Source: Oscillospiraceae bacterium (GTDB taxonomy: Bacteria; Bacillota; Clostridia; Oscillospirales; Ruminococcaceae). From it: DNA of 64,000 nt. The notes under the pieces were generated by a model. It had not been told where the DNA came from, ran no database searches, and saw only the letters and a list, made by a program, of their open reading frames with translations. Both the position numbers and the translations under genes were made by a program. Where the stretch lies: NCBI GenBank assembly GCA_017427265.1, contig JAFRTG010000027.1, forward strand, positions 62,001 to 126,000, in the 5' to 3' direction. This document shows, piece after piece, positions 1-64,000 of the stretch; the stretch's first letter is position 1; the number at the start of each line of letters is the position of its first letter.

Positions 1-1
1 C

Positions 2-76
2 ATCGAGTATCGCTGGCTTCTCAGACTGCACGGAAGAGCCTTGCAGGAAGTACAGAATAAAATTGACCATTGAAAG
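2..76 (+). CDS. 3' end of an unidentified prophage gene (partial)
   Basis: Reading from base 2 gives an open frame that ends in TGA at 74-76 (about 24 residues, ending LQEVQNKIDH). The charged, helical composition looks like a genuine C-terminus, while the other frames look poor. The gene starts left of the window and its function cannot be told. A terminator-like hairpin follows at 138-171. Confidence 0.45.
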
Positions 77-323
77 CCACATAAAAAGTGTGCTATGATT
101 AAGCTGAGAAAAGCGACGGAGCTTGAAGTGCTTTTCCGGCGGTACAGCCACAACCCCTGTGCCGCCCTTTTCCTTCTCCGTCACTCAGACGCTCGGCTCA
201 GGCCGGGCGTTCGGTGTATACGGGGGGAGGGGTACCCCTTGCGGGCCTGCCCCAGGACTACCCGGCTCATTGCTCGTTTTCTCTCGCTGAGGTGCGATAT
301 GATGGATAGAAGGAAGTGAAAAG
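77..323 (+). other. Gap before the portal gene, no convincing gene
   Basis: GC-rich 247-base stretch. It holds a terminator-like hairpin (138-171) and a perfect palindrome AGGGGTACCCCT near 229-240. A 74-codon frame at 95-319 has no ribosome site and an arginine/cysteine-rich, low-quality composition, so I do not call it. The stretch may hold late-operon control or packaging sites, but nothing specific is recognised. Confidence 0.4.
138..171 (+). terminator. Intrinsic-terminator-like hairpin
   Basis: Arms GGCGGTACAG (138-147) and CTGTGCCGCC (157-166) form a 10-bp stem with one wobble and a short loop, followed by CTTTTCC. It probably separates the upstream gene from the portal operon. Confidence 0.55.
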
Positions 324-1550
324 GTGAAGGAATACGGTTTGGAGTACCTGCGGGGAAAGCTCGCCGCAAAGCGGGATCGTGCAAACCTGCGGTACCAGTT
401 CTATGAGATGAAGAATCAGATGCGGAAAATCAACGCGCTGATTCCTCCGGAGTTTGCGACGCTGACCTATGCACTCGGATGGTGCGCGAAGGCTGTGGAT
501 TCCATTGCGGACCGTCTGATCTTTGCGGGGTTTGAGAATGACGATTTCTTATTTGACGAGATCTTCAAGATGAACAACCCCGATGTGCTGTTTGATTCGG
601 CAGTGCTCTCCGCGACGATCTCCGCCTGCTGCTTCCTCCACATCAGCTATGGCGACGGTGATTACCCGGTGATCGAATGCATTGACGGTACAAGCGCGAC
701 CGGCATCATCGACACCGCGACCAATCTGCTGACGGAAGGCTATGCGATCCTGGAGAATGATCCTGCGACCGGCGCGCCGCTGCGTGAGGCATATTTTCTG
801 TCGGACCGCACTGAATACTATGTGTCCGGCGATCTCTATGATACGGTGGTGCATCCGGCGGGTGCGCCGCTGCTCGTGCCGGTGATCTACCGGCCTGACG
901 CAATGCGTCCGTTCGGGCATTCCCGGATCAGCCGGGCGTGCATGGATATCGTGCAGACCGCAAGGCGCACACTGCTGCGCTCCGAGGTCGGCGCTGAGTT
1001 TTACAGTGTACCGCAGAAGTACATTGTCGGCATCTCGCAGAAGACGGAGTTCGACAACAAAAAGGCTTCGCTTTCCTCGTTCCTGAAAATCACGAATGAC
1101 GGCAATGCAGACAAGCCGACGCTCGGACAGTTTGAGCAGCAGAGCATGGCGCCGCACATGGAGCACATGAAAATGCTTGCATCCATGTTTGCAGGCGAAA
1201 CCGGTCTGACGCTTGACGATCTCGGATTCACGACTGACAACCCGGCGAGTTATGACGCAATCCGCGCCTCGCACGAGAGCCTGCGCCTGACTGCACGCAA
1301 GGCACAGCGCAGCTTCGGCACCGGCTTCCTCAATGCCGGTTACCTCGCAGCGTGCCTCCGTGACAATGAAACGTATAACCGCAGCGCATTCCGGGAAGTG
1401 AAGCCGGAATGGATGCCGATCTTTGAGCCGGATGCAGCTGCGCTCGGAGCGATCGGTGACTCGATCCTGAAAATCAACCAGGCGTCTGAGGGCTTCCTCG
1501 GCGCAAGGAATATCAAATCTCTCACGGGTCTGGAGAGTGATGCCGAATGA
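324..1550 (+). CDS. Phage portal protein
   Basis: Predicted portal subunit (408 aa), which forms the dodecameric ring at one capsid vertex through which DNA is packaged and to which the tail joins. The sequence has the general make-up of SPP1 gp6-like portals: N-terminal helical segment, a mixed wing/clip region around residues 60-250, and a helical crown with a conserved-looking block near residues 290-330 (FAGETGLTLDDLGF, followed by NPASYDAIRASHE). The start is GTG at 324, preceded by AGGAAG. The 3' end overlaps the MuF gene by four bases (ATGA), which indicates translational coupling. Family call rests on recognition of the pattern and on position; length is slightly short for the family. 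Confidence 0.88.
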   Translation: MKEYGLEYLRGKLAAKRDRANLRYQFYEMKNQMRKINALIPPEFATLTYALGWCAKAVDSIADRLIFAGFENDDFLFDEIFKMNNPDVLFDSAVLSATISACCFLHISYGDGDYPVIECIDGTSATGIIDTATNLLTEGYAILENDPATGAPLREAYFLSDRTEYYVSGDLYDTVVHPAGAPLLVPVIYRPDAMRPFGHSRISRACMDIVQTARRTLLRSEVGAEFYSVPQKYIVGISQKTEFDNKKASLSSFLKITNDGNADKPTLGQFEQQSMAPHMEHMKMLASMFAGETGLTLDDLGFTTDNPASYDAIRASHESLRLTARKAQRSFGTGFLNAGYLAACLRDNETYNRSAFREVKPEWMPIFEPDAAALGAIGDSILKINQASEGFLGARNIKSLTGLESDAE

Positions 1551-2815
1551 CAGTACAGGAAGAAGTCCGGCAGCGCATCGAGAGTGATGTTCTGCTTGCC
1601 AGGCTCCGGAAGAAGATCGACAGCGGCAATGGCACGTTCGATGATTCGTTTGCGTACAGCGACCGCGCCGGCAGGCTGCTCGGTGAGATCTTCGCGCAAC
1701 GTCTTCCCGGCATCCCTCTGGCAGAGCGTGAGGCGCTGTGTGTGGAGCTGCTGCGTGACCGGTACACGGACATCAACAATCTGTGCGATGCCGTGCAGAA
1801 AGCGCTGGATCAGGCAAACGGCCTGCATCTGAAACCGCAGCGTGCTCCGTTTGAGGAAGCGCGTGCGCACAAGATCGGGCACTCGACTGCTGATCAGACC
1901 GTCCCGGAGAAGACGCAGCAGCGCAGGAGCAGGTCGGCAACCGAAACCATGACCAGATCCATGCACGACGACAGGATGCAGGCCGAGGCGAAGTTCCGCA
2001 GCCGTGCCGGACTGAAATGTTACATCACGCGCAAGGCGGTTTCCGGCTGCTGTGCATGGTGTACGGCAATGGCAGGGCGTTATGAGTACGGCGAAGAGCC
2101 CGACGACGTTTACCGGCGGCACGACAACTGCGACTGCACCGTGACCTTTGAGAACGGGCGCAAGCGGCAGGATGTGTGGAGCAAGCGGGAATGGGAAGCG
2201 CCGGAGCCGGGCGCGGGTGCCGGTGATCCGGTTGTGTTCACGAAGGAGCAGGCGGAGGCTTTGCAGAAAGAAAAGCAGCTCAGTGTACTGAATAATGAAA
2301 GAATCAGTAATCAATCCCGCGCAATCAGCATTTTCAATGATTATGAAGTTCCGGATGGCGCATTTATAACTTCCCAAAGCATTATTGACAATATGCAAAC
2401 TACTTCAATAGGAAAGGAAATATTAGATTATATTGAAAGTGTTGATGAAGTCTTTATTCGGTTAGATCATAAGACTGTTCGCGTTGATGCAAATGATAAA
2501 CCTATTTATGGAGAAGAGGTTCAAGGAGATATAGTGGTTTATCTCCTAATGTGTGAAAATGCTGAACGGGCAGCCCGAACTGTAATTCATGAATGTACGC
2601 ATCGTAGATATGGAATAGGACGAAGTCAATGGGCTGAGTGCGTATGCTTTGCACAAGAGCTAAAGCATAAATACAAGCGAGATTACTTGACATTTGATGA
2701 AAAAAAGCGTATAATAAAAGCAGTACAGGAAGGGTATCCTGAATATAATTGGAGGAAAGGAGGTCTTATCAATGGAGAACGTCAAAGCCATTATAGACCA
2801 CCTGAAAAGCGGTGA
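1547..2815 (+). CDS. MuF-like minor head protein fused to a putative HExxH metallopeptidase toxin domain
   Basis: 422-aa protein in two parts. Residues 1 to about 240 look like a phage head morphogenesis (Mu F/SPP1 gp7) domain, ending in a Cys/His-rich core: CCAWCTAMAG near residue 170, then RRHDNCDC about 30 residues on. Residues from about 245 to the end are encoded by clearly more AT-rich DNA with different codon use, and contain HECTH at 348-352 (an HExxH zinc-peptidase motif), followed by a possible Glu ligand in WAECVC. MuF proteins carrying exchangeable C-terminal toxin domains are an established class of phage-borne polymorphic toxins. Toxic activity here is inferred. The gene overlaps the portal at its 5' end and a small zinc-ribbon gene at its 3' end. 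Confidence 0.82.
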   Translation: MTVQEEVRQRIESDVLLARLRKKIDSGNGTFDDSFAYSDRAGRLLGEIFAQRLPGIPLAEREALCVELLRDRYTDINNLCDAVQKALDQANGLHLKPQRAPFEEARAHKIGHSTADQTVPEKTQQRRSRSATETMTRSMHDDRMQAEAKFRSRAGLKCYITRKAVSGCCAWCTAMAGRYEYGEEPDDVYRRHDNCDCTVTFENGRKRQDVWSKREWEAPEPGAGAGDPVVFTKEQAEALQKEKQLSVLNNERISNQSRAISIFNDYEVPDGAFITSQSIIDNMQTTSIGKEILDYIESVDEVFIRLDHKTVRVDANDKPIYGEEVQGDIVVYLLMCENAERAARTVIHECTHRRYGIGRSQWAECVCFAQELKHKYKRDYLTFDEKKRIIKAVQEGYPEYNWRKGGLINGERQSHYRPPEKR

Positions 2816-2948
2816 AAAGGTAACCTGTCCTCGATGTAAAAAGGCTATTCTTGAGCCTTTCGGGACAACATATGATAAAGCACATTCTTTTTCATGTCCG
2901 GAATGCAATTATGAAGCGCATTATACGCCTGCTATTGACATAGAATAA
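2772..2948 (+). CDS. Small zinc-ribbon protein, candidate immunity partner of the MuF toxin
   Basis: 58-aa reading frame starting at ATG 2772 behind a strong AAAGGAGG site, overlapping the end of the MuF gene by 44 bases. It has two CxxC pairs (CPRC near residue 19 and CPEC near residue 43), a zinc-ribbon layout. The overlap and the shared AT-rich composition place it in the same cassette as the metallopeptidase domain, as expected for an immunity protein. No family is recognised, so the immunity role is inference from position alone. Confidence 0.65.
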   Translation: MENVKAIIDHLKSGEKVTCPRCKKAILEPFGTTYDKAHSFSCPECNYEAHYTPAIDIE

Positions 2949-2966
2949 CCGCCCTGAGTAATCAAG
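2943..2966 (+). repeat. Direct repeat, left copy (truncated terminator)
   Basis: Bases 2943-2966 match 3164-3188 except for one extra A in the right copy; the shared core is CCGCCCTGAGTAATCAAG. Both copies span a stop codon region. The left copy lacks the GGCGGTTTT arm that makes the right copy a terminator. Confidence 0.85.
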
Positions 2967-2982
2967 AAATGAAGGTGAAACC

Positions 2983-3183
2983 ATGCTCGATATTGAGCGC
3001 CTGAAAAGCGGATACTGTCGGGACTTGTCGCCTGACATTGATCTTATTGATGAATCCATTGCCTCTATTGAGAGCATTTCAGCTCATATGAGTGATGAAG
3101 AAATCTATCATCATCAGCGACCGCTTATGATTTCATATCTTGCGCTTCTCGAAGCCAAAGAAAGAATAAACCGCCCTGAGTAA
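2983..3183 (+). CDS. Small helical protein of unknown function in the toxin cassette
   Basis: 66-aa acidic, mostly helical protein (pI low, no Cys, ends KERINRPE). ATG 2983 is preceded by AAGGTG at fair spacing. It lies exactly between the two direct repeats at 2943 and 3164, so it may have been added by duplication of the repeat. By position it could be a second immunity protein; no family recognised. Confidence 0.6.
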   Translation: MLDIERLKSGYCRDLSPDIDLIDESIASIESISAHMSDEEIYHHQRPLMISYLALLEAKERINRPE

Positions 3184-3188
3184 TCAAG
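3164..3188 (+). repeat. Direct repeat, right copy
   Basis: Second copy of the 24-25 base repeat seen at 2943-2966. Here it overlaps the end of the 66-aa gene and continues into the right arm of a terminator hairpin. Confidence 0.85.
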
Positions 3189-3197
3189 GCGGTTTTG
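3168..3197 (+). terminator. Intrinsic terminator after the toxin cassette
   Basis: AAACCGCC (3168-3175) pairs with GGCGGTTT (3188-3195), followed by further T. The stem overlaps the stop codon of the 66-aa gene. Confidence 0.7.
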
Positions 3198-3200
3198 TTA

Positions 3201-3273
3201 TGCGGCATGGAGCAAGCTGGTAATGCCGACGGTAAAAGCCGTTAAGTAGCGAGTTCGATTCTCGCCTGCCGCA
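3201..3273 (+). tRNA. tRNA-like element with abnormal anticodon arm (probable pseudo-tRNA)
   Basis: A 73-base stretch between late genes folds into a tRNA cloverleaf. TGCGGCA pairs with TGCCGCA at the ends. The D arm is AGCA/TGCC around a loop containing CTGGTAA. The T arm is perfect: GCGAG, loop TTCGATT, CTCGC. The anticodon arm is GACGG/CCGTT around only six bases (TAAAAG), or eight if the last pair opens, so no normal seven-base anticodon loop can be drawn and the identity is undefined. It is more likely a tRNA-like structure or decayed tRNA than a working tRNA. Confidence 0.5.
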
Positions 3274-3328
3274 AAGGCTGTCACGCATCAGGCGGCTATA
3301 ACGTACTGCGGACCACGGCAGCCTTTTA
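3273..3328 (+). terminator. Long-loop hairpin with T tail behind the tRNA-like element
   Basis: AAAGGCTG (3273-3280) pairs with CAGCCTTT (3319-3326) across a ~38-base loop and is followed by T. It may stop transcription or protect the 3' end of the tRNA-like RNA. Confidence 0.4.
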
Positions 3329-3394
3329 ACGATTATAACCCTCCCAGAAATGAGCGGGTTTTCTCATACCCAAAAACCGAAAGGAGTTTATCAC

Positions 3395-3652
3395 ATGGAA
3401 GACTGGAAAGAACGCCTGAAAGCCGAGTATGCGCAGACCAAAGAGCGCTACGAGAAGCTGAAAGCCTACAATGTGCGGCAGGATGTTTCGCGTCATATTG
3501 AACCGCATACGCCGATTTGCAGCGAGGCTGATGCCAAAGAACGCGAAATCAGAAACTACCGCGATGATCTCATGAAGCGGCAGCAGGGCATCATGGGCGA
3601 ATACCTGCACGTTCTGGAGCTGCGTGCTGCTTTGGAGAACATCGAGCTGTAA
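3395..3652 (+). CDS. Small conserved-type phage protein, function unknown
   Basis: 85-aa highly charged helical protein beginning MEDWKERLKAEY. The start is ATG 3395 behind GAAAGGAG; an in-frame ATG at 3350 has no ribosome site. The pattern (acidic helix, then a segment like MGEYLHVLELRAALENI at the C-terminus) resembles small proteins common in Firmicutes phages, but I know no function. It lies between the toxin cassette and the HNH/terminase genes. Confidence 0.75.
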   Translation: MEDWKERLKAEYAQTKERYEKLKAYNVRQDVSRHIEPHTPICSEADAKEREIRNYRDDLMKRQQGIMGEYLHVLELRAALENIEL

Positions 3653-3667
3653 AAAGGAGGAAAGAGC

Positions 3668-3844
3668 ATGGAAAACGCAACCAGACTTGAAATCACCTTC
3701 AAGAGCGGCGACACGATCACCTACCGCGAAGGCGAATGGGATGACTACGGCTATGACGGCAAGGCGATCAGCGTGAAGCTGAAAGGCGCGTGGATCGGCA
3801 TCTACAATTTCGACCATGTGTTCAGCGTCGAGCTGAAACCGTAA
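3668..3844 (+). CDS. Small beta-rich phage protein, function unknown
   Basis: 58-aa protein beginning MENATRLEITFKSG. ATG 3668 follows AAAAGGAGGAAAG at good spacing, 15 bases after the preceding gene. The alternating hydrophobic pattern suggests a small beta-barrel. No family is recognised. A strong terminator follows at once. Confidence 0.7.
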   Translation: MENATRLEITFKSGDTITYREGEWDDYGYDGKAISVKLKGAWIGIYNFDHVFSVELKP

Positions 3845-3855
3845 CAGAATACACC

Positions 3856-3883
3856 AAAGCACTCGGATTCCGGGTGCTTTTTT
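3856..3883 (+). terminator. Intrinsic terminator
   Basis: AAAGCAC...CGG (3856-3866) pairs with CCG...GTGCTTT (up to 3880), followed by TTTTTT. A clear rho-independent terminator just ahead of the HNH gene. Confidence 0.8.
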
Positions 3884-3904
3884 CATGCCCGAAAGGAGAA
3901 CACC

Positions 3905-4258
3905 ATGCCCAGAGACAGACCCAAAGCAAACACCCGCCCCGATCACAACGGCCAGCAGCGGGCACAGTTCGAGTCGAACAAGAAGAAAATCTATGCGACG
4001 CAGACAGTCTGCGGCATTTGCGGCAAGGAAGTCAACTTCCGGCTGAAATGGCCGCATCCGATGTCTGCATGCATTGACCATATCATTCCGGTTGCCAAAG
4101 GCGGGCACCCTTCTGACATCTCCAACATGCAGCTCGCACACATGTCCTGCAACCGGCAGAAATCCGATAAACTGACAGCGACACGGGAAGTTTCGACCGG
4201 TGTTGAGCTGGTTTCAAACCGTGCGCTGCCACTCGCATACGACTGGAAGTCGGTATAA
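3905..4258 (+). CDS. HNH endonuclease
   Basis: 117-aa HNH nuclease. It has the zinc-binding pair CGIC near residue 37, then IDHIIPVAKGG with the catalytic His, and SNMQLAHMSCNRQK with the second Cys and the final part of the beta-beta-alpha-metal fold. HNH proteins beside the large terminase are needed for cos-end cutting in several long-tailed phages (known for HK97-type systems). Its place 16 bases before the terminase fits that role here. It starts at ATG 3905 behind GAAAGGAG. Confidence 0.9.
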   Translation: MPRDRPKANTRPDHNGQQRAQFESNKKKIYATQTVCGICGKEVNFRLKWPHPMSACIDHIIPVAKGGHPSDISNMQLAHMSCNRQKSDKLTATREVSTGVELVSNRALPLAYDWKSV

Positions 4259-4274
4259 GAAAGGAGCTTTTTGC

Positions 4275-5696
4275 ATGGACGAAGTTCGTCTGGGCAAACA
4301 AACTCCTACCATCTGCATCCGGCAGCCGTATTCCGAATCTATCGGAACGGAAGCCGTTGACCTATACAATCGCTCAGACCGCACCGCACAGGACTGGCAG
4401 GCGCTCATGGTTGAAGATATCATGGCCGTTGATGACGACGGGCTGTGGATCCACATGAAATGCGGCTGGTCCATTCCGCGACGGAATGGCAAATCTGAAA
4501 TACTTATCATGCGCGTGTTGTGGGATCTGCTCCATGAACGACGATGCCTTTACACCGCGCACCGCGAATCGACCTCTGCAAGTACGTGGGAAAAAGTCTC
4601 GAAGCTGCTCAAGAAGATCGGTTACAAAGAGGATGAGGATTTCAAATCATACAAGTCAGCCGGCCGCCTTAGCATTGAATGGCTGAAAGACGGTTCGGAA
4701 GCTGTTGCCAACTTCCGCACCAGAAGCGGAAAAGGCGGTCTTGGCGAAGGCTATGACACGCTGATCATCGACGAAGCGCAGGAATACACTTCCGATCAGG
4801 AATCTGCGCTGAAATATGTCGTCACTGACTCTCCAAACCCGCAGACGCTCATGTGCGGCACACCGCCGACAGCAGTCAGCTCCGGCGATGTGTTCCTGAG
4901 ATTCCGGAAATCCGTGCTGACGGCAGGACGTGAAAGCTCATTCTGGGCAGAATGGTCCGTGCCTGATCTGACTGATGCGCACGATCCGGAGCTCTGGTAC
5001 GAGACAAATCCCTCGCTTGGCACGATCCTGACGGAGCGCAAGATCCGCGACGAGCTCGGTGATGACCAGGTCGATGACAATATCCAGCGTCTGGGCCTTT
5101 GGCTCAAATACTCACAGAAATCCGCGATCACGCAGAAAGACTGGGAACATTGCGCACTGCACACGCCGCCGGAACTCGGAGATACACCGCGCCTTTTCTT
5201 CGGCGTGAAGTATGCAAAGCAATCCGGCAATGTATCTCTCGCAGTCGCAGTCAAAACAGATGACGATCAGATTTTCCTGGAAGCGATCGACTGCCGCCCT
5301 GTCCGTGACGGCAATGAATGGATCATTGCATACTTGCGGAATCCGCATGCGGTGACCGCTGTCATTGACGGTGCAGGCAATCAGAGCATTCTTGAATCTG
5401 ACATGAATGATGCGGAAACGGAATGCACAGCACTGCTGCCGCGTGTGCAGCAGATCCCGGAAGCCAACGCACTCTTTGAGAAGCAGCTTTTTGCCGGGAA
5501 GCTGTGTCACATGAATCAGCCGGCACTGCGGCAAGCTGCGGTGAACTGTGAGCACAGAGCCATCGGTTCAAACGGCGGCTTCGGGTATACGTCCGTTCTG
5601 AAAGGTGCGGACATCTCACTGCTCGAAGCTGCTGCGCTGGCAGTGTGGCAGTGTGCAAACGACAGGGAAGAACCTGAGTACACTGTCGAATACTAA
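4275..5696 (+). CDS. terL: Terminase large subunit
   Basis: 473-aa DNA packaging motor and nuclease. Near the N-terminus GWSIPRRNGKSE is the Walker A-like motif of this terminase group, and DTLIIDEAQEY (around residue 165) is Walker B with the catalytic Glu. The C-terminal half, starting near FFGVKYAKQSGNVSLAVAV, is in the place of the RNase H-like nuclease. The start is ATG 4275 with AAGGAG eight bases upstream; an upstream in-frame ATG at 4200 lies within the HNH gene and is rejected. Unusually it comes after portal and MuF. No small terminase is recognised in the window. Confidence 0.93.
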   Translation: MDEVRLGKQTPTICIRQPYSESIGTEAVDLYNRSDRTAQDWQALMVEDIMAVDDDGLWIHMKCGWSIPRRNGKSEILIMRVLWDLLHERRCLYTAHRESTSASTWEKVSKLLKKIGYKEDEDFKSYKSAGRLSIEWLKDGSEAVANFRTRSGKGGLGEGYDTLIIDEAQEYTSDQESALKYVVTDSPNPQTLMCGTPPTAVSSGDVFLRFRKSVLTAGRESSFWAEWSVPDLTDAHDPELWYETNPSLGTILTERKIRDELGDDQVDDNIQRLGLWLKYSQKSAITQKDWEHCALHTPPELGDTPRLFFGVKYAKQSGNVSLAVAVKTDDDQIFLEAIDCRPVRDGNEWIIAYLRNPHAVTAVIDGAGNQSILESDMNDAETECTALLPRVQQIPEANALFEKQLFAGKLCHMNQPALRQAAVNCEHRAIGSNGGFGYTSVLKGADISLLEAAALAVWQCANDREEPEYTVEY

Positions 5697-5726
5697 CGTA
5701 ACTACACGGAAAGATAGGAGTTTATT

Positions 5727-6197
5727 ATGTCTGAAGAATTCAAGGCTATCGAAACACAGGAAGCGCTCGACGCTATCATCAAAAACCGTCTGGAGTGCAA
5801 CACTAAGAGCGTGACCGACAGCGTGACCGCTGAGGTCGCAAAGAAATATGAGGGCTGGATCTCGCCGGATGACGCAAAGAAGTCCGCTGATCAGATCGCA
5901 GCACTCACCGAAAAGCTGAAGGCAAGCGAAACACAGGTCGTTGACCTGACCGCGAAGATCAGTGCAAACGAGATCAGCTCGGCAAAACTGAAAATCGCAC
6001 TGGAAACCGGTCTCCCTTCCGCTTTGGCTGAACGCCTTACCGGCAGCACAGAGGAAGAACTGCGCAAGGATGCGGAACTGCTCGCGAAATTCGCAGCACC
6101 GCAGCATCAGCAGCACCGTTTCTCTTCTGAGCGCACGGAAGGCCTTTCCGGCGTAGAGCAGGCGTTCTACGCAAAGAACCCCGAACTGAAAAAGTGA
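5727..6197 (+). CDS. Capsid scaffold protein
   Basis: 156-aa acidic, strongly helical protein with a coiled-coil-prone centre (residues ~45-90) and a C-terminus rich in small and charged residues. Position just before the capsid gene, length and composition match the DUF4355/gp20-type scaffold proteins of Firmicutes phages, which help shell assembly and then leave or are cleaved. Identity rests on position and composition, not on a diagnostic motif. ATG 5727 follows GATAGGAG. Confidence 0.78.
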   Translation: MSEEFKAIETQEALDAIIKNRLECNTKSVTDSVTAEVAKKYEGWISPDDAKKSADQIAALTEKLKASETQVVDLTAKISANEISSAKLKIALETGLPSALAERLTGSTEEELRKDAELLAKFAAPQHQQHRFSSERTEGLSGVEQAFYAKNPELKK

Positions 6198-6212
6198 AAG
6201 GAGCTATGAAGT

Positions 6213-7307
6213 ATGGCACATACCGCACAGGATCGTTATTCCGATCTCGTCCTCGCAAAGCTGCGTGCTGAGCTCGTACTCGCTGACGGCTTTGTCTTCA
6301 ACAATGACTATGAGGGCGACCCGAAGGCCGGCGCCGTCAAGGTTCCGACCCGTGACACTGAAGTCACGGTGAGCAGCTACGACAAGGCGAACGGTATCTC
6401 TCCGACCGAAGGCAGCACTACCTACACCACACTGGTGATCGACAAGGACAAGGCTGTCAATGAAATCATCGACGGTTATGACGCGGCATCCGTTCCGGAT
6501 AACCTCGTTGCAGACCGCCTCGATTCCGCAGGCTATTCCCTCGCACGTCAGCTCGACACCGACGGTGCGACTGCACTGCTTGGCGGCGCAACCGTCATGA
6601 ATGTTGCGAGCCTGACGAATGCCAACATTTACAGCAACATTGTGGACATCCGTACCGCAATGAGCAAGGCGAATGTTCCGGACGATGGCAAGCGTTATCT
6701 GCTGGTCACGCCGGACACCTTCGCGCTGATCCTGAAGTCGCCGGAGTTCATCTCCGCTTCCGATCTCGGCGATGCTGTTAAGCAGCAGGGCATTCTCGGC
6801 AAGATTGCCGGTTTCCTGGTCAAGGAGTGGAACGATACCACTGCTAACCTTGCCATGATCGCGGGCCATCCGCGCTATGCGACCCGTGTGCATGAGTGGA
6901 GTGTTCCGGTTCATGTACAGGATCTCGCAGAGTCCGGCAAGTACATCGGCGCATGCGCTGTGCAGGGTCGCCGTGTCTACGGTCACGGTGTTCTCCGTGC
7001 AACTGCGATCCGCGCCGTATACGCACCTGGCAGTCTGACCGTTACGCTCGCTGCGTCCGATGAGGGTAAGACGATCGCAACCGTTACCGCAGGCAACACC
7101 GGCACGACCTACGCATACAAGAAGAACCCTGCAAGCCGTGCAACGTTCGATGAGACCTCCACGGCGTATGGCGGCACATCCCTGACCTCCGGTACGACCA
7201 AGATTGCGGTTTCTGAGGGTGACATTCTGGAGATTGTCAACCTCAGCTCCAGCAAGGTCAAGGCGGTCGCGTATGTGACTGTTACAGCCGCAGATATCGG
7301 TACCTGA
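6213..7307 (+). CDS. Major capsid protein with C-terminal Ig-like domain
   Basis: 364-aa coat protein. Residues 1 to ~270 have the make-up of an HK97-fold capsid protein of the N4 gp56/P22-like group, with a long early loop rich in charged and Thr/Ser residues and a late block RRVYGHGVLRATAIRAVYAPG. Residues ~275-364 form a separate Thr/Ser/Gly-rich beta domain like the immunoglobulin-like domains often displayed on capsids. A related domain ends the tail tube protein. ATG 6213 has AAAGGAG 10 bases upstream; ATG 6206 is out of frame. Confidence 0.88.
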   Translation: MAHTAQDRYSDLVLAKLRAELVLADGFVFNNDYEGDPKAGAVKVPTRDTEVTVSSYDKANGISPTEGSTTYTTLVIDKDKAVNEIIDGYDAASVPDNLVADRLDSAGYSLARQLDTDGATALLGGATVMNVASLTNANIYSNIVDIRTAMSKANVPDDGKRYLLVTPDTFALILKSPEFISASDLGDAVKQQGILGKIAGFLVKEWNDTTANLAMIAGHPRYATRVHEWSVPVHVQDLAESGKYIGACAVQGRRVYGHGVLRATAIRAVYAPGSLTVTLAASDEGKTIATVTAGNTGTTYAYKKNPASRATFDETSTAYGGTSLTSGTTKIAVSEGDILEIVNLSSSKVKAVAYVTVTAADIGT

Positions 7308-7309
7308 TC

Positions 7310-7726
7310 ATGAGCGGCGCCGTGTACGCACAGGTGAGTGATATCACGGCGATCGGGCGCACGCTCTCGGCAGAGCAGGAGCAGGCGGCGGGAGTTCTGC
7401 TCACGCAGGCTTCCGCCATGCTTCGGCTCGAAGCAAACAGCTACGACAAAGACATTGATGCCATGATCAGAGACCAGAAGACCGGCGAGGATTTTGCGCT
7501 CGCCGTCAAAATGGTAGTGGTGCAGGCAGTCTGTCGTGCGCTGGATGCAGCCGATCAGGGTGCTGCCGTACAGTCGGCCAGTGAATCACTTGGACCGTAT
7601 CAGTATAATTTTACCTACTTAAACGCCGGGCAGCTCCTTTATTACAAGAAATCCGAAATGCAGCAGCTCGGTATCGCCAGGCAGACAGTCGGATGGGCTG
7701 ACCTCTATGGGGTGATGCCTGAATGA
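7310..7726 (+). CDS. Head-tail connector (Gp15/Gp19-like)
   Basis: 138-aa protein directly after the capsid gene, resembling the phage Gp19/Gp15/Gp42 family of head-completion proteins: helical N-terminus with TLSAEQEQAAGVLLTQAS, a central helix AVKMVVVQAVCRAL, and a C-terminal SLGPYQYNFTYLN block. It would bind the portal ring as the first adaptor. It overlaps the next gene by four bases. Confidence 0.8.
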   Translation: MSGAVYAQVSDITAIGRTLSAEQEQAAGVLLTQASAMLRLEANSYDKDIDAMIRDQKTGEDFALAVKMVVVQAVCRALDAADQGAAVQSASESLGPYQYNFTYLNAGQLLYYKKSEMQQLGIARQTVGWADLYGVMPE

Positions 7727-8097
7727 TGTCTTTTACTATCACTGATAACTCCGATGCTGTGATGCGTGCCTTGCGCGAGCAGTGCATGGAAGGTTTGCAG
7801 GAGATCGGAGAAGAAGCCGTGAAACAGGCTCGGAAAACGGTTCAGTCGAAACACCTTGTTGATACCGGTGATCTGCGCGATTCAATCCGGTATTCGCTTG
7901 GTCACGACGGAGTATACGTCGGAACCGACAACGACCACGCTGCGTTTCATGAGCTCGGAACCGGTCACTATACCGTACCGCACGCAAGTGAAAAATACGG
8001 CGTAAAGCCGCTGCACTTCATCCGAAATGCCGCTCGCGGCCACCGGAAAAAGTATACCGCCATTATGAAAAAAGCCATGGAAGGTGACGGAAGATGA
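7723..8097 (+). CDS. HK97 gp10-like tail/connector protein
   Basis: 124-aa protein of the HK97 gp10 type. Typical features are EEAVKQARKTVQSKHLVDTG followed by DLRDSI, the segment YVGTDNDHAAFHELGTG, and a basic C-terminus after PLHFIRNAA. The family acts in joining head and tail. It overlaps both neighbours by four bases, so the connector genes are translationally coupled. Confidence 0.85.
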   Translation: MMSFTITDNSDAVMRALREQCMEGLQEIGEEAVKQARKTVQSKHLVDTGDLRDSIRYSLGHDGVYVGTDNDHAAFHELGTGHYTVPHASEKYGVKPLHFIRNAARGHRKKYTAIMKKAMEGDGR

Positions 8098-8507
8098 GTC
8101 TGCTTGATCTGAATTTTGAGCCGTTCAATATCCTGATTGCTGCGCAAACAGACGACAATCAGGGCGGACAGCGTAATACATGGACGGTCGGAGAAGGATT
8201 CTCAGGCGTGGCTGTTTCTGCTCTTTCAGCGCATGCAAACGCAAAGGACCAGACCGCGAAGCACGCTGGAGCACCGGCTGCTGATCCTGAGTATACGCTC
8301 CTGACCAAGCGTGCCACACTTCTGCCGTTCCATGCAGTTGTACGCCGCGCCGGTGACGGGATGATCTTCCGGATCACCAGTGATGCCAAGGACGCCAAAA
8401 CGCCGAAGGGATCCCTTCTTGACCTGCGTATGCATGCAGCTGAGAAATGGCGGCTTCCTGACGGCAGCAGCTTGGCAGAAACGGAGGAAGACAATGACGA
8501 AAGCTGA
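8094..8507 (+). CDS. Putative head-closure / minor capsid protein
   Basis: 137-aa protein in the place of head-closure or tail-terminator-type adaptors. The mixed beta pattern and length fit but no diagnostic motif is seen. The 3' end overlaps the next gene (start 8494) by 14 bases. Confidence 0.65.
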   Translation: MSLLDLNFEPFNILIAAQTDDNQGGQRNTWTVGEGFSGVAVSALSAHANAKDQTAKHAGAPAADPEYTLLTKRATLLPFHAVVRRAGDGMIFRITSDAKDAKTPKGSLLDLRMHAAEKWRLPDGSSLAETEEDNDES

Positions 8508-8880
8508 ATGCTTGCACGCCTTCTTTTCGAGCTTCGGTCTGCGGGCGTATGAGGAAAGCAGCGTCCCGGCGTGGCTCGATGCAGTGCAAACTGTGGAGAA
8601 CGCCCCGCCGTATCTCACGTATGAGCTGGCGACGGATGAGTTCAGAGGCGAGCCTGTGCAGATTGCGGTGAACCTCTGGGACAGATCCGGATCATGGCAA
8701 ATGCTGAACGAACTCACAGAAACTATTTCCGCTTCCATCGGCAGATTCAAGCGGCTGATCTGTGATGAAGGCGTCATTTGCGTGACAAAAGGCACCCCGT
8801 TTGCGCAGAATGCTCCCGCCGAAGCTGATAACGACAGGCGGAAGCTGCTGCACATTGATCTGACATTTATCACGAATTAA
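8494..8880 (+). CDS. Putative tail-completion (tail terminator) protein
   Basis: 128-aa protein just before the tail tube gene, the usual place of the tail terminator. It has an alpha/beta make-up typical of that fold, with APPYLTYEL near residue 37 and a final hydrophobic strand LLHIDLTFITN. The start is ATG 8494, behind ACGGAGGAAG. A longer frame from 8380 would overlap the previous gene deeply and lacks a ribosome site. Confidence 0.68.
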   Translation: MTKAECLHAFFSSFGLRAYEESSVPAWLDAVQTVENAPPYLTYELATDEFRGEPVQIAVNLWDRSGSWQMLNELTETISASIGRFKRLICDEGVICVTKGTPFAQNAPAEADNDRRKLLHIDLTFITN

Positions 8881-8893
8881 GGAGGATAAAGCA

Positions 8894-9754
8894 ATGGGAA
8901 TTGATCTCACAAAGCTGGAAAAGATCACACCCGAGCAGGCCGGCAGCGTCCAGTTTGACAGCGGTCTGCTTGTGAAAAACTTTAACATCGAGGATTTCCG
9001 TCAGTCCCTGCTTGACGGTCAGGTCGGCGTTGTCACGAAAGACAGCTTCGGCGTGAATGTCAACCGCGAAACCATCAACATCCTGAGTGACCTGAACAAT
9101 GTCCATTTCGATTATATGGAGGGCCTTGTCACGACGAAGGTCACAACTCAGATCACGTTTACGCTCGCAAGCATGAGCATCACTGATCTGGCAATGGCGC
9201 TCGGCTCCGCAACGATCGACGGTGACAAGATCACTATCAAGTACGAAATTGCAGCAGCCGATTTCCAGAACCTCGCTCTGATCCTGCCGCTTGCAGACGG
9301 TGGCTATGTGATCGCACTGATTCCGAAGGGCTACAGCACCGGCGGTCTGAGCATCTCCACAAGCAAGGCGGCGGTCGGCGGGCTGTCGTGCACGGTCACT
9401 GGCTACAAATCGCTTGCTGACAACACGATCGAGCCGATCGAACTGTACCGCATTGCAAATCCGGATGCAAGTCTCGGTTCGATCACGGTTGCGTCCGCAG
9501 CGGGTACGACATCCGGAACGACCAAGTTGACAATCACCAACTACACAAAGCCTGCCGGCGCGACCTATGTCTACAAGACAGCATCCGGAACCGCTCCTTC
9601 CGTCACGTATGGTCAGATGCCTGATTACACATGGACGGAGTGGGACGGCACTTCCGACATTACTGCGGAAACCGGCAAGAAGATCACTGTTGCGGCTGTC
9701 GGGCAGAACGGTGCTCTGGCATCCGGCAATGCGACTGTAACTGCGCATTCATAA
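8894..9754 (+). CDS. Major tail (tube) protein with C-terminal Ig-like domain
   Basis: 286-aa tail tube protein. Residues 1 to ~195 form the tube domain, starting MGIDLTKLEKITPEQAGSVQ. Residues ~195-286, after NPDASLGSI, are a Thr/Gly/Ser-rich beta domain similar in style to the one on the capsid protein (both have SGTTK and a GTTYAYK/GATYVYK-like strand). Such domains decorate tail tubes in many siphoviruses and may hold the phage to carbohydrate or mucus. ATG 8894 follows AAGGAGGATAAAG. Confidence 0.85.
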   Translation: MGIDLTKLEKITPEQAGSVQFDSGLLVKNFNIEDFRQSLLDGQVGVVTKDSFGVNVNRETINILSDLNNVHFDYMEGLVTTKVTTQITFTLASMSITDLAMALGSATIDGDKITIKYEIAAADFQNLALILPLADGGYVIALIPKGYSTGGLSISTSKAAVGGLSCTVTGYKSLADNTIEPIELYRIANPDASLGSITVASAAGTTSGTTKLTITNYTKPAGATYVYKTASGTAPSVTYGQMPDYTWTEWDGTSDITAETGKKITVAAVGQNGALASGNATVTAHS

Positions 9755-9766
9755 GGAGGCATCACG

Positions 9767-10153
9767 ATGAAGACACTTGCGAACTGCACACCGAAGGAGT
9801 TTGCTGTGCAGACAGTAAAGATTGCCGAAATCGTCCGTCGGTATGTTGACGGCGTTCGGGCCATTCGCGCAAAGATGCCGAAACTCCCGAAGGGTGCGTC
9901 TGCTGAGGATATTCAGAAGGCCGGCATCGAAAACTTTTTCGACATCCTGCAATGGTGCATGGAAACGAATGTGGACGGCACTATGGAGCTGTGCGGTGCG
10001 GTTTGTTTCATGAGCGGTGAGAAATTTGCCGCTCTGGATCCGGCTGACGGTGAGGACGGTGTCACCGCTGTTCTGGATGTGCTGAGTTCTGAGAGGTGCC
10101 TGCATTTTTTCGATGCGCTGCTTCGGGCGCAGGGATTTATCAAGAGACTGTGA
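9767..10153 (+). CDS. Tail assembly chaperone, short form (gpG-like)
   Basis: 128-aa protein between tail tube and tape measure genes, the fixed place of tail assembly chaperones. The frame carries the slippery heptamer TTTTTTC in the correct phase at 10105-10111, so a fraction of ribosomes should shift -1 and make a longer product. The short form ends in TGA at 10151-10153. ATG 9767 follows AAGGAGG. Confidence 0.82.
   Translation: MKTLANCTPKEFAVQTVKIAEIVRRYVDGVRAIRAKMPKLPKGASAEDIQKAGIENFFDILQWCMETNVDGTMELCGAVCFMSGEKFAALDPADGEDGVTAVLDVLSSERCLHFFDALLRAQGFIKRL
10105..10111 (+). promoter_or_regulatory. Programmed -1 frameshift site TTTTTTC
   Basis: In the chaperone frame the codons read CAT TTT TTC, so the heptamer is T TTT TTC, which fits X XXY YYZ. 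The -1 frame then stays open to 10437. This matches the G/GT frameshift known in lambda-like tails. Confidence 0.75.
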
Positions 10154-10437
10154 TCGGCGCAGACCTCGCAAAGTTGGAATTGATCGGCATCGACTACCTG
10201 TACATGCTGTACGATTCCAGGCTGCGCGAGGTCTGCTTTCGCTCGTATGTCACAGATGCGCTGGGTTTCCTCGCAGGAATACAGGAACGCTGGGCTGATA
10301 AAGCATATAATCTTCTGCCTGTTCCGTTAAATGTTCAGGAGCCACCGGATGATATTGAAACACGTTCAACATCTGAAATCGCAGCTTCGATCATTGACGG
10401 TCTGGGTGCAATTCTGGAAAAGAGTGACAACGAATGA
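10105..10437 (+). CDS. Tail assembly chaperone, frameshift extension (gpT-like)
   Basis: The -1 frame read after the slippery site adds about 110 residues, beginning FFRCAASGAGIYQETVIG, for a fusion of about 223 aa starting at 9767. An ATG at 10096 opens this frame but lacks a ribosome site, so independent translation is unlikely. The gene ends overlapping the tape measure start by four bases (ATGA). In lambda the T extension binds the tape measure; the same is expected here. Confidence 0.72.
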   Translation, partial: FFRCAASGAGIYQETVIGADLAKLELIGIDYLYMLYDSRLREVCFRSYVTDALGFLAGIQERWADKAYNLLPVPLNVQEPPDDIETRSTSEIAASIIDGLGAILEKSDNE

Positions 10438-12674
10438 ATGTATTTAGTCTTTTCGCAAAAATCGGTCTTGATACCAGGGAATATGAAGCCAGTCTGAAGG
10501 GCGCAAAAAGCAAATTTTCCGGATTCGCAGACGGCCTGAAAAGTGCAGCCGGCAAAGTAGGAGATGTGCTTGCAGGCATCGGAAAGGCAGCTGCCGCAGG
10601 TGTTGGCGCTGCGAGTACGGCGCTCACGGCGCTGACGAAAAAGAGCCTTGATGCAGTTGCTGACTATGAGCAGCTTGTCGGCGGTGTTGATAAGATTTTC
10701 GGGGAATCATCGAAGAAGGTTCAGGAATATGCAAATCAGGCTTATTCTGAAGCCGGCTTGTCTGCCAATCAGTATATGGAAACGGTCACAAGCTTTTCTG
10801 CTTCTCTGCTGCAATCCCTTGGAAATGATACGGACGCAGCAGCTGATGCCGCGAATCGTGCGATTATTGACATGGCTGATAATGTCAACACATATGGCAG
10901 CAGCATGGAATCCGTGCAGAATGCCTACCAAGGGTTCGCAAAAGCAAACTACACAATGCTTGACAACCTGAAACTCGGCTATGGTGGTACGCAGGAAGAG
11001 ATGGCTCGCCTGATCAAGGATGCCGCCCAGATGAATGAGGAGATGGCCGAGCTTGGTATAACGGTTGATGCTGATTCCATGAGCTTCGGGAATGTCGTCA
11101 ATGCGATCAGTGTCATGCAGAAGCACATGAACATTGCCGGCACAACTCACAATGAAGCAGCAAAGACAATATCCGGTTCAATCGCATCTATGAAGGCTGC
11201 ATGGCAAAACTTTTTGACTGGTACAGGGAGCCCGGCGCAGTTCACTAAAATTCTGAAAGATGTTGTGACAAATATCAGGACAAACCTAAATGAAATCCTT
11301 CCGCGATTGACCGACGGTCTAACCGCGCTGGCTGATCAGATCGCGCCGGAAATCCCGCCGATAATCGAGCAGACACTTCCGTCCTTTATTACTGGTGCGA
11401 GTACGCTTGTTACAGGGCTTGCGAAACGTCTCCCTGATCTGCTTTCTGCAACTCTTCCAGCGCTGTCTGAGGGCGTTGTAAGTGTATCGACAGCGCTTGT
11501 CAGTATTCTGCCGGACCTTGTTACATCTCTTTCGCAGTCCATCCCGATCATCGTCCGTACAATATGGAGCAAGAAGGATGAACTGCTGGAAGCTGGAAAG
11601 AGGCTTATTTCCGCTGTGTTGCCGACAGATATAAGTAAACTTCCCCACTTCATAACAAGTGCAGCATCAGTTGCAACAGAATTCGCAGCTGCAGTGACTG
11701 CTCCACAAAACCTGAACAAGCTGACGGATAAAGCATTTGATATTATTGGTGCACTTATATCCGGTTTGACTTCATCGGATACACTCAATGCGTTTTTCGA
11801 TGAAGAAACAGGAGTAGGACCGGTCATTAAAAATCTTGTCGATGCGCTTGTGCATTTTGTGTATAAATTGGAGGATGCTGCTGACGATATCATTAAGAAT
11901 ATCGGTAATTATCTTAAAGACGAGGAAAACCGTGCTAGGCTTTGGGAAACTGCAAAACAGATTCTCATAAAACTTGGCAGTGGCCTTATTGGGAGCATAG
12001 AACATCTTGCTCCGTTTATCGTAGATCTTGCAGAAGCATGGGCCGAAATGTTCATCGGAGACATTGACTATGATGGAACAGCATCGCAGATTTTGAGTAA
12101 ACTCGGCCAAGCGTTTGTAAATAATATTAAGAGAGGTCCTTCTCATCTTGGGGAATTCATTTATGATATATCTCATGGGATCGAGGAAGAACGTGAGGCT
12201 GAAAAAGAAGCAGAAAAAGAAGTTGAAAAAGAGAAAGATGTAAAAAACTATCAATCAGGAACAAGAATGCTGCCCGGAAATGTTGCAGAGAGAGTCAGGC
12301 AGATGGAGGCGAGCGGAGCTCCGGCTATCGCTGTTAACGAGTATCTCAAATCCATTGGCATATCAAAATCATTTGCAACGGGATTCTATGCAAACCGTCC
12401 GACTATCCTCAGCGGTGTCCAAGTCGGCGAATCTGGCGCCGAGGCTTTACTTCCGTTAGAATCCAACACAGAATGGATGGACAAGCTCGCGGCTAAGATC
12501 GGCGGAGGCGGCGTTCACATCGAAAACCTGACTGTGGATGTGCATGTAGATGAACTGGCAGACGATTACAGCGTTAAGCAAGCTGTTAATTCAATGATTT
12601 CCGAAATCTCTGAGCAGCTTGCAGAACTTCAGATCCGTGAGAACCGCGGAATCGGATTGCCTTCGATGGCATAA
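10434..12674 (+). CDS. Tape measure protein
   Basis: 746-aa tail length-determining protein. It starts MNVFSLFAKIGLDTREYE, typical of the class, has alternating helical segments, hydrophobic stretches (Ala/Gly-rich, ~residues 45-70, and ~285-400) and a Glu/Lys-rich coiled segment near residue 585-605 (EREAEKEAEKEVEKEK). By the usual rule of about 0.15 nm per residue the tail would be roughly 110 nm. The C-terminal part with ANRPTILSGVQVGESGAEALLPL is common at the end of tape measure proteins. From about 11,300 the DNA is more AT-rich than the preceding genes. Confidence 0.93.
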   Translation: MNVFSLFAKIGLDTREYEASLKGAKSKFSGFADGLKSAAGKVGDVLAGIGKAAAAGVGAASTALTALTKKSLDAVADYEQLVGGVDKIFGESSKKVQEYANQAYSEAGLSANQYMETVTSFSASLLQSLGNDTDAAADAANRAIIDMADNVNTYGSSMESVQNAYQGFAKANYTMLDNLKLGYGGTQEEMARLIKDAAQMNEEMAELGITVDADSMSFGNVVNAISVMQKHMNIAGTTHNEAAKTISGSIASMKAAWQNFLTGTGSPAQFTKILKDVVTNIRTNLNEILPRLTDGLTALADQIAPEIPPIIEQTLPSFITGASTLVTGLAKRLPDLLSATLPALSEGVVSVSTALVSILPDLVTSLSQSIPIIVRTIWSKKDELLEAGKRLISAVLPTDISKLPHFITSAASVATEFAAAVTAPQNLNKLTDKAFDIIGALISGLTSSDTLNAFFDEETGVGPVIKNLVDALVHFVYKLEDAADDIIKNIGNYLKDEENRARLWETAKQILIKLGSGLIGSIEHLAPFIVDLAEAWAEMFIGDIDYDGTASQILSKLGQAFVNNIKRGPSHLGEFIYDISHGIEEEREAEKEAEKEVEKEKDVKNYQSGTRMLPGNVAERVRQMEASGAPAIAVNEYLKSIGISKSFATGFYANRPTILSGVQVGESGAEALLPLESNTEWMDKLAAKIGGGGVHIENLTVDVHVDELADDYSVKQAVNSMISEISEQLAELQIRENRGIGLPSMA

Positions 12675-12691
12675 CAGGGGAGCGTGATATT

Positions 12692-13417
12692 ATGAGCGGC
12701 AGCATTCAGTCTCCGGATTATTTCAGCATCAACGGCGTTCTTTCAAGCGCCGTTGATCTGTATTGTGATACTCCGCCCATCCCTCCGATGGCGAAAAAGC
12801 GTTTTACCGTGTTTCAGTTCGGAACGGACGAAGACGGCGTGTTTTCAGACGATTCATTTGAAAATGTTCCTTATACGTTGAGAGCGTATAAGTTCGGTAA
12901 TGTCTACGATGTGAGCGATATTTATGCATTCATGCAAAACGCGCAGCGGCTTGAAATCTCGCGCGATGAAGATTATTTCTACAAGATCAGAACCGTTGAC
13001 AGCATTACCCCTGAAATCAGGTACGACGGAGCGAGAGCGGATTTCCGGATCAGGTTAACGCTTGCTCCGTTCAGGTACCATAAAAGTAATGATGAGATTG
13101 CACTGCCCCAGGGCGGCATAATCGTAAACCCCGGTACAAGGTACAGCAAACCGATTATACGGTTGCAGAAAACCGGATCTGATCAGGCCACCGTCACGAC
13201 AAACGGCCAGCAGCTGAAGATCTTTGGCGCCGTATCCGGCGCAATCACAATCGACAGCGAAAGAATGATTGTTTACAAGACTCACAACGGCGTAAATACT
13301 GCGATCACGCAATACACTGACGGCCCGCTCCCGATGCTTGCGACTGGGAATAATCAGATCACAGTAAGCAGCAACATTTCGAGCGTCGGCATCGTGGGGA
13401 ATTGGAGGAATTACTAA
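12692..13417 (+). CDS. Distal tail (Dit-like) protein
   Basis: 241-aa protein just after the tape measure, the usual place of Dit, which forms the ring joining tail tube and baseplate. Typical pattern: SINGVLSSAVDLYCDTPP at the N-terminus, then RFTV-type strand (KKRFTVFQFG), and a C-terminal galectin-like part after residue ~140 with NPGTRYSKPIIRL. Assignment is by position and strand pattern. Confidence 0.78.
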   Translation: MSGSIQSPDYFSINGVLSSAVDLYCDTPPIPPMAKKRFTVFQFGTDEDGVFSDDSFENVPYTLRAYKFGNVYDVSDIYAFMQNAQRLEISRDEDYFYKIRTVDSITPEIRYDGARADFRIRLTLAPFRYHKSNDEIALPQGGIIVNPGTRYSKPIIRLQKTGSDQATVTTNGQQLKIFGAVSGAITIDSERMIVYKTHNGVNTAITQYTDGPLPMLATGNNQITVSSNISSVGIVGNWRNY

Positions 13418-13418
13418 G

Positions 13419-14234
13419 ATGGCAGCTGTAACAGTTTCCTCGTGGCCTGAGTTTTTACAAGCAATTCAGATTTCCGGCGATGATGTCCATTGCCCAGAAA
13501 ACGCCGTCTGGGATATGAACGAGATTGCTCCGGATGGTTTCATCGGCACTATCAGATTTGATTGTGCAAATGTATATGGGCATAATTGCACAATCAAAAA
13601 TCTGAAATATGACGGAAATATCAATTTCCACAGTGGATTTGGCATAATGTCGGATCTGCATTGGGAAAATATCATTGCCAATTCAGGAAATCAGCAGACA
13701 TTTTTTAATCGCGCAAACAGCGATGTATCATCTCCGACTGGATTGTCGCAAATGGTTTTGTGTAGGATTTCTGGGTATTTTACCTTTAACGGCAGTAGAT
13801 ATCCGTGCGATCCGATAGGCGGATTTGTTTTGTATCGCTGCGGAATCAACATTGAATCGCCAGCTGGGACGTTTAATATGCCTGCGAAAATGCAGTATAC
13901 AAACTTTATAGCACAACTTCCAAACGCATCTACCATACATGCATATGCTGGGCAGGGGCGACCCGGATTCGGTCATTATTTTAGCAATGTCATAACTGTA
14001 GCGCCGAATTGCGTAAACGACTATTCGACAGCATATGCAGACGGGTGTGTTTTTCGTGGAAGGAAAGAAAGGCTTGGTGGCTTTGGTGCTGCTTGCGGAG
14101 GAACGTATATGAGCTTGTATTGTACAACTGATATGGACGCAATCACGAATCCAAACGGAGTTGTCGGCGTGACAGAGACACAGCTAAAGGATGCAGCATA
14201 CTTGCAGTCGATCGGATTCCCGATTGGCGTGTAA
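13419..14234 (+). CDS. Beta-helix-like baseplate protein, possible receptor-binding protein
   Basis: 271-aa protein inserted between Dit-like and tail-endopeptidase-like genes. The N-terminus TVSSWPEFLQAIQ and short repeated strands (IRFDCANVYGHNCTIKNL and similar) suggest a right-handed parallel beta-helix, as in surface-binding or polysaccharide-active phage proteins. No catalytic motif is visible. It is more AT-rich than neighbours, a hint of recent exchange, as is common for host-range genes. ATG 13419 has TTGGAGGAA upstream. Confidence 0.55.
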   Translation: MAAVTVSSWPEFLQAIQISGDDVHCPENAVWDMNEIAPDGFIGTIRFDCANVYGHNCTIKNLKYDGNINFHSGFGIMSDLHWENIIANSGNQQTFFNRANSDVSSPTGLSQMVLCRISGYFTFNGSRYPCDPIGGFVLYRCGINIESPAGTFNMPAKMQYTNFIAQLPNASTIHAYAGQGRPGFGHYFSNVITVAPNCVNDYSTAYADGCVFRGRKERLGGFGAACGGTYMSLYCTTDMDAITNPNGVVGVTETQLKDAAYLQSIGFPIGV

Positions 14235-14246
14235 GGAGGTGGTCGT

Positions 14247-15623
14247 GTGGCATGGATCGTGCCGGAAGGCGGAACTCTTACGCAAGACCTTGCATGGCCG
14301 CCGTATGAAGCGCCGCTCAAGAACGAAGTGCCGTTTGGTTGCTGGACTATAAACGGCCTCGCAAATGCAGGCTATCCATACTGTGAGCTTATGCCTGCAA
14401 TCCCTAAGCTGCGTCTCAGTATTGTACGTCAAAATCAGTACATTAGCGTCTATGATACAGAAACTTCGAGGGAGGGATTCAACTGTAACGGCCTGGCGAT
14501 TCTCGCGCCGACGTCGGGCAGGGTGAAAGAAGCGGAAAACAGTGAGTACAACGTAACACTCGTGCATCCGATGGATGCGGACGGGAAATACGAGTTTCTG
14601 CAGGAATGGAACTATCTGAAGATCTTAGGACAGATCTTTACGATTCGCAAGCTGGACGCGGACTATGATGCAAGAAAGGTCTCCGTATATGCCGAACATA
14701 TATCATACCAGCTCGCAGATGCATGGATCTTCCCGCACGACGGGTCCAAGATCGAAGGCGACCGTCCGGCGGAAGTGCTGCAGGATATTATGACAAAAGC
14801 AACATACCTTGCAGCGCCCGGCCATATCATATATCCGTTCGAATATTACTCCGATATCGAAACGCTCTCACCGCCGTTCTCGAAGGAAGTCAGCGGTGAT
14901 GGCTTGACGCCGCTCGAAGCGATTATCGGATCCGGCGGCTTATGTGCTGCATGCAGCGGACTCTTGCGAAGAGATAATTTCTATTTATCTATCAATAATC
15001 CGATGGAGGACAGCAACCAGAATGCGTTTAACCTCAGAGTGGGCAACAACCTGCACGGCATAAAGAGGATAATCGACACAACTACCATGTGTACACACTT
15101 TACCGCTTACGACAATTTTGGGAATGGTATTAGTGTGTCGTATGCATCCCCTTTGACAAGGCAGTTTCCGCACAATATCGTGCGCAGCAAGCGGTTTACA
15201 TTTGAACAGCCTGACTGGAATGCCTTGGTGCGTGAGTGCTTCGCGTATTTCGGCGCGTGCTGTCAGCCAATCGTAAGCTATACGTTCGACATCGCTGACG
15301 GCAAAGGCAATCCGACATTTGACGACATCGACGAGCTGTATCGTTATCGTGTCGGAGACAGCGGAACGATCTATGACGAACGCATCGGCGGATCCTTTAC
15401 GCTGCGAATAACAGAAACTGAGACAGATGGAATTACGGGCAGGACAATCAGGTTCACCGTCGGCAATCGGAGGAGCTTTACACGTCCGTCAACTGCTCCG
15501 GTACAGATTGTTGGCAATACAACTGTAGACAGTGCGCTGCTCTGGATCCGGGACAAGAACGGTGTTGGCCTGATTGACCGGAACGGAAAATACTTATATC
15601 AGGAGATGAGTGTAAATGGTTGA
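14247..15623 (+). CDS. Tail-associated (prophage endopeptidase tail) protein
   Basis: 458-aa baseplate protein with the plan of tail-associated lysin/gp44-like proteins: an N-terminal region around NSEYNVTLVHPMDADGKYEF, followed by FLQEWNYLKILGQIFTIRK, then repeated beta domains, and a C-terminal block IRFTVGNRRSFTRP. It forms the baseplate hub and may help cell-wall entry. The start is GTG 14247, seven bases after AAGGAGG. The end overlaps the next gene by eight bases. Confidence 0.75.
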   Translation: MAWIVPEGGTLTQDLAWPPYEAPLKNEVPFGCWTINGLANAGYPYCELMPAIPKLRLSIVRQNQYISVYDTETSREGFNCNGLAILAPTSGRVKEAENSEYNVTLVHPMDADGKYEFLQEWNYLKILGQIFTIRKLDADYDARKVSVYAEHISYQLADAWIFPHDGSKIEGDRPAEVLQDIMTKATYLAAPGHIIYPFEYYSDIETLSPPFSKEVSGDGLTPLEAIIGSGGLCAACSGLLRRDNFYLSINNPMEDSNQNAFNLRVGNNLHGIKRIIDTTTMCTHFTAYDNFGNGISVSYASPLTRQFPHNIVRSKRFTFEQPDWNALVRECFAYFGACCQPIVSYTFDIADGKGNPTFDDIDELYRYRVGDSGTIYDERIGGSFTLRITETETDGITGRTIRFTVGNRRSFTRPSTAPVQIVGNTTVDSALLWIRDKNGVGLIDRNGKYLYQEMSVNG

Positions 15624-16230
15624 TGAAAGCCAGATGGGATTTATGACCCACAGCTATCAGGAAATTGATGCTGCGGTGGATCAAGCAGAAACAAACCGGC
15701 AGGCAATCGCGTCCATGCAGACTTCCAAGGCGGATACAAGTGCATTGACAGCAGAGCAAACAACCAGAGCAACGGCTGACAACAAGCTGATCGCAGCGCT
15801 CACGCAGCTGATCGACGTGGACGGGGCGGTGCAAAAAAACTTGATCAGCGTCAACAGCGGTACAACCCCGTCCGCGAACGGTTATTTCTGCGAAAATTTG
15901 CCGATCTCCATGCCGGCAGGATCGTATCATGTCAGCATGGAGCGAGCGGATGAGGGACAGCTTACCTTTGTCATCAAGGCGGCTGACAACACCGAGCTTG
16001 CACGATGGAGTCGCGCAAGCGGTGTGACATCTGTTTCGGAAGATATTACGATCAGCGCGGACGGTGCAAAAATCAGCGTGTACGTCGGAAACAATGTCAC
16101 TGTAAGTGATGCAATGGTCTGCGCAAAAGCATACTACGATATTTCCCCGGCATTTGTCCCATACGCTAGCAACAGATCAGTAACTACAGCAGAAACACAA
16201 CAAGAAGAATCGCAGGAGGAGCAGAGATGA
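15616..16230 (+). CDS. Putative short tail fibre / upper baseplate protein
   Basis: 204-aa protein. The N-terminal ~70 residues are helical with a coiled-coil pattern (QEIDAAVDQAETNRQAIASM), as in tail-fibre stalks that trimerise. The rest looks like a beta-sandwich (SMPAGSYHVSMERADEGQLT) that could bind sugar. It overlaps the holin start by four bases. Function is inferred from place and layout. Confidence 0.6.
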   Translation: MVDESQMGFMTHSYQEIDAAVDQAETNRQAIASMQTSKADTSALTAEQTTRATADNKLIAALTQLIDVDGAVQKNLISVNSGTTPSANGYFCENLPISMPAGSYHVSMERADEGQLTFVIKAADNTELARWSRASGVTSVSEDITISADGAKISVYVGNNVTVSDAMVCAKAYYDISPAFVPYASNRSVTTAETQQEESQEEQR

Positions 16231-16631
16231 AGAGTGTAATTAAGATTTTGACTGCCGTCGCAGGCGGGACAGCTGGTTTCCTTTTCGGGGAGACAGACGG
16301 GCTGCTGATCGCACTGATATCGTTCGTGTGCCTTGACTACATTTCGGGGGTCTTGGTCGGGGCCTCGAAACGAAAGCTCAGCAGTCAAATCGGATACAAA
16401 GGCCTGTGTAAAAAGGCTATGATTCTGGTTATCGTTGCGATGGCCCACATCATAGATTCACAGGTCCTCGGCGGCAGTAAGTCAGTCTTTCGATCGGCTG
16501 TATGCTGCATGTTTATATCTAACGAGGGTATGAGCATCATCGAAAATGCCGGTAAGCTCGGTTTGCCGCTGCCGAAGAAATTAAAGAGTTTTCTGGAGCA
16601 ACTGAGGGATAAATCGGATAAGGAGGAATAA
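16227..16631 (+). CDS. Phage holin (phage_holin_4 / toxin-secretion type)
   Basis: 134-aa membrane protein with three to four hydrophobic segments (residues ~5-25, ~30-50, ~65-85) and the family pattern ALISFVCLDYISGVLVG followed by KLSSQIGYKGLCKK. Such holins open the cytoplasmic membrane so that the endolysin reaches peptidoglycan. The C-terminus is charged. It is followed two bases later by the endolysin. Confidence 0.9.
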   Translation: MKSVIKILTAVAGGTAGFLFGETDGLLIALISFVCLDYISGVLVGASKRKLSSQIGYKGLCKKAMILVIVAMAHIIDSQVLGGSKSVFRSAVCCMFISNEGMSIIENAGKLGLPLPKKLKSFLEQLRDKSDKEE

Positions 16632-16633
16632 AG

Positions 16634-17338
16634 ATGTTCATTCAGAGGGAAAAACCGAGTAAAGGTGATGTGTGGTTCACAGGCACAGAGAGCGGCGGGA
16701 TCTCGACATGCATCAAAGGCCAGCCGACAGATCCGAACTGCGACCGTCTCGCAAACTGCGTATCCATCGTCGGTGCCTACAACAAAGCAGCCTGCTCGAA
16801 CCTGACCAAGCCGAAATGGGGGCCGATTCTGTGGCCTCCTAATGCAGGTGGCATTCTGACCTACGCACAGGAGCTCGGCCTACCGACAAGCACCCAGCCC
16901 GCTCCGGGCGCTCTGATCGTCTGGAAAAAGGGCGAGCTGACGCTGAAGAACAAGAACGGTCATGTCGCATTCGTGACCGACGTTGAAGCTGATGGTACGA
17001 TCCACACCGCAGAGAGCGAGTGGCAGGGGAGAGCGTGGGTGAACAGGACGTACAAGCCGCCTTACGCTTACGCAGCCGGGTACACGTTTATCGGCTTTGT
17101 TCTTCAGCCCGGCACAACTCCGGCGCAGGTGATCAAGTACATCCGCGAGGGGGACAAGGGCGCAGCGGTCGAGCTGATGCAGAGTCGTCTTGCGGGCAAG
17201 GGGTTCATGCGTAAGACTGAGGTGGACGGCGACTTCGGTAGGATAACCAAGGGCGCCGTGTGTTGCTTCCAGCTTGAAAACGGTCTCGTCGTGGACGGCG
17301 TATGCGGACCGCTGACCCAGGCCAAACTTTACGGATAA
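16634..17338 (+). CDS. Endolysin: CHAP amidase/endopeptidase plus peptidoglycan-binding domain
   Basis: 234-aa lysis enzyme. An N-terminal CHAP-like domain has candidate catalytic Cys42 (RLANCVSIVGAYN) and His110 (NKNGHVAFVTD), about 70 residues apart as usual. Residues ~168-234 form a peptidoglycan-binding 1 domain (REGDKGAAVELMQ, then DGDFGRITKGAV, DGVCGPLT). It would cut host peptidoglycan at the end of the lytic cycle. ATG 16634 follows AAGGAGGAATAAAG. It is the last prophage gene. Confidence 0.92.
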   Translation: MFIQREKPSKGDVWFTGTESGGISTCIKGQPTDPNCDRLANCVSIVGAYNKAACSNLTKPKWGPILWPPNAGGILTYAQELGLPTSTQPAPGALIVWKKGELTLKNKNGHVAFVTDVEADGTIHTAESEWQGRAWVNRTYKPPYAYAAGYTFIGFVLQPGTTPAQVIKYIREGDKGAAVELMQSRLAGKGFMRKTEVDGDFGRITKGAVCCFQLENGLVVDGVCGPLTQAKLYG

Positions 17339-17346
17339 TCAGAAAA

Positions 17347-17380
17347 AACCGGCAGGGGATTACTCCTCTGCCGGTTTATA
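17347..17380. terminator. Strong terminator at the prophage right end
   Basis: ACCGGCAGGGGA pairs with TCCTCTGCCGGT around TTAC. A-rich sequence on the left and T-rich on the right make it able to work in both directions. It ends the lysis operon and meets the truncated cotJC frame. Confidence 0.88.
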
Positions 17381-17489
17381 TCTTTTTGGAGTTTAGGCCG
17401 CCGAGCTGGGACATCACCATTTTGGCGAGCCGGGCGTTCGGCCGTGCGATTTTGACCGGATACTGCAGTGCTTTTTCGTATTGGAACAT
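17376..17489 (-). pseudogene. cotJC: cotJC, 5' fragment cut off by the prophage
   Basis: The frame starts at ATG (17487-17489) behind GGAGG and reads MFQYEKALQYPVKIARP, then NARLAKMVMSQLGG, which matches the N-terminus of CotJC, the manganese-catalase-like spore-coat protein (normally ~190 aa). After the GG at about 17,397-17,402 similarity stops; six foreign codons (LNSKKI) and a stop at 17376-17378 follow inside the prophage terminator. The remaining ~155 codons should lie beyond the other end of the prophage, left of the window. Excision could rebuild the gene. Confidence 0.85.
17380..17405. other. Probable prophage attachment junction (att) in cotJC
   Basis: Junction placed where the CotJC reading frame departs from family sequence, just after codons for SQLGG. 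The exact core cannot be set without the other junction. No tRNA gene is involved, which would fit a serine recombinase, but the integrase is not in view. Confidence 0.6.
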
Positions 17490-17777
17490 TCAGTTCGCCT
17501 CCTTTTCCCAGGGCCACGGCGTATTGCTCCATGAGACCCAGCCGTCCTCTTCGTCAATGTGCATCATTGTGAGGGCGCCGAATCTGCGGGAATAGGCCTC
17601 GCCGGACTGCGCATAGGCCTCCTTGTGCTTCAGATATTCCGCAAGAGCCTTTTCGTCCGTTGGGTGTGTGTCGAGGTACAGCGCAAGGTCACGCATCATA
17701 AAGCAGTGCGCCTGAACCTTTCGCTGCAGCTCAGCCTTTCCCATTGCTGCCAAAGACTGCTGCCGCATCTCGCTCAT
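17490..17777 (-). CDS. cotJB: Spore coat protein CotJB
   Basis: 95-aa protein with the CotJB pattern: helical start, MRDLALYLDTHPTDEKALAEY in the middle and a C-terminal block WVSWSNTPWPWEKEAN (shown here in short: TPWPWE is diagnostic). It is part of the inner spore coat with CotJA and CotJC. The start ATG at 17775-17777 has GGAGG seven bases upstream; longer frames run back through cotJA. It overlaps cotJA by 47 bases, and cotJC begins directly after its stop, so the three form one operon. Confidence 0.93.
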   Translation of the reverse strand: MSEMRQQSLAAMGKAELQRKVQAHCFMMRDLALYLDTHPTDEKALAEYLKHKEAYAQSGEAYSRRFGALTMMHIDEEDGWVSWSNTPWPWEKEAN

Positions 17778-17964
17778 TGCTGCGTCCTCCTTTCTCCATG
17801 AAAAACGGCTTATCAAGCGACGGGAATGCCGTGCCTGCATCAAGGGCTTCGTCCGCCGGATAGGTTGTTTCCCAGCACTGATACGGCACATAGGCCATTG
17901 CAAGCGTCAGTTTCGGCGGGAATGTGCCTTCAGGCACGACCGGAAGTGTTTGATCCTGCAGCAT
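17731..17964 (-). CDS. cotJA: Spore coat-associated protein CotJA
   Basis: 77-aa protein with the CotJA core LAMAYVPYQCWETTYPADEAL followed by GTAFPSLDKPF (family-typical: AYVPYQ...Y...EAL..GT.FPEL..PF). Start chosen at ATG 17962-17964, seven bases from AAAGGAG; an ATG two codons upstream touches the ribosome site. First gene of the cotJ operon, made in the mother cell during sporulation in species studied. Confidence 0.9.
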   Translation of the reverse strand: MLQDQTLPVVPEGTFPPKLTLAMAYVPYQCWETTYPADEALDAGTAFPSLDKPFFMEKGGRSNERDAAAVFGSNGKG

Positions 17965-18010
17965 GTGCATACTCCTTTCTATTGGATTGTGCGGGCTTGC
18001 CGCACAGTGC

Positions 18011-18035
18011 ATTGTATGCGGCAGCGCCATAATTC
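18011..18035 (-). promoter_or_regulatory. Possible SigE-type promoter of the cotJ operon
   Basis: On the - strand CATACAAT (18011-18018) matches the SigE -10 box, and GAATT lies 12 bases upstream (18031-18035) as a weak -35 box. cotJ is SigE-controlled in Bacillus subtilis. The -35 fit and spacing are imperfect. Confidence 0.4.
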
Positions 18036-18044
18036 GACACAAGA

Positions 18045-18135
18045 GGGCGGGGAGCCCCCGCGGGCATTTCCCTTCGGAGGGCGGCAGCGGAGCTCCCCCA
18101 ATTTTATCATCTTCACGGCGCTGATCGCGCCTTCT
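18045..18135 (+). repeat. Dispersed intergenic repeat family A, copy 1
   Basis: About 90 bases, rich in short palindromes (GGGGAGCCCCC, GGAGCTCCCCC), ending GGCGCTGATCGCGCCTTCT. An inverted, diverged copy lies at 24331-24420. Non-coding, between the cotJ promoter and the purL terminator. Confidence 0.8.
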
Positions 18136-18158
18136 GTTTACGCACTTCACCCCATGTT

Positions 18159-18204
18159 CAGGCTCCCCTGAAAGGGGAGCTGTCAGCGAAGCTGACTGAG
18201 GGGC
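18159..18204. repeat. Palindromic intergenic repeat
   Basis: Two hairpins in a row: GGCTCCCCTGAAAGGGGAGC and CAGCGAAGCTG, ending ACTGAGGGGC. Elements of this look are common between genes in gut Clostridia (from memory). Directly beside repeat A copy 1, and possibly part of the same unit. Confidence 0.6.
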
Positions 18205-18286
18205 AAACAAAGTTTTGTGTCAAGTTCAGCGCCTTGTCACGCCCGGCAAAATGATACATCGGATACCGGATAGCGAACAAAAACAA

Positions 18287-18317
18287 GCCCCGAAGCAATC
18301 CGTAAATGCTTCGGGGC
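18287..18317 (-). terminator. Terminator of purL
   Basis: GCCCCGAAGCA and TGCTTCGGGGC form an 11-bp stem; on the - strand it is followed by TTGTTTTTG. It lies 22 bases past the purL stop. Confidence 0.88.
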
Positions 18318-18339
18318 CTGCATATTATGCATTTGAATA

Positions 18340-21300
18340 TCAGTCTGCGAAGTAGCGCACACCGCTCTCAAAGATCTTCTGATCCTTCTCGCCGGGGACG
18401 TTCTTGCAAACCAGACTGCCGATACGCTCGCTGTGTCCCATCTTGCCGAGGACTCTGCCGTCGGGCGAGGTGATGCCTTCGATCGCATCCGCAGAGCCGT
18501 TCGGATTGAACCGGATGTCCATCGTCGGACGTCCGGACAGATCGACGTACTGCGTTGCAATCTGGCCGTTTGCAGCCATTCGCTGCAGCAGCGAACCGGA
18601 TGCGATGAATCTGCCCTCGCCGTGCGAAATCGGAATCGTGTGCAGATCGCCGACTTCACAGCCTGCGAGCCACGGCGATTTGTTCGACGCAATGCGCGTC
18701 GTGACCATCATGCTCTGGTGGCGCGCAATCGTGTTGAACGTCAGCGTCGGGGAATTCTCGCTCATATCGGTGATCTCGCCGTAAGGTACCAGACCGAGCT
18801 TAATCAGCGCCTGGAAGCCGTTGCAGATACCGAGCATCAGACCGTCGCGGTTCTTGAGCAGATTGTGCACCGCCTCCGTAACCTTCGGGTTGCGGAAGAA
18901 TGCCGTGATGAACTTGCCGGAGCCGTCCGGTTCGTCACCGCCGGAGAAGCCGCCGGGAATCATAATCATCTGCGAGTTGTCGATCAGCTTCACTGCTGCT
19001 TCGACGGATTCCTCGATGGCCGATGCGCTGAGGTTGCGGATGACCAGCACCTCCGGTACGGCGCCTGCACGCTCAAAGACTCGTGCGGTGTCGTATTCGC
19101 AGTTTGTGCCGGGGAATACCGGAATCAGGACGCGCGGCTTTGCGGTCTTGATCGTCGGTGCCGGACGGGTCGCTGCCTGATAGGCATACGGCTCGATCGT
19201 TGCAAATGCGGTCTTGATGCGGCAGGGGAATACCGATTCGAGCTTGCCTTCCCATGCCTTCTGCAGCGTATCGAGGCTGATTGTCTGCGTATCGCTGAAA
19301 ATCTTGTACTGCTCAGTCGTGCGGCCGATGACCTCTTCGCCGGCCTTTGCAGCGCCGTTCAGCTCGATGATGAACGAACCTGCGCACGGCTCAAAGAGGA
19401 TGCGCTCCGGCAGAACCTTGGTGAACTCAAAGCCGATGTGGTTGCCGAATGCCATCTTGGCGAGGCCTTCTGCGACGCCGCCGTTATCGACGGTCCAGAT
19501 TGCCTTTGCTCTGCCGTCGGAAATCAGCTGCTCGACCTGATCGAAGACCGTGCGGACGCTGTCCCAGTTCGGCAGACCGCTGCTCGAATATTCCGGTGCA
19601 ATGCGGATGACCGTGCTGCCGGCTTCCTTGAACTCCGTGGAGACGACGCGCTTGGTATCCGCGGTGGAGACTGCAAAGGAGACCAGCGTCGGCGGAACGT
19701 CGATATTTTCAAATGTGCCGGACATGGAGTCCTTGCCGCCGATGGACGCGCAGGAGAGCTCCAGCTGTGCACGGAATGCGCCCAGCAGTGCCGAGAACGG
19801 CTTGCCCCAGCGCTTCGGGTTGTTCTGTGTCCGCTCAAAGTATTCCTGGAAGGTCAGCCAGCACTGATGCCACGAACCGCCCGCTGCGATGACTTTTGCA
19901 ACGGATTCGATGACGGCATAGATTGCGCCGTGATACGGGGAGTGTTCCGAAATGACCGGATTGAAGCCCCAGCCCATCAGCGAGCAGGTAGAGGTTTCGC
20001 CTTTCAGCACCGGGATTTTGGCGGCCATCGCCTGTGCCGGTGTCAGCTGATAAATACCGCCGTAGGGCATCAGAACCGTGCCTGCGCCGATCGTGGAGTC
20101 GAACTTTTCGACAAGACCCTTCTGCGAGCAGATATTGAGGCTGCTCATCAGTTCGCGCCAGCCGTCCGGCGTATCCTCAAAGCGTTCGTCGTGCTTCGGC
20201 ATGGCAGTCGGGGCTGCTGCGATGATATCGGTGTGCTTTTCCGCACCGTTGGAGTTCAGGAATTCACGGGAGAGATCGACGATTGTTCTGCCGTTCCAGT
20301 TCATGCGCAGGCGGTTGGTATCCGTCGCCTTTGCAACGACTGTTGCGAGCAGATTTTCCTTTGCGGCGGCTGCCATGAATGCATCCACATCCTCCGGCGC
20401 AACCACAACGGCCATACGCTCCTGCGACTCGGAGATTGCAAGCTCCGTGCCGTCCAGACCGTCATATTTTCTCGGAACCGCGTTGAGGTCGATGTCCAGA
20501 CCGTCAGTCAGCTCGCCGATGGCAACGGAGACGCCGCCTGCGCCGAAGTCATTGCAGCGCTTGATGAGCTTTGTGACTGCCGGATCGCGGAACAGACGCT
20601 GCAGCTTGCGCTCCTCAGGCGGGTTGCCCTTCTGAACCTCTGCGCCGCAGTGCGTCAGGGATTCCAGCGTGTGCGACTTGGAAGAGCCCGTTGCACCGCC
20701 GCAGCCGTCGCGGCCGGTCTTGCCGCCGAGCAGAATGATGATATCGCCCGGCACCGGACGCTCTCTGCGGATATTTTCTTCCGGGGCTGCGCCGACGACC
20801 GCGCCGATCTCCAGACGCTTTGCGACATAGCCCGGATGGTAGACCTCGGAGACATGTCCCGTTGCAAGGCCGATCTGGTTGCCGTAGGAGCTGTAGCCGT
20901 TGGCTGCACCGACGGTAATCTTTCTCTGCGGCAGCTTGCCCGGAATCGTATCGGAGACCGGAACCAGCGGATTTGCCGCACCGGTCACACGCATGGCCTG
21001 ATAGACATAGCTTCTGCCGGAGAGCGGGTCGCGGATGGCGCCGCCCAGACAGGTTGCTGCGCCGCCGAACGGCTCGATTTCGGTCGGGTGGTTATGGGTC
21101 TCGTTCTTGAACATGAGGATCCAGTCCTCCTGTCCGTGATCGGTATCAATCTTGATTTTGACAGAACATGCGTTGATTTCCTCGCTCTCATCGAGTGCGG
21201 GAATCTTGCCGTCCGCCTTCAGCTTGCGCATGGCCATCGTTGCCATGTCCATCAGCGTGACGGGCTTGTTCTCGCGGCCGAGCTCCTTGCGGACACGCAG

Positions 21301-22053
21301 ATATTCGTCATAGGTATCCTTGATATACGGCGTTTCGATCTTGACCTTGTCCACGGTCGTCAGGAACGTGGTGTGGCGGCAGTGGTCGCTCCAGTAGGTG
21401 TCGATCATGCGGATTTCCGTGATCGTCGGATCGCGGTGCTCGGTATCGCGGAAGTATTCCTGGCAGAAGCTGATATCGTCATAGTCCATTGCAAGGCCGT
21501 ACTGTGCGAGGAAATCCTCCTTGCCGCCCTTGTCGAGTGCGCAGAAGCCGTCCAGCGTTTCGACGGTCTCCGGCAGTGCATAGTTCGTATCAAGCGTATC
21601 GACCGGCTCAAGGCTCGCCTCACGGCTCTCGACCGGGTTGATGAGATAGGCCTTCAGCTTGTCGAACTCCTCGTCCGTCAGCAGGCCGGAAACGATGTAG
21701 ATTCTGGCATTGCGGACGCGGCAGCGCTCCTTGCCGTTCAGAATCTGGATGCACTGCTCGCAGGAATCCGCACGCTGGTCAAACTGGCCGGGGAGATATT
21801 CCACGGCAAACACGCGCTCCTGATTTGAGAGCATCGGCAGCTTTTCATATACATAGTCAACTGCCGGTTCGGAAAAAACAGTCGGAATCGCACGCTGAAA
21901 ATCCTCCGCGTCGATCCGGTCAGCGTCGTAGCGGTTCAGCACGCGGATACTCTGTACATCCAGACGCAGCGCAGTGCGCAGGTCGGAGAGCACAGACTGT
22001 GCTTCTACGGCATATTGCGGCTTTTTCTCGGTATAAATACGATAAACAGCCAT
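18340..22053 (-). CDS. purL: Phosphoribosylformylglycinamidine synthase (PurL-PurQ single-chain form)
   Basis: 1,237-aa enzyme turning FGAR, ATP and glutamine into FGAM in purine synthesis. The N-terminal region and two AIRS-type domains fill about residues 1-960 (MFKNETHNHPTEIEPFGGAA is the conserved nucleotide-binding block; FGAGGVSVAIGEL lies further on). The C-terminal glutaminase domain has PVFPGTNCEYDT, nucleophile Cys in GICNGFQ and HGEGRF with the catalytic His. The single-chain form is used by many Clostridia instead of separate PurS/PurQ/PurL. Start chosen at ATG 22051-22053 with GGAGG upstream. mtaB ends about 50 bases upstream on the same strand. Confidence 0.96.
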   Translation of the reverse strand: MAVYRIYTEKKPQYAVEAQSVLSDLRTALRLDVQSIRVLNRYDADRIDAEDFQRAIPTVFSEPAVDYVYEKLPMLSNQERVFAVEYLPGQFDQRADSCEQCIQILNGKERCRVRNARIYIVSGLLTDEEFDKLKAYLINPVESREASLEPVDTLDTNYALPETVETLDGFCALDKGGKEDFLAQYGLAMDYDDISFCQEYFRDTEHRDPTITEIRMIDTYWSDHCRHTTFLTTVDKVKIETPYIKDTYDEYLRVRKELGRENKPVTLMDMATMAMRKLKADGKIPALDESEEINACSVKIKIDTDHGQEDWILMFKNETHNHPTEIEPFGGAATCLGGAIRDPLSGRSYVYQAMRVTGAANPLVPVSDTIPGKLPQRKITVGAANGYSSYGNQIGLATGHVSEVYHPGYVAKRLEIGAVVGAAPEENIRRERPVPGDIIILLGGKTGRDGCGGATGSSKSHTLESLTHCGAEVQKGNPPEERKLQRLFRDPAVTKLIKRCNDFGAGGVSVAIGELTDGLDIDLNAVPRKYDGLDGTELAISESQERMAVVVAPEDVDAFMAAAAKENLLATVVAKATDTNRLRMNWNGRTIVDLSREFLNSNGAEKHTDIIAAAPTAMPKHDERFEDTPDGWRELMSSLNICSQKGLVEKFDSTIGAGTVLMPYGGIYQLTPAQAMAAKIPVLKGETSTCSLMGWGFNPVISEHSPYHGAIYAVIESVAKVIAAGGSWHQCWLTFQEYFERTQNNPKRWGKPFSALLGAFRAQLELSCASIGGKDSMSGTFENIDVPPTLVSFAVSTADTKRVVSTEFKEAGSTVIRIAPEYSSSGLPNWDSVRTVFDQVEQLISDGRAKAIWTVDNGGVAEGLAKMAFGNHIGFEFTKVLPERILFEPCAGSFIIELNGAAKAGEEVIGRTTEQYKIFSDTQTISLDTLQKAWEGKLESVFPCRIKTAFATIEPYAYQAATRPAPTIKTAKPRVLIPVFPGTNCEYDTARVFERAGAVPEVLVIRNLSASAIEESVEAAVKLIDNSQMIMIPGGFSGGDEPDGSGKFITAFFRNPKVTEAVHNLLKNRDGLMLGICNGFQALIKLGLVPYGEITDMSENSPTLTFNTIARHQSMMVTTRIASNKSPWLAGCEVGDLHTIPISHGEGRFIASGSLLQRMAANGQIATQYVDLSGRPTMDIRFNPNGSADAIEGITSPDGRVLGKMGHSERIGSLVCKNVPGEKDQKIFESGVRYFAD

Positions 22054-22104
22054 GAACAAATCAGCCTCCATTGTCATAGTATAGAGTGAGGTTCGGACGC
22101 ACCC

Positions 22105-23418
22105 TCAGCACTGCGGCAGCACCGCGCGCAGACAGTCATCCTCATACCCCTCTATTGTAACACAAATTACGGAATTCTGCAAACCCTTTTCTGCATTTTC
22201 CGGAAAAATTTTCACAAGTGTACCATCCGGCGTGTGCCCTTGGTAAAACCGCTGTGCATTTTGCTGTTTCTCGCCCTCGACGAGTACCTCGGCGGTCTGC
22301 CCGACCCGTTCGGCAAAGTGCTTTTCGCGGATTTCATTGGCAACGGCGGTCAGGCGGGCGGCGCGGCGCGCCTTCTCGTCCTGCGGAACCTGATCCGGGA
22401 ATGCGGCGGCGCGGGTGCCCTCGCGCTGCGAATAGGGGAATACATGCACCTTGGCAAAGCCGATCTCCTGCACAAAGCGGAGCGTTTCCTCAAACTGCTC
22501 CGCAGTCTCGCCGGGGAATCCGACGATGACATCCGTTGTCAGGGCGGCATCCGGGAAAATGCTGTGGATGCGCTCTGCCAGTGCGCGGTATTCCGCGGCG
22601 GTATAGCGGCGGTTCATACGCTTCAAGACGCTGTCGCAGCCGCTCTGCAGCGAGAGGTGGAACTGCGGGCAGAACTTTTCGCAGGCGGCCAGCGCTTCCA
22701 GCGTCTGCACATCCATGCGCTCCGGCTCCAGCGAGCCGAGACGTACCCGCAGGACACCCGGCTGCGCCGCGCAGACTGCGACGGCCTCTGCAAGCGTCTG
22801 CCCGGTATCAAGCCCGAAAAAGCCGAGATTGATGCCTGTCAGCACGATCTCCCGGAAGCCCTCCTCCGCGAGCTTGCGCACCTCGGCTTCGAGACGCTCC
22901 GGCGGCATGGAACGGCATCTGCCGCGTGAAAAGGGGATGATGCAATAGCTGCAGAACTGGTTGCAGCCGTCCTGAATCTTCAGGAATGCCCGTGTGCGCG
23001 TCGTATCGGCGCAGGGAAGCGCGGAAAAGACATCGCCGTTCTGATACGGGGAAATCTGCAGCACGCGCTCTGCGGGCGTGTCCGCGGCTGCTGCACCGTC
23101 AATCCATTCAAGCAGCGCTTCGCGGTTCTTCGTGCCCGTGACAAAATCTGCGTCCTCAAAATTGTCCTCCGGGAAGGCCTGCGGCCAGCAGCCCGTCAGG
23201 ATGAGCTTCGCATCCGGATTGCGGCGCTTCAGGCTCCGGAGCAGCTGCTTTGTCTTGCGGACGCTCTCGCCCGTGACCGCACAGCTGTTGACCAGCAGAA
23301 GCTCTGCCTCTGCCGGCGTTTTGGCTTCCGCAAGTCCGCGCTGACGCAGTATTTCTGCAAGGCCGGAGCTCTCCGCCTGATTGACCTTGCAGCCCAATGT
23401 CATGATCTTGAATTTCAT
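22105..23418 (-). CDS. mtaB: tRNA (N6-threonylcarbamoyladenosine37-C2)-methylthiotransferase MtaB
   Basis: 437-aa radical-SAM enzyme that adds a methylthio group to t6A37 in ANN-decoding tRNAs (ms2t6A). N-terminal MTTase domain with iron-sulfur ligands Cys10, Cys46 and Cys77 (MTLGCKVNQAES start is typical of MtaB). Radical-SAM motif CNQFCSYC with Cys152, Cys156 and Cys159. A TRAM-like RNA-binding end follows residue ~375. It is probably transcribed together with purL. TrmO, acting on the same base, is encoded at 45650. Confidence 0.95.
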   Translation of the reverse strand: MKFKIMTLGCKVNQAESSGLAEILRQRGLAEAKTPAEAELLLVNSCAVTGESVRKTKQLLRSLKRRNPDAKLILTGCWPQAFPEDNFEDADFVTGTKNREALLEWIDGAAAADTPAERVLQISPYQNGDVFSALPCADTTRTRAFLKIQDGCNQFCSYCIIPFSRGRCRSMPPERLEAEVRKLAEEGFREIVLTGINLGFFGLDTGQTLAEAVAVCAAQPGVLRVRLGSLEPERMDVQTLEALAACEKFCPQFHLSLQSGCDSVLKRMNRRYTAAEYRALAERIHSIFPDAALTTDVIVGFPGETAEQFEETLRFVQEIGFAKVHVFPYSQREGTRAAAFPDQVPQDEKARRAARLTAVANEIREKHFAERVGQTAEVLVEGEKQQNAQRFYQGHTPDGTLVKIFPENAEKGLQNSVICVTIEGYEDDCLRAVLPQC

Positions 23419-23462
23419 AAAATCTCCTGTTGATAGTGCACAAATTCAACATAATGGCCTTG

Positions 23463-23491
23463 TGCAATCCTTACAGTTTATCAGGATTGCA
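23463..23491. promoter_or_regulatory. Inverted repeat upstream of mtaB
   Basis: Perfect arms TGCAATCCT (23463-23471) and AGGATTGCA (23483-23491) with 11 bases between. They lie 45-73 bases before mtaB, in its promoter or leader. Possible operator or leader hairpin; no known binding motif recognised. Confidence 0.45.
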
Positions 23492-23552
23492 AAAAAGAAA
23501 TGCGAGTCCCGCCTGAAAAATCGGTCAGGTGTACAAATCGGCGCGATTTTAC

Positions 23553-23581
23553 TTGACTTTTTCACGCAGGTAGTGTATATT
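23553..23581 (+). promoter_or_regulatory. SigA-type promoter of the HPr-like gene
   Basis: TTGACT, 17 bases, TATATT. The expected transcript would have a leader of about 170 bases before ATG 23758, unusually long for a small single gene. Confidence 0.75.
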
Positions 23582-23757
23582 AAGCGTAGGGTAATTCATG
23601 ACAACCCTCCAAAACGATTACCTGGTGCGCGGGAGCAGATCTCCGATACAGAGTGCTTCCCCCCTCTCGTCACCCTGTACAGCTCTGCGCCCCGTCACCA
23701 CAGTTTTTTCAAACCATTCTGCCGTAACCGGCCCAGCGAAAAGTGAGGTAATTTTTG

Positions 23758-24006
23758 ATGTACGTAACCACCGTTCATCTCCCCGAGATCGCAGATGTTG
23801 CTGAGTTTGTCAACATCATGAGCCGCTTCCGCTTTGAAGCACAGCTTCATGTCGGCAGCTACGCCGTGGACGCCAAGTCCATTATGGGCATTTTCACCCT
23901 TGACCGTGAGCAGCCGATTCAGCTTGAGGCGTTCGTCACCGACGAAGCCGAACAGCAAAAGCTGAACATGGCGCTCGGCAGATTCCTATATCATCCGGTG
24001 CACTGA
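23758..24006 (+). CDS. HPr-like protein lacking the catalytic histidine
   Basis: 82-aa protein of HPr size and fold pattern. It keeps the SIMG motif around the regulatory serine (AVDAKSIMGIFTLD) but the usual GLHARPA segment carrying the phospho-accepting His15 is missing; the equivalent stretch reads IADVAEFVNIMSRF. It therefore should not pass phosphate in the sugar PTS and may be a regulatory relative, such as a Crh-like protein that is phosphorylated on Ser. ATG 23758 is preferred over the TTG just before it. Own promoter and terminator. Confidence 0.72.
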   Translation: MYVTTVHLPEIADVAEFVNIMSRFRFEAQLHVGSYAVDAKSIMGIFTLDREQPIQLEAFVTDEAEQQKLNMALGRFLYHPVH

Positions 24007-24121
24007 GCACCCGGTTCGCATTGTTCGATAACCTCCTTTTGGGAGACAAACGCTGCTCCCGAAATCCCCCTTTTTTCATGTTGCTCTCCTTCGCTCATAC
24101 CGGAGGGAGCAAACAAGCCTT

Positions 24122-24169
24122 TGCGTATCGTTCTCTGCATGAAAGCAGAGAATGATGCGTATTTTTTTT
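24122..24169 (+). terminator. Terminator of the HPr-like gene
   Basis: A 17-bp stem with a few wobbles, core TTCTCTGC/GCAGAGAA around ATGAAA, followed by eight T. Confidence 0.88.
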
Positions 24170-24330
24170 ACCCTGCTATTATAGCATATAATAGTGCAAA
24201 AAGCAAGCAGAGAGACAGAATCTTTCTGATACGGGTTTTCTGCCGTAGAGCTTTAGATCATGGAGGGCGGCACTGCCGCCTTATGGCATATAATGCAGAT
24301 TGCTTTAGATTTTGGGAGAGTATGCCTATG
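24170..24330. other. AT-rich intergenic stretch without a gene
   Basis: No open frame with a ribosome site is seen. A small hairpin GGCGGCACTGCCGCC lies near 24,266-24,280. Beyond this and repeat A copy 2 nothing is recognised. Confidence 0.5.
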
Positions 24331-24420
24331 AGAAGGCGCGATCAGCGCCGTGTGTTTGTTGGATTGGGGGAGCTCTGCTGCCGCAGCCGGAGGAAATTGC
24401 CCGCGGGGGCTCCCCGCCCC
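24331..24420 (-). repeat. Dispersed intergenic repeat family A, copy 2 (inverted)
   Basis: Reverse complement is similar along its length to 18045-18135: both share GGGGCGGGGAGCCCCCG-like start, GAGCTCCCCCAAT and ACGGCGCTGATCGCGCCTT. The middle is diverged. It adjoins the ppdK terminator. Confidence 0.8.
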
Positions 24421-24424
24421 GAAA

Positions 24425-24458
24425 AAATCCCCTCACAAATTGCTCTGTGAGGGGATTT
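24425..24458 (-). terminator. Terminator of ppdK
   Basis: AAATCCCCTCACA and TGTGAGGGGATTT make a 13-bp stem; on the - strand it runs into TTTTTT. Confidence 0.92.
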
Positions 24459-24485
24459 CGTGATTCAGTTATCTGAACGGTCAGA

Positions 24486-27107
24486 TCAGCGGAGTGCTGC
24501 CTGTGCCGCAGCCAGTCTTGCGATCGGCACACGGAACGGCGAGCAGGATACATAATCCAGACCGATCTGGTGGCAGAACTCAACGGAAGTCGGGTCGCCG
24601 CCGTGCTCACCGCAGATACCGCAGTGGAGCTTCGGATTCACCGGCTTGCCCAGCTCGATTGCCATCTTCATCAGCTTGCCGACACCGGTCTGATCCAGCT
24701 TTGCGAACGGATCGTTCTCGAAGATCTTGGCATCATAGTAAGCGCCGAGGAACTTGCCTGCGTCGTCACGGGAGAAGCCGAAGGTCATCTGGGTCAGGTC
24801 ATTGGTGCCGAAGCAGAAGAAGTCTGCTTCCTTCGCAATGTCATCAGCAGTCAGAGCAGCACGCGGAATCTCGATCATCGTACCGACCTGATACTTCAGA
24901 TCCACGCCGGCAGCTGCGATGACAGCGTCAGCAGTCTCAACGACAACCTTCTTGACGAACTTGAGCTCCTTGACCTCGCCGACGAGCGGGATCATGATCT
25001 CCGGCTCAACAGTCCAGTCCGGATGTGCCTTCTTGACATTGATTGCAGCCTTGATGACAGCCTTGGTCTGCATTGCTGCGATTTCCGGATAGGTGACAGC
25101 CAGACGGCAGCCGCGGTGACCCATCATCGGGTTGAACTCGTGCAGGGAAGCGATGATTGCCTTGATGTCCTCAACGGACTTGCCCTGTGCGTCTGCCAGT
25201 GCCTTGATATCAGCCTCTTCGGTCGGAACGAACTCGTGGAGCGGCGGATCCAGGAAGCGGATGGTGACAGGGTTGCCTTCCAGAGCCTCATAGAGAGCCT
25301 CGAAGTCTGCCTGCTGCATCGGCTCGATCTTTGCCAGAGCTGCCTCACGCTGCTCAACGGTGTCAGCGCAGATCATCTCACGGAATGCTGCAATTCTGGA
25401 CGGCTCAAAGAACATGTGCTCAGTACGGCAGAGACCGATACCCTCAGCGCCAAGCTCTCTTGCCTTCTTTGCATCAGCCGGGGTATCCGCATTGGTGCGG
25501 ACCTTCAGCTTGCGATACTTGTCAGCCCAGCCCATAACGCGGCCGAACTCGCCTGCGATCTGAGCGTCAACAGTCGGGATGATGCCCTTGTAGATGTTAC
25601 CGGTGGTGCCGTCGATGGAGATCGGATCGCCTTCCTTGAAGGTCTCACCGGCCAGCGTGAACACCTTGTTTGCCTCGTCCATGTTGATCTCGGAGCAGCC
25701 GGAAACGCAGCAGGTACCCATACCGCGGGCAACAACAGCTGCGTGAGAGGTCATACCGCCGCGGACAGTCAGGATACCCTGAGATGCCTTCATACCGGTG
25801 ATGTCCTCCGGAGAGGTCTCCAGACGAACCAGAACGACCTTTTCGCCGCGTGCATTCCAAGCCTCTGCATCGTCAGCAGTAAAGACAACCTTACCGCAGG
25901 CAGCGCCGGGAGATGCGCCGAGACCCTTGCCCAGCGGAGTTGCGGCCTTCAGAGCCTTTGCATCGAACTGCGGGTGCAGCAGGGTGTCGAGGTTACGCGG
26001 GTCGATCATCAGAACAGCTTCCTGCTCGGTCTTCATGCCCTCATCAACGAGGTCGCAAGCGATCTTGAGAGCTGCCGGAGCAGTTCTCTTACCGTTACGG
26101 CACTGGAGCATGTAGAGCTTCTTGTTCTCAACAGTGAACTCCATGTCCTGCATATCGTGATAGTGCTCTTCGAGGATGTTGCAGACCTTGATGAACTCTG
26201 CATATGCATCCGGGAACTCCTGCTCCATCTGAGCGATCGGCATCGGGGTACGGACACCGGCAACGACGTCCTCGCCCTGTGCGTTCTTCAGGAATTCGCC
26301 CATCAGCTTCTTCTCGCCGGTTGCCGGGTCACGGGTAAATGCAACACCGGTACCGCAGTCATCGCCCATGTTGCCGAATGCCATCATCTGCACGTTGACA
26401 GCAGTACCCCAGGAATACGGGATATCGTTGTCACGACGGTAGACGTTTGCACGCGGGTTGTCCCAGGAGCGGAAAACTGCCTTGATTGCGCCCATCAGCT
26501 GTGCCTTCGGATCGGTCGGGAAGTCCTCGCCGATCTTGGACTTGTACTCTGCCTTGAACTGCTCTGCGAGCTCCTTCAGATCGGCAGCGGTCAGCTCAAC
26601 GTCCTGCTTGACGCCGCGCTCAGCCTTCATCTTGTCGATCAGCTCTTCAAAGTACTTCTTGCCGACTTCCATAACGACGTCGGAATACATCTGGATGAAT
26701 CTTCTGTAGCAGTCATATGCCCAGCGCTCGTTGCCGGACTTCTCAGCCATGGTCTTGACGACTTCTTCGTTCAGACCGAGGTTGAGGATTGTATCCATCA
26801 TACCCGGCATGGATGCTCTTGCGCCCGAACGGACGGAAACGAGCAGCGGGTTTTCCTTGTCACCGAACTTCTTGCCGGTGATGCCTTCCATCTTTACGAT
26901 GTACTCTTCGATTTCAGCCATGATCTCAGGATTGATCTGACGGCCGTCCTCGTAGTACTGGGTGCAGGCCTCGGTCGAAATGGTAAAGCCCTGCGGAACC
27001 GGGAGACCGATGTTGGTCATCTCAGCAAGGTTCGCGCCCTTACCGCCGAGGAGCTCACGCATGTTTGCGTTACCCTCAGAGAAGAGGTAACAATATTTTT
27101 TGCCCAT
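24486..27107 (-). CDS. ppdK: Pyruvate, phosphate dikinase
   Basis: 873-aa cytosolic enzyme that links PEP, AMP and PPi with pyruvate, ATP and Pi; in anaerobic Clostridia it often replaces or supports pyruvate kinase. Domains in order: N-terminal ATP-grasp (GGKGANLAEM), central swivelling phospho-His domain (GGMTSHAAVVARGMG, His in TSHA), C-terminal PEP/pyruvate TIM barrel (GTNDLTQMTFGFSRDD and the catalytic Cys in HCGICGEHGG). Length is standard. Start at ATG 27105-27107 with GGAGG eight bases upstream; the next upstream ATG overlaps the ribosome site. Confidence 0.97.
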   Translation of the reverse strand: MGKKYCYLFSEGNANMRELLGGKGANLAEMTNIGLPVPQGFTISTEACTQYYEDGRQINPEIMAEIEEYIVKMEGITGKKFGDKENPLLVSVRSGARASMPGMMDTILNLGLNEEVVKTMAEKSGNERWAYDCYRRFIQMYSDVVMEVGKKYFEELIDKMKAERGVKQDVELTAADLKELAEQFKAEYKSKIGEDFPTDPKAQLMGAIKAVFRSWDNPRANVYRRDNDIPYSWGTAVNVQMMAFGNMGDDCGTGVAFTRDPATGEKKLMGEFLKNAQGEDVVAGVRTPMPIAQMEQEFPDAYAEFIKVCNILEEHYHDMQDMEFTVENKKLYMLQCRNGKRTAPAALKIACDLVDEGMKTEQEAVLMIDPRNLDTLLHPQFDAKALKAATPLGKGLGASPGAACGKVVFTADDAEAWNARGEKVVLVRLETSPEDITGMKASQGILTVRGGMTSHAAVVARGMGTCCVSGCSEINMDEANKVFTLAGETFKEGDPISIDGTTGNIYKGIIPTVDAQIAGEFGRVMGWADKYRKLKVRTNADTPADAKKARELGAEGIGLCRTEHMFFEPSRIAAFREMICADTVEQREAALAKIEPMQQADFEALYEALEGNPVTIRFLDPPLHEFVPTEEADIKALADAQGKSVEDIKAIIASLHEFNPMMGHRGCRLAVTYPEIAAMQTKAVIKAAINVKKAHPDWTVEPEIMIPLVGEVKELKFVKKVVVETADAVIAAAGVDLKYQVGTMIEIPRAALTADDIAKEADFFCFGTNDLTQMTFGFSRDDAGKFLGAYYDAKIFENDPFAKLDQTGVGKLMKMAIELGKPVNPKLHCGICGEHGGDPTSVEFCHQIGLDYVSCSPFRVPIARLAAAQAALR

Positions 27108-27189
27108 TGGAAAAACCTCCATTCTTTGAATACCGGCTGACGGAACACGGTTTGCTGCGGGCGCAGTTCACCCCATAAGCCGGAGATAG

Positions 27190-27198
27190 CATTATTAT
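27190..27198 (-). promoter_or_regulatory. Likely -10 region of the ppdK promoter
   Basis: On the - strand GGTATAATAATG lies about 90 bases before ppdK, a strong TATAAT box with only a weak -35 (TGGATT-like) 17 bases upstream. Confidence 0.5.
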
Positions 27199-27289
27199 AC
27201 CATATAAATCCATAAAAATCCAGTCCTTTGCCCAAACTTTTTCTTTCAGCCCCGATTTTTGGCATTTTTCACAAATCTGCGGAATTCTC

Positions 27290-27318
27290 TTGCAATTTCC
27301 GGCAAAATCGGGGATAAT
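27290..27318 (+). promoter_or_regulatory. Promoter of the walJ-rlmH-rnh genes
   Basis: TTGCAA, 17 bases, GATAAT. The -35 box is embedded in GGAATTCTCTTGCAATTT, an 18-mer that recurs at the promoter of the gene at 44599. Confidence 0.72.
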
Positions 27319-27418
27319 GAAAGGCAGTGCGCCGGGTACGGATGCGTCCCCGGCTGAAGATGATACGAAAAACAGGTGAGCCGGATGCCGGTTCCCTGAC
27401 TGACAGGAGGATGCTGGC

Positions 27419-28201
27419 ATGGCGAGAATCTATCCGCTGTTCAGCTCAAGCAGCGGCAATGCGGTGTTTGTCGGGACGCCGGACGGCGGATTCCTGATCG
27501 ACTGCGGCGTTTCGGCGCGGCGGATGAAGCAGGCGCTTTCGCGCTGCGGGATTCCGGTTGAGGCGGTGCAGGGGATTTTTATCACACACGACCATTCTGA
27601 CCATGTTGCCGGTCTGCGGGTGTTTGCAAAGCAGCATCCGGTTCCGGTTTTTGCAGAGCCTCTGACGCGGGAGAGCCTTTACCGCTGCGGGCGGCTCGAA
27701 CCGGAGCAGGACTGCACGGTGCTCACCGGCAGCACGGAATGCGCCGGCATCCGCATAACGCCGTTTGCCACGCCGCACGATACCGTACAGAGCTGCGGCT
27801 ACCGCATGGAGATGCCCGACGGGCGCATCTGTGCGATCTGTACCGATCTCGGTTACATATCCGACACAGCGGCTGCGGCGCTCACAGGCTGCGATCTGGT
27901 GCTGCTGGAAGCGAATTACGATATGCAGATGCTCCGCACGGGGCCGTATCCGGCGCCGCTCAAGCTGCGGATTGCCTCGAAGAACGGGCATCTTTCTAAT
28001 GATGACTGCGCAGATGAGGCAAGGGTTCTCGCGGAGCAGGGAACGGCGCATTTTGTGCTGGGACATCTCAGTCAGCACAACAATCTGCCGGAGCTGGCCG
28101 AGCGGACGGTCGAGCAGCGGCTTGCGGGATTCGTCCGCGGCCGGGACTATACGCTGCGGGCGGCATCGCCCGAAACAGACGGAAGGATGATCGTGTTTTG
28201 A
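27419..28201 (+). CDS. MBL-fold metallohydrolase, WalJ/YycJ-like
   Basis: 260-aa metallo-beta-lactamase-fold protein. The zinc motif THDHSDHVAGL (HxHxDH) lies near residue 57, further ligands in ATPHDT and the Asp in ICTDLGYI, and LGHLSQHNN near the C-terminus. The start MARIYPLFSSSSGN is typical of the YycJ/WalJ group, linked to DNA metabolism and cell-wall control in Bacillus and often next to rlmH, as here. It shares one base with rlmH (TGATG). ATG 27419 follows ACAGGAGG. Confidence 0.88.
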   Translation: MARIYPLFSSSSGNAVFVGTPDGGFLIDCGVSARRMKQALSRCGIPVEAVQGIFITHDHSDHVAGLRVFAKQHPVPVFAEPLTRESLYRCGRLEPEQDCTVLTGSTECAGIRITPFATPHDTVQSCGYRMEMPDGRICAICTDLGYISDTAAAALTGCDLVLLEANYDMQMLRTGPYPAPLKLRIASKNGHLSNDDCADEARVLAEQGTAHFVLGHLSQHNNLPELAERTVEQRLAGFVRGRDYTLRAASPETDGRMIVF

Positions 28202-28674
28202 TGCAGATACACCTGATTACGGTCGGGAAACTGAAAGAAAAGTGGCTCCGCGAGGCCTATGCGGAATACGAAAAGCGGCTGCAGCGCTACTGCCGGCTGA
28301 CCCTGACCGAGCTGCCGGAAGCCAGACTGCCGGAGGTGCCGTCCGAGGCGGAAACCGCTGCGGCGCTTGCGCAGGAGGGCAAAGCAATTCTGCAGGCGTG
28401 CCGCGGCAGAATCATTGCGCTCTGCATTGAGGGAAAGCTCTGCAGCAGCGAGGAATTCTCTGCGATGCTCGACCGTGCGGCGGTGTCCGGAGACAGCACG
28501 GTCAGCTTTGTGATCGGTTCGAGCTTCGGGCTTTCCGATGAGGTAAAAAGCCGCGCAGATATGAAGTTTTCCATGTCCCCGATGACGTTTACGCATCAGA
28601 TTGCGCGCGTGCTGCTTGCAGAGCAGATCTACCGGGCATTCCAGATCAGCACCGGCGGAAAATACCATAAATGA
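28201..28674 (+). CDS. rlmH: 23S rRNA (pseudouridine1915-N3)-methyltransferase RlmH
   Basis: 157-aa SPOUT methyltransferase acting on pseudouridine 1915 in helix 69 of the 50S subunit. It has IHLITVGKLKEKWLREAYAE at the N-terminus, IALCIEGKLCSSEEFS, and the SAM-binding knot FVIGSSFGLSDEV, ending in FRISTGGKYHK-type sequence (here FQISTGGKYHK) as in the family. The length (157-159) is standard. Confidence 0.96.
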   Translation: MQIHLITVGKLKEKWLREAYAEYEKRLQRYCRLTLTELPEARLPEVPSEAETAAALAQEGKAILQACRGRIIALCIEGKLCSSEEFSAMLDRAAVSGDSTVSFVIGSSFGLSDEVKSRADMKFSMSPMTFTHQIARVLLAEQIYRAFQISTGGKYHK

Positions 28675-28719
28675 TGCGGAAACTGCCGGATGCGGCAGGC
28701 AAGAAAGGATACATTTTCT

Positions 28720-29193
28720 ATGATACTTGATAAAGGAAGACCGCAGGTCATGATCTTCTCGGACGGTGCCTGCAGCGGCAATCCCGGCCCCGGCGGCTGG
28801 GGTACCATTTTGCAGTTTACCGATCCCGCAGGCAGGCTCCATGAGAAAGAGCTCTCCGGCGGTGAGCCCCATACCACGAATAACCGCATGGAGCTGACCG
28901 GTGTGATCTCCGGGCTGGAAGCGCTCGTGACGCCCTGCGCCGTCACGCTCACCACCGACAGCCGCTATGTCGTGGACAGCATCACCAAGCGCTGGGTCTA
29001 TGCATGGCAGAAAAAGGGCTGGATCAAATCGGACAAAAAGCCTGCACTCAATGTCGATCTCTGGGAACGCCTGCTCCCGCTGCTCGAAAAGCATCAGGTG
29101 ACGTTCGTCTGGGTGAAGGGTCACGCCGGACACCCGGAAAACGAACGCTGCGACCGGCTTGCTGTTGCGCAGCGCGACCGTCACGCACATTAA
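28720..29193 (+). CDS. rnhA: Ribonuclease HI
   Basis: 157-aa RNase H that removes RNA from RNA-DNA hybrids. Catalytic acids: Asp in [18 protein letters not shown], Glu in [11 protein letters not shown], Asp in [11 protein letters not shown], and Asp in ENERCDRLA; the helper His lies in KGHAGHPEN. The start ATG 28720 is preferred, with AAAGGA upstream; a start at 28690 has no ribosome site. Terminated at 29197-29240. Confidence 0.94.
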
Positions 29194-29196
29194 ATC

Positions 29197-29240
29197 AAAC
29201 AGCCCGAAATCCGTCTGACTGACCGGTTCCGGGCTGTTTT
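29197..29240. terminator. Bidirectional terminator between rnhA and the esterase gene
   Basis: AAACAGCCCG pairs with CGGGCTGTTT over a 23-base loop, with T-rich sequence on both outer sides for the two converging genes. Confidence 0.8.
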
Positions 29241-29265
29241 GCATATTAAAAGCGGTCTGTGGATT

Positions 29266-30777
29266 TTATCGCGCAGCAATCTTGTTTTTGAACGGCGCCA
29301 GCGGCAGTCCGTTTGTGCCGAACACATGCGCTGACGGATTGTTTTCCCATGCATAGCTGACTGTGACCGGTGCGGCAACGCCGTCAGCCGACAGCGTAAT
29401 CTGTCCGCGGCCGAACTGCGCACGCGCCGGGTGAAAAATTCCGTCTGCACCGGCAAGCGCAAAGCCCTCCGGTTCACCGGTCAGCACAAAGCCTTCGTCG
29501 GCGCCGCCGATCAGGACGGTCACGCTCTTTCCGCTGACATAACCGGCGCGGTATGCAGGCGCATTCGCCCTGCACGCAGGCAGCTTATGATAAACCGTGT
29601 GCAGTGCCTGCAGCGCCAGACGGTGTCCGACCGGCGCCTTATCGGCCGGGTGGATGTCGTCAGGATCGCCGCAGTCGAGAATCACTGCAAGACCTGTATT
29701 GCGCAGATTGCGGAAAACCGCGTACTGTGCCTGCCGCAGCTCCGCCCAGCCCTCGCTTTCCGGGAAATCCGGATCGCGGTAGCCGGGGAGCTGTACATTC
29801 AGGAACGGCAGCGCCGGATCGTTCCAGTCACGCCGCCAGCAGGTAATCAGTCCCGTCAGCAGATGCGCATACGCTGAGGCGCGGAAGCAGTCGGATTCGC
29901 CCTGATAAAACAGGAATCCGCGCAGCGTATACGGGCAGACGCGCTGCAGCATCGTTTCATAGAGACCGCAGGGACGCTGCTCGTTTTTCGGTCCCATCGG
30001 GCCGGGATAGTAATCAGGGCCGAGGACGGCTTCCTTTTCCGCTTCGGTCATCTCCGGATGCGCTTCACTCAGCTGAATGCGCTTTGTCCAGTAGGCCTCC
30101 TGCTTGGCGGCATAGTCGTCAAATGCGGCATTGAGCTCCGCTTCCGTTTTGCCTGCGGTCGCTTTTGCATAGTCGTCCAGATAGGGCAGCAGCAGCGGAT
30201 CCTGTTCGAGCACATCACGCGAAACCCACGCAGATGCGGAGGTTCCGCCCCAGTTGCAGCCGATCAGGCCGACTGTGACGCCGAGACACTGCGCAAGCTC
30301 CAGCGCATAATAAAGCCCGACCGCAGACCATGCCGCGGCGTTCTCTGCGGATGCTGCCGCCCAGCAGCTTTTGCGCTCGTTCCGGTCGAAATCACCATCA
30401 AAGCTGCGCTGCTTCGGGACGGCATAGAACCGCACGCCGCATTCCGGTCTGAGCGATTCCAGAAGTGCCTTGCCGTTTTTCTCATTGCGGATTTCAAATT
30501 CCATATTGCTCTGTCCGCCGCAGAGCCAGACCTCGCCGACTGCAATATCACGGAATGTCCGGACGACCGCACCGCTGCGGATTGTCATGGTCAGCCCGGA
30601 TGCGGCGGGCATCGGGGGGAGCGTTACGCGCCACGCGCCGTTTCTGACGGTATCGCTTGCGCTGTATCCGGCCAGTGTGACGGTCACCCTGCGGCCGTCC
30701 TTTCCGTCGCCCCAGACCGTAATCGGCTTTTCACGCTGAAGCACCATGCAGTCTGTGAAAATCGCTGCTGCTCTCAA
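29266..30777 (-). CDS. Sialate O-acetylesterase-like SGNH esterase
   Basis: 503-aa esterase of the SIAE type, which removes acetyl groups from sialic acids or other glycans. The N-terminal beta-sandwich (FTDCMVLQREKPITVWG is typical) is followed by the SGNH domain: nucleophile Ser in LCGGQSNMEFE, Gly/Asn in GLIGCNWGGTSASAW, FYQGESD, and DIHPADKAPVGHRLA with the Asp-His pair. There is no signal peptide, so it may act inside the cell on imported sugars. The start is TTG 30775-30777, seven bases after GGAGG. Last gene of the malQ operon. Confidence 0.92.
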   Translation of the reverse strand: MRAAAIFTDCMVLQREKPITVWGDGKDGRRVTVTLAGYSASDTVRNGAWRVTLPPMPAASGLTMTIRSGAVVRTFRDIAVGEVWLCGGQSNMEFEIRNEKNGKALLESLRPECGVRFYAVPKQRSFDGDFDRNERKSCWAAASAENAAAWSAVGLYYALELAQCLGVTVGLIGCNWGGTSASAWVSRDVLEQDPLLLPYLDDYAKATAGKTEAELNAAFDDYAAKQEAYWTKRIQLSEAHPEMTEAEKEAVLGPDYYPGPMGPKNEQRPCGLYETMLQRVCPYTLRGFLFYQGESDCFRASAYAHLLTGLITCWRRDWNDPALPFLNVQLPGYRDPDFPESEGWAELRQAQYAVFRNLRNTGLAVILDCGDPDDIHPADKAPVGHRLALQALHTVYHKLPACRANAPAYRAGYVSGKSVTVLIGGADEGFVLTGEPEGFALAGADGIFHPARAQFGRGQITLSADGVAAPVTVSYAWENNPSAHVFGTNGLPLAPFKNKIAAR

Positions 30778-30807
30778 ATTCTCTCCTCCTTCGTTTTACG
30801 GCCGGTT

Positions 30808-31191
30808 TCAGACCGTAATCTCGATCACATTGCCTTCAATCGCCGCAATGCTGCTTTCATAGCAGCCGTCTCCGGTGGTGCGGGGGCCGCTGATGACGGA
30901 GTAGCCCGCCGCCCGGAGCTGTTCGGTCAGGCGGTCAACCGCCTCTTTGCTCCCGACGCTGAACGCGATATGCGCATAACCTGTCCGGACGGGGGTTTTG
31001 GCTTCATCGGACATGTCCGGCCTTGTCATCAGTTCAAGCCGCGAACCGTCGTCAAAGCTGATAAAATATGACCGGAACTGCGTGCGCGGATTCAGATAGC
31101 CGCTGTTTGCGCATCCGCCGAAGAACCGGACGAAAAAATCGCGCGCGGCTTCAAGATCGTTTACGTACATTGCGATATGCTCAATCTTCAT
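30808..31191 (-). CDS. VOC-family (glyoxalase-like) protein
   Basis: 127-aa protein with two beta-alpha-beta-beta-beta units. It begins MKIEHIAMYVNDLEAARDFF with a metal-ligand His, then SRLELM with Glu, YAHIAFSV with the second His, and NVIEI with Glu, so a metal site is complete. Substrate unknown; family members include glyoxalases, dioxygenases and resistance proteins. Start at 31191 chosen by the domain start and GAGGAA upstream. It lies in the malQ operon. Confidence 0.85.
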   Translation of the reverse strand: MKIEHIAMYVNDLEAARDFFVRFFGGCANSGYLNPRTQFRSYFISFDDGSRLELMTRPDMSDEAKTPVRTGYAHIAFSVGSKEAVDRLTEQLRAAGYSVISGPRTTGDGCYESSIAAIEGNVIEITV

Positions 31192-31211
31192 GGGTTCCTC
31201 ATTTGGGGGAT

Positions 31212-32714
31212 TTACTCCGCCTGTTCCTCTGCTGTGTTCAGCCGGCCGTAGACCGTATTCATTTCGCGGATTTCTGCTTTCAGCTTCTCTGAAAAATCCG
31301 ACTGCTTTGTGCGGTAAATCCAGTTGCCGCCGAGCGTTGAGGGCGTATTGATGCGCGCAGACGGCGGTGCGTTCAGGAAATCCTGCAGCGGAGCGACCGC
31401 AATCCGTGCCGTACTGCTCCATGCAGCGCGCAGCATTGCCTTCGGCAGCTTTTTCTTCTTTTTGACGCCGAGATATGCCATTGCATAGGCATTGACCGCA
31501 TCATCATTGCTCTTGACCCAGCCGCGCAGCGTGTGGTTATCGTGCGTGCCGGTATAGCAGATGCAGTTTGCGGTGCTGAAATTGTGCGGCAGATACGGAT
31601 TGTCCGCACCGCTGTCGAATGCAAACTGCAGCACCTTCATGCCCGGGAATCCCGTGCGCTTCAGCAGACGTATGACCGCAGGCGTGATATTGCCGAGATC
31701 CTCTGCGATGACCTGCATCTCCCCGAAGGTCTCCTTCGCCGCCTTCCAGAAGGCGTAATCCGGTCCCTTGCGCCATTTGCCGTGCTCTGCGGTCTTGTCG
31801 CCGTAGGGGATTGCATAGTACCGCTCAAAGCCGCGGAAATGGTCGATTCGCACAACGTCATACAGCTTCAGCGTAAAGCCCAGACGGCCGAGCCACCATT
31901 TGTAGCCGTCCTTTGCCATGGCGTCCCAGTCCCAGAGCGGATTGCCCCAGAGCTGACCGGTTACGGCAAAGCAGTCCGGCGGACAGCCTGCAACGGCAGT
32001 CGGTTTTTTATCGCTGTCCAGCTGGAACAGCTTCGGCTTTGCCCAGACCTCTGCACTGTCATATGCCGCATAGATCGGAATATCGCCGATGATGCGGACG
32101 CCCTTGCAGTTCGCATAGGCCTTGAGGCTCTCCCACTGCGTAAAGAAGCAGTACTGCACAAAGCTGTAGAATGTAATCTTGTCTTGATACTGCTTTTTTG
32201 CCTCTGCGACGGCCTCTTTTTTGCAGGATGCGAGCTCCGGCTCCCACTCGTACCACGGTCTGCCCTGATGCGCTTCCTTCAGCGCCATGAACAGCGCATA
32301 ATCCGGCAGCCAGTCTTTCTGTGCCGTGCAGAACTTCCGGAAATCCGAGGGCTTTTTCAGCTTGAAGCCTTCGTATGCTCTGCGGAGCACCGGCAGAATC
32401 TGCTCATAGAGCAGCGCGTAGTCAATCTCCTCGGAATCGCTGTCCCACTGAATGCCCTCGTAATCCGCCGCCGTCAGCCAGCCGCGCTCCTGCAGCCGCT
32501 CAAAGTCGATCAGATAGGGATTGCCGGCAAAGGCCGAGCAGGACTGGTACGGCGAATCGCCGAAGCCGGTCGGGGAGAGCGGCAGTACCTGCCAGTAATG
32601 ACAGCCGGCGCCGCTCAGGAAATCAACAAAGTCATAGGCCGCCTGTCCGAGCTTGCCGATGCCGTGTCGGGACGGCAGCGATGTGACAGGCAGCAGAATT
32701 CCGCTTTCGCGCAT
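31212..32714 (-). CDS. malQ: 4-alpha-glucanotransferase (amylomaltase)
   Basis: 500-aa GH77 enzyme that moves alpha-1,4-glucan pieces between chains in maltodextrin and glycogen use. Family landmarks: ESGILLPVTSLPSRHGIG at the start, GDIPIYAAYDSAEVWA, VRIDHFRGFERYYAIP with the nucleophile Asp, AEDLGNITPAV with the acid/base Glu, and YTGTHDNHTLRGW. Length is standard. ATG 32712-32714 has GGAGG upstream. It is followed by VOC and esterase genes with 20 to 30 base gaps. Confidence 0.96.
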   Translation of the reverse strand: MRESGILLPVTSLPSRHGIGKLGQAAYDFVDFLSGAGCHYWQVLPLSPTGFGDSPYQSCSAFAGNPYLIDFERLQERGWLTAADYEGIQWDSDSEEIDYALLYEQILPVLRRAYEGFKLKKPSDFRKFCTAQKDWLPDYALFMALKEAHQGRPWYEWEPELASCKKEAVAEAKKQYQDKITFYSFVQYCFFTQWESLKAYANCKGVRIIGDIPIYAAYDSAEVWAKPKLFQLDSDKKPTAVAGCPPDCFAVTGQLWGNPLWDWDAMAKDGYKWWLGRLGFTLKLYDVVRIDHFRGFERYYAIPYGDKTAEHGKWRKGPDYAFWKAAKETFGEMQVIAEDLGNITPAVIRLLKRTGFPGMKVLQFAFDSGADNPYLPHNFSTANCICYTGTHDNHTLRGWVKSNDDAVNAYAMAYLGVKKKKKLPKAMLRAAWSSTARIAVAPLQDFLNAPPSARINTPSTLGGNWIYRTKQSDFSEKLKAEIREMNTVYGRLNTAEEQAE

Positions 32715-32725
32715 ATGAACCTCCT

Positions 32726-33070
32726 TCAGTTGCTCCGGTCGCTGCGGGATGTTCCGGCAGCGGGATAAATTTTTCTGCACTGCTCCGGCGCGGCGCTGTC
32801 CTCCTCCGAGATCCAGACTTCTGCCGCGGCGGAAAGATCGTTGTCAAGAAAGGTTTCGGTCTGAAGCAGCCGGATGACCGCTTCTGCCGCTTGTTCCGCG
32901 TCCGCAGCGGAAAGCCAGATCCCCAGCACATGGCCGTTGATGAAATCATAGCCGTTATCCGAAACTGCGCCGCCGGTATATTCCTCGATCCGCTCCGGCA
33001 GTGCATACCGGATGTCCAGATCGGGATTTTTGAGCTTGCCTGCATCGAGCTGTATCAGTACGGTTTCCAT
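32726..33070 (-). CDS. Hypothetical protein, first gene of the malQ operon
   Basis: 114-aa acidic protein beginning METVLIQLDAGKLKNPDLDI. It contains NGYDFINGHVLGIWLSAADAEQA, a pattern seen in small ferredoxin-fold hypothetical proteins. Function not recognised. The start at 33070 is behind AAGGAGGAAC. The stop is 11 bases before malQ, so the two are co-transcribed. Confidence 0.8.
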   Translation of the reverse strand: METVLIQLDAGKLKNPDLDIRYALPERIEEYTGGAVSDNGYDFINGHVLGIWLSAADAEQAAEAVIRLLQTETFLDNDLSAAAEVWISEEDSAAPEQCRKIYPAAGTSRSDRSN

Positions 33071-33165
33071 TGGTTCCTCCTTCTGATTGCTGCGGCGGAA
33101 TTGCATGTATATGCAGCATATTTCTGCAAATGATAACCGAGAAAAACAGGAAAAGGGGTGCTGCT

Positions 33166-33570
33166 GTGCACGGAATCAAGCAACCCGGAGAATATGCCGC
33201 GGTCTTTCTGACCGGCTTTTTCCTCTACGCCTTTCTGGAGATTGCCGGGCGCGGACGCACACACTGGTCGATGGGCATTCTCGGCGGGGCGGCACTCTGT
33301 CTGCTCTACCGCATGGAGCACAGCCTGCAGGAGCCGCTTCTGATCCGCGCGCTGCTCGGTGCGATGTTTGTCACGGCGGCGGAATTCACTGCCGGGGTGA
33401 TCGACAATCTTATCATGGGCTGGAAGGTCTGGGATTATTCGGATCAGCCGTTCAATCTGCTGGGGCAGATCTGCCCGCTGTTCTCGTGCATATGGGTATT
33501 GCTCTGCTGTTTCGGCTGCCGGATTGCGGCGCGGATTTACCGGCAGTATCATCCGGCAGAGGATGTATGA
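33166..33570 (+). CDS. Putative membrane protein, ABC-transporter type IV (CmpB-like, PF06541 style)
   Basis: 134-aa membrane protein with four hydrophobic segments. It carries the pattern WSMGILGGAALCLLYRMEH, AAEFTAGVIDNLIMGWKVWDY and FNLLGQICPLFSCIWV, typical of PF06541. These proteins are annotated as transporter-like but no transport role is proven. The start may be GTG 33166 (behind AAAAGGGGTG) or ATG 33130; the first has the better ribosome site. Divergent from the malQ operon. Confidence 0.8.
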   Translation: MHGIKQPGEYAAVFLTGFFLYAFLEIAGRGRTHWSMGILGGAALCLLYRMEHSLQEPLLIRALLGAMFVTAAEFTAGVIDNLIMGWKVWDYSDQPFNLLGQICPLFSCIWVLLCCFGCRIAARIYRQYHPAEDV

Positions 33571-33573
33571 AAA

Positions 33574-33604
33574 GGGCGCATCGGTGCTGTTCTGCCGATG
33601 CGCC
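33574..33604. terminator. Terminator between the converging CmpB-like and TPR genes
   Basis: GGGCGCATCGG pairs with CCGATGCGCCC. TTTT follows on the - strand, so it mainly serves the TPR gene. Confidence 0.75.
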
Positions 33605-33664
33605 CTCTGTACTGCAGACACGGAGCGGACGGCAGCTGCGGCTGCGTGCGGATCGTCCTCCGGC

Positions 33665-34711
33665 TCAGGTTCCGGAAGTGTTCTGCTGTTCCTGAAGCTC
33701 CGCTGCGACCGTTTCCATCCGTTCCCGGAAGGCCGCTTCGTGCGTCATGTCGTAGGCCGTGCGCAGGAACATCAGCTCCAGATCAATCCGGCCGTGCTGA
33801 CGGGCGCTGTCTGCGAGCGTCAGTGCGAGATTGACCATGCGGCTGTCCGGCGGCGGCGTCAGGCCGTATTTTTCATAGGTGTCAATGATTTTGCCGTGCG
33901 TCGGCGGTGCGAACTTCATGCCGAAGGTCTTCATCCGGTGCAGCACATCCTGCAGCTCCAGCTCAACAGCCTTCGACTGCTCAAAGCGCAGGCTCTCGAA
34001 GTAGAACACGGCGGCAGAATCGTAATCCGATGCAACATAGCAATAAAATCCCATGTTTGCAAGCACTCTTGCGTATCTGTCCGCAGTCGTGCACAGCGGA
34101 AGCGTATCCTGACAGACCTTCAGCAGGCGCTCCTGATTGTGCGCAAACTTGTTGATTTCGGCCAGCTCAAAGCGGATATCCGCGCCGACCGGATTGAATT
34201 TGATTGCACGTTCGATTGCTTTTTCCGCATCGAGCGCCTTGCGCTGCTCCAGCAGCACATAGCCGTACATCGCAAGATACTTCGCAAAATCGAACGGAGC
34301 TCTGTCAAAGACCGTGTCGTCCGGATACAGATACCGGTACATATGGTATTCAAACGGGTTGCGGAAGCTGAACCACTTCACGCTGCCGCCTTCAAATTTC
34401 TCCGCAATTTTATCCGAAATTGCAGAGAGCAGCGCGGCAGAGCCGTCGGTGTCGCCCGATTCGAGCAGCTTCACGGCCTCGCCGTAAACCTGATCCATCC
34501 GCTTGCCGTTGACAAAGGTCATCTCGACCATTTTGTCTCTGGCGTTGTCGGGCATCAGGCTGAATGCGTATTCCGCGACCGCTTCGAGCAGCTCTTTGGA
34601 GTTTTCCTCCTTATGCAGGTCAGTCGCAATATCCTGCAAATGCTGAATATCCTTTTCCAGATCGCCGGTCATTTCTGTCCGGATCTGCGCCATCAGTTCG
34701 GTAACATTCAT
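33665..34711 (-). CDS. TPR-repeat-like protein of unknown function
   Basis: 348-aa soluble, all-helical protein. Segments such as FAKYLAMYGYVLLEQRKALDAE, IKFNPVGADIRFELAEINKF and ARVLANMGFYCYVASDYDSA fit tetratricopeptide repeats over about residues 140-270, which usually bind protein partners. The start ATG at 34709-34711 is behind GAGAGGGA. It follows the NPF-repeat zinc-ribbon gene by 44 bases on the same strand, which suggests a shared transcript and possibly a shared job. Confidence 0.78.
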   Translation of the reverse strand: MNVTELMAQIRTEMTGDLEKDIQHLQDIATDLHKEENSKELLEAVAEYAFSLMPDNARDKMVEMTFVNGKRMDQVYGEAVKLLESGDTDGSAALLSAISDKIAEKFEGGSVKWFSFRNPFEYHMYRYLYPDDTVFDRAPFDFAKYLAMYGYVLLEQRKALDAEKAIERAIKFNPVGADIRFELAEINKFAHNQERLLKVCQDTLPLCTTADRYARVLANMGFYCYVASDYDSAAVFYFESLRFEQSKAVELELQDVLHRMKTFGMKFAPPTHGKIIDTYEKYGLTPPPDSRMVNLALTLADSARQHGRIDLELMFLRTAYDMTHEAAFRERMETVAAELQEQQNTSGT

Positions 34712-34755
34712 GTGGAAATCCCTCTCGTTTTTCTTTTTTGCTGCACAGCAGCGGT

Positions 34756-36201
34756 TTAATAGAATTGATCTTTGTGCTCCCGGAATGCCGCAAATGCGCC
34801 GATTCCGAAGCACAGCACACATAGGATCAGGCCGTATCGCGCATGGATTTTGATGAACTCGGCCGTCTCTTCATTCGCAGTCAGCTCATAGTATGACTTG
34901 AACGTACCGCACGCGCTCAGCACAAGCAGCGCGGAAAGTCCGCTCAGAATGCCGCTTATGATCTCCAGCTTTCTGCCCTTGATGAACAGCAGAATCAATG
35001 CGGCTGCGCCGAGAATCATTGCAGCGAGCACGTAATAATTCTGCTTGGATGCGGCGTCGGTGTTGCTGAGCTCGGATGAGGAATCCATACCGTTCATCCC
35101 GGCAAACCAGTCATAGCTGTTGAAGTCAAAAACGGAATCATTGCCCGTGCTGCCGCCTTCATCTTCGTCTGCGGCCGTTGTGCCGTTCGGATTGTCGTAT
35201 TCGAGATTGCCTGCGATCAGCTGCATACCGGTAAAGGTTCCGAGTACCTGCTCCGTGCCGTAGGTGCCCGTCGAGCACGATACCGTGACGAACGGCAGGA
35301 AGAAGCATACCAGCGCGATTGCAATCGCAATTTTGCCGACCAGACGCATCGGAACGCCCGCAAGGAAGCCGGTTTTGGCAGGCGGGAGTCCGGCGAAATC
35401 GGCCTCGCTGAACGTCGTTGCACCGGCTGCGGCAGGCTGCTGCATACCGGCACCCGCAAATGCCGCGGGCTGCGGCGCAGCATCCGTTTTTTCTGCGGCG
35501 GGCGGCGTCGGCATCATCGGGGACAGCATAGATTCCAGCTCCGAATTCGGCTGCGTGCTGCCGAACGGATTGCTCTGCGGTGCAGTCGGCTGAACCGTCG
35601 TACTGCCGAACGGATTGCTCTGCGGTGCCGTCGGCTGAACCGTCGTACTGCCGAACGGATTGCTCTGCGGTGCAGTCGGCTGAACCGTCGTACTGCCGAA
35701 CGGATTGCTCTGCGGCGGTGCGGGCGGCTGAACCGATGTGCTGCCGAACGGATTGCTCTGCGGCGGTGCGGGCGGCTGAACCGTCGTGCTGCCGAACGGA
35801 TTGTTGTGCGGCGGTGTGGGCGGCTGAACCGTTGTGCTGCCGAACGGATTGCTCTGCGGTGCCGTCGGCTGAACCGTCGTACTGCCGAACGGATTGCTCT
35901 GCGGCGGCGCAGGCGGCTGAACCGTCGTACTGCCGAACGGATTGCTCTGCGGCGGCGCGGTCGGCTGAACCGGAGCAGTCTGCTCCGGGGCGGGGGAAGG
36001 CGGCACCGGTGACTGTGCCTGCGGATTCATGGTAAGATCAGGCATGACGCCTGACAGATCCGGCATCGCGGATGACAGATCCGGCATGTTCTGCGCCGAC
36101 GGCGCAGGAGCGGATTCCTGCTCTCCGCCGACGGCGGCAGAACAGAATGGGCAGGATGTTGCATGGTCGAAAATCTGAGAGCCGCATTGTTTGCAAATCA
36201 C
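34756..36201 (-). CDS. Zinc-ribbon membrane protein with nine NPFGST repeats
   Basis: 481-aa protein. Residues 1-20 are a zinc ribbon (MICKQCGSQI, CPFC). Residues ~30-84 are Pro/Ala/Asp-rich with PDLS repeats. Residues 85-216 hold nine units of 15-16 residues built on QSNPFGSTTVQP. From about residue 285 there are four predicted membrane spans, including IAIAIALVCFFLPFVTVSCS and YYVLAAMILGAAALILLFI. The layout suggests a membrane anchor with a long, flexible tail carrying repeated binding motifs. No enzyme domain is seen. It lies between aspS and the TPR gene. Confidence 0.85.
   Translation of the reverse strand: MICKQCGSQIFDHATSCPFCSAAVGGEQESAPAPSAQNMPDLSSAMPDLSGVMPDLTMNPQAQSPVPPSPAPEQTAPVQPTAPPQSNPFGSTTVQPPAPPQSNPFGSTTVQPTAPQSNPFGSTTVQPPTPPHNNPFGSTTVQPPAPPQSNPFGSTSVQPPAPPQSNPFGSTTVQPTAPQSNPFGSTTVQPTAPQSNPFGSTTVQPTAPQSNPFGSTQPNSELESMLSPMMPTPPAAEKTDAAPQPAAFAGAGMQQPAAAGATTFSEADFAGLPPAKTGFLAGVPMRLVGKIAIAIALVCFFLPFVTVSCSTGTYGTEQVLGTFTGMQLIAGNLEYDNPNGTTAADEDEGGSTGNDSVFDFNSYDWFAGMNGMDSSSELSNTDAASKQNYYVLAAMILGAAALILLFIKGRKLEIISGILSGLSALLVLSACGTFKSYYELTANEETAEFIKIHARYGLILCVLCFGIGAFAAFREHKDQFY
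35554..35949 (-). repeat. Coding minisatellite: nine 45-48 base units
   Basis: In-frame tandem repeats encode (Q/H)(S/N)NPFGST(T/S)VQP(P/T)(A/T)P(P). Units are of two lengths, 15 and 16 codons. Copies 6 to 8 are identical in protein, a sign of recent expansion. Confidence 0.95.
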
Positions 36202-36271
36202 TGGTACGTACCTCCTTTAATTGGGTTGCTTCCGGCGGAATAAATGCGTCTATATCCCGCCGCTGACGGAT

Positions 36272-38044
36272 TCAGTCCTCCTCGATTGCTGCGATGCCGA
36301 GAATATCGAGGCTTTCCTTGTCAACCGGCGACGGGCATCCGCTCATCAGCTCACGGGCGTTCTGTACCTTCGGGAAGGCCACAACGTCACGCAGCGAATC
36401 GACCTGCGCAAGCGTCATCGTCAGTCTGTCGAGGCCGATGCCGAGGCCGCCGTGGGGCGGTGCACCGTACTTGTATGCCTCGACAAGGAAGCCGAATTTT
36501 GCTTCGATCTCCTCATCGGTCAGGCCGAGCGATTCAAACATCTTCTGCTGCAGCTCGTAATCCGTGATGCGGATGGAGCCGGAGCAGAGCTCCGTGCCGT
36601 TCAGCACGAGGTCATAGGCCTTGGCAAAGACCTTTTCCGGCGCGGTGTCCAGATACTGCAGACACTCGTCCATCGGCATGGTGAACGGGTGATGCATTGC
36701 AAGCCATTCGCCGGTTTCCTCGTCCTTCTCAAAGAACGGGAACTGCGTGATCCACAGGAAGTTGAATTCGCCCTCCGGAATAAGGTCGAGCTTTCTTGCA
36801 AGATGATTGCGCAGTGCGCCGAGAACCGGCAGCGTCACAGAGGTCTTGTCCGCGACAATCAGCACGACGTCGCCCTGCTCTGCGCCCGCGGTTTTGAGGA
36901 TCGCATCAAGCTCGCCGTCCTTCAGGAACTTGCCGAAGGAGCAGTTCGGCTCTGCATCCACCCAGCGGATATATGCAAGACCCTTTGCGCCGATACCCCT
37001 GACCATCTCGGTCAGCTTGTCAATCTCCTTGCGGGTGAGCGTGCCGGCGGCGTTCTTTGCGGTGATGCAGCGAACCGTGCCGCCGGAAGCCAGTGCGCCG
37101 GAGAATACTGCAAATTCGCAGTCTTTGACAGTCTCGGAAAGATCGGTCAGCTCCATGCCGAAGCGCAGATCCGGCTTATCCGAGCCGAAGCGGTTCATCG
37201 CCTCGGTGTAGGTCAGTCTGGGGAGCGGCGTTTTCAGCTCGCGGTGCATGACGTCCTTGAACAGACGGATCAGGAAGCCCTCCGTGATGTCGAGAATGTC
37301 ATCGACATCGACAAAGCTCATTTCCAGGTCAATCTGCGTGAACTCCGGCTGACGGTCCGCACGGAGATCCTCGTCGCGGAAGCAGCGTGCCAGCTGGATG
37401 TATCTGTCATAGCCCGCGACCATCAGCAGCTGCTTGTAGATCTGCGGAGACTGCGGCAGTGCGTAGAATTCACCGTGGTGCACTCTGGACGGAACAAGAT
37501 AATCTCTTGCGCCTTCCGGTGTGGACTTCATCATCATCGGCGTTTCGATCTCAAGGAAGCCGTTTTCATAGAAATACTGGCGTGCGCACTGTGCGATCTT
37601 GTGGCGCAGAATCAGGTTCTGCTGCAGCGGCGCTCTGCGGAGATCGAGATAGCGGTATTTGAGACGCAGCTCCTCGTTGACCTTTGTCTGCGCGGTGATC
37701 TCGAATGGCGGTGTTTTGGCCTTGGCAAGAATGCGCAGCTCGGTGACGTAAATCTCAACGTGACCCGTTGCGATCTTGTCGGTCTTGCTTTCGCGCTCGC
37801 GCACATCGCCCTTTGCCATGATGACGTACTCGCTCTTGCAGGATGCAGCCTTCTCGAACAGCGCCTTGTCGGTCGTGTCGTCGAAGGTCAGCTGTACCAC
37901 GCCCGTGCGGTCGCGCAGGACGATGAACAGGATGCCGCCCTTGTCGCGGACGGTATCGACAAAGCCGCCGACTGTGACGGTCTTGCCCGCTTCGAGCACC
38001 TCACCGCAGTAGCAGGTGCGCTTCATTCCTTGCATGTTGTCCAT
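36272..38044 (-). CDS. aspS: Aspartyl-tRNA synthetase
   Basis: 590-aa class II synthetase of the bacterial type. N-terminal OB-fold anticodon domain (DNMQGMKRTCYCGEV, then GWVHRRRD-equivalent VGGFVDTVRDKGGILF), motif 2 around ARCFRDEDLRADRQPEFTQI, the GAD insertion domain (residues ~285-420), and motif 3 GGLGIGLDRLTM. Whether it charges only tRNA-Asp or also tRNA-Asn cannot be told here. Start at ATG 38042-38044 has AAAGGAG 11 bases upstream; a closer ATG crowds the ribosome site. Confidence 0.96.
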   Translation of the reverse strand: MDNMQGMKRTCYCGEVLEAGKTVTVGGFVDTVRDKGGILFIVLRDRTGVVQLTFDDTTDKALFEKAASCKSEYVIMAKGDVRERESKTDKIATGHVEIYVTELRILAKAKTPPFEITAQTKVNEELRLKYRYLDLRRAPLQQNLILRHKIAQCARQYFYENGFLEIETPMMMKSTPEGARDYLVPSRVHHGEFYALPQSPQIYKQLLMVAGYDRYIQLARCFRDEDLRADRQPEFTQIDLEMSFVDVDDILDITEGFLIRLFKDVMHRELKTPLPRLTYTEAMNRFGSDKPDLRFGMELTDLSETVKDCEFAVFSGALASGGTVRCITAKNAAGTLTRKEIDKLTEMVRGIGAKGLAYIRWVDAEPNCSFGKFLKDGELDAILKTAGAEQGDVVLIVADKTSVTLPVLGALRNHLARKLDLIPEGEFNFLWITQFPFFEKDEETGEWLAMHHPFTMPMDECLQYLDTAPEKVFAKAYDLVLNGTELCSGSIRITDYELQQKMFESLGLTDEEIEAKFGFLVEAYKYGAPPHGGLGIGLDRLTMTLAQVDSLRDVVAFPKVQNARELMSGCPSPVDKESLDILGIAAIEED

Positions 38045-38104
38045 TGTTTTCATTACTCCTTTATGAATATATAAATATATGTATCCGCTTTGCGGATGAT
38101 TATA

Positions 38105-38181
38105 GGTATCGCTGCGCGATGATTCTGAATGGGCTCCGCCCAAACCTGCCAAAGGGACTGCGCCCCTTTGGAATCCCGTGA
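38105..38181 (+). repeat. Dispersed intergenic repeat family B, copy 1
   Basis: Starts GGTATCGCTGCGCGAT and ends GGAATCCCGTGA, with nested palindromes GGGC...GCCC and AAAGGG...CCCTTT. A second copy in the same orientation is at 48266-48345. Confidence 0.85.
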
Positions 38182-38190
38182 AGGGATGAT

Positions 38191-38652
38191 TTATCGGTAA
38201 AGGATTGCGTCCCTGATGAGCCGTCTGACAAAGTCGGATGTAATAAGATTCATTAGCAGGATTACCAATCCGAATGCTACGGCCGGGGCTATATCGTTTT
38301 TATGTTTGCCGTCATAGGAAATGGTCGGTACCAGAAGAATCATGTCTGCCAGAATGCCAACCGCAAACAGCGGAGCCTCAATCCAGCTGAATTTTGCACC
38401 CAGAAAACTGCTGAGCGCACCGAATCCGGCTGCGGCCGCGAACGAAAGCAGATAAAATTTGATGCATTTCGTGTCCGGTCTGAACGGGTTCTGTTCCTGA
38501 TGCTGCGGCAGCGAACCGGTCAATCCGGCATGAAGCGTGCCGTTTTCCATTTTCAGGGGTGCGGCACAGTATGTGCAGTAAAATGCATCCGTATCAAAGG
38601 GAACCGTCAGTTCCCGCCCGCATTTCGGGCAGTAAAGTGTGTGTGTTTCCAT
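38191..38652 (-). CDS. Zinc-ribbon membrane protein (single, non-array type)
   Basis: 153-aa protein with an N-terminal four-Cys zinc ribbon (YCPKCGRE and YCTYCAAP) and three or four membrane spans after residue ~65 (FYLLSFAAAAGFGALSSFLG, LFAVGILADMILLVPT, VAFGLVILLMNLI). It differs from the four array members upstream in lacking the AFAQDMQFAPPP segment. Function unknown. ATG at 38650-38652. Confidence 0.78.
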   Translation of the reverse strand: METHTLYCPKCGRELTVPFDTDAFYCTYCAAPLKMENGTLHAGLTGSLPQHQEQNPFRPDTKCIKFYLLSFAAAAGFGALSSFLGAKFSWIEAPLFAVGILADMILLVPTISYDGKHKNDIAPAVAFGLVILLMNLITSDFVRRLIRDAILYR

Positions 38653-38685
38653 ATTGCTTTGCTCCGTTATTTACGTTGTTCCGAT

Positions 38686-39312
38686 TCAGAAAGATGATTC
38701 AAAAAACCGACACAGGGGAGTCGCCAGGATGCCGCTTGCAATCGCAGAAGCGATCGTTCCGAGAACGAACTGCATGGTGCCCTGTGCAACCCTGGTTTTG
38801 AACAGCGGCTTTTTTTCGAGATAGGCGTCATCCGGGCGGAGCAGTCCGGAGAGAATTCCGCAGACCGGCGTGGACAACCGATAGGCACTAATCAGCATGA
38901 GACCGAGCACCTGTTTTTTGTTAGCCACGTACATCGCGGTGCCGACGCTCAGCACGATGGCCTGAATCACAGGCATTGCAATATTCAGAATATGCCAGAA
39001 GCGGCGCTTTTTCTTTGCCTGCGCAAGCTGCTCCGGCGTATACTGCGGACCTGTGGACGCAAACTGTTCCGGCTGGATCTGCAGCTCCGGAAGCGGCACT
39101 GACTTCTGCAGAAACTGCGAATGTGTCTGCTCGTCGTCCTGTACGGGCTGTACGGGCGGCGGCGCAAACTGCATATCCTGCGCAAAGGCGGCAGCGTTGT
39201 CTGACGACAACGGACTCATTTCATTGCCGCAGCAGGGGCAGATGACGCCCCGCCCGGCCTCCGGTTTTGCTTTGTGGCCGCAGTTCTGGCAAATCAGGGG
39301 TTCTAATTCCAT
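38686..39312 (-). CDS. Zinc-ribbon membrane protein, array member 1
   Basis: 208-aa protein. The zinc ribbon (LICQNCGHKAKPEAGRG, CPCCGNEM) is followed by AAFAQDMQFAPPP, a Gln/Pro-rich linker, then YTPEQLAQAKKKRRFWH and two to four membrane spans with the signature CGILSGLLRPDDAYLEKKP. All four array members share this order. Closest to the gene at 39396. Likely products of tandem duplication; function unknown. Last gene of the array in transcription order. Confidence 0.82.
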   Translation of the reverse strand: MELEPLICQNCGHKAKPEAGRGVICPCCGNEMSPLSSDNAAAFAQDMQFAPPPVQPVQDDEQTHSQFLQKSVPLPELQIQPEQFASTGPQYTPEQLAQAKKKRRFWHILNIAMPVIQAIVLSVGTAMYVANKKQVLGLMLISAYRLSTPVCGILSGLLRPDDAYLEKKPLFKTRVAQGTMQFVLGTIASAIASGILATPLCRFFESSF

Positions 39313-39395
39313 TTGTTAATCCTCTAATATTATTATAACGGATTCGCTTGCGGACATATTGCAACGGGATCCTTTCAAAGTGCCAAAGAGACATC

Positions 39396-39995
39396 TTAAA
39401 GCAGGTCTTCAAAGATTGCGCACAAGGAGCCGGCGCCTGCAAAGGAAATAATCGTGCCTGCAATACTCTGAATAATCCCTTGCATGACTTTCGTTTTGAA
39501 TGCCGGCGGCTTGTCCAAATAGGCGTCATCCGGGCGGAGCAGAGCGGAGAGAAATCCGCAGACCGGCACGGACATCAGCCATGTCATAATCAGCAGGACA
39601 CCGTAATTGTTGTCAGCGTTGTTCAGCGTGACGCCGGCGCCCAGCACGACGGCCTGAATCACGGGCATTGCGATATTCATAAAATGCCAGTAGCCGCGCT
39701 TTTTCTTTGCCTGTGCAAGCTGCTCCGGCGTATACCGCGGAGCCGTGGACGCAAACTGTTCCGGCTGGATCGGCAGCTCCGGAAGGGGCTGTGTCTCCTG
39801 CAAAAACTGCGGATGTGTCTGTTCATCGTCCGGCAAGGGCTGCGGGGCAAACTGCATATCCTGCGCAAAAGCCGCATCGGTATCTGCCGGCATCGGGCTC
39901 ATTTCATTGCCGCAGCAGGGGCAGATGACGCCCCGTCCGGCTTCCGGCTGTGCTTTTGTGCCGCAGTTCTGGCATACCAAAGTCACCAATTCCAT
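39396..39995 (-). CDS. Zinc-ribbon membrane protein, array member 2
   Basis: 199-aa paralogue of the gene at 38686: ribbon LVCQNCGTKAQPEAGRG with CPCCGNEM, the shared AFAQDMQFAP segment, YTPEQLAQAKKKRGYWHF, and CGFLSALLRPDDAYLDKP between membrane spans. The linker DDEQTHPQFLQ is shared with member 1 only, so these two are the youngest pair. Confidence 0.82.
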   Translation of the reverse strand: MELVTLVCQNCGTKAQPEAGRGVICPCCGNEMSPMPADTDAAFAQDMQFAPQPLPDDEQTHPQFLQETQPLPELPIQPEQFASTAPRYTPEQLAQAKKKRGYWHFMNIAMPVIQAVVLGAGVTLNNADNNYGVLLIMTWLMSVPVCGFLSALLRPDDAYLDKPPAFKTKVMQGIIQSIAGTIISFAGAGSLCAIFEDLL

Positions 39996-40099
39996 ATGTC
40001 AAACCTCTGAAATTATTTAATAGTGTATCCGCTTGGCGGATGTGTCAGTGATGTGCTTCTCCCATCGGAGCGGCGCCCCGCAGAAAAACAGGGAGAGGG

Positions 40100-40738
40100 T
40101 CAGAGCATTCCAAGCAGACCTGCAAGTATGGCAAACAGAATGCCGCCCGCGCCGGCGGAAATCGCAGCGCTCATCCAGAACTGCGTGATGCCCTGCTTAA
40201 ACTTTGATTTACAGTACGGCTTTCTGTCAATATATGCGTCATCCGGACGAAACAGGCCGGATAATGCGCCGAAGCCGGGCAGGGTCAGCACCCATGTCAG
40301 AATCAGCGGTACACCGAACCGGGTGCCGCTCTCCTCGAGCAGAATGCCGAGCGCCAGCATCAGCGTTTGCAGGCCGATCAGCGCCGAATTCATCACATAC
40401 CAGTTTTTGCGCTTGTTCTGCGCTTCTGCGAGCATGGCCGGCGAATACTGCGGCATCTGCTGCATCATCTGACCGGTCTGCATTTGCTGCAGCGGCATTG
40501 CATCGGGCTGCTGCATCTGCATCGGCTGCTGCATCTGCTGCGCCGGGGGCGGTGCAAACTGTGTATCCTGCGCAAACTGCATGTCCTGTCCGAATGCGGG
40601 GTCTGCCGCATAGGCAAAGCTCTGACGGTCAAGCGATGTATTCAGTTCTTTTCCGCAGTAGGGGCACATCGCGCTCCGGCCCGCTTCGATCTGCGCCTGT
40701 CCGCCGCACTGCGGACAAACCAGGGATACCAAGCCCAT
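40100..40738 (-). CDS. Zinc-ribbon membrane protein, array member 3
   Basis: 212-aa paralogue. Ribbon LVCPQCGGQAQIEAGRS with CPYCGKEL; a Gln/Met-rich linker (QQMQQPMQMQQPDAMPLQQM) replaces the acidic one of members 1 and 2; then YSPAMLAEAQNKRKNWY and FGALSGLFRPDDAYIDRKP. The most diverged membrane part of the four. Unknown function. Confidence 0.82.
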   Translation of the reverse strand: MGLVSLVCPQCGGQAQIEAGRSAMCPYCGKELNTSLDRQSFAYAADPAFGQDMQFAQDTQFAPPPAQQMQQPMQMQQPDAMPLQQMQTGQMMQQMPQYSPAMLAEAQNKRKNWYVMNSALIGLQTLMLALGILLEESGTRFGVPLILTWVLTLPGFGALSGLFRPDDAYIDRKPYCKSKFKQGITQFWMSAAISAGAGGILFAILAGLLGML

Positions 40739-40806
40739 ATGTCATACCTCCGATATCAGAGTATATTATTGATTTTTCAGCGGGAGCAATCCCTGAGAGC
40801 GCCGGA

Positions 40807-41418
40807 TCATCCGAACATACTTTCGAGAATCGCGTACAGTATGCCGCCGCCGACTGCGGAAGCGGCCGTTCCGATGATAAACTGCATGATGCCCTGAACA
40901 ACCTTGCTTCTGAACATCGGCCTTTTGTCAGGATACGCCTGATCCGGGCGCAGCACACCGGAAATGATGCCGCAGACCGGCAGCGACATCAGCCAGGCGA
41001 GTATCATCGGAACGCCGATATCCTCATTGTAGTCGGACAGCATGACGCCGAGTCCGAGCACCGCCGCCTGTACCGCGGGCATAGCGAGGTTCATAAAATG
41101 CCAGGAACCGCGCTTTTTCTTTGCCTGTGCAAGCTGCTCCTGCGTATATTGCGGTGCCTGCATTGCATAGCCGCCGGGCTGCATCGGCATGACCTGCTGC
41201 TGCATCGGCATGGCTGCCTGCTGCAGAAACGGATCCTGCATTTGTACGGCAGCCTGTGCGGGCGGCGGGGCGAACTGCATATCCTGTGCAAATGCGGCGC
41301 CTGTATCCACAGGAGACGCAGCCATTTCATTGCCGCAGTAGGGACACATGGCACTGTGTCCGGCTTCGATCTGAGCCTGTCCGCCGCAATTCGGGCAGAT
41401 CATTGTGATAAACGCCAT
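40807..41418 (-). CDS. Zinc-ribbon membrane protein, array member 4 (first transcribed)
   Basis: 203-aa paralogue. Ribbon MICPNCGGQAQIEAGHS with CPYCGNEM, AFAQDMQFAPPPAQ, a Met/Gln-rich linker, YTQEQLAQAKKKRGSWHF and CGIISGVLRPDQAYPDKRP. ATG at 41416-41418 follows GGAGGGATTTCA. A 43-base gap separates it from the membrane protein gene upstream, so the array may be read from that promoter. Confidence 0.82.
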   Translation of the reverse strand: MAFITMICPNCGGQAQIEAGHSAMCPYCGNEMAASPVDTGAAFAQDMQFAPPPAQAAVQMQDPFLQQAAMPMQQQVMPMQPGGYAMQAPQYTQEQLAQAKKKRGSWHFMNLAMPAVQAAVLGLGVMLSDYNEDIGVPMILAWLMSLPVCGIISGVLRPDQAYPDKRPMFRSKVVQGIMQFIIGTAASAVGGGILYAILESMFG

Positions 41419-41461
41419 TGAAATCCCTCCACGCTTTTTTGTTTCTGCGCTCCGCAGATGA

Positions 41462-42007
41462 TTACCGTCTGTGCTTTCCGAGAATCTTCCGCACAAAGAA
41501 CTGATGATAAAACCAGCTCATGCGCGAGAGCACCCTGTCATAGAAGAAGAACACCAGATTGAATGCGACGAACAGCACAACGAACATCACAGCGCCGGTA
41601 TCCTCAAATGTCGGCAGACCGAGCACATAGACGGTCGCAAGATAATCCAATATCAGAAACAGGTTGAAAACTGCGAATTTGCATACGGTTTTCAGCAGCT
41701 TTCCCTTGATTTTATCGAGATACAGCCGCAGAATCGGATAATACCCGAAAAACAGAATGAACATCAGCGCGGCTTCCTTGTCAAAGGTGACGATCAGCGC
41801 CAGCAGGCTGACAGCCAGATATGTGAGCCATGCCCAGCCGACGGAGACCTCTTCGACCAGAATGACCATCAGCAGTCCTGCGGCCATCGGTGCGGCGATG
41901 TACAGCGCCGGGATGACACCGCTCGTGAACATAATCACGATGCAGAGCGCCGCCACAATGCCGCCCAGTGCGACGCGGCTGCTCAGCTTTTGTGTTCCGG
42001 TCGTCAT
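41462..42007 (-). CDS. Integral membrane protein, ECF S-component-like
   Basis: 181-aa protein with about five membrane spans. The N-terminal SRVALGGIVAALCIVIMF followed by SGVIPALYIAAPMAAGL resembles small S-component-like membrane proteins of Firmicutes. It ends in a basic tail (RKILGKHRR). No ligand can be named. Start at ATG 42005-42007 behind GGGGTGAG. Confidence 0.7.
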   Translation of the reverse strand: MTTGTQKLSSRVALGGIVAALCIVIMFTSGVIPALYIAAPMAAGLLMVILVEEVSVGWAWLTYLAVSLLALIVTFDKEAALMFILFFGYYPILRLYLDKIKGKLLKTVCKFAVFNLFLILDYLATVYVLGLPTFEDTGAVMFVVLFVAFNLVFFFYDRVLSRMSWFYHQFFVRKILGKHRR

Positions 42008-42151
42008 GTACTCACCCCGCTCGCTTTTTGTCGTCAGTCTGATATAAGACACCTATCATATATCATACCACAAATCCGCGGAAAAGTCAATCTGTCACAA
42101 GGGCTCTGCAAGGATTCTTCGCCCGGAGACAGTGCCGCGGGATACCGTAAA

Positions 42152-42187
42152 AAACGCCCGGCCGTTTGCAAAAACAGCCGGGTGTTT
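42152..42187 (-). terminator. Terminator of the anti-sigma gene
   Basis: AAACGCCCGGC pairs with GCCGGGTGTTT; on the - strand TTTTTTAC follows. Confidence 0.88.
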
Positions 42188-42221
42188 CGGTGATTCGGTT
42201 TTTCATTGAGGATGCTTCATT

Positions 42222-43775
42222 TCAGTCCAATGTGATTGTCTGCTTCTGGCTGCAGATGCCGTAGAACTGCTCATAAGCATCGGACATGTTGTCGGATGTG
42301 ACGCCGTAATCGCCCTGCAGGAGCTGTGTGCCGGTAATCCCGGTTGTGATTGCGTTCTTCGGTACAAACACTGTAAATACTGCGGATTTCATCTCCGGCG
42401 GCGGTGTTGGGAGCTCCTTGCCGTTCAGCAGATCATTGTACTTCAAGTAATGAATTTTCGCGGAAACCACGCCTTCCTCCGAAATATGAATATCGCTCAG
42501 CGCGGTCATGCAGTCGCCGGAAAGCGGCGCCATAATCAGCAGGCAATCCTCCTCAGAGGCATCCCATTCACCTGCTTCTTTGCTGTAGGTATCGTGCCAG
42601 TCAAGCTGCTTCACCATTGACGCAAGATCGGGATTCCCGCTGTCCTGCCGGAGTGCATCGAGCTCATCTGCGCTGTGCAGCAGTACGGCATAGGCTTCCG
42701 GGATATCAAAGACCGTGTAGGTCAGTGCACAGTCATTGACAGGAACTGTGTTCGGATCGGCCTCGCTGCTGACGAAACGGATCTGCTTGCCGCCGATTGC
42801 AGATGCGATGAATTCCTGATACAGCTGTGAATTCGGGAAGTATTCATACTGGCCGTTCATCAGCATGTCCAGTGTATATTTTGCTGCATCTTCCTCAGAA
42901 TCTGCCGCTTGCAGATTCATCGGCAGATGCGCGCGGAAATTGTCAAAGGTCACTTGCCAGTCCGTAATCTCCGGCAGGGAACCGTCCGGCACCATGAGCA
43001 TCATGTAATAGTTTTCATAGGCCATCCGGCCGGACAGCCAGACATTGGTGAATACACTGAGATCGACGGTGAGAGTGCCGTCCGGGGTCAGGGTTCCGTC
43101 ATGGAATGCAAAGGATGCTGCGCCCATCGGAGCGTCGCTGCTGGAGAAGCCAAGCAGAATGATATCATACTCGCCGCTGATGACGTTTTGCCATGCCTCG
43201 TTCACATTGTCCGGGCGTTTGCCGGGCAGATTCAGATAATACTGTGCGTCCTCTGCCGTGCAGACGGTTTTGCAAAGCCCGCCTTCCGGAATGTCGATAT
43301 CACTGTCGAAATAATCCGCCCACATTACCGGGATTCCTTCCTCCGTGACCGTAAACGGCGGCTCGGATTCTTCCGGGGCGCTCTCCGCGATCTGCTCTTC
43401 GGATTCCGATGCGGGTGCAGATTCCTGTTCTGCTTCGGGATTTTCGGTCTCGATGCTGCCTTCATCGGAAAAACCTGCCTGCAGCTGCGGGTTCCTGAAC
43501 GCATCCTTTCCGATGGAAACAGCGACAATCAGGCAGGCTGCTGCTGCTGCACAGACGCCGAGACTCAGCGGCAGAATCCGCCTGATGCCGCCGCGCTTGC
43601 GTTCCGGTACGCCGAAATCCTCTGCGGATGCCTGCTGCTTTGCCGCTGCCTGCATCCGGATGTCCGGTTCCTCGGAAAGCGGCGTGCGGTTCTCCTGCCA
43701 CTGTGCCAGATCGTCCAGCATATCCTGCGGAACCTGACCGAGCTGCTTCAGAATTTTCATCTCGTTTTCGTTCAT
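42222..43775 (-). CDS. Putative transmembrane anti-sigma factor
   Basis: 517-aa protein. Residues 1-60 are a soluble helical region, a single membrane span lies at ~66-87 (ILPLSLGVCAAAAACLIVAV) after a basic patch, and the rest is a large extracytoplasmic part with a Glu/Ser-rich linker (residues ~105-145). It overlaps the ECF sigma gene by four bases (ATGA), the usual sign of a sigma/anti-sigma pair. The outer domain is not recognised and may sense the signal. No classic zinc anti-sigma motif (HxxxCxxC) is seen. Confidence 0.8.
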   Translation of the reverse strand: MNENEMKILKQLGQVPQDMLDDLAQWQENRTPLSEEPDIRMQAAAKQQASAEDFGVPERKRGGIRRILPLSLGVCAAAAACLIVAVSIGKDAFRNPQLQAGFSDEGSIETENPEAEQESAPASESEEQIAESAPEESEPPFTVTEEGIPVMWADYFDSDIDIPEGGLCKTVCTAEDAQYYLNLPGKRPDNVNEAWQNVISGEYDIILLGFSSSDAPMGAASFAFHDGTLTPDGTLTVDLSVFTNVWLSGRMAYENYYMMLMVPDGSLPEITDWQVTFDNFRAHLPMNLQAADSEEDAAKYTLDMLMNGQYEYFPNSQLYQEFIASAIGGKQIRFVSSEADPNTVPVNDCALTYTVFDIPEAYAVLLHSADELDALRQDSGNPDLASMVKQLDWHDTYSKEAGEWDASEEDCLLIMAPLSGDCMTALSDIHISEEGVVSAKIHYLKYNDLLNGKELPTPPPEMKSAVFTVFVPKNAITTGITGTQLLQGDYGVTSDNMSDAYEQFYGICSQKQTITLD

Positions 43776-44332
43776 AGTAATTCCTCCTCCGCTAATTGCT
43801 TCCGCAGCCTGTCTCTGCTGCGCTTCAGAATCATTTTAACCCGTCCTTCCGTTGTTCCGTGTTCCTTTGCAATCTCCGCAACGGTCTGGAACGAATAATA
43901 TCTTGCCAGAAAAATGCGTCTTGCATCATCGGAAAGGCTGCGCAGGAACCGCGTCAGTGCTTCCCGCACGGCGATGCTTTCCAGCAGATCCTCCGGTGTG
44001 CCCTCCGCCGGGAGATACGGCGAAAGCTCTTCGATGACCGCAGGAATCTGCGAGCCGCCGCGCTTTTCCGCATGGAGCTTTGCATAGCGGTCCAGGCAGA
44101 GGTTGCGCGTAATCCGTGAAACATACGCCGCCATGCAGCGCGGCTCGTTCGGCGGGATCGAATCCCACAGCTTCATCAGCATGTCGTTTGTGCATTCCTC
44201 TGCTTCCTCACGGCTGCCGAGTATGCGGCAGGCCATGGTGCTGCAGAGTCTGCCGAAGCGCTCGGAGACCTTTTGCAGTGCGCTTTCATTCCGCATACGG
44301 AACAGCTGCAGCAGTTTTTCGTCCTCTGTCAT
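43772..44332 (-). CDS. ECF-type RNA polymerase sigma factor
   Basis: 186-aa sigma-70-family protein. Region 2 runs through ACRILGSREEAEECTNDMLM, then CMAAYVSRITRNLCLDRYAK; region 4 has RRIFLARYYSFQTVAEIAKE and VKMILKRSRDRLRKQL for -35 binding. It directs transcription of its own operon and perhaps of others. Start at ATG 44330-44332 behind GGAGAG. A second, similar sigma gene is at 63142, with a matching promoter. Confidence 0.93.
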   Translation of the reverse strand: MTEDEKLLQLFRMRNESALQKVSERFGRLCSTMACRILGSREEAEECTNDMLMKLWDSIPPNEPRCMAAYVSRITRNLCLDRYAKLHAEKRGGSQIPAVIEELSPYLPAEGTPEDLLESIAVREALTRFLRSLSDDARRIFLARYYSFQTVAEIAKEHGTTEGRVKMILKRSRDRLRKQLAEEELL

Positions 44333-44371
44333 ATTTCTCTCCTTCCCGATAGATTCAGGCGCCTTCACTTT

Positions 44372-44401
44372 ATTCGACGGCATCCGCAGCGCCGGGGTAA
44401 C
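44372..44401 (-). promoter_or_regulatory. Candidate ECF autopromoter of the sigma/anti-sigma pair
   Basis: On the - strand GTTACC, 16 bases, CGTCGAAT, 40 bases before the sigma gene. The promoter of the second pair has GTGACG, 16 bases, TGTCGTAA, giving a shared GTKAC-N17-YGTCGWA form. There is also shared GGATGC/CGATGC just before the -10 box. Confidence 0.6.
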
Positions 44402-44492
44402 GCGGTGCGGAATTTTTTTGAGGCGGTATTCCTTTTTTTATATTCCCGACCGGCCTGAAAAGCCGCGGTTTGGAATAATTTTTGGAATTCTC

Positions 44493-44521
44493 TTGCAATT
44501 TTGATATGATTCTGGTATAAT
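44493..44521 (+). promoter_or_regulatory. SigA promoter of the gene at 44599
   Basis: TTGCAA, 17 bases, TATAAT. The -35 box lies within GGAATTCTCTTGCAATTT, the same 18-mer as at 27281-27298. Confidence 0.82.
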
Positions 44522-44598
44522 AATAGTGATATGCAAACGGATTTGCCGCGGAATGCGGCCGTTCCGTTTTATTATAACAGAAAAAGGAGCTCAGTACA

Positions 44599-45657
44599 AT
44601 GGATGATCCGAGAAATCTGGAAGCTCAGCTGCTTGGCGATATGACATATGATGATCCCAGAAAGCATGCACCTGCGCCTTCCTCTGACCCGCGCCTTGCG
44701 GGCGCAAGCGTTCCGGTTCTTGATGATATGGGCGGCGGTATGCCGGCTCCGGCACCGCAGACGGTTCAGCCGCAGTATCAGGAGCTGACCGAAGAACAGG
44801 TCGGTATTCTCCAGCAGCAGCGCGCCGCTGCCGGTCTGCCGCCTTATACCGAAGAAGAAATCGCTGATCTGAAGGCGGAGTTCATCAACCGCCAGCGTAT
44901 TCAGGCGCAGGAAGCCGCAATGGCTGCACAGGCTGCCGCACAGCAGGCCGCTGCCGCAGCGCTGCTCTCTGAGCCGGAGGACTATAACGCGCCGGAAAAG
45001 CGTACCGTGCATGAGGTGCTGCCGCAGGTCGATGCCAGCGCACTGCTTGAGGAACCTGCTCCGCAGCCGGAGCACCGCGTCGCGTTCAATCAGGAGGATC
45101 TTGAGGCCGCCAAGAAGGCCGCTGCCAAGCGTGCCAGCGACAGTCTCAAGGAGATTCCGCAGCAGTCTGCTGAGGATCAGCAGCGTGCCCGCAAGGAGCT
45201 CGCCGCACTCCGTCAGCAGCAGCTCGACGATCTTGCGGAAAAGGGCTTTGTTGTCGCAATCGTCATGACCATCATCGGATTTCTGGCGGGCGTTGCAACG
45301 GTCGTGTTCTCGATGGGCGCGCACTCCGATTTCGCTGGTGAGGGCGGCGTGTTCGGCTTCTTCGACAAATGCTATATGTTCCTCGGCATCGCACTTGCGA
45401 TTCTGTCGCTGTCGATTGTTGCGCGTCTGAAAAAGGTCAAGGGCCTGACGTCCTTCGCGTTCATCATTACCTCGATTCTGCTGATTATTCCGGGCATTGT
45501 CGAGCTGATCTCCGCGAAAAAGGGCGCAGAGGGCGGCCTGACCTCCGTCATTGCCTATATTCTCGCGGTGATCGGATGTCTGACCGTGACCTTCGTGATG
45601 TCCACGAGCGACAAGCTGAACGCTTACTATTCCAAGAGCGATATCATGTATGACTGA
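44599..45657 (+). CDS. Membrane protein with long Gln/Ala-rich helical N-terminus
   Basis: 352-aa protein. The first ~210 residues are hydrophilic: a Pro-rich start, a segment ELTEEQVGILQQQRAAAGLP, Ala/Gln-rich helix (residues ~100-120), and a charged coiled coil up to ~215. Then four membrane spans (VVAIVMTIIGFLAGVATVVF, MFLGIALAILSLSIV, FAFIITSILLIIPGIVELI, VIAYILAVIGCLTVTFV). In style it resembles the zinc-ribbon membrane proteins at 34-41 kb but has no ribbon. Function unknown. It overlaps trmO by eight bases. Confidence 0.82.
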   Translation: MDDPRNLEAQLLGDMTYDDPRKHAPAPSSDPRLAGASVPVLDDMGGGMPAPAPQTVQPQYQELTEEQVGILQQQRAAAGLPPYTEEEIADLKAEFINRQRIQAQEAAMAAQAAAQQAAAAALLSEPEDYNAPEKRTVHEVLPQVDASALLEEPAPQPEHRVAFNQEDLEAAKKAAAKRASDSLKEIPQQSAEDQQRARKELAALRQQQLDDLAEKGFVVAIVMTIIGFLAGVATVVFSMGAHSDFAGEGGVFGFFDKCYMFLGIALAILSLSIVARLKKVKGLTSFAFIITSILLIIPGIVELISAKKGAEGGLTSVIAYILAVIGCLTVTFVMSTSDKLNAYYSKSDIMYD

Positions 45658-46369
45658 AAACAGTCTGACGATGGAACCGGTTGCCTATATCCGCACGGAT
45701 TTTTCCGATAAATTCGGAATCCCGCGGCAGAGCGGACTGGTTCCGGAACTGAGCGGCGAGGTCGTTTTTACACCGGCCTACAGTCAGCCGGACGCCGTCA
45801 GAGGACTCAGCGGCTTTTCACATATCTGGCTGCTGTGGGGCTTTCATGCCGCAGTCAGACCGGAAGGAAAGGGCTGGTCTGCGACGGTGCGTCCGCCGCG
45901 GCTCGGCGGCAATGCCCGCGTCGGCGTATTCGCTTCGCGTTCGCCGTTCCGGCCGAATCCGGTCGGGCTTTCCTGCGTAAAGCTGGAACAGGTCTGCGCG
46001 GATCAACAGCCCGTGAAGCTGCTCGTTTCCGGCATTGATCTGCTGGACGGGACGCCGGTCTATGATATCAAGCCTTATATTCCGGTCGCGGACTGCAGAC
46101 CGGATGCCGCAGAGGGCTATACTGCGGAGACACGTTTGCATCGGCTTTGCGCGGATTTTCCCGCTTCGCTGCTCTCCCTGCTGCCGGAATCCAAACGGCA
46201 GGCCGCAATCGCATTGCTGGAGCAGGATCCGAGACCGGGCTATTCCGATGACCCGGAACGAATCTACGGCGTTCATTTTGCCGGATTTGACATCCGGTTC
46301 CGCACAGCGGAAAACCGGCTCAGGGTTGTCGCGGTTGTCACTGCAGACGGAAAGGAGCATACTGACTGA
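45650..46369 (+). CDS. trmO: tRNA (t6A37) N6-methyltransferase TrmO
   Basis: 239-aa TsaA/TrmO family protein, which methylates N6 of t6A37 in tRNA-Thr. Landmarks: EPVAYIRTDFSDKFGIPRQS, LSGFSHIWLLWGFH, GVFASRSPFRPNPVGLSCVK, GIDLLDGTPVYDIKPYIP. The C-terminal part (~residues 165-239) is the small domain found in longer members. The ATG at 45650 overlaps the previous gene; ATG 45671 is an alternative. The stop overlaps the next gene start by one base. Confidence 0.93.
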   Translation: MTENSLTMEPVAYIRTDFSDKFGIPRQSGLVPELSGEVVFTPAYSQPDAVRGLSGFSHIWLLWGFHAAVRPEGKGWSATVRPPRLGGNARVGVFASRSPFRPNPVGLSCVKLEQVCADQQPVKLLVSGIDLLDGTPVYDIKPYIPVADCRPDAAEGYTAETRLHRLCADFPASLLSLLPESKRQAAIALLEQDPRPGYSDDPERIYGVHFAGFDIRFRTAENRLRVVAVVTADGKEHTD

Positions 46370-46764
46370 TGGCAAAGCTATATAAATCCGGAGAGGATTA
46401 TCTCGAAACAATCCTTATCTTACACCTGAAAGACAATTATGTCCGGGCAGTTGATATTGCACATGAAATGGACGTCTCCAAGCCGAGCGTCAGCCGTGCA
46501 ATGGGCATTCTGCGGGACGGCGGGTTCATCTCGATTGCCGCAGACGGCAATATCACGCTGACCGAAACCGGCTCTGAGGTTGCAGAGCGCATCTATGAGC
46601 GGCATCTTGTACTGACACAGTGGCTCACGGATATCGGCGTATCCCCGGATGTCGCAGCGGCGGATGCGTGCAAGCTCGAACACGATATCAGCATGGAGTC
46701 CTTTGCATGCCTGAAGGAACATCTGCGGCAGTCGCATCCGAATATCAGGCTTGAAAAAAGCTGA
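46369..46764 (+). CDS. DtxR/MntR-family metal-dependent regulator
   Basis: 131-aa regulator. The N-terminal winged helix reads YLETILILHLKDNYVRAVDIA, then MDVSKPSVSRAMGILRDGGFI (recognition helix), and the dimer domain contains ERHLVLTQWL and DACKLEHDIS with metal-ligand-type His/Glu/Cys residues. It has no SH3-like third domain, so it is of the short MntR kind. The metal cannot be stated; Mn or Fe are usual. No metal transporter gene is nearby. Translationally linked to trmO. Confidence 0.9.
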   Translation: MAKLYKSGEDYLETILILHLKDNYVRAVDIAHEMDVSKPSVSRAMGILRDGGFISIAADGNITLTETGSEVAERIYERHLVLTQWLTDIGVSPDVAAADACKLEHDISMESFACLKEHLRQSHPNIRLEKS

Positions 46765-46818
46765 GCCTATACTATATAAATAAGAGCGCAAACAGAAAGA
46801 ACAAAAGGAGCAGCATCC

Positions 46819-47685
46819 ATGAATCTCAACGCATTTTTCCGCAGCACAAGGTTTCGCGTGCTGCTTTGCGTACTGGCCGTGCTGACCGGCATGATGCTCT
46901 ATGCATTGAAATCCGGCGCACAAACGGATTATCTCACAAGAGCGCTCCGCGGCCTGACAAGCCCGGTGCGCCGATTTTCCGCCTCTGTTTCCGGCAGCGT
47001 CAGCGAAAAGCTCGATACCTATTATCAGTCAAAGGCCTACCGCGACGAGAATGCCCGTCTGCGCGACGAAATCGCTTCGCTCAACGAGCAGCTGATCGGC
47101 TATGACGATGCAATGGCAGAGCTTGAGGCGCTGCGCGATCAGCTTGCCGTCAAGGAAAAGCACAGCGATTTCGTGCTTTCTGAGCCGTGCAAGGTGCTGA
47201 TGCCCAAAACCAATGACATGTCCCGCAGCTTTCTGATCGACCAGGGCGAGGAGGACGGCATTACGCTCAATTCGCCGGTCGTCTGCTCGCATGGCCTGAT
47301 CGGTGTTGTCACTGAGATCAGCCCGCACTATTCGACGGTCACGACAATTCTTGCGCCGGAGCTGTCGGTCGGCGCGGTTGTGCTGCGTACCGGTGACAGC
47401 GGCATCGTCGAAGGCGATCTGCGCGCCGCGTCGCAGGATCGCGCAAAAATGATGTATCTGGACGAAAAAAGCACTGCCAAGGAAGGCGACCTCATCATCA
47501 CCGCCGGCACGACAGGTCTGTTTCCTTACGGACTGCCGGTCGGCAATGTGACCGAGACCGGCATCGAGGATACCGGCCTTGCGAAATATGCGATTCTTGC
47601 GCCGTCGGTCGATTTTTCCTCGCTGGAAGCCGTGACGGTTCTGCTGGATTTCAACGGAAAGGGTGAGACCTTCGGTGAACAGTAA
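46819..47685 (+). CDS. mreC: Rod shape-determining protein MreC
   Basis: 288-aa bitopic membrane protein of the cell-elongation machinery. A short cytoplasmic start and one membrane span (VLLCVLAVLTGMMLYAL) are followed by a coiled coil (residues ~70-115, DENARLRDEIASLNEQL) and the beta domain with DQGEEDGITLNSPVVCSHGLIG, GEVTEISP-type strand, and GDLIITAGTTGLFPYGLPVG. It works with MreB, MreD, RodA and PBP2. mreB is not in the window. Confidence 0.94.
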   Translation: MNLNAFFRSTRFRVLLCVLAVLTGMMLYALKSGAQTDYLTRALRGLTSPVRRFSASVSGSVSEKLDTYYQSKAYRDENARLRDEIASLNEQLIGYDDAMAELEALRDQLAVKEKHSDFVLSEPCKVLMPKTNDMSRSFLIDQGEEDGITLNSPVVCSHGLIGVVTEISPHYSTVTTILAPELSVGAVVLRTGDSGIVEGDLRAASQDRAKMMYLDEKSTAKEGDLIITAGTTGLFPYGLPVGNVTETGIEDTGLAKYAILAPSVDFSSLEAVTVLLDFNGKGETFGEQ

Positions 47686-48256
47686 GCAGAAAAAAACGCG
47701 CAGACAGCGGCGCACGCGCTCAGAGCAGCGCACGCTCCGGCGGAATTTTATCCGCAAGACGCTGAGCCTGCTGATTCTGCTGCTGTGTTCCGTTCCGATG
47801 TTCGGCGGCGGACTGCACGCGCTGTGGGTGCTTCCGGCGGCAGTCTGCATCAGCATGAACGAGGATATGTATTTCGGGATGGCCGCGGGTGTCATCGCCG
47901 GACTGCTCATTGACATTGCCTGCGGCAGTGCGCTCGGCACAAATGCGATTTTTATGGTATGCTGCTGCACGGCAGTCAGCCTGCTGTTTGAACAGATTCT
48001 GCGCCGCACTTTTTTGCATTATATGGTGCTTTCGGCGGCATGTGCGTTTCTGCACAGCGTTCTGCGGTGGATTCTGCATGTCGGTATTTTCCGGACGCCG
48101 GGGCGCGAGGTGTTCTGGCATGAGTTGCTTGTGAAGGTGTCGCTCCGGACAGTGCTTGCGGCGCTGGTCGTCTATGTGCTGTATCTGCCGCTGTTCCGGC
48201 TGCTCTCGAAACGTGTGCGTTCCATGGACGCCGCCGCAATCCGCCGCGACTGGTGA
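47675..48256 (+). CDS. mreD: Rod shape-determining protein MreD
   Basis: 193-aa membrane protein with about five spans (LSLLILLLCSVPMFGGG, LWVLPAAVCISM, FGMAAGVIAGLLIDIACGS, and more). The GLLIDIACGSALGTNA block is typical of MreD. It begins with a basic stretch of about 25 residues. GTG 47675 is chosen, with AAGGGTGAG upstream; GTG 47663 has no room for a ribosome site. It overlaps mreC by 11 bases and is followed by a terminator at 48356. Confidence 0.88.
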   Translation: MNSKQKKTRRQRRTRSEQRTLRRNFIRKTLSLLILLLCSVPMFGGGLHALWVLPAAVCISMNEDMYFGMAAGVIAGLLIDIACGSALGTNAIFMVCCCTAVSLLFEQILRRTFLHYMVLSAACAFLHSVLRWILHVGIFRTPGREVFWHELLVKVSLRTVLAALVVYVLYLPLFRLLSKRVRSMDAAAIRRDW

Positions 48257-48265
48257 GGGGGGAGC

Positions 48266-48345
48266 GGTATCGCTGCGCGATATTTTATAGTGGGCTTTCA
48301 GCCCAAACCTGACCAAAGGGACAGTGTCCCTTTGGAATCCCGTGA
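48266..48345 (+). repeat. Dispersed intergenic repeat family B, copy 2
   Basis: Same start (GGTATCGCTGCGCGAT) and end (TTTGGAATCCCGTGA) as 38105-38181, with the same nested palindromes and some paired changes in the stems (CTCCG to CTTTCA, CTGCG to CAGTG). It lies between the mreD stop and its terminator. Confidence 0.85.
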
Positions 48346-48355
48346 TGAGTAAAAT

Positions 48356-48388
48356 AAGACGTCGATTGCTGAAATCGGCGTCTTTCTT
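48356..48388 (+). terminator. Terminator after mreD
   Basis: AAGACGTCGATT pairs with AATCGGCGTCTT around GCTGA, followed by TCTTTATTTTC. Confidence 0.85.
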
Positions 48389-48389
48389 T

Positions 48390-48563
48390 ATTTTCACGCT
48401 GCATTACCTTAATATGAAAGTTTTTGGTCGACCTTTTCCAAAAAGGTAGCCCTGCGATAGAGGGCGACCCCAGACGGATTCCGGAGCAATCCGCGATGCC
48501 CGCAGCCTATATCCGAAAGCGATTTGACAGTCAGTCCGCCCGGCAAAGAATTCTTTTCTAAAC
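48390..48563. other. Intergenic stretch without a gene
   Basis: It contains GTCGACCTTTTCCAAAAAGG near 48,427-48,446, an imperfect palindrome of a kind often repeated between genes in this bacterial group, but only one copy is seen here. Nothing else is recognised before the glmU promoter. Confidence 0.45.
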
Positions 48564-48592
48564 TTGCTTTTTTCTTTATAATGTGCTATAAT
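48564..48592 (+). promoter_or_regulatory. SigA promoter of glmU
   Basis: TTGCTT, 17 bases, TATAAT, about 50 bases before glmU. Confidence 0.8.
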
Positions 48593-48642
48593 ACAATTAC
48601 TGCGGAGAACGCCGCAGGCTGCGAAATAAAAGAAAGGACACA

Positions 48643-50034
48643 ATGACTATGAATCAGGCTGTTATTCTTGCCGGCGGACAGGGAAAGCGCATGCACGCGC
48701 CGATCCCGAAGCCGATGTTTCAGGTCCTCGGGGAACCGATGCTCGAATGGGTGCTCGGTGCCTGCGAACGTGCAGAACTCGCACGCATCTGCGTCGTGAC
48801 CGGCTATGAGGCTGACCAGATCCGCGCATATCTCGGAGACCGATGTGAAACGGCTTATCAGGCGGAACGCCTCGGAACAGGCCACGCCGTCATGCAGACG
48901 CTTCCATTCCTGAATGCTGATACGGACGGCAATACACTCGTTCTCTGCGGCGACGCGCCCTTCATCGACAGCGATACCATCCGGCAGTCCCTGGAGCGGC
49001 ATATCGCGGAACACAATGCTGTCACGGTGATTACGGCCTGTGTGGACAATCCTTCCGGATACGGCAGAATCCTGCGTACTGATTCCGGTATCGCAGGCAT
49101 CGTTGAGGAGAAGGACGCAACCGACGCGCAGCGCGCCATCAAGGAGATCAACTCCGGCTGCTACTGGTTCCGCACGCACGACCTGATTGACCTGCTCGGC
49201 CGCATCACCAATGACAACGCCCAGCAGGAATATTATCTGACTGATACCGTCGCAATCGCGCTCGAAAGCAATCTGCGCGCCGGTGCATTCTGCTCGCAGA
49301 ATCCGGATGTCGTGCTCGGCGCCAATGACCGCAAGGGTCTGCTCGCGCTGAATACGGCTGCACGCATGGCTGTGCTCAACAAGCACATGGCAAACGGCGT
49401 CGGCTTTGTCTGCACAGACGGCATCATTATCGAGCGGCATGTTGAGATCGGTCCGGGAACCGAGATTCTGCCCGGCACCATTCTCCGCGGCAGGACTGTG
49501 ATTGGCGCAAACTGCGTCATCGGCCCGAACTGCGTCATTGAAAATACCGTGGTCGGCGACAACGTCAAGCTCAATACCGTGCAGGCGTATGATTCGCGCA
49601 TTGACAGCGGCGTCAAGATCGGCCCGTATGTCCATATCCGCCCGGACAGCCATATCTGCTCCGGTGCGAAGATCGGCGACTTTGTCGAGATCAAGAACAG
49701 CGAAATCGGCGAAGGTACGATGATCGCGCATCTTGCTTATCTCGGTGACAGCGATATCGGCAAGCATGTTAATATCGGCTGCGGCACCGTGACCGTCAAC
49801 TTCGACGGCCTGAAAAAATCCCGCTGCGAGATCGGCGACCATGCATTCGTCGGATGCAACACGAACCTGATTGCGCCGGTGCGGCTCGGCAAGGACTGCT
49901 ATACTGCGGCGGGCGCGACCGTGACGACCGATGTTCCCGATTACGCGCTTGCGATCGACCGCGGCACGCTCCATATCAAAGAGGGGTATACGCTGAGGAA
50001 ATTTGCCAAGAGCAAAGAGAAAAAGGATCAATAA
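48643..50034 (+). CDS. glmU: Bifunctional GlcN-1-P acetyltransferase / GlcNAc-1-P uridyltransferase
   Basis: 463-aa enzyme making UDP-GlcNAc, the precursor of peptidoglycan and surface sugars. N-terminal pyrophosphorylase domain: LAGGQGKRM, ERLGTGHAVMQ, CGDAPFI. From about residue 250 a left-handed beta-helix of hexapeptide repeats (VIGPNCVIENTVVGDNVKLN and on) carries the acetyltransferase site, including HLAYLGDSDIG and NFDGLKKSRCEIGDHAFVG. The start is ATG 48643 or 48649; both follow AAAGGA. Confidence 0.96.
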   Translation: MTMNQAVILAGGQGKRMHAPIPKPMFQVLGEPMLEWVLGACERAELARICVVTGYEADQIRAYLGDRCETAYQAERLGTGHAVMQTLPFLNADTDGNTLVLCGDAPFIDSDTIRQSLERHIAEHNAVTVITACVDNPSGYGRILRTDSGIAGIVEEKDATDAQRAIKEINSGCYWFRTHDLIDLLGRITNDNAQQEYYLTDTVAIALESNLRAGAFCSQNPDVVLGANDRKGLLALNTAARMAVLNKHMANGVGFVCTDGIIIERHVEIGPGTEILPGTILRGRTVIGANCVIGPNCVIENTVVGDNVKLNTVQAYDSRIDSGVKIGPYVHIRPDSHICSGAKIGDFVEIKNSEIGEGTMIAHLAYLGDSDIGKHVNIGCGTVTVNFDGLKKSRCEIGDHAFVGCNTNLIAPVRLGKDCYTAAGATVTTDVPDYALAIDRGTLHIKEGYTLRKFAKSKEKKDQ

Positions 50035-50047
50035 GAACCGACGGAAC

Positions 50048-50088
50048 ACAGCCCTGTTTCTGCGTGCACTGCGCGGAGACAGGGCTGT
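50048..50088 (+). terminator. Hairpin after glmU, weak terminator
   Basis: ACAGCCCTGT and ACAGGGCTGT form a 10-bp stem over a 21-base loop, but no T run follows. Confidence 0.4.
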
Positions 50089-50203
50089 CTGCAAAAAACA
50101 TGCTGAAAATCCGGCAGATACTGACAGATTCCGGCAAAATAGACGTTTTCTGTCTCGGAAAAAACAAAAGAATCTGGAATTTACCCTAAAAAGCGAAAGA
50201 ATC

Positions 50204-50232
50204 TTGACAGACAGCAGAAAAAGCGGTATAAT
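50204..50232 (+). promoter_or_regulatory. Perfect consensus SigA promoter of the Dlt-like operon
   Basis: TTGACA, exactly 17 bases, TATAAT. The start of transcription should be near 50,240, about 50 bases before the first gene. It suggests strong vegetative expression unless repressed. Confidence 0.92.
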
Positions 50233-50291
50233 AAAATGTACGACTGTACCGAAATACATCGGTTTTTTCTGATCCCGAAAGGAATGGCTTT

Positions 50292-51812
50292 GTGATGAAT
50301 CAATCCAAAAAGCGCAGAAAGAAGAAAAGAGCAGATATGCTCTCCGGCGATAATATGATGAAAACGGCCTATATTCTCGGCGGAACAATCGTCCTCACGG
50401 TGCTCGGAATCGTGGCCGCAGCTGTGATTTATAACAAGGATGACAGCGCGACGGTTCAGGCTGCCGGAGGACTTGACTATGCTGCGGCACAGCTGGATGT
50501 CTGGGAGGGCGAAGATATCCCGCCTGCCGATGCGTTTCTTTATGACAAGATGCGCCCGCTGGTTGCCGAGACACAGTATGTTGTGATGCCTGCAAATACT
50601 GTCGGCGATCAGAATATTGCGATTCTGATGCAGCTGCTTGACGGTACCACACGAACCGAAAATGCCGTGCTCTCGATCCGTGAGCCGGTCATCCGCTGGG
50701 AGCTCGGCTCCGATACGACCGCGCAGGAGCTGCTCGGCCGCGGCTACGAATCCGCAACGCTTTCCCAGCCGCTCGATGAGTTTACGGAAATCGGCTCCTA
50801 TCCGGTCACGGTGCTGAACAACGGCAAGGAAAAGGAATTCACGCTGATTGTGCAGGATACCCAGAAGCCGGTCGTTACATTTCAGGATAATCTCAGCTTC
50901 TACGTGAATCAGAAGTTGACCGTCAAGGATTTTGTCAAGAGCTGTGAGGATATGTCGCCGGTGGAATACAATTTCTCCGACGAGCCGCTGACCGTCACCG
51001 AGGGCATCAAGGATATTTCCCTGATCGTCACCGATGCGGCCGGAAACAGCATTACCTACGATCTGGAGTATCTCGTTTCCGGAGACGGCCAGCCGCCTGA
51101 GATTACCGGCGTGACGGATATGCAGACCATTGCAGGCATCCCGATCGACTATATGCGCGGCGTATCCGCTTCCGATGCCTCGGACGGCGATGTCGAGGTC
51201 ACGGTCACCGAACCGGAGGATTTCAACATCCGGATGCCGGGCACCTATGAGATCGTCTATTCCGCGTCCGATCAGGTCGGCAATGAGGGCGAGGTCAAGG
51301 CAAAGCTGACCGTACTGCCGTCGCTTGACGATGTCAGCAAGCTCAACTCCGCGGATGTATTCCGCATGGGTGACTATGTCATCAACAACCTCAAGAAAAA
51401 CACCGATCCTTCTGATACAAAGGCTTTTGCAAGAGCCATCTATAATTATGTGCAGGAGCACATGTTCTACAGCGACAACAAGGATATCCTCGACTGGCAG
51501 CATGCTGCTGTCGTTGCGATGTTCAACGGCTACGGTGACTGCCGCAACTACTATGCCTTCTCCAGACTGCTGCTCACCTGCGCCGATATCGAAAATATGA
51601 CCGTTGAAAAGGAAAAGGTCGAGGAGCATGAGAATGCCCATTACTGGAACCTTGTCAAGATCAACGGTGCATGGTATCACTTTGATACAACGCCGCGCTT
51701 TGATGTCTCCGATTTCTTCATGTGGACAGATGCGCAGATGGATGCGTATTCCTCGTGGAACGGCGGATGCTTCAACCGCGACAAGAGCCTCTACCCGCCG
51801 ACACCGAACTGA
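50292..51812 (+). CDS. Membrane-anchored transglutaminase-like protein with Ig-like domains
   Basis: 506-aa protein, first of the operon. A basic start and one membrane span (AYILGGTIVLTVLGIVAAAV) put the rest outside the cell. Two cadherin/Ig-like domains (about residues 190-265 and 270-345) precede a transglutaminase-like cysteine domain: Cys417 in GYGDCRNYYAFS, His in ENAHYWNLVKI and Asp in YHFDTTPRFD form a complete triad. Such domains cleave or cross-link peptides or glycans at the surface. Its substrate is unknown. Start GTG 50292 or ATG 50295; AAAGGA lies upstream. Confidence 0.85.
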   Translation: MMNQSKKRRKKKRADMLSGDNMMKTAYILGGTIVLTVLGIVAAAVIYNKDDSATVQAAGGLDYAAAQLDVWEGEDIPPADAFLYDKMRPLVAETQYVVMPANTVGDQNIAILMQLLDGTTRTENAVLSIREPVIRWELGSDTTAQELLGRGYESATLSQPLDEFTEIGSYPVTVLNNGKEKEFTLIVQDTQKPVVTFQDNLSFYVNQKLTVKDFVKSCEDMSPVEYNFSDEPLTVTEGIKDISLIVTDAAGNSITYDLEYLVSGDGQPPEITGVTDMQTIAGIPIDYMRGVSASDASDGDVEVTVTEPEDFNIRMPGTYEIVYSASDQVGNEGEVKAKLTVLPSLDDVSKLNSADVFRMGDYVINNLKKNTDPSDTKAFARAIYNYVQEHMFYSDNKDILDWQHAAVVAMFNGYGDCRNYYAFSRLLLTCADIENMTVEKEKVEEHENAHYWNLVKINGAWYHFDTTPRFDVSDFFMWTDAQMDAYSSWNGGCFNRDKSLYPPTPN

Positions 51813-51821
51813 GGCGTACCC

Positions 51822-52559
51822 ATGAAGGAGAAACTCGGTATCATCGGCGGACTCGGCCCGATGGCTTCTGCACAGTTCCTTGAACTGTTGACGGACAAGA
51901 CCGATGCAGCGACCGATCAGGAGCATATAGAGGTGTTCCTCTACAGCCGCCCGCAGACGCCGGACAGAACGGCATTCCTGCTCGGACAGTCGCAGGATAA
52001 TCCGTATCCGGTGCTGCTGGATTCCGGCAGAATGCTGGAATCTATGGGCTGCAGGGTGCTCGTGATGCCCTGCATGACGGCCTACAGCTTCTATCCGCAG
52101 CTGAAGGACGATTTTCAGGCGACGCTTGTCAATCCGATTCTGGAGACAGCTGCTGTGCTCAGGGCGCGCGGCGTCCGGAAGGCAGGCATCATGGCGACGG
52201 ACGGCACGCTGCAGGTCGGCACCTTTCAGCAGGCATTCTCCGGCTGCGGCATTGAACCGATCGTCCCGGACCGTGTGCATCAGGCTGAGGTCATGAGCAT
52301 TATCTATGACGATGTCAAATCCGGCAGACCGGCAGATATGGAGCGCTTCCATGCCGTTGCACATGCAATGCGTGCGCAGGGGGCGGAATGCGTCATTCTC
52401 GGCTGCACCGAGCTTTCGGTCATCCGGCAGACACAGAAAATCGGCGCAGGCTTCCTCGATGCAATGGAGGTGCTTGCAGAGCGGGCGATCGAAGCCTGCG
52501 GATACCGCGTCAAGCCGGAGCAGCAGGTCTGCGCTGCGGCTGTCGCGGCATGTCAATGA
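51822..52559 (+). CDS. Aspartate/glutamate racemase-family protein
   Basis: 245-aa cofactor-independent amino acid racemase. It begins KLGIIGGLGPMASAQFLELL, with the two catalytic Cys in VLVMPCMTAYSFY and CVILGCTELSVI, and standard length. In most aspartate racemases the first motif is PCNTAH; Met and Tyr here hint at a different substrate preference. Aspartate, glutamate or a broader range are possible. It starts nine bases after the transglutaminase-like gene. Its place in a Dlt-like operon suggests it supplies the D-amino acid to be activated. Confidence 0.88.
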   Translation: MKEKLGIIGGLGPMASAQFLELLTDKTDAATDQEHIEVFLYSRPQTPDRTAFLLGQSQDNPYPVLLDSGRMLESMGCRVLVMPCMTAYSFYPQLKDDFQATLVNPILETAAVLRARGVRKAGIMATDGTLQVGTFQQAFSGCGIEPIVPDRVHQAEVMSIIYDDVKSGRPADMERFHAVAHAMRAQGAECVILGCTELSVIRQTQKIGAGFLDAMEVLAERAIEACGYRVKPEQQVCAAAVAACQ

Positions 52560-52643
52560 AAACAGATGCGTGTATGCAGGAAAAACTGCATCGCGCGGAA
52601 TCCCGGAATCCCTGCGGATTCCGGTCAAAAGGAAGGTATGCAC

Positions 52644-54155
52644 ATGCAGACCAATGTTCTTGAATATCTGGAGCAGACGCTCCCGCGGGTGCCCGACAAG
52701 GTCGCATTCGCGGACGACAACACACAGCTTACCTTTGCGCAGGTTTCGCAGAATGCCAGAGCCGTCGGCTCGGCGCTTCATGCGGACGGCCTTTCGGGTG
52801 AGCCTGTTGTTGTGTTTATGGAAAAATCACCCGCGGCGATCAATGCCTTTTTCGGCGTCATCTATGCGGGCTGCTATTATGTGCCGCTGGATGTGGAAAT
52901 GCCCGCATTCCGGATTGAGATGATTCTGGAGCAGCTGCATCCGCGTGCGGTCATCTGTGATGCCGTAACGCAGCCGCAGCTTCAGAATTTCGGCTATACC
53001 GGAAAATCCTATCTCTTTGACGAGATCGTGAAAACGCCGGTTGACGATGCGGCGCTTGCACAGATCCGTGCAAAGCAGCTCGATATCGACCCGATCTATA
53101 TTGTCTTTACATCCGGCTCGACCGGCGTGCCGAAGGGCATTCTTGCCTGCCACCGCTCGGTCATCGACTATATCGAAAATCTTTCGGAGACGCTCGGCTT
53201 CAACAGCGAGACGGTATTCGGCAATCAGACACCGCTCTATTTTGATGCATGTCTCAAAGAGCTCTATCCGACGCTGAAATTCGGTGCGACCACATGGCTC
53301 GTCCCGAAGCAGTGCTTCTCGTTCCCGATTCAGCTGGTCGAATATCTGAATGCGCACCGCATCAATACGATCTGCTGGGTGGTCTCTGCGCTGACAATGA
53401 TCTCCGCGACGGGAACCTTCAGGACCGTCAGGCCGGAGACGCTGCATACGGTGGCATTCGGCAGCGAGGTCTTTCCGGTTAAGCAGTTCCGCATGTGGCG
53501 CGAGGTGCTTCCGGAGGCAAAGTTCACAAATCTCTATGGCCCGACCGAGGCGACCGGCATGAGCTGCTATTACCATGTCGAGCGCGAATTCGGGGATACC
53601 GAGGCCATTCCGATCGGCAGACCGTTCCGGAACACCGGCATCATTCTGCTGGACGAGAACAACAAGGAGGCCGCATTCGGCGAACCCGGCGAAATCTGCA
53701 TCCGCGGCACCTGCCTGACAATGGGCTATTTCGGACAGCCGGAAAAGACTGCAGAGGTCTTTACGCAGAATCCGCTGCAGACCCGCTTCCCGGAGTTGAT
53801 CTACCGCACCGGCGACATTGCGCATTACAATGCGGACGGCGACCTCGTGTTCGTCTCCCGCAAGGATTACCAGATCAAGCATATGGGACACCGCATCGAG
53901 CTCGGTGAGATCGAGATCAACTGCGGCCTGTTCGACGGCGTCGAGGCCGTCGGCTGTATCTACGACAAGCAGAAGGGCAAGATCGTCCTGTTCTATACCG
54001 GCCCTGCGGAGAAAGCAGCCCTTGCTTCCTATCTGAAGCAGCGGCTCCCGCGCTATATGCAGCCGAACAGAATCCGTCAGATTGACGCAATGCCGCATAC
54101 ACCGAACGGCAAGCTCGACAGAAAGGCACTGACGGCGCTTTACGAAACCGAATAA
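52644..54155 (+). CDS. DltA-like amino acid adenylating enzyme
   Basis: 503-aa AMP-forming adenylation enzyme. Core motifs: YIVFTSGSTGVPKG (P-loop), YGPTEATGMSCYY, YRTGDIAHYNADGDLVFVSR, KDYQIKHMGHRIELGEIE and the C-terminal Lys in NGKLDRKAL. FDACLKELYP keeps the Asp that holds the amino group in DltA and NRPS enzymes, but residues nearby differ from DltA. It would activate an amino acid and load it on the carrier at 54195. ATG 52644 is seven bases after AAGGAAGG; ATG 52638 touches that site. D-Ala is the DltA default, yet the racemase next to it leaves the substrate open. Confidence 0.9.
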   Translation: MQTNVLEYLEQTLPRVPDKVAFADDNTQLTFAQVSQNARAVGSALHADGLSGEPVVVFMEKSPAAINAFFGVIYAGCYYVPLDVEMPAFRIEMILEQLHPRAVICDAVTQPQLQNFGYTGKSYLFDEIVKTPVDDAALAQIRAKQLDIDPIYIVFTSGSTGVPKGILACHRSVIDYIENLSETLGFNSETVFGNQTPLYFDACLKELYPTLKFGATTWLVPKQCFSFPIQLVEYLNAHRINTICWVVSALTMISATGTFRTVRPETLHTVAFGSEVFPVKQFRMWREVLPEAKFTNLYGPTEATGMSCYYHVEREFGDTEAIPIGRPFRNTGIILLDENNKEAAFGEPGEICIRGTCLTMGYFGQPEKTAEVFTQNPLQTRFPELIYRTGDIAHYNADGDLVFVSRKDYQIKHMGHRIELGEIEINCGLFDGVEAVGCIYDKQKGKIVLFYTGPAEKAALASYLKQRLPRYMQPNRIRQIDAMPHTPNGKLDRKALTALYETE

Positions 54156-54194
54156 TCCCGGTCACGGGAAACAAAAAATGTGGAGGAACAGAAA

Positions 54195-54434
54195 ATGAAT
54201 GAAATTCGCGGAACGATCATTGAGATCCTGCAGGATCTGCATGAGGATGTTGACTTTGAAAATGAAACCAGACTGATCGACGACAAGATTCTCGATTCGT
54301 TTGATATTGTGACGCTGATTTCCGAGCTCAGCAACGAATTTGACGTCACGATCCCCGCTGACAAAATCATTCCGGAGAATTTCAACTCCGCAGATGCACT
54401 GACCAAGATGATTACGGAGCTTGAGGACGAATAA
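54195..54434 (+). CDS. DltC-like amino acid carrier protein
   Basis: 79-aa acidic carrier protein of four helices. Ser35 in KILDSFDIVTLISEL is the phosphopantetheine site (DS motif). Length and charge match DltC and acyl carriers. It receives the activated amino acid from the adenylating enzyme and hands it to the membrane acyltransferase. ATG 54195 follows GGAGG. The stop overlaps the MBOAT start by one base. Confidence 0.92.
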   Translation: MNEIRGTIIEILQDLHEDVDFENETRLIDDKILDSFDIVTLISELSNEFDVTIPADKIIPENFNSADALTKMITELEDE

Positions 54435-56026
54435 TGCTGTTTACCGATTCGCTCTTTATTTTCGGGCTGATCCTGCTGTTTTTCGTCTACTTCCTGATTC
54501 CGCAGAAGTACCGCTGGATGCTGCTGCTCGGCGCGAGCATCGCGTTCTATGCCTATTCCGGCGTGTTCAATCTGATTTATATTGCGGTCACGGCACTCAG
54601 TACGTTTCTCATCACGCGCAGAATGGAGAAAATGGCGGAAGCGGCTAAGGAATCCGTCTCCGCGCACAAATCCGAGTGGAGCCGCGATGAGAAAAAGGCC
54701 TTCAAGGAGCATGAAAAGAAAAAGCGCCGCCGCTGGCTCGCACTGCTGCTCATTCTGAACTTCGGTATGCTGGCCGTTATCAAATACGGCGCATTTACGA
54801 TGAACAATGTGAACACGATCATCGGATGGTTCGGGAACCGCGGGACACTGCCGGTACCGGATTTTCTGCTGCCGATGGGCATTTCGTTCTATCTGTTCCA
54901 GACAATGGGCTATGCGATTGATGTCTACCGCGAAAAGTACCCCTGCGAAAAGAACTTTGCAAAACTGGCACTGTTTGTCTCGTTCTTTCCGCAGCTGGTG
55001 CAGGGACCGATCAGCCGCTATGACGATCTTGCAAAGGGACTCTATGCCGGAAACGGCTTTGAGGCAGAGCGCGTCCATCTCGGTGTGCAGCGCATCCTCT
55101 GGGGCTACTGCAAGAAGGTCGTGCTGGCAGACCGCATTCTGCCGGCCGTCACCCTGCTGATCTCCGATCCGGAGCAGTATCAGGGCATGTACGCGCTGCT
55201 CGGAATGCTCTACTACACCCTGCAGCTTTACGCCGATTTCACCGGCGGCATTGATATCACGATCGGCATCGGGCAGGTGCTCGGCATTCCGATTGCGGAG
55301 AACTTCCAGCGCCCGTTCTTCTCAAAGAACATCACCGAATACTGGCGGCGCTGGCATATCACGCTCGGAACATGGTTCAAGGATTATCTGTTCTACCCGG
55401 TCAGCGTGGCACAGCCGATGCTGAAGCTCTCCAAGTGGAGCCGCGACAAGCTCGGCAAGAACATCGGCAAATATCTGCCGGTCTATGTTTCCACGCTGGC
55501 GGTCTGGTTTGTCACCGGACTCTGGCACGGCGCGGCATGGAACTTCATCGTCTGGGGTATGCTTAATGCGGTCATCATTCTGATCTCCGAACGGCTGACC
55601 GGACTTTACGGCAAATTCCACGCCAAATGCGGCTGGAGCAACACACGCGCCTATGACGGCTTTATGGCAATCCGCACGACGCTCATGATGGGCTGTCTGC
55701 GTATGTTTGACTGCTACCGCGATGTGCCGCTGACCTTCCGCATGTTCGGCACGATGTTCACAAAGTGGAATGTGCAGATCTTCTGGGACGGCAGTCTTAT
55801 GAAGCTGAATCTCAGCCTTGCGGATTACGGCGTGCTGCTGACGGGCGTGCTGGTGCTGTTCACGGCGAGTATGATCGGCCGGAAGGGCAGTGTCCGCAAG
55901 CGCATTCTGGGACGCTCCCGCGTGCTCAGCTGCTGCATGACCGTCGCACTTGTGCTGATCGTGCTGATCTTCGGTGCCTACGGCATCGGATATGATTCCA
56001 GTCAGTTTATTTACAATCAGTTCTGA
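54434..56026 (+). CDS. MBOAT-family membrane acyltransferase (DltB/AlgI-like)
   Basis: 530-aa polytopic membrane protein with about eleven spans. Family landmarks: LLPMGISFYLFQTMGYAIDV, QLVQGPISRYDDLA, ITEYWRRWHITLGTWFKDYL, and the catalytic-type His in TGLWHGAAWNFIVWG. It takes the aminoacyl group from the carrier across the membrane. The long charged insertion at residues ~55-105 is cytoplasmic. AlgI and DltB are close relatives, and the carrier gene next door favours the DltB-type role. Confidence 0.92.
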   Translation: MLFTDSLFIFGLILLFFVYFLIPQKYRWMLLLGASIAFYAYSGVFNLIYIAVTALSTFLITRRMEKMAEAAKESVSAHKSEWSRDEKKAFKEHEKKKRRRWLALLLILNFGMLAVIKYGAFTMNNVNTIIGWFGNRGTLPVPDFLLPMGISFYLFQTMGYAIDVYREKYPCEKNFAKLALFVSFFPQLVQGPISRYDDLAKGLYAGNGFEAERVHLGVQRILWGYCKKVVLADRILPAVTLLISDPEQYQGMYALLGMLYYTLQLYADFTGGIDITIGIGQVLGIPIAENFQRPFFSKNITEYWRRWHITLGTWFKDYLFYPVSVAQPMLKLSKWSRDKLGKNIGKYLPVYVSTLAVWFVTGLWHGAAWNFIVWGMLNAVIILISERLTGLYGKFHAKCGWSNTRAYDGFMAIRTTLMMGCLRMFDCYRDVPLTFRMFGTMFTKWNVQIFWDGSLMKLNLSLADYGVLLTGVLVLFTASMIGRKGSVRKRILGRSRVLSCCMTVALVLIVLIFGAYGIGYDSSQFIYNQF

Positions 56027-56059
56027 GAAGCTGCTTGTGAATTGTTTACAGGAGAAATC

Positions 56060-57139
56060 ATGGCGAACAAAAAAGTCCTTTTTGCCGGGCTGGCCATGAC
56101 GCTGACGGCAGGCGTTCTGCTTGCGGCGTATCAGCGGCTGGTGCAGCCGAAATATATGTCCGATGTGGTCGAGGGCAATCTGATTGCCGATTACTACCGC
56201 AGCGGCAAGGATCACGATGTGCTCTTTATCGGCGACTGCGAATGCTATGAAAATTTCTCCCCGGTCAAGCTGTGGGAGGATTACGGCATTTCGTCCTATA
56301 TCCGCGGTTCCGCGCAGCAGCTGATCTGGCAGTCCTATTATCTGCTGGAGGATACCCTGCGCTGCGAAAAGCCGAAGGTTGTCGTGTTCAATGTGCTTTC
56401 GATGAAGTACGGCGAGCCGCAGAATGAGGCCTATAACCGCATGTCCGTCGAGGGCATGGAGTGGTCAAAATCCAAAATTGCAAATATCAAGGCGTCCATG
56501 ACCGAGGAGGAGAGCTTTCTGTCTTATGTTTTCCCGGTTCTGCGGTATCATTCCCGCTGGAGCGAGCTGACAGAGGACGATTTCCGCTATTACTTCGGAG
56601 CGGAGCCGAATTTCTTTTCCGGCTATTATCTCCGCGCAGATGCAAAGCCTGCACAGAATGTTCCGAAGGGCACTCCGCTGACCGATTATTCCTTCAGCGA
56701 CACCTGCTGGGATTACCTCGGCAGAATGATGCAGCTCTGTGCGGAAAACCACATTCAGCTGGTGCTCATCAAGGCGCCGTCGCTCTATCCATACTGGTAT
56801 CCGGAATGGGACGAGCAGATCCGCGAATATGCGGAGAAATATCAGCTGCATTATGTCAACTTCCTCGATGAGGACAAGCTCGCGGCCACCGGCCTCGACT
56901 TTGAAACCGATACCTATGACGGCGGTCTGCACCTCAATGTCTACGGCGCGGAGAAGCTGTCAGACTGGTTCGGGCAGTATCTCATCAGCAAGTTTGATCT
57001 GCGTGACCGCAGCAGTGAGCCTGCGCTCGCAAATGAGTGGGCGGATATCTGCAGGCGCTATCATGCGGAAACGGAACGCCAGGTCAAAAATCTGGAGCAG
57101 TACGGAAACGTTAAGGGTGAAGCAGATGCTTCTGTTTAA
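56060..57139 (+). CDS. SGNH-hydrolase-like protein, DltD/AlgX-like, with Cys at the nucleophile site
   Basis: 359-aa protein with an N-terminal signal anchor (VLFAGLAMTLTAGVLLAAY) and an SGNH-like outer domain. Where the family has GDS or GSS, this one reads LFIGDCECYENFSP, so Cys or the next residues stand at the nucleophile place. The Asp-His pair looks intact (YDGGLHLNVYGAEKLSDWF). DltD and AlgX-like partners of MBOAT enzymes move the acyl group onto the surface polymer. ATG 56060 follows ACAGGAGAAATC; the longer frame from 56042 has no site. Confidence 0.82.
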   Translation: MANKKVLFAGLAMTLTAGVLLAAYQRLVQPKYMSDVVEGNLIADYYRSGKDHDVLFIGDCECYENFSPVKLWEDYGISSYIRGSAQQLIWQSYYLLEDTLRCEKPKVVVFNVLSMKYGEPQNEAYNRMSVEGMEWSKSKIANIKASMTEEESFLSYVFPVLRYHSRWSELTEDDFRYYFGAEPNFFSGYYLRADAKPAQNVPKGTPLTDYSFSDTCWDYLGRMMQLCAENHIQLVLIKAPSLYPYWYPEWDEQIREYAEKYQLHYVNFLDEDKLAATGLDFETDTYDGGLHLNVYGAEKLSDWFGQYLISKFDLRDRSSEPALANEWADICRRYHAETERQVKNLEQYGNVKGEADASV

Positions 57140-57158
57140 TAAGAAAGGAAGATTTCAA

Positions 57159-57797
57159 ATGAACAAAAAAAGTATGATTTCTGTTCTGGCCGCAGCGGCC
57201 ATGCTGGCAGCACTGACCGGATGCGGCGCACAGTCGCAGCCGGCCGCAGATTCGCAGAGCGCGGCTCCGACCGATTCGGTCGCTCCCGCTGAGACGGAAG
57301 CAGCCGCTGAATCGCAGGAAGCTGCACCGGATGATGATGCATCACCGGCCGAGACGCCTGCAGATACGCCGGCAGACGAGGCTGTACAGATTGACTTTGA
57401 CTATAATCTGAACGGCACAAAGATCGTCGTCGGCGAGGAGGCCGATCCGGTCATCGAGAAGCTCGGTGAGGCGGATGCGACCTTTGAGGCGCCGTCCTGT
57501 GCGTTCACCGGCGTCAGCTATTTCTATACCTACGGCGGCGTGCAGGTCATCACCTATCCGGATGAGCACGACCAGTCGCTGAACCGCATCTATGAGGTTG
57601 ACCTGAATAACGATACCGCTGCGACAAACGAGGGCATTACAGTCGGTAGCACGTATGAGGACATGATTGCCAAATACGGCAAGCCGTCGCAGGAAACACC
57701 GGCCTACGCAATGTATGAGACAGAGGGCAAGGCCGTGCGCTTCTTCCTGACCGGCAACACCGTTTCGCAGATTGTTTATACAATCGTAATCAACTGA
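57159..57797 (+). CDS. Lipoprotein, last gene of the Dlt-like operon
   Basis: 212-aa secreted lipoprotein. A signal peptide with lipobox LTGC (Cys22) is followed by a Pro/Ala/Glu/Asp-rich low-complexity linker (residues ~25-75) and a C-terminal domain with two similar halves (GTKIVVGEEADPVIEKLGE and GITVGSTYEDMIAKYGKP), a fold common in Firmicutes surface proteins and related in style to SmpA/OmlA. Binding partner unknown. ATG 57159 follows AAGAAAGGAAG. A longer frame from 56739 is an artefact of overlap with the previous gene. Confidence 0.88.
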   Translation: MNKKSMISVLAAAAMLAALTGCGAQSQPAADSQSAAPTDSVAPAETEAAAESQEAAPDDDASPAETPADTPADEAVQIDFDYNLNGTKIVVGEEADPVIEKLGEADATFEAPSCAFTGVSYFYTYGGVQVITYPDEHDQSLNRIYEVDLNNDTAATNEGITVGSTYEDMIAKYGKPSQETPAYAMYETEGKAVRFFLTGNTVSQIVYTIVIN

Positions 57798-57875
57798 TTT
57801 TCGGTTTCGGGGCCATTTGCCGGATGCTTGGGGAGGTGCCGACGAATGAATTGAAAATCAAATACAATCGGGGAA

Positions 57876-57899
57876 AACGGCGTACCAGCCGTTTCACAT
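57876..57899 (+). terminator. Hairpin after the Dlt-like operon
   Basis: AAACGGC and GCCGTTT surround a GTACCA-like loop about 80 bases after the lipoprotein stop. The T run is short, so it is a possible weak terminator. Confidence 0.4.
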
Positions 57900-57931
57900 A
57901 AAAATACAATTGTTGATTGGGGTAATTGAAT

Positions 57932-58771
57932 ATGGGATTTTTCAGACGGCAGCAAACTGCGCCGGAGCGGGTGAAGTACCGCTACCGGGACCGTGTGGAG
58001 CGCGGAGAATTCCGCGGCCGGGAGATGTCTGAGCTCGAGATGCCGGATTCGGTTCTGGTCATCGGCGAGAGCGGCTTCCGGGAGTGCAGAAAGCTCTCCA
58101 GAGTTTCGCTTTCCAATTCTGTCTGCGAGATCGGCGCCTATGCGTTCCGGGACTGCGACAAGCTGGAAAATATTCTGATGCCGGGAGAAATGCGGTATCC
58201 GGACGGTTCCGGCGGCATGATCGGCATCGGCTGTTTTGAAGGCTGCGGCCTTCTGCGGGAGATTACGATTCCCGAAGGCGTGACGGTCATCGGTGCAAAT
58301 GCGTTTCATAACTGTGCTGCACTGGAATCGGTTACGCTGCCGCGCTCTCTGCGCGCAATCCGCAGCGGGGCATTTTCCGGCTGTGCCAGACTCAAAACAC
58401 TGCGCGTTGCCTCCATGCCGGAGCTGATTGCGCTGGATGCGTTTGTCAATACGCCGCAGCAGGAGCGGATCGCGGAGATCCGCAAGCCCGTGCTGACGAT
58501 TATGCACACAAAGTCCTACGGTCTGCCGGAGATCTATCAGTTCTCCGCACTGCCGCATCAGATCGGCAATGAGCAGACCGAGCGTGACATGTCTGTGATG
58601 CTGGATGCCTGCGATCCGGAGCGTGTCTGCTTCCGCATTACGCAGTATCAGCATGCCGGCGGACGGCATACGGTGCTGCGGAATCAGCCGGTCAGACTGT
58701 TCTATGAGGAATATGACTGTTCGGGGCGCGTCGGAACGCACAAAGAGGAAATCATTGCGACCTATCGCTGA
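57932..58771 (+). CDS. BspA-type leucine-rich repeat protein
   Basis: 279-aa protein with about five LRR_5 (BspA-like) repeats between residues 35 and 165, for example MPDSVLVIGESGFREC, LSNSVCEIGAYAFRDC and IPEGVTVIGANAFHNC. The C-terminal ~110 residues are not repeat-like and carry no recognised domain. There is no signal peptide, so unlike many BspA proteins it may stay inside the cell. ATG 57932 has only a weak GGGGTAA site. Confidence 0.85.
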   Translation: MGFFRRQQTAPERVKYRYRDRVERGEFRGREMSELEMPDSVLVIGESGFRECRKLSRVSLSNSVCEIGAYAFRDCDKLENILMPGEMRYPDGSGGMIGIGCFEGCGLLREITIPEGVTVIGANAFHNCAALESVTLPRSLRAIRSGAFSGCARLKTLRVASMPELIALDAFVNTPQQERIAEIRKPVLTIMHTKSYGLPEIYQFSALPHQIGNEQTERDMSVMLDACDPERVCFRITQYQHAGGRHTVLRNQPVRLFYEEYDCSGRVGTHKEEIIATYR

Positions 58772-58784
58772 AACAAATCATCAG

Positions 58785-58818
58785 GGCAGATACTTCTTTG
58801 CGAGGTATCTGCCTTTTT
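58785..58818 (+). terminator. Terminator of the LRR gene
   Basis: GGCAGATAC pairs with GTATCTGCC, followed by TTTTTCT. Confidence 0.88.
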
Positions 58819-58892
58819 CTGTCTTTCTGCGCTGCGCTTTGCCATCTATTGCAAAAAAATGCAAATAGTGCTGCCTTTTTCGCGGAAAGCAC

Positions 58893-58921
58893 TTGCAAAA
58901 AGCTGCGGTTTGTGTTATACT
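58893..58921 (+). promoter_or_regulatory. SigA promoter of dut
   Basis: TTGCAA, 17 bases, TATACT, about 95 bases before dut. Confidence 0.75.
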
Positions 58922-59016
58922 AAATTGATAAGGCGAAGCGTGAACGCTTTGGCCGCGGAGAACGCCCGGCCGCAGGGATTCCCTGCATCTGCCCGGTGAC
59001 CGGAAAGGAAATTGTT

Positions 59017-59454
59017 ATGAAGCTGACGTTCAAACGCCTGCGCGATCATGCAGTGATCCCTGCCCGCGCAACCGAAACAAGTGCAGGACTCGATCTTTCT
59101 GCGTGCCTCACGGAGCCTGTTGTGATTCCGTCGCATGAGATCCGCATGATTCCGACCGGCCTTGCCGCTGCGCTCGACCGCGATGACGCCATGCTGATGC
59201 TCTGTGCGCGCTCCGGACTGGCATCAAAGCACGGCATTGCAATGGCGAACGGCGTCGGCATTGTGGATTCGGATTACCGCGGGGAGATCTGTGTGCCGCT
59301 CATCAATCAGAGCAGTGAGCCGTTTGAAATCACGGACGGAATGCGCGTTGCACAGCTGATTGTTGTTCCGGTGCTGCTGCCCGAAACAGCAGAGGCGGAT
59401 TCGCTTCCGGAAACTGTGCGCGGTACGGGCGGATTTGGCTCAACCGGCAGATAA
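59017..59454 (+). CDS. dut: dUTP diphosphatase (dUTPase)
   Basis: 145-aa trimeric dUTPase that makes dUMP and keeps uracil out of DNA. The five motifs are present: SAGLDLSA, CARSGLASKHGIA, GVGIVDSDYRGEICVPL, GMRVAQLIVVP, and the C-terminal RGTGGFGSTGR. The start is ATG 59017 behind GAAAGGAAA; an upstream ATG at 58996 lacks a site. Confidence 0.96.
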   Translation: MKLTFKRLRDHAVIPARATETSAGLDLSACLTEPVVIPSHEIRMIPTGLAAALDRDDAMLMLCARSGLASKHGIAMANGVGIVDSDYRGEICVPLINQSSEPFEITDGMRVAQLIVVPVLLPETAEADSLPETVRGTGGFGSTGR

Positions 59455-59499
59455 ACAATAGATAAAAAGAGAACAATTACAAAAGAAAGGAACGAACCC

Positions 59500-59763
59500 A
59501 TGAAAAAGAAACTGGTATATCTGTTGCTCATTATTACTGCAATTCTGAGCGGTCATTATCTCGGACTGGTCTGCCTGGATCTCAACGAGCCGCTGCTCGA
59601 CTGGCTGGGCAAGAGTCTCGAATTCGGCTTTGATCCGACGACACTCGCATTCAGTGCATTCACACTTACGCTGGGTCTCCGTTTTTCCATCAATTTTCTG
59701 CAGATCCTGTTTATCGCACTGGCTGTTGTGATTGCGCCGAAGATTGCAGAATCCATAAAATAA
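59500..59763 (+). CDS. Small membrane protein, DUF4321-like
   Basis: 87-aa protein with two membrane spans (LVYLLLIITAILSGHYLGL and LQILFIALAVVIAPKIAESI). The intervening LDLNEPLLDWLGKSLEFGF and LGLRFSINFLQI pattern matches DUF4321 proteins, frequent in Clostridia and often near cell-shape or nucleotide genes. Function unknown. It lies 45 bases after dut, probably in the same transcript. Confidence 0.8.
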   Translation: MKKKLVYLLLIITAILSGHYLGLVCLDLNEPLLDWLGKSLEFGFDPTTLAFSAFTLTLGLRFSINFLQILFIALAVVIAPKIAESIK

Positions 59764-59889
59764 GTCTGTTCCCGGCAGCGCTTCTGTCTGCCGGACATAT
59801 AAATTGCCGGGTGCTTCCATGTTTCCCGGAAAAGGGCTGTTCTGTACGGCTCTTACAAAGAGAATCACACGGGAAATGAGGGAAATGTC

Positions 59890-60816
59890 TTGCAGGGGAA
59901 AGAAAAACAGCCGGAATCCGGCGAAAAGAAGCCTTCCGGCAGTGTCTCTGCGCTGCGCAATGCCGCGGAGATCGAAGCGAAGCGGGCACGCGAGGCGGAG
60001 CTGCGTGAACGGAAGCGTCAGGCTGCTGCCGAGGATGCTGCCTATCATGCACGCGAGGAGTATGCAAAGGAGCTTGCGGAGGAAAAGGTCGATCTCATCC
60101 GTCTGAAGCAGGGCGTCATTGAGGACAGCGACAAGGTCTTTCGTGAGGAGGCACCGGAAAAGCATTATACGCTGCTGCAGCGGATCGGAAACTGGTTCTA
60201 TCATGCCAAGTGGTGGCTCGGCATCGCATCGTTTCTGGTGCTGCTGGGCGCATTTCTGATTTATGATATCGTGACGCGGGAAAATCCCGATCTGAGTGTG
60301 CTGCTGCTCTCCGCGAGCAACGAGCTGGATTATGAATCCCCGCAGCTCTGCAGCTGGCTTACAACCATGAGCGAGGACTTCAACGGAGACGGCGAGGTGC
60401 TTGTGAAATCGGTTTATATTCCGGTCTGTGAAGCAACGATGGATGTCGGCGGCAATACGGGCGCTGCCTATACAACACAGCTTTATGTGCAGTTCCAGAG
60501 CGATACCTGTATGCTGGTGCTGGTTGACGCGGAGTCTGAGCCCTATCTGGAGCCGGACGAGATGTTCGTCAGCATGGAAAAGCTCTATCCGGAATGCCCG
60601 CTTGCAGACGGCGTAAAGCTGCATGTCGATCAGACGAATTTTGCTTCGCTGGCAGGTCTTTCCAGCCCGCTCAAGGAGGGGAGCTATCTGGCACTGCGAA
60701 AGCCCGAAGAAACGATGAATACGCAGCTTGAAATGCAGGAAGCATATCGCCGTGCAAAGGCATTGCTGGATCAGATCGTGCCGCAGCTGCAGGAAACAGA
60801 GGTAACGCAGGAATGA
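59890..60816 (+). CDS. Membrane protein with N-terminal coiled coil, unknown function
   Basis: 308-aa protein. Residues 1-95 are highly charged and helical (AEIEAKRAREAELRERKRQA), one membrane span lies at ~113-133 (GIASFLVLLGAFLIYDIV), and the outer part has no known domain. The start appears to be TTG 59890, six bases after GAGGGAAA; no in-frame ATG is available. It overlaps the next gene by four bases. Confidence 0.78.
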   Translation: MQGKEKQPESGEKKPSGSVSALRNAAEIEAKRAREAELRERKRQAAAEDAAYHAREEYAKELAEEKVDLIRLKQGVIEDSDKVFREEAPEKHYTLLQRIGNWFYHAKWWLGIASFLVLLGAFLIYDIVTRENPDLSVLLLSASNELDYESPQLCSWLTTMSEDFNGDGEVLVKSVYIPVCEATMDVGGNTGAAYTTQLYVQFQSDTCMLVLVDAESEPYLEPDEMFVSMEKLYPECPLADGVKLHVDQTNFASLAGLSSPLKEGSYLALRKPEETMNTQLEMQEAYRRAKALLDQIVPQLQETEVTQE

Positions 60817-61004
60817 AAACGGAAAAAATTCTCTTTTGTATCAGTCTGGCCGTGCTCGGAATCTGCGGGCTGACTGCTGCAATTTCCTATATTGCGGATA
60901 AGGAGCTGCCGGTTTTTCTGATCCGGACGATCGGCATTGCTTCCCTGATTGCGCTGCCGGTGCTCGGCTATACGGCCGTCAAAAAGCTCTGCAGCAAACG
61001 ATAA
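60813..61004 (+). CDS. Small two-span membrane protein
   Basis: 63-aa protein with spans ILFCISLAVLGICGLTAAIS and FLIRTIGIASLIALPVLGY and a basic end (KKLCSKR). Coupled to the upstream gene through ATGA, so the two products may act together. Function unknown. Confidence 0.75.
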   Translation: MKTEKILFCISLAVLGICGLTAAISYIADKELPVFLIRTIGIASLIALPVLGYTAVKKLCSKR

Positions 61005-61014
61005 TGCATAAAAA

Positions 61015-61044
61015 TGCGGCGCAGCCTTTTTTCGCTGCGCCGCA
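61015..61044 (-). terminator. Terminator of whiA
   Basis: TGCGGCGCAGC pairs with GCTGCGCCGCA; on the - strand TTTTTATG follows. It may also help stop the + strand genes. Confidence 0.85.
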
Positions 61045-61082
61045 GGTGTTTGGTGCCGGAATTATGTATTTCCGATAATTTG

Positions 61083-61994
61083 TTATGCTTCCCGGAGCTT
61101 TTTAGCGATTTCCGAGATGCGCTGCATCCGGTGATGCACGCCGGAGCGGGAGAGCGGGGGATTGCACTGTGCTCCCAGATCGCTGAGGCTTGCTTCGGGA
61201 TCGCTGAGCCGCTTGGATGCAATCTCCTGCAGCGTTTCCGGCAGGGAATCCAGTCCGGCGCGCTGCTGAATCAGTTCGATATCTGCAACCTGCTGTGCAC
61301 CGGCCGCAATCGTCTTGTCAATGTTGGCAAGATCACAGTTCATGCGGCGGTTTGTCTGACTGCGGAAGCTCTTGTAGACCTGCTGCTCTGCAAGTGCCAT
61401 CGAGGCATTCGGCGCGCCGAAATAGGTCAGCGCATCGCAGATCTGCTCGTTCTGCTTGAGATAGAGAACGGAATCGCCCTTGCGCACCGTGATTTTCAGC
61501 GGAATTGCCGGCTGAAACAGCTCCAGCTGTGCGCGGATTGCTTCCGCGAGTGCAGCGTCCGGCATGGCCATTTCAAGATGATAGCGGCGCTCCGGGTCGG
61601 TGACGCTGCCGCAGATCACAAAGCAGCCTGCAAGTGCTGCGGCAAATGCCGATGCCGGGAGCTTGCTGACAGCCGCCGCACGGTCATTCGCGTCAATATT
61701 GAGCTTGCTGCATAACGCACGGATTTCAGCGGCATCGTGAACTGAATAGCACCAGACGGGCAGCTTGCCGGTTCTGCTGCGGAATTCAGTATCAAACCGA
61801 ATCTCCGGCGCCGCTGTCCGGATCAGCTGCGGGAACAGTCCCGCGAGTGCTTCGCATTCACTCTGAATCACAAGCTCCTCTGCGGAAAAGCGCCGCGTTC
61901 CGAGCAGCAGGCCGGTCAGAAAAGCCCGCCGGTCTGCCGGTTTGCGGATGCTGCCGCAGATTTCCTGCTTGGTCTGATTGGAAAAGGATGCCAA
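61083..61994 (-). CDS. whiA: DNA-binding protein WhiA
   Basis: 303-aa WhiA: a degenerate LAGLIDADG homing-endonuclease-like N-terminal domain (SFSNQTKQEICG start, RRAFLTGLLLGTRRFS) and a C-terminal helix-turn-helix (LPETLQEIASKRLSDPEASL, then LSRSGVHHRMQRISEIAKKL). It controls sporulation genes in actinobacteria and affects division and chromosome segregation in Bacillus. The start is TTG 61992-61994 behind GGGGGA. It usually sits beside yvcJ/yvcK, which are absent here. Confidence 0.95.
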   Translation of the reverse strand: MASFSNQTKQEICGSIRKPADRRAFLTGLLLGTRRFSAEELVIQSECEALAGLFPQLIRTAAPEIRFDTEFRSRTGKLPVWCYSVHDAAEIRALCSKLNIDANDRAAAVSKLPASAFAAALAGCFVICGSVTDPERRYHLEMAMPDAALAEAIRAQLELFQPAIPLKITVRKGDSVLYLKQNEQICDALTYFGAPNASMALAEQQVYKSFRSQTNRRMNCDLANIDKTIAAGAQQVADIELIQQRAGLDSLPETLQEIASKRLSDPEASLSDLGAQCNPPLSRSGVHHRMQRISEIAKKLREA

Positions 61995-62046
61995 ATTCGT
62001 ATCCCCCTTTTTGCCGGATCGGCAGCTGTGCCTGTTCCGTGCGGGA

Positions 62047-62904
62047 TTATTCTGCGCGGTACTTTGCAAGGAATGCTGCCTGCCGGGAACGGCGTCCGGC
62101 GATTCTCTGCTGTACCCAGTCCTCATAGGGCTGCCAGCGCGGATTGACAGCGGCGGCATCGTCTGTGCCGTCGGTGCTGTAGGTGAAGATAAATCCGCCG
62201 TCATAGATCTCAAATTCGATCTCACGGAGCTGTGTGCCCGTATAGCCTTCAATGCGGCCGTCTGCGGTATAAAGATGTTCTTCTTCGGGATCGAGGCCGC
62301 CGGGTACTGCGGATTTGCGGATATTGTTCAGATAGTAGACTGCGCCGTCCGCATCGCGCAGCACATAGCTCTTGCCGGCCGGATCCGGGTCGGCAGCAAG
62401 TCCGCCGTCGTCGGTGATTTCCGCATCGGCGATTGTGACCAGCTCAAAGTCTCCGAAGGTCTTTTTCTGCCACTTTGGAATACAAATCTCCGGGGCAGGG
62501 ATTTCGTCGAAGTCCGCAGCGGTCAGATGCAGCGCGTCCATCGCCGTAAGGACGGCTTCCTTTTCAGCCGGATCGCTGAGCCAGTTTGCGTCGGAGAGCG
62601 AACCGCCGGTTTTCCATACATCCCAGTCCTGCTGCAGCGCGGCACGGTCGTCGCTGCTTTCTCCGAGCATAAGCGATTTTGCATCCAGATAGCCGTAAAA
62701 AACATGGTACTGCAGGACGACGAACAGGCAGTTTACAAAGAGCGGCAGGGTTTCCGCATCCGGCTCCTCTGCCAGAAAGGCCTGCATTGCCTTGTCGATT
62801 TCTGCGTCTGCGGCGGCGGCATCTCCTCGCTGCAGTGCACCGGAGACGGCCTCCAGATCGCAGTATTCCGCGATCAGCTCTTCCGGCTGAATTCCCATTG
62901 CCAT
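62047..62904 (-). CDS. Hypothetical protein upstream of whiA
   Basis: 285-aa acidic soluble protein starting MAMGIQPEELIAEYCDLEAV. The first ~65 residues are helical and the rest mixed, with FGDFELVTIADAEI and ADGAVYYLNNIRKS. No family recognised. The start at 62904 has AGGAGGA seven bases upstream and a perfect promoter above it. The gene ends 52 bases before whiA, so the two may be co-transcribed. Confidence 0.82.
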   Translation of the reverse strand: MAMGIQPEELIAEYCDLEAVSGALQRGDAAAADAEIDKAMQAFLAEEPDAETLPLFVNCLFVVLQYHVFYGYLDAKSLMLGESSDDRAALQQDWDVWKTGGSLSDANWLSDPAEKEAVLTAMDALHLTAADFDEIPAPEICIPKWQKKTFGDFELVTIADAEITDDGGLAADPDPAGKSYVLRDADGAVYYLNNIRKSAVPGGLDPEEEHLYTADGRIEGYTGTQLREIEFEIYDGGFIFTYSTDGTDDAAAVNPRWQPYEDWVQQRIAGRRSRQAAFLAKYRAE

Positions 62905-62943
62905 GTGATTGTCCTCCTGCATACTATAATAATCTGTGCGATT

Positions 62944-62972
62944 ATTATACCATAGAATCAGCCGAATGTCAA
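62944..62972 (-). promoter_or_regulatory. Consensus SigA promoter of the gene at 62047 (and whiA)
   Basis: On the - strand TTGACA, 17 bases, TATAAT, 40 bases before the start codon. Confidence 0.9.
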
Positions 62973-63066
62973 TCAAGCGGCAGGGGCACAGACAGCGTTC
63001 TGCCGATATGCCGGCATGCGGAAACAGGACAAAAACCGGCCGGCGCGAAAAATTTTTGCTTTTTTT

Positions 63067-63096
63067 GTGACGCATCGGGTGCCGATGCTGTCGTAA
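63067..63096 (+). promoter_or_regulatory. Candidate ECF promoter of the second sigma/anti-sigma pair
   Basis: GTGACG, 16 bases, TGTCGTAA, 45 bases before the sigma gene. The same layout as at 44372-44401 in front of the first pair. Confidence 0.6.
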
Positions 63097-63141
63097 TGGA
63101 TAGAGGGACCTCATGAAATACACGAAAGGAGTTGAAACCGT

Positions 63142-63708
63142 ATGCAGAACATTGCTGATGATCAGATCATCTCGCTGTATTTTCACCGCGATCAGCAGGC
63201 GCTTGTACATACGGAACGGAAATACGGCGGATTGTGTCAGACGATTGCAAAAAGCATTCTGGGCAGCCGCGAGGACGCTGAGGAATGTGTCAATGACGCA
63301 TTGCTGAAGATCTGGGAGGCGATTCCGCCCTCGAAGCCGCAGAATCTTGCCGCATTTCTGACTGTCACTGTCCGCAATCTGGCCTGTAACCGCAGAGCGG
63401 CACACCGTGCGGCCAAGCGCGGCGGCGGAGAGGTTGCTGTCGCGCTCAATGAGATCGAGGAGATGATTGCCGCGCCGGATAATCCCGAGGCTGCTCTGGA
63501 TGCCCGTGCGATGACGGACGCAATGAATCTTTTCCTTGCGGAGCTTCCGGCGGAAACGAGAGTAATGTTCGTGCTGCGGTACTGGGGCAATCTCGGAATC
63601 AAAGAAATTGCTGACAAATGCGGCGTCAGTCAGAGCAAGGTCAAAATGACGCTTCTCCGCACCCGCAATAAATTGAAAGAACAGTTTGAAAAGGAGGGAT
63701 TGCTGTGA
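63142..63708 (+). CDS. ECF-type RNA polymerase sigma factor (second)
   Basis: 188-aa sigma factor. Region 2: KSILGSREDAEECVNDALLK and LAAFLTVTVRNLACNRR; region 4: RVMFVLRYWGNLGIKEIADK and SKVKMTLLRTRNKLKEQF. It is a relative of the sigma at 43772 (shared SILGSRED/ILGSREEAEEC, NDALLKIWEAIPP/NDMLMKLWDSIPP). ATG 63142 follows GAAAGGAG. The stop overlaps the anti-sigma start. Confidence 0.93.
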   Translation: MQNIADDQIISLYFHRDQQALVHTERKYGGLCQTIAKSILGSREDAEECVNDALLKIWEAIPPSKPQNLAAFLTVTVRNLACNRRAAHRAAKRGGGEVAVALNEIEEMIAAPDNPEAALDARAMTDAMNLFLAELPAETRVMFVLRYWGNLGIKEIADKCGVSQSKVKMTLLRTRNKLKEQFEKEGLL

Positions 63709-64000
63709 AGGAGAATGAATACATGAATATTATGAGCGGCATTCGGGAAGAATTTATTGAAGAAGCTGTCTCGTGGGACGGCTCTGAGCGGAAGCGCATC
63801 CGTCAGATTCGCAGGATGACAACGGGCTTCGGTGCGGTTGCAGCAGCGATCGCGGTTGTTGTCGGTACCATCGCTTATAAGGAACGGAAGGATGATCTCC
63901 TTGCGGCGGATTCGCAGGAGTCCGAAACGGAATCCGTTACTGAGGACACAACGCTGAATCTGTTCGGCGGTCACGGTGACATTGAAGTCATTAAGAGCCT
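63705..64000 (+). CDS. Putative anti-sigma factor, 5' part (runs off the window)
   Basis: At least 98 residues from GTG 63705, with AAGGAGG upstream and an overlap with the sigma stop. After ~43 soluble residues there is one membrane span (MTTGFGAVAAAIAVVVGTI) and an acidic outer stretch. The same plan as the anti-sigma at 42222, so this is the partner of the second ECF sigma. The outer domain lies beyond the window. Confidence 0.82.
   Translation, partial: MKENEYMNIMSGIREEFIEEAVSWDGSERKRIRQIRRMTTGFGAVAAAIAVVVGTIAYKERKDDLLAADSQESETESVTEDTTLNLFGGHGDIEVIKS

Follow-up and report, generated by a model that had tools for sequence, protein, structure and literature searches.

The spore-coat gene cotJC of this Oscillospiraceae bacterium is divided into two open parts by a siphovirus prophage, and joining the flanks at a core common to both junctions gives an in-frame, uninterrupted CotJC of 215 codons. 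The element is probably a temperate siphovirus with an integrase that has the two glycine codons 30-31 of cotJC as its specific target, and it is probably excised in the sporulating mother cell. A first-pass annotation had suggested that the arrangement may be a skin-like intervening element, with a stable pseudogene as the alternative, and the sequence comparisons presented here support the former reading.

The two parts of cotJC and the prophage between them

The window is the whole stretch of 64,000 nucleotides that was analysed; its position 1 is position 62001 of contig C25, and features outside it are given on C25 or in the coordinates of the same locus, L003. The first-pass annotation covered only the 5' half of the feature, which in full comprises C25:43953-79404 and the flanking cotJC parts. 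Exactly two matches to PF05067 were obtained in the genome at E <= 0.001, both open and both on the minus strand of C25. The 5' part covers family positions 1-31 (C25:79397-79489); the 3' part, left of the window where the annotation had proposed to look for it, covers positions 22-198 (C25:43493-43981) and contains no stops. They lie 35.4 kb apart on the same strand of one contig, and their junctions share the 7-bp core TCGGCGG, with 35,445 bp from core to core (C25:43953 to 79398). The short core, a recombinase at the left end and an uninterrupted cotJC in a related genome had also been anticipated, and all three were found; the uninterrupted gene, 84% identical, belongs to a genome of the same genus (G108, locus L022). 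The right junction and its neighbourhood contain the following features:

17340..17375, minus strand: terminator-like GC-rich hairpin with a T run at the prophage end (from sequence)
17376..17389, minus strand: phage arm of the right att site, CCAAAAAGATATAA, an inverted repeat of TTATATCTATTTGG at the left end
17376..17489, minus strand: cotJC 5' part, with 31 cotJC codons, 6 phage codons and a stop (PF05067 positions 1-31 and translation)
17398..17404, minus strand: right copy of the core TCGGCGG (left copy at C25:43953-43959, L003:3953-3959, outside the window)
17490..17777, minus strand: cotJB, intact (PF12652, CotJB, E 7.5e-23)
17731..17964, minus strand: cotJA, intact (PF11007, CotJA, E 2.3e-18)
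18011..18018, minus strand: mother-cell-type -10 element CATACAAT, 5' of cotJA (from sequence)

These features bear out the earlier description of intact cotJA and cotJB followed by a short cotJC frame that ends in the prophage's terminator. The frame at 17376-17489 translates as MFQYEKALQYPVKIARPNARLAKMVMSQLGG followed by the phage-derived LNSKKI and the stop, and the hairpin recurs 3' of attP in a free phage contig (L156). A CATA element is present 5' of cotJA in 13 of the 16 loci looked at. On the other side, 3' of the cotJC 3' part, the end of an ORF (L003:1842-3218) resembles, by eye, a dockerin-type repeat.

The prophage between the parts appears complete, because PHROG and Pfam matches extend from integrase to endolysin and include repressor, antirepressor, primase, helicase, portal, terminase, scaffold, major head protein, head-tail adaptor, tape measure, distal tail protein and holin. 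Its principal features are as follows:

1..17397, no strand assigned: right half of the prophage with structural and lysis genes (left half outside the window)
C25:43983-45404, minus strand: large serine recombinase (LSR), 473 aa (phrog_95 integrase, E 1.3e-108; Resolvase, Recombinase and zinc-ribbon domains)
C25:46843-47580, minus strand: repressor
C25:47975-48724, plus strand: antirepressor
C25:48782-49024, plus strand: candidate recombination directionality factor (RDF), downstream of the antirepressor
324..1550, plus strand: portal protein (phrog_104, E 4.5e-102)
4275..5696, plus strand: terminase large subunit (phrog_9, E 1.5e-65)
6213..7307, plus strand: major head protein (phrog_267, E 4.8e-37)
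10434..12674, plus strand: tape measure protein (phrog_6900, E 6.6e-68)
16227..16631, plus strand: holin (phrog_199, E 7.4e-26)
16634..17338, plus strand: endolysin with CHAP and peptidoglycan-binding domains (PF05257, E 6e-11; PF01471, E 5e-12), the last phage gene before the junction

The stop codon of the LSR is 23 bp from the left core, and the gene clusters with those for an exonuclease, an M78 peptidase and the repressor. Among the sequenced structures closest to the LSR is, as a weak match (E 8e-8), the SPbeta integrase YokA. By its gene content, and with attP present in free relatives, the element falls among temperate siphoviruses with a large serine integrase. It has in common with the sporulation gene-intervening elements (skin, SPbeta, vfbin, gin and yin) the interruption of a coding region, a shared core at which joining of the flanks restores the frame and an internal site-specific recombinase, here the 473-aa LSR. 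The host genome encodes Spo0A, SpoIIID and sigma-E/K-like factors.

A chimeric assembly might be suspected, as the genome is a draft of 49 contigs and odd arrangements occur in the relatives G100, G132 and G145. However, both junctions are internal to a contig of 342 kb and the same junction architecture is found in dozens of independent assemblies, which makes an artefact extremely improbable.

Attachment sites and specificity of the integrase

When the two junctions of about 30 loci are aligned, they coincide at cotJC codons 30-31 (GGN GGN), referred to as site A, and their phage arms form inverted repeats of the kind ATATCTTTTTG / CAAAAAGATAT. Among 246 relatives found, the 80 viral contigs with the closest LSRs were examined. 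An intact attP, with both arms and a GGNGG or CCNCC core, directly follows the LSR in 37 of these 80; in random stretches the control figure is 7 of 400. Fifteen of the contigs stop within 60 bp of the LSR, and 11 carry a cotJC piece at the LSR end. The attP core is found in both orientations with respect to the LSR (18 GGNGG, 19 CCNCC). In bacterial genomes, the LSR end is no more than 57 bp from a cotJC piece in 72 of the 80 closest loci among the matches listed; the piece is farther off in three and none is present in five. When the class was searched with a divergent LSR, 15 loci were found in addition to the one studied here, and in each of the 15 a cotJC piece lies no more than 224 bp away. 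In a sample of 297 genomes of the family, the LSR was identified in 28, of which 24 have site-A pieces, G256 being added as a 25th genome; the LSR genomes outside these 25 are G027, G097 and G164, and the LSR-A copy of G027 contains stops. Among eight LSR loci of the family, L237 and L243 have no cotJC piece and that of L242 is 0.9 kb away. Of the loci holding an LSR, 12 of 13 at site A and 10 of 13 at a second position, site B, have it within 80 bp of the junction, and in the site-B loci L037, L040 and L041 it lies 0.27-1.6 kb off. On the evidence of these junctions, the LSR family is site-specific for the cotJC codon pair 30-31 across Clostridia.

The orientation of the present prophage differs from that of its relatives. 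Its LSR adjoins the cotJC 3' part, whereas in relatives that are 84-96% identical (L076-L078, L156) it adjoins the 5' part. The spacer GGCGGCCTAAACTCC at the core is the one found on the LSR side in the relatives, but it is then followed by the other arm. The prophage (C25:43953-79404) thus looks as if it had been inverted between its arm repeats. Unusual arrangements of the cotJC parts, which like the stops in the LSR of G027 count against excision in the mother cell, were also noted elsewhere: they are 675 kb apart in G132 (C1), in reversed order and 11 kb apart in G145 (C1, L056), and on opposite strands in G100 (C83, L055). In G132 and G145, recombination would resolve the chromosome into two circular molecules, of which one would carry a rebuilt cotJC.

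A different account is that of an ordinary prophage, for which cotJC is merely a conserved, dispensable and convenient attB. The lysogen would then live without CotJC, excision would follow SOS or lytic induction alone, and the intact-looking cotJC would reflect recent, reversible integration. The complete appearance of the present prophage and the occurrence of such phages in free form, as viral contigs, agree with this, as does the variation of integration sites among genomes of one genus, from which it follows that integration is frequent. Mutants of CotJC type in B. subtilis are, moreover, described without apparent defect in PMC12122855. We nevertheless consider this account unlikely, though it deserves to be kept in mind, and the evidence against it comes from a small gene of the elements, from small elements without recognised phage structural genes and from the conservation of the split gene.

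The candidate directionality factor and the elements that carry it

The candidate RDF belongs to a family of proteins of 60-80 aa encoded both in small elements and in phages, the present copy being C25:48782-49024. The family corresponds to phrog_26314, which carries no function. A single-sequence phmmer search for relatives returned only the query itself, and the family was found with a six-sequence profile. Comparisons with known RDFs, Pfam families and folds yielded no match, and a sequence profile search against the PDB gave nothing convincing. The predicted fold is a hairpin with a long helix (model pLDDT 82.6), for which no match at E <= 0.001 was obtained in BFVD.

Upstream of these genes a promoter-like signal is enriched, which emerged only after the family had been defined. 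Of 62 non-redundant candidates, 48 have CATA at a distance of 18-40 bp upstream of the start codon, compared with 179 of 1611 control ORFs from the same loci (p 1.3e-31) and 6.5 expected from shuffled upstream regions. An ACA(A/G) box 9-17 bp before CATA is found in 26 of the 62 as against 28 of the 1611 controls (p 1.6e-25); it resembles SpoIIID sites, for which the C. difficile skin paper gives the consensus KRTAACARK (PMC5025042). The -35 part is weak (AC-N16-18-CATA in 13/62 candidates and 28/1611 controls). CATA is missing in 14 of the 62, including L087 from a small element. The candidate of the present prophage has CATAGACTA 29 bp before its start and no ACA(A/G) box (GTCCAAG), and a strict sigma-K scan of whole elements gave two matches in this prophage against 1.8 expected, and hence no signal. 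For comparison, the start site is 14 bp before the codon of the RDF gene CD1234 in the skin element of Clostridioides difficile sigK (CD1231, CD1234), according to PMC5025042, and 20 nt before the codon of sprB in SPbeta, where a mother-cell promoter lies directly upstream, according to PMC4191935. Position, size, promoter and persistence suggest that the small gene C25:48782-49024 is an RDF, and its promoter would be used by sigma-E or sigma-K. The mother-cell-type -10 element before it speaks against an ordinary prophage.

For sites B and C, a promoter scan of 26 loci gave four small ORFs, no more than the control rate predicts. Three of these four, from B1-site elements and with ACA(A/G) and CATA upstream (L045:6722-6982, L049:8023-8211 and L051:7500-7688) align loosely and could possibly represent a second RDF family.

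Nine site-A elements of only 3.6-6.2 kb were read. They keep the LSR and att sites and, in eight of the nine, a member of the candidate RDF family, and contain no recognised phage structural genes. Ten further ORFs were scanned, from six of the nine, and all but one, which had no match, carry host-type Pfam domains: DinB-type polymerase, glycosyltransferase, epimerase, LD-carboxypeptidase, ricin-type lectin, alpha/beta hydrolase, peroxiredoxin, TspO and Amidase_3. The retention of the LSR, the att sites and the RDF candidate, alongside host-type genes in the elements scanned, speaks against an ordinary prophage. The Amidase_3 gene, which has a sigma-K-like promoter, is conserved between the small elements of G129 (L038:1931-2674) and G011 (L039:3066-3812), and its product may be a spore-lysis or cortex enzyme. 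At site B, an element of 2.0 kb in G194 contains little besides the LSR and an ORF of 68 aa, for which no homology to other B1 loci was found.

According to the favoured reading of excision in the mother cell, the serine integrase would target the two glycine codons 30-31 and integration would cut cotJC in frame into the 5' and 3' parts now 35.4 kb apart. In vegetative cells, with the integrase in the repressor-side gene cluster, the prophage would stay integrated. In the sporulating mother cell, the sigma-E/K-type promoter directly 5' of C25:48782-49024 would give rise to the directionality factor, and integrase and directionality factor together would excise the prophage and rebuild cotJC; the mother-cell promoter of cotJA and cotJB would then drive transcription of all three genes. 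As the mother cell dies, the prophage would be retained in the spore. The small gene is also located 3' of the antirepressor among the phage early genes, so that it could serve lytic excision too.

In SPbeta and the C. difficile skin element, the integrase is always on and the directionality factor is under mother-cell control. The cotJC elements appear, from their gene layout, to match this design in parts and arrangement throughout the class. SPbeta, in spsM of Bacillus subtilis (sprA, sprB), is likewise an active-looking prophage in a mother-cell gene with a serine recombinase and a small RDF (a candidate here), according to PMC4191935; there too a sigma-E/K-type promoter, good in its -10 but imperfect in its -35, lies directly 5' of the RDF gene, which is found 3' of phage lytic genes, and sprB serves lytic excision as well. 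The two differ in target gene and host group, no sequence relation between the RDFs was detected, and cotJC, unlike the SPbeta target, is struck at five sites by several LSR families. Skin is a remnant that interrupts a regulator, whereas cotJC is a structural catalase gene interrupted by anything from whole phages down to 2-kb elements. The gin element in gerE of Bacillus cereus resembles the small cotJC elements in being non-phage with a developmentally timed serine recombinase, but is 28.6 kb long, has three recombinases and a single known host and interrupts another gene, according to PMC5595907. The yin element in yabG of Clostridium botulinum also combines a clostridial coat-related gene with an LSR and a putative RDF with a putative SigK promoter; PMC10747680 describes it as unique to one strain, whereas the cotJC system is widespread. 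Finally, prophage phi027 of C. difficile has one end beside the CotJC homologue cotG, but the passages on cotG in PMC11222575 and PMC12122855 place the gene next to attR or downstream of it and do not describe it as being split and rebuilt.

Recurrent interruption and constraint of cotJC

Across the loci compared, cotJC is split at five fixed sites, and the four besides A are used by other LSR families:

Site Z: near codon 6; LSR group 55% identical in the pair compared and 38-44% identical to two B1 members
Site A: codons 30-31
Site B: codons 64-68 (EE-x-x-H stretch); two LSR families
Site C: codons 134-136; third LSR family, 61.8% identical in the pair compared
Site D: codon 175, after QRFGE; LSR group 25-53% identical

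More than one of the sites A, B and C is occupied in 23 of the 124 genomes tallied. In G460 (C1:205516-274898; L290, L291), pieces 1-35, 30-66, 65-133 and 133-176 follow in order over 69 kb of one contig, and LSRs of A, B2, B1 and C type lie at distances of 8-27 bp from the sites that belong to them. The last piece stops at the D position, and this gene is in four or more pieces. At site B of G460, a B2-type LSR is found at one end and a B1-type LSR at the other, and there seem to be two elements side by side. In L090, L096, L099 and L110, near position 5550, site-Z LSRs abut a cotJC piece that starts near codon 6; the site-A piece therefore also lacks a start, and these genes are split at both Z and A. 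Named organisms among the interrupted loci are Faecalispora jeddahensis JCD (L145), with 4.5 kb between the two cotJC parts on a single contig, and Ruminococcus flavefaciens SAb67 (L080), in which the LSR adjoins the 5' part. A presumed fourth site near PF05067 position 90 (G034, G310, G121) was rejected, the cases being contig ends or a 42%-identical paralogue.

PF05067 was detected in 201 of 297 genomes of the family, and 64 of the 74 with the weakest best matches look split at one of the sites A, B and C: 51 show the two sides of a site and 13 one side, where one-sided cases may be contig ends, and the other 10 show neither. In the order sample, with PF05067 in 255 of 297 genomes, 50 genomes from outside the family and without a full-length match were picked by hand; both sides were found in 36, one side in 13 and neither in one, and after subtraction of G392, a contiguous frameshifted copy among the 36, 48 of the 50 look split, copies behind a full-length paralogue being left out of these counts.

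A stable pseudogene, with the insertion fixed and cotJC dead, had been named as the alternative in the first-pass annotation. In its favour is L149, whose 3' part has decayed, with stops and a frame change, but this is the only such case among 65 site-A 3' parts. Thirty-four of these reach the natural end, 28 stop only at another recurrent site (B in 19, C in 6, D in 3) and two run to a contig end. With the 3' part of the present genome open as well, a dead cotJC is very unlikely. Further evidence comes from L148 and L155, from two rabbit-gut MAGs, the one pair on which the constraint test mainly rests: over cotJC codons 34-174 (141 codons) Ka is 0.003 at Ks 1.19, with 99.3% amino-acid identity, and their LSRs show Ks 1.17 and Ka 0.076. 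It appears that the LSR and a cotJC already split at A and D diverged in parallel in this pair, although separate integrations after divergence could also account for the pair. Two looser pairs gave Ka 0.041 at Ks 1.40 and Ka 0.057 at Ks 2.88 for cotJC; here shared descent of the insert does not follow, because the LSRs differ more than cotJC. Constraint of a split gene over a Ks of about 1.2, shared with its LSR, speaks against an ordinary prophage in a dispensable target and agrees with excision in the mother cell.

No paper on elements inside cotJC was found in the open-licence literature, subscription papers and preprints being outside the scope of the search. To our knowledge, the known intervening elements are scattered single cases. 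On balance, we favour by a small margin the view that developmental DNA excision in Clostridia has a class-wide hub in cotJC, a gene of roughly 200 codons in which separate serine recombinase families each own one fixed site (near codons 6, 31, 64-68, 134-136 and 175) and the elements range from whole phages to 2-kb cassettes, several per gene. Since several elements can occupy one cotJC at once, some mother cells would have to carry out several excisions for a single spore protein, and the gene, if this view is true, would be like one with introns that are removed at the DNA level. Annotation pipelines will label such split genes as missing or truncated. The system also supplies serine recombinases in sets whose att sites are known. 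Should the proposed timing of excision be correct, this one gene would offer dozens of natural replicates of phage excision tied to a dying cell, and would also show the shrinkage of phages to cassettes kept by the host and the coordination of several excisions.
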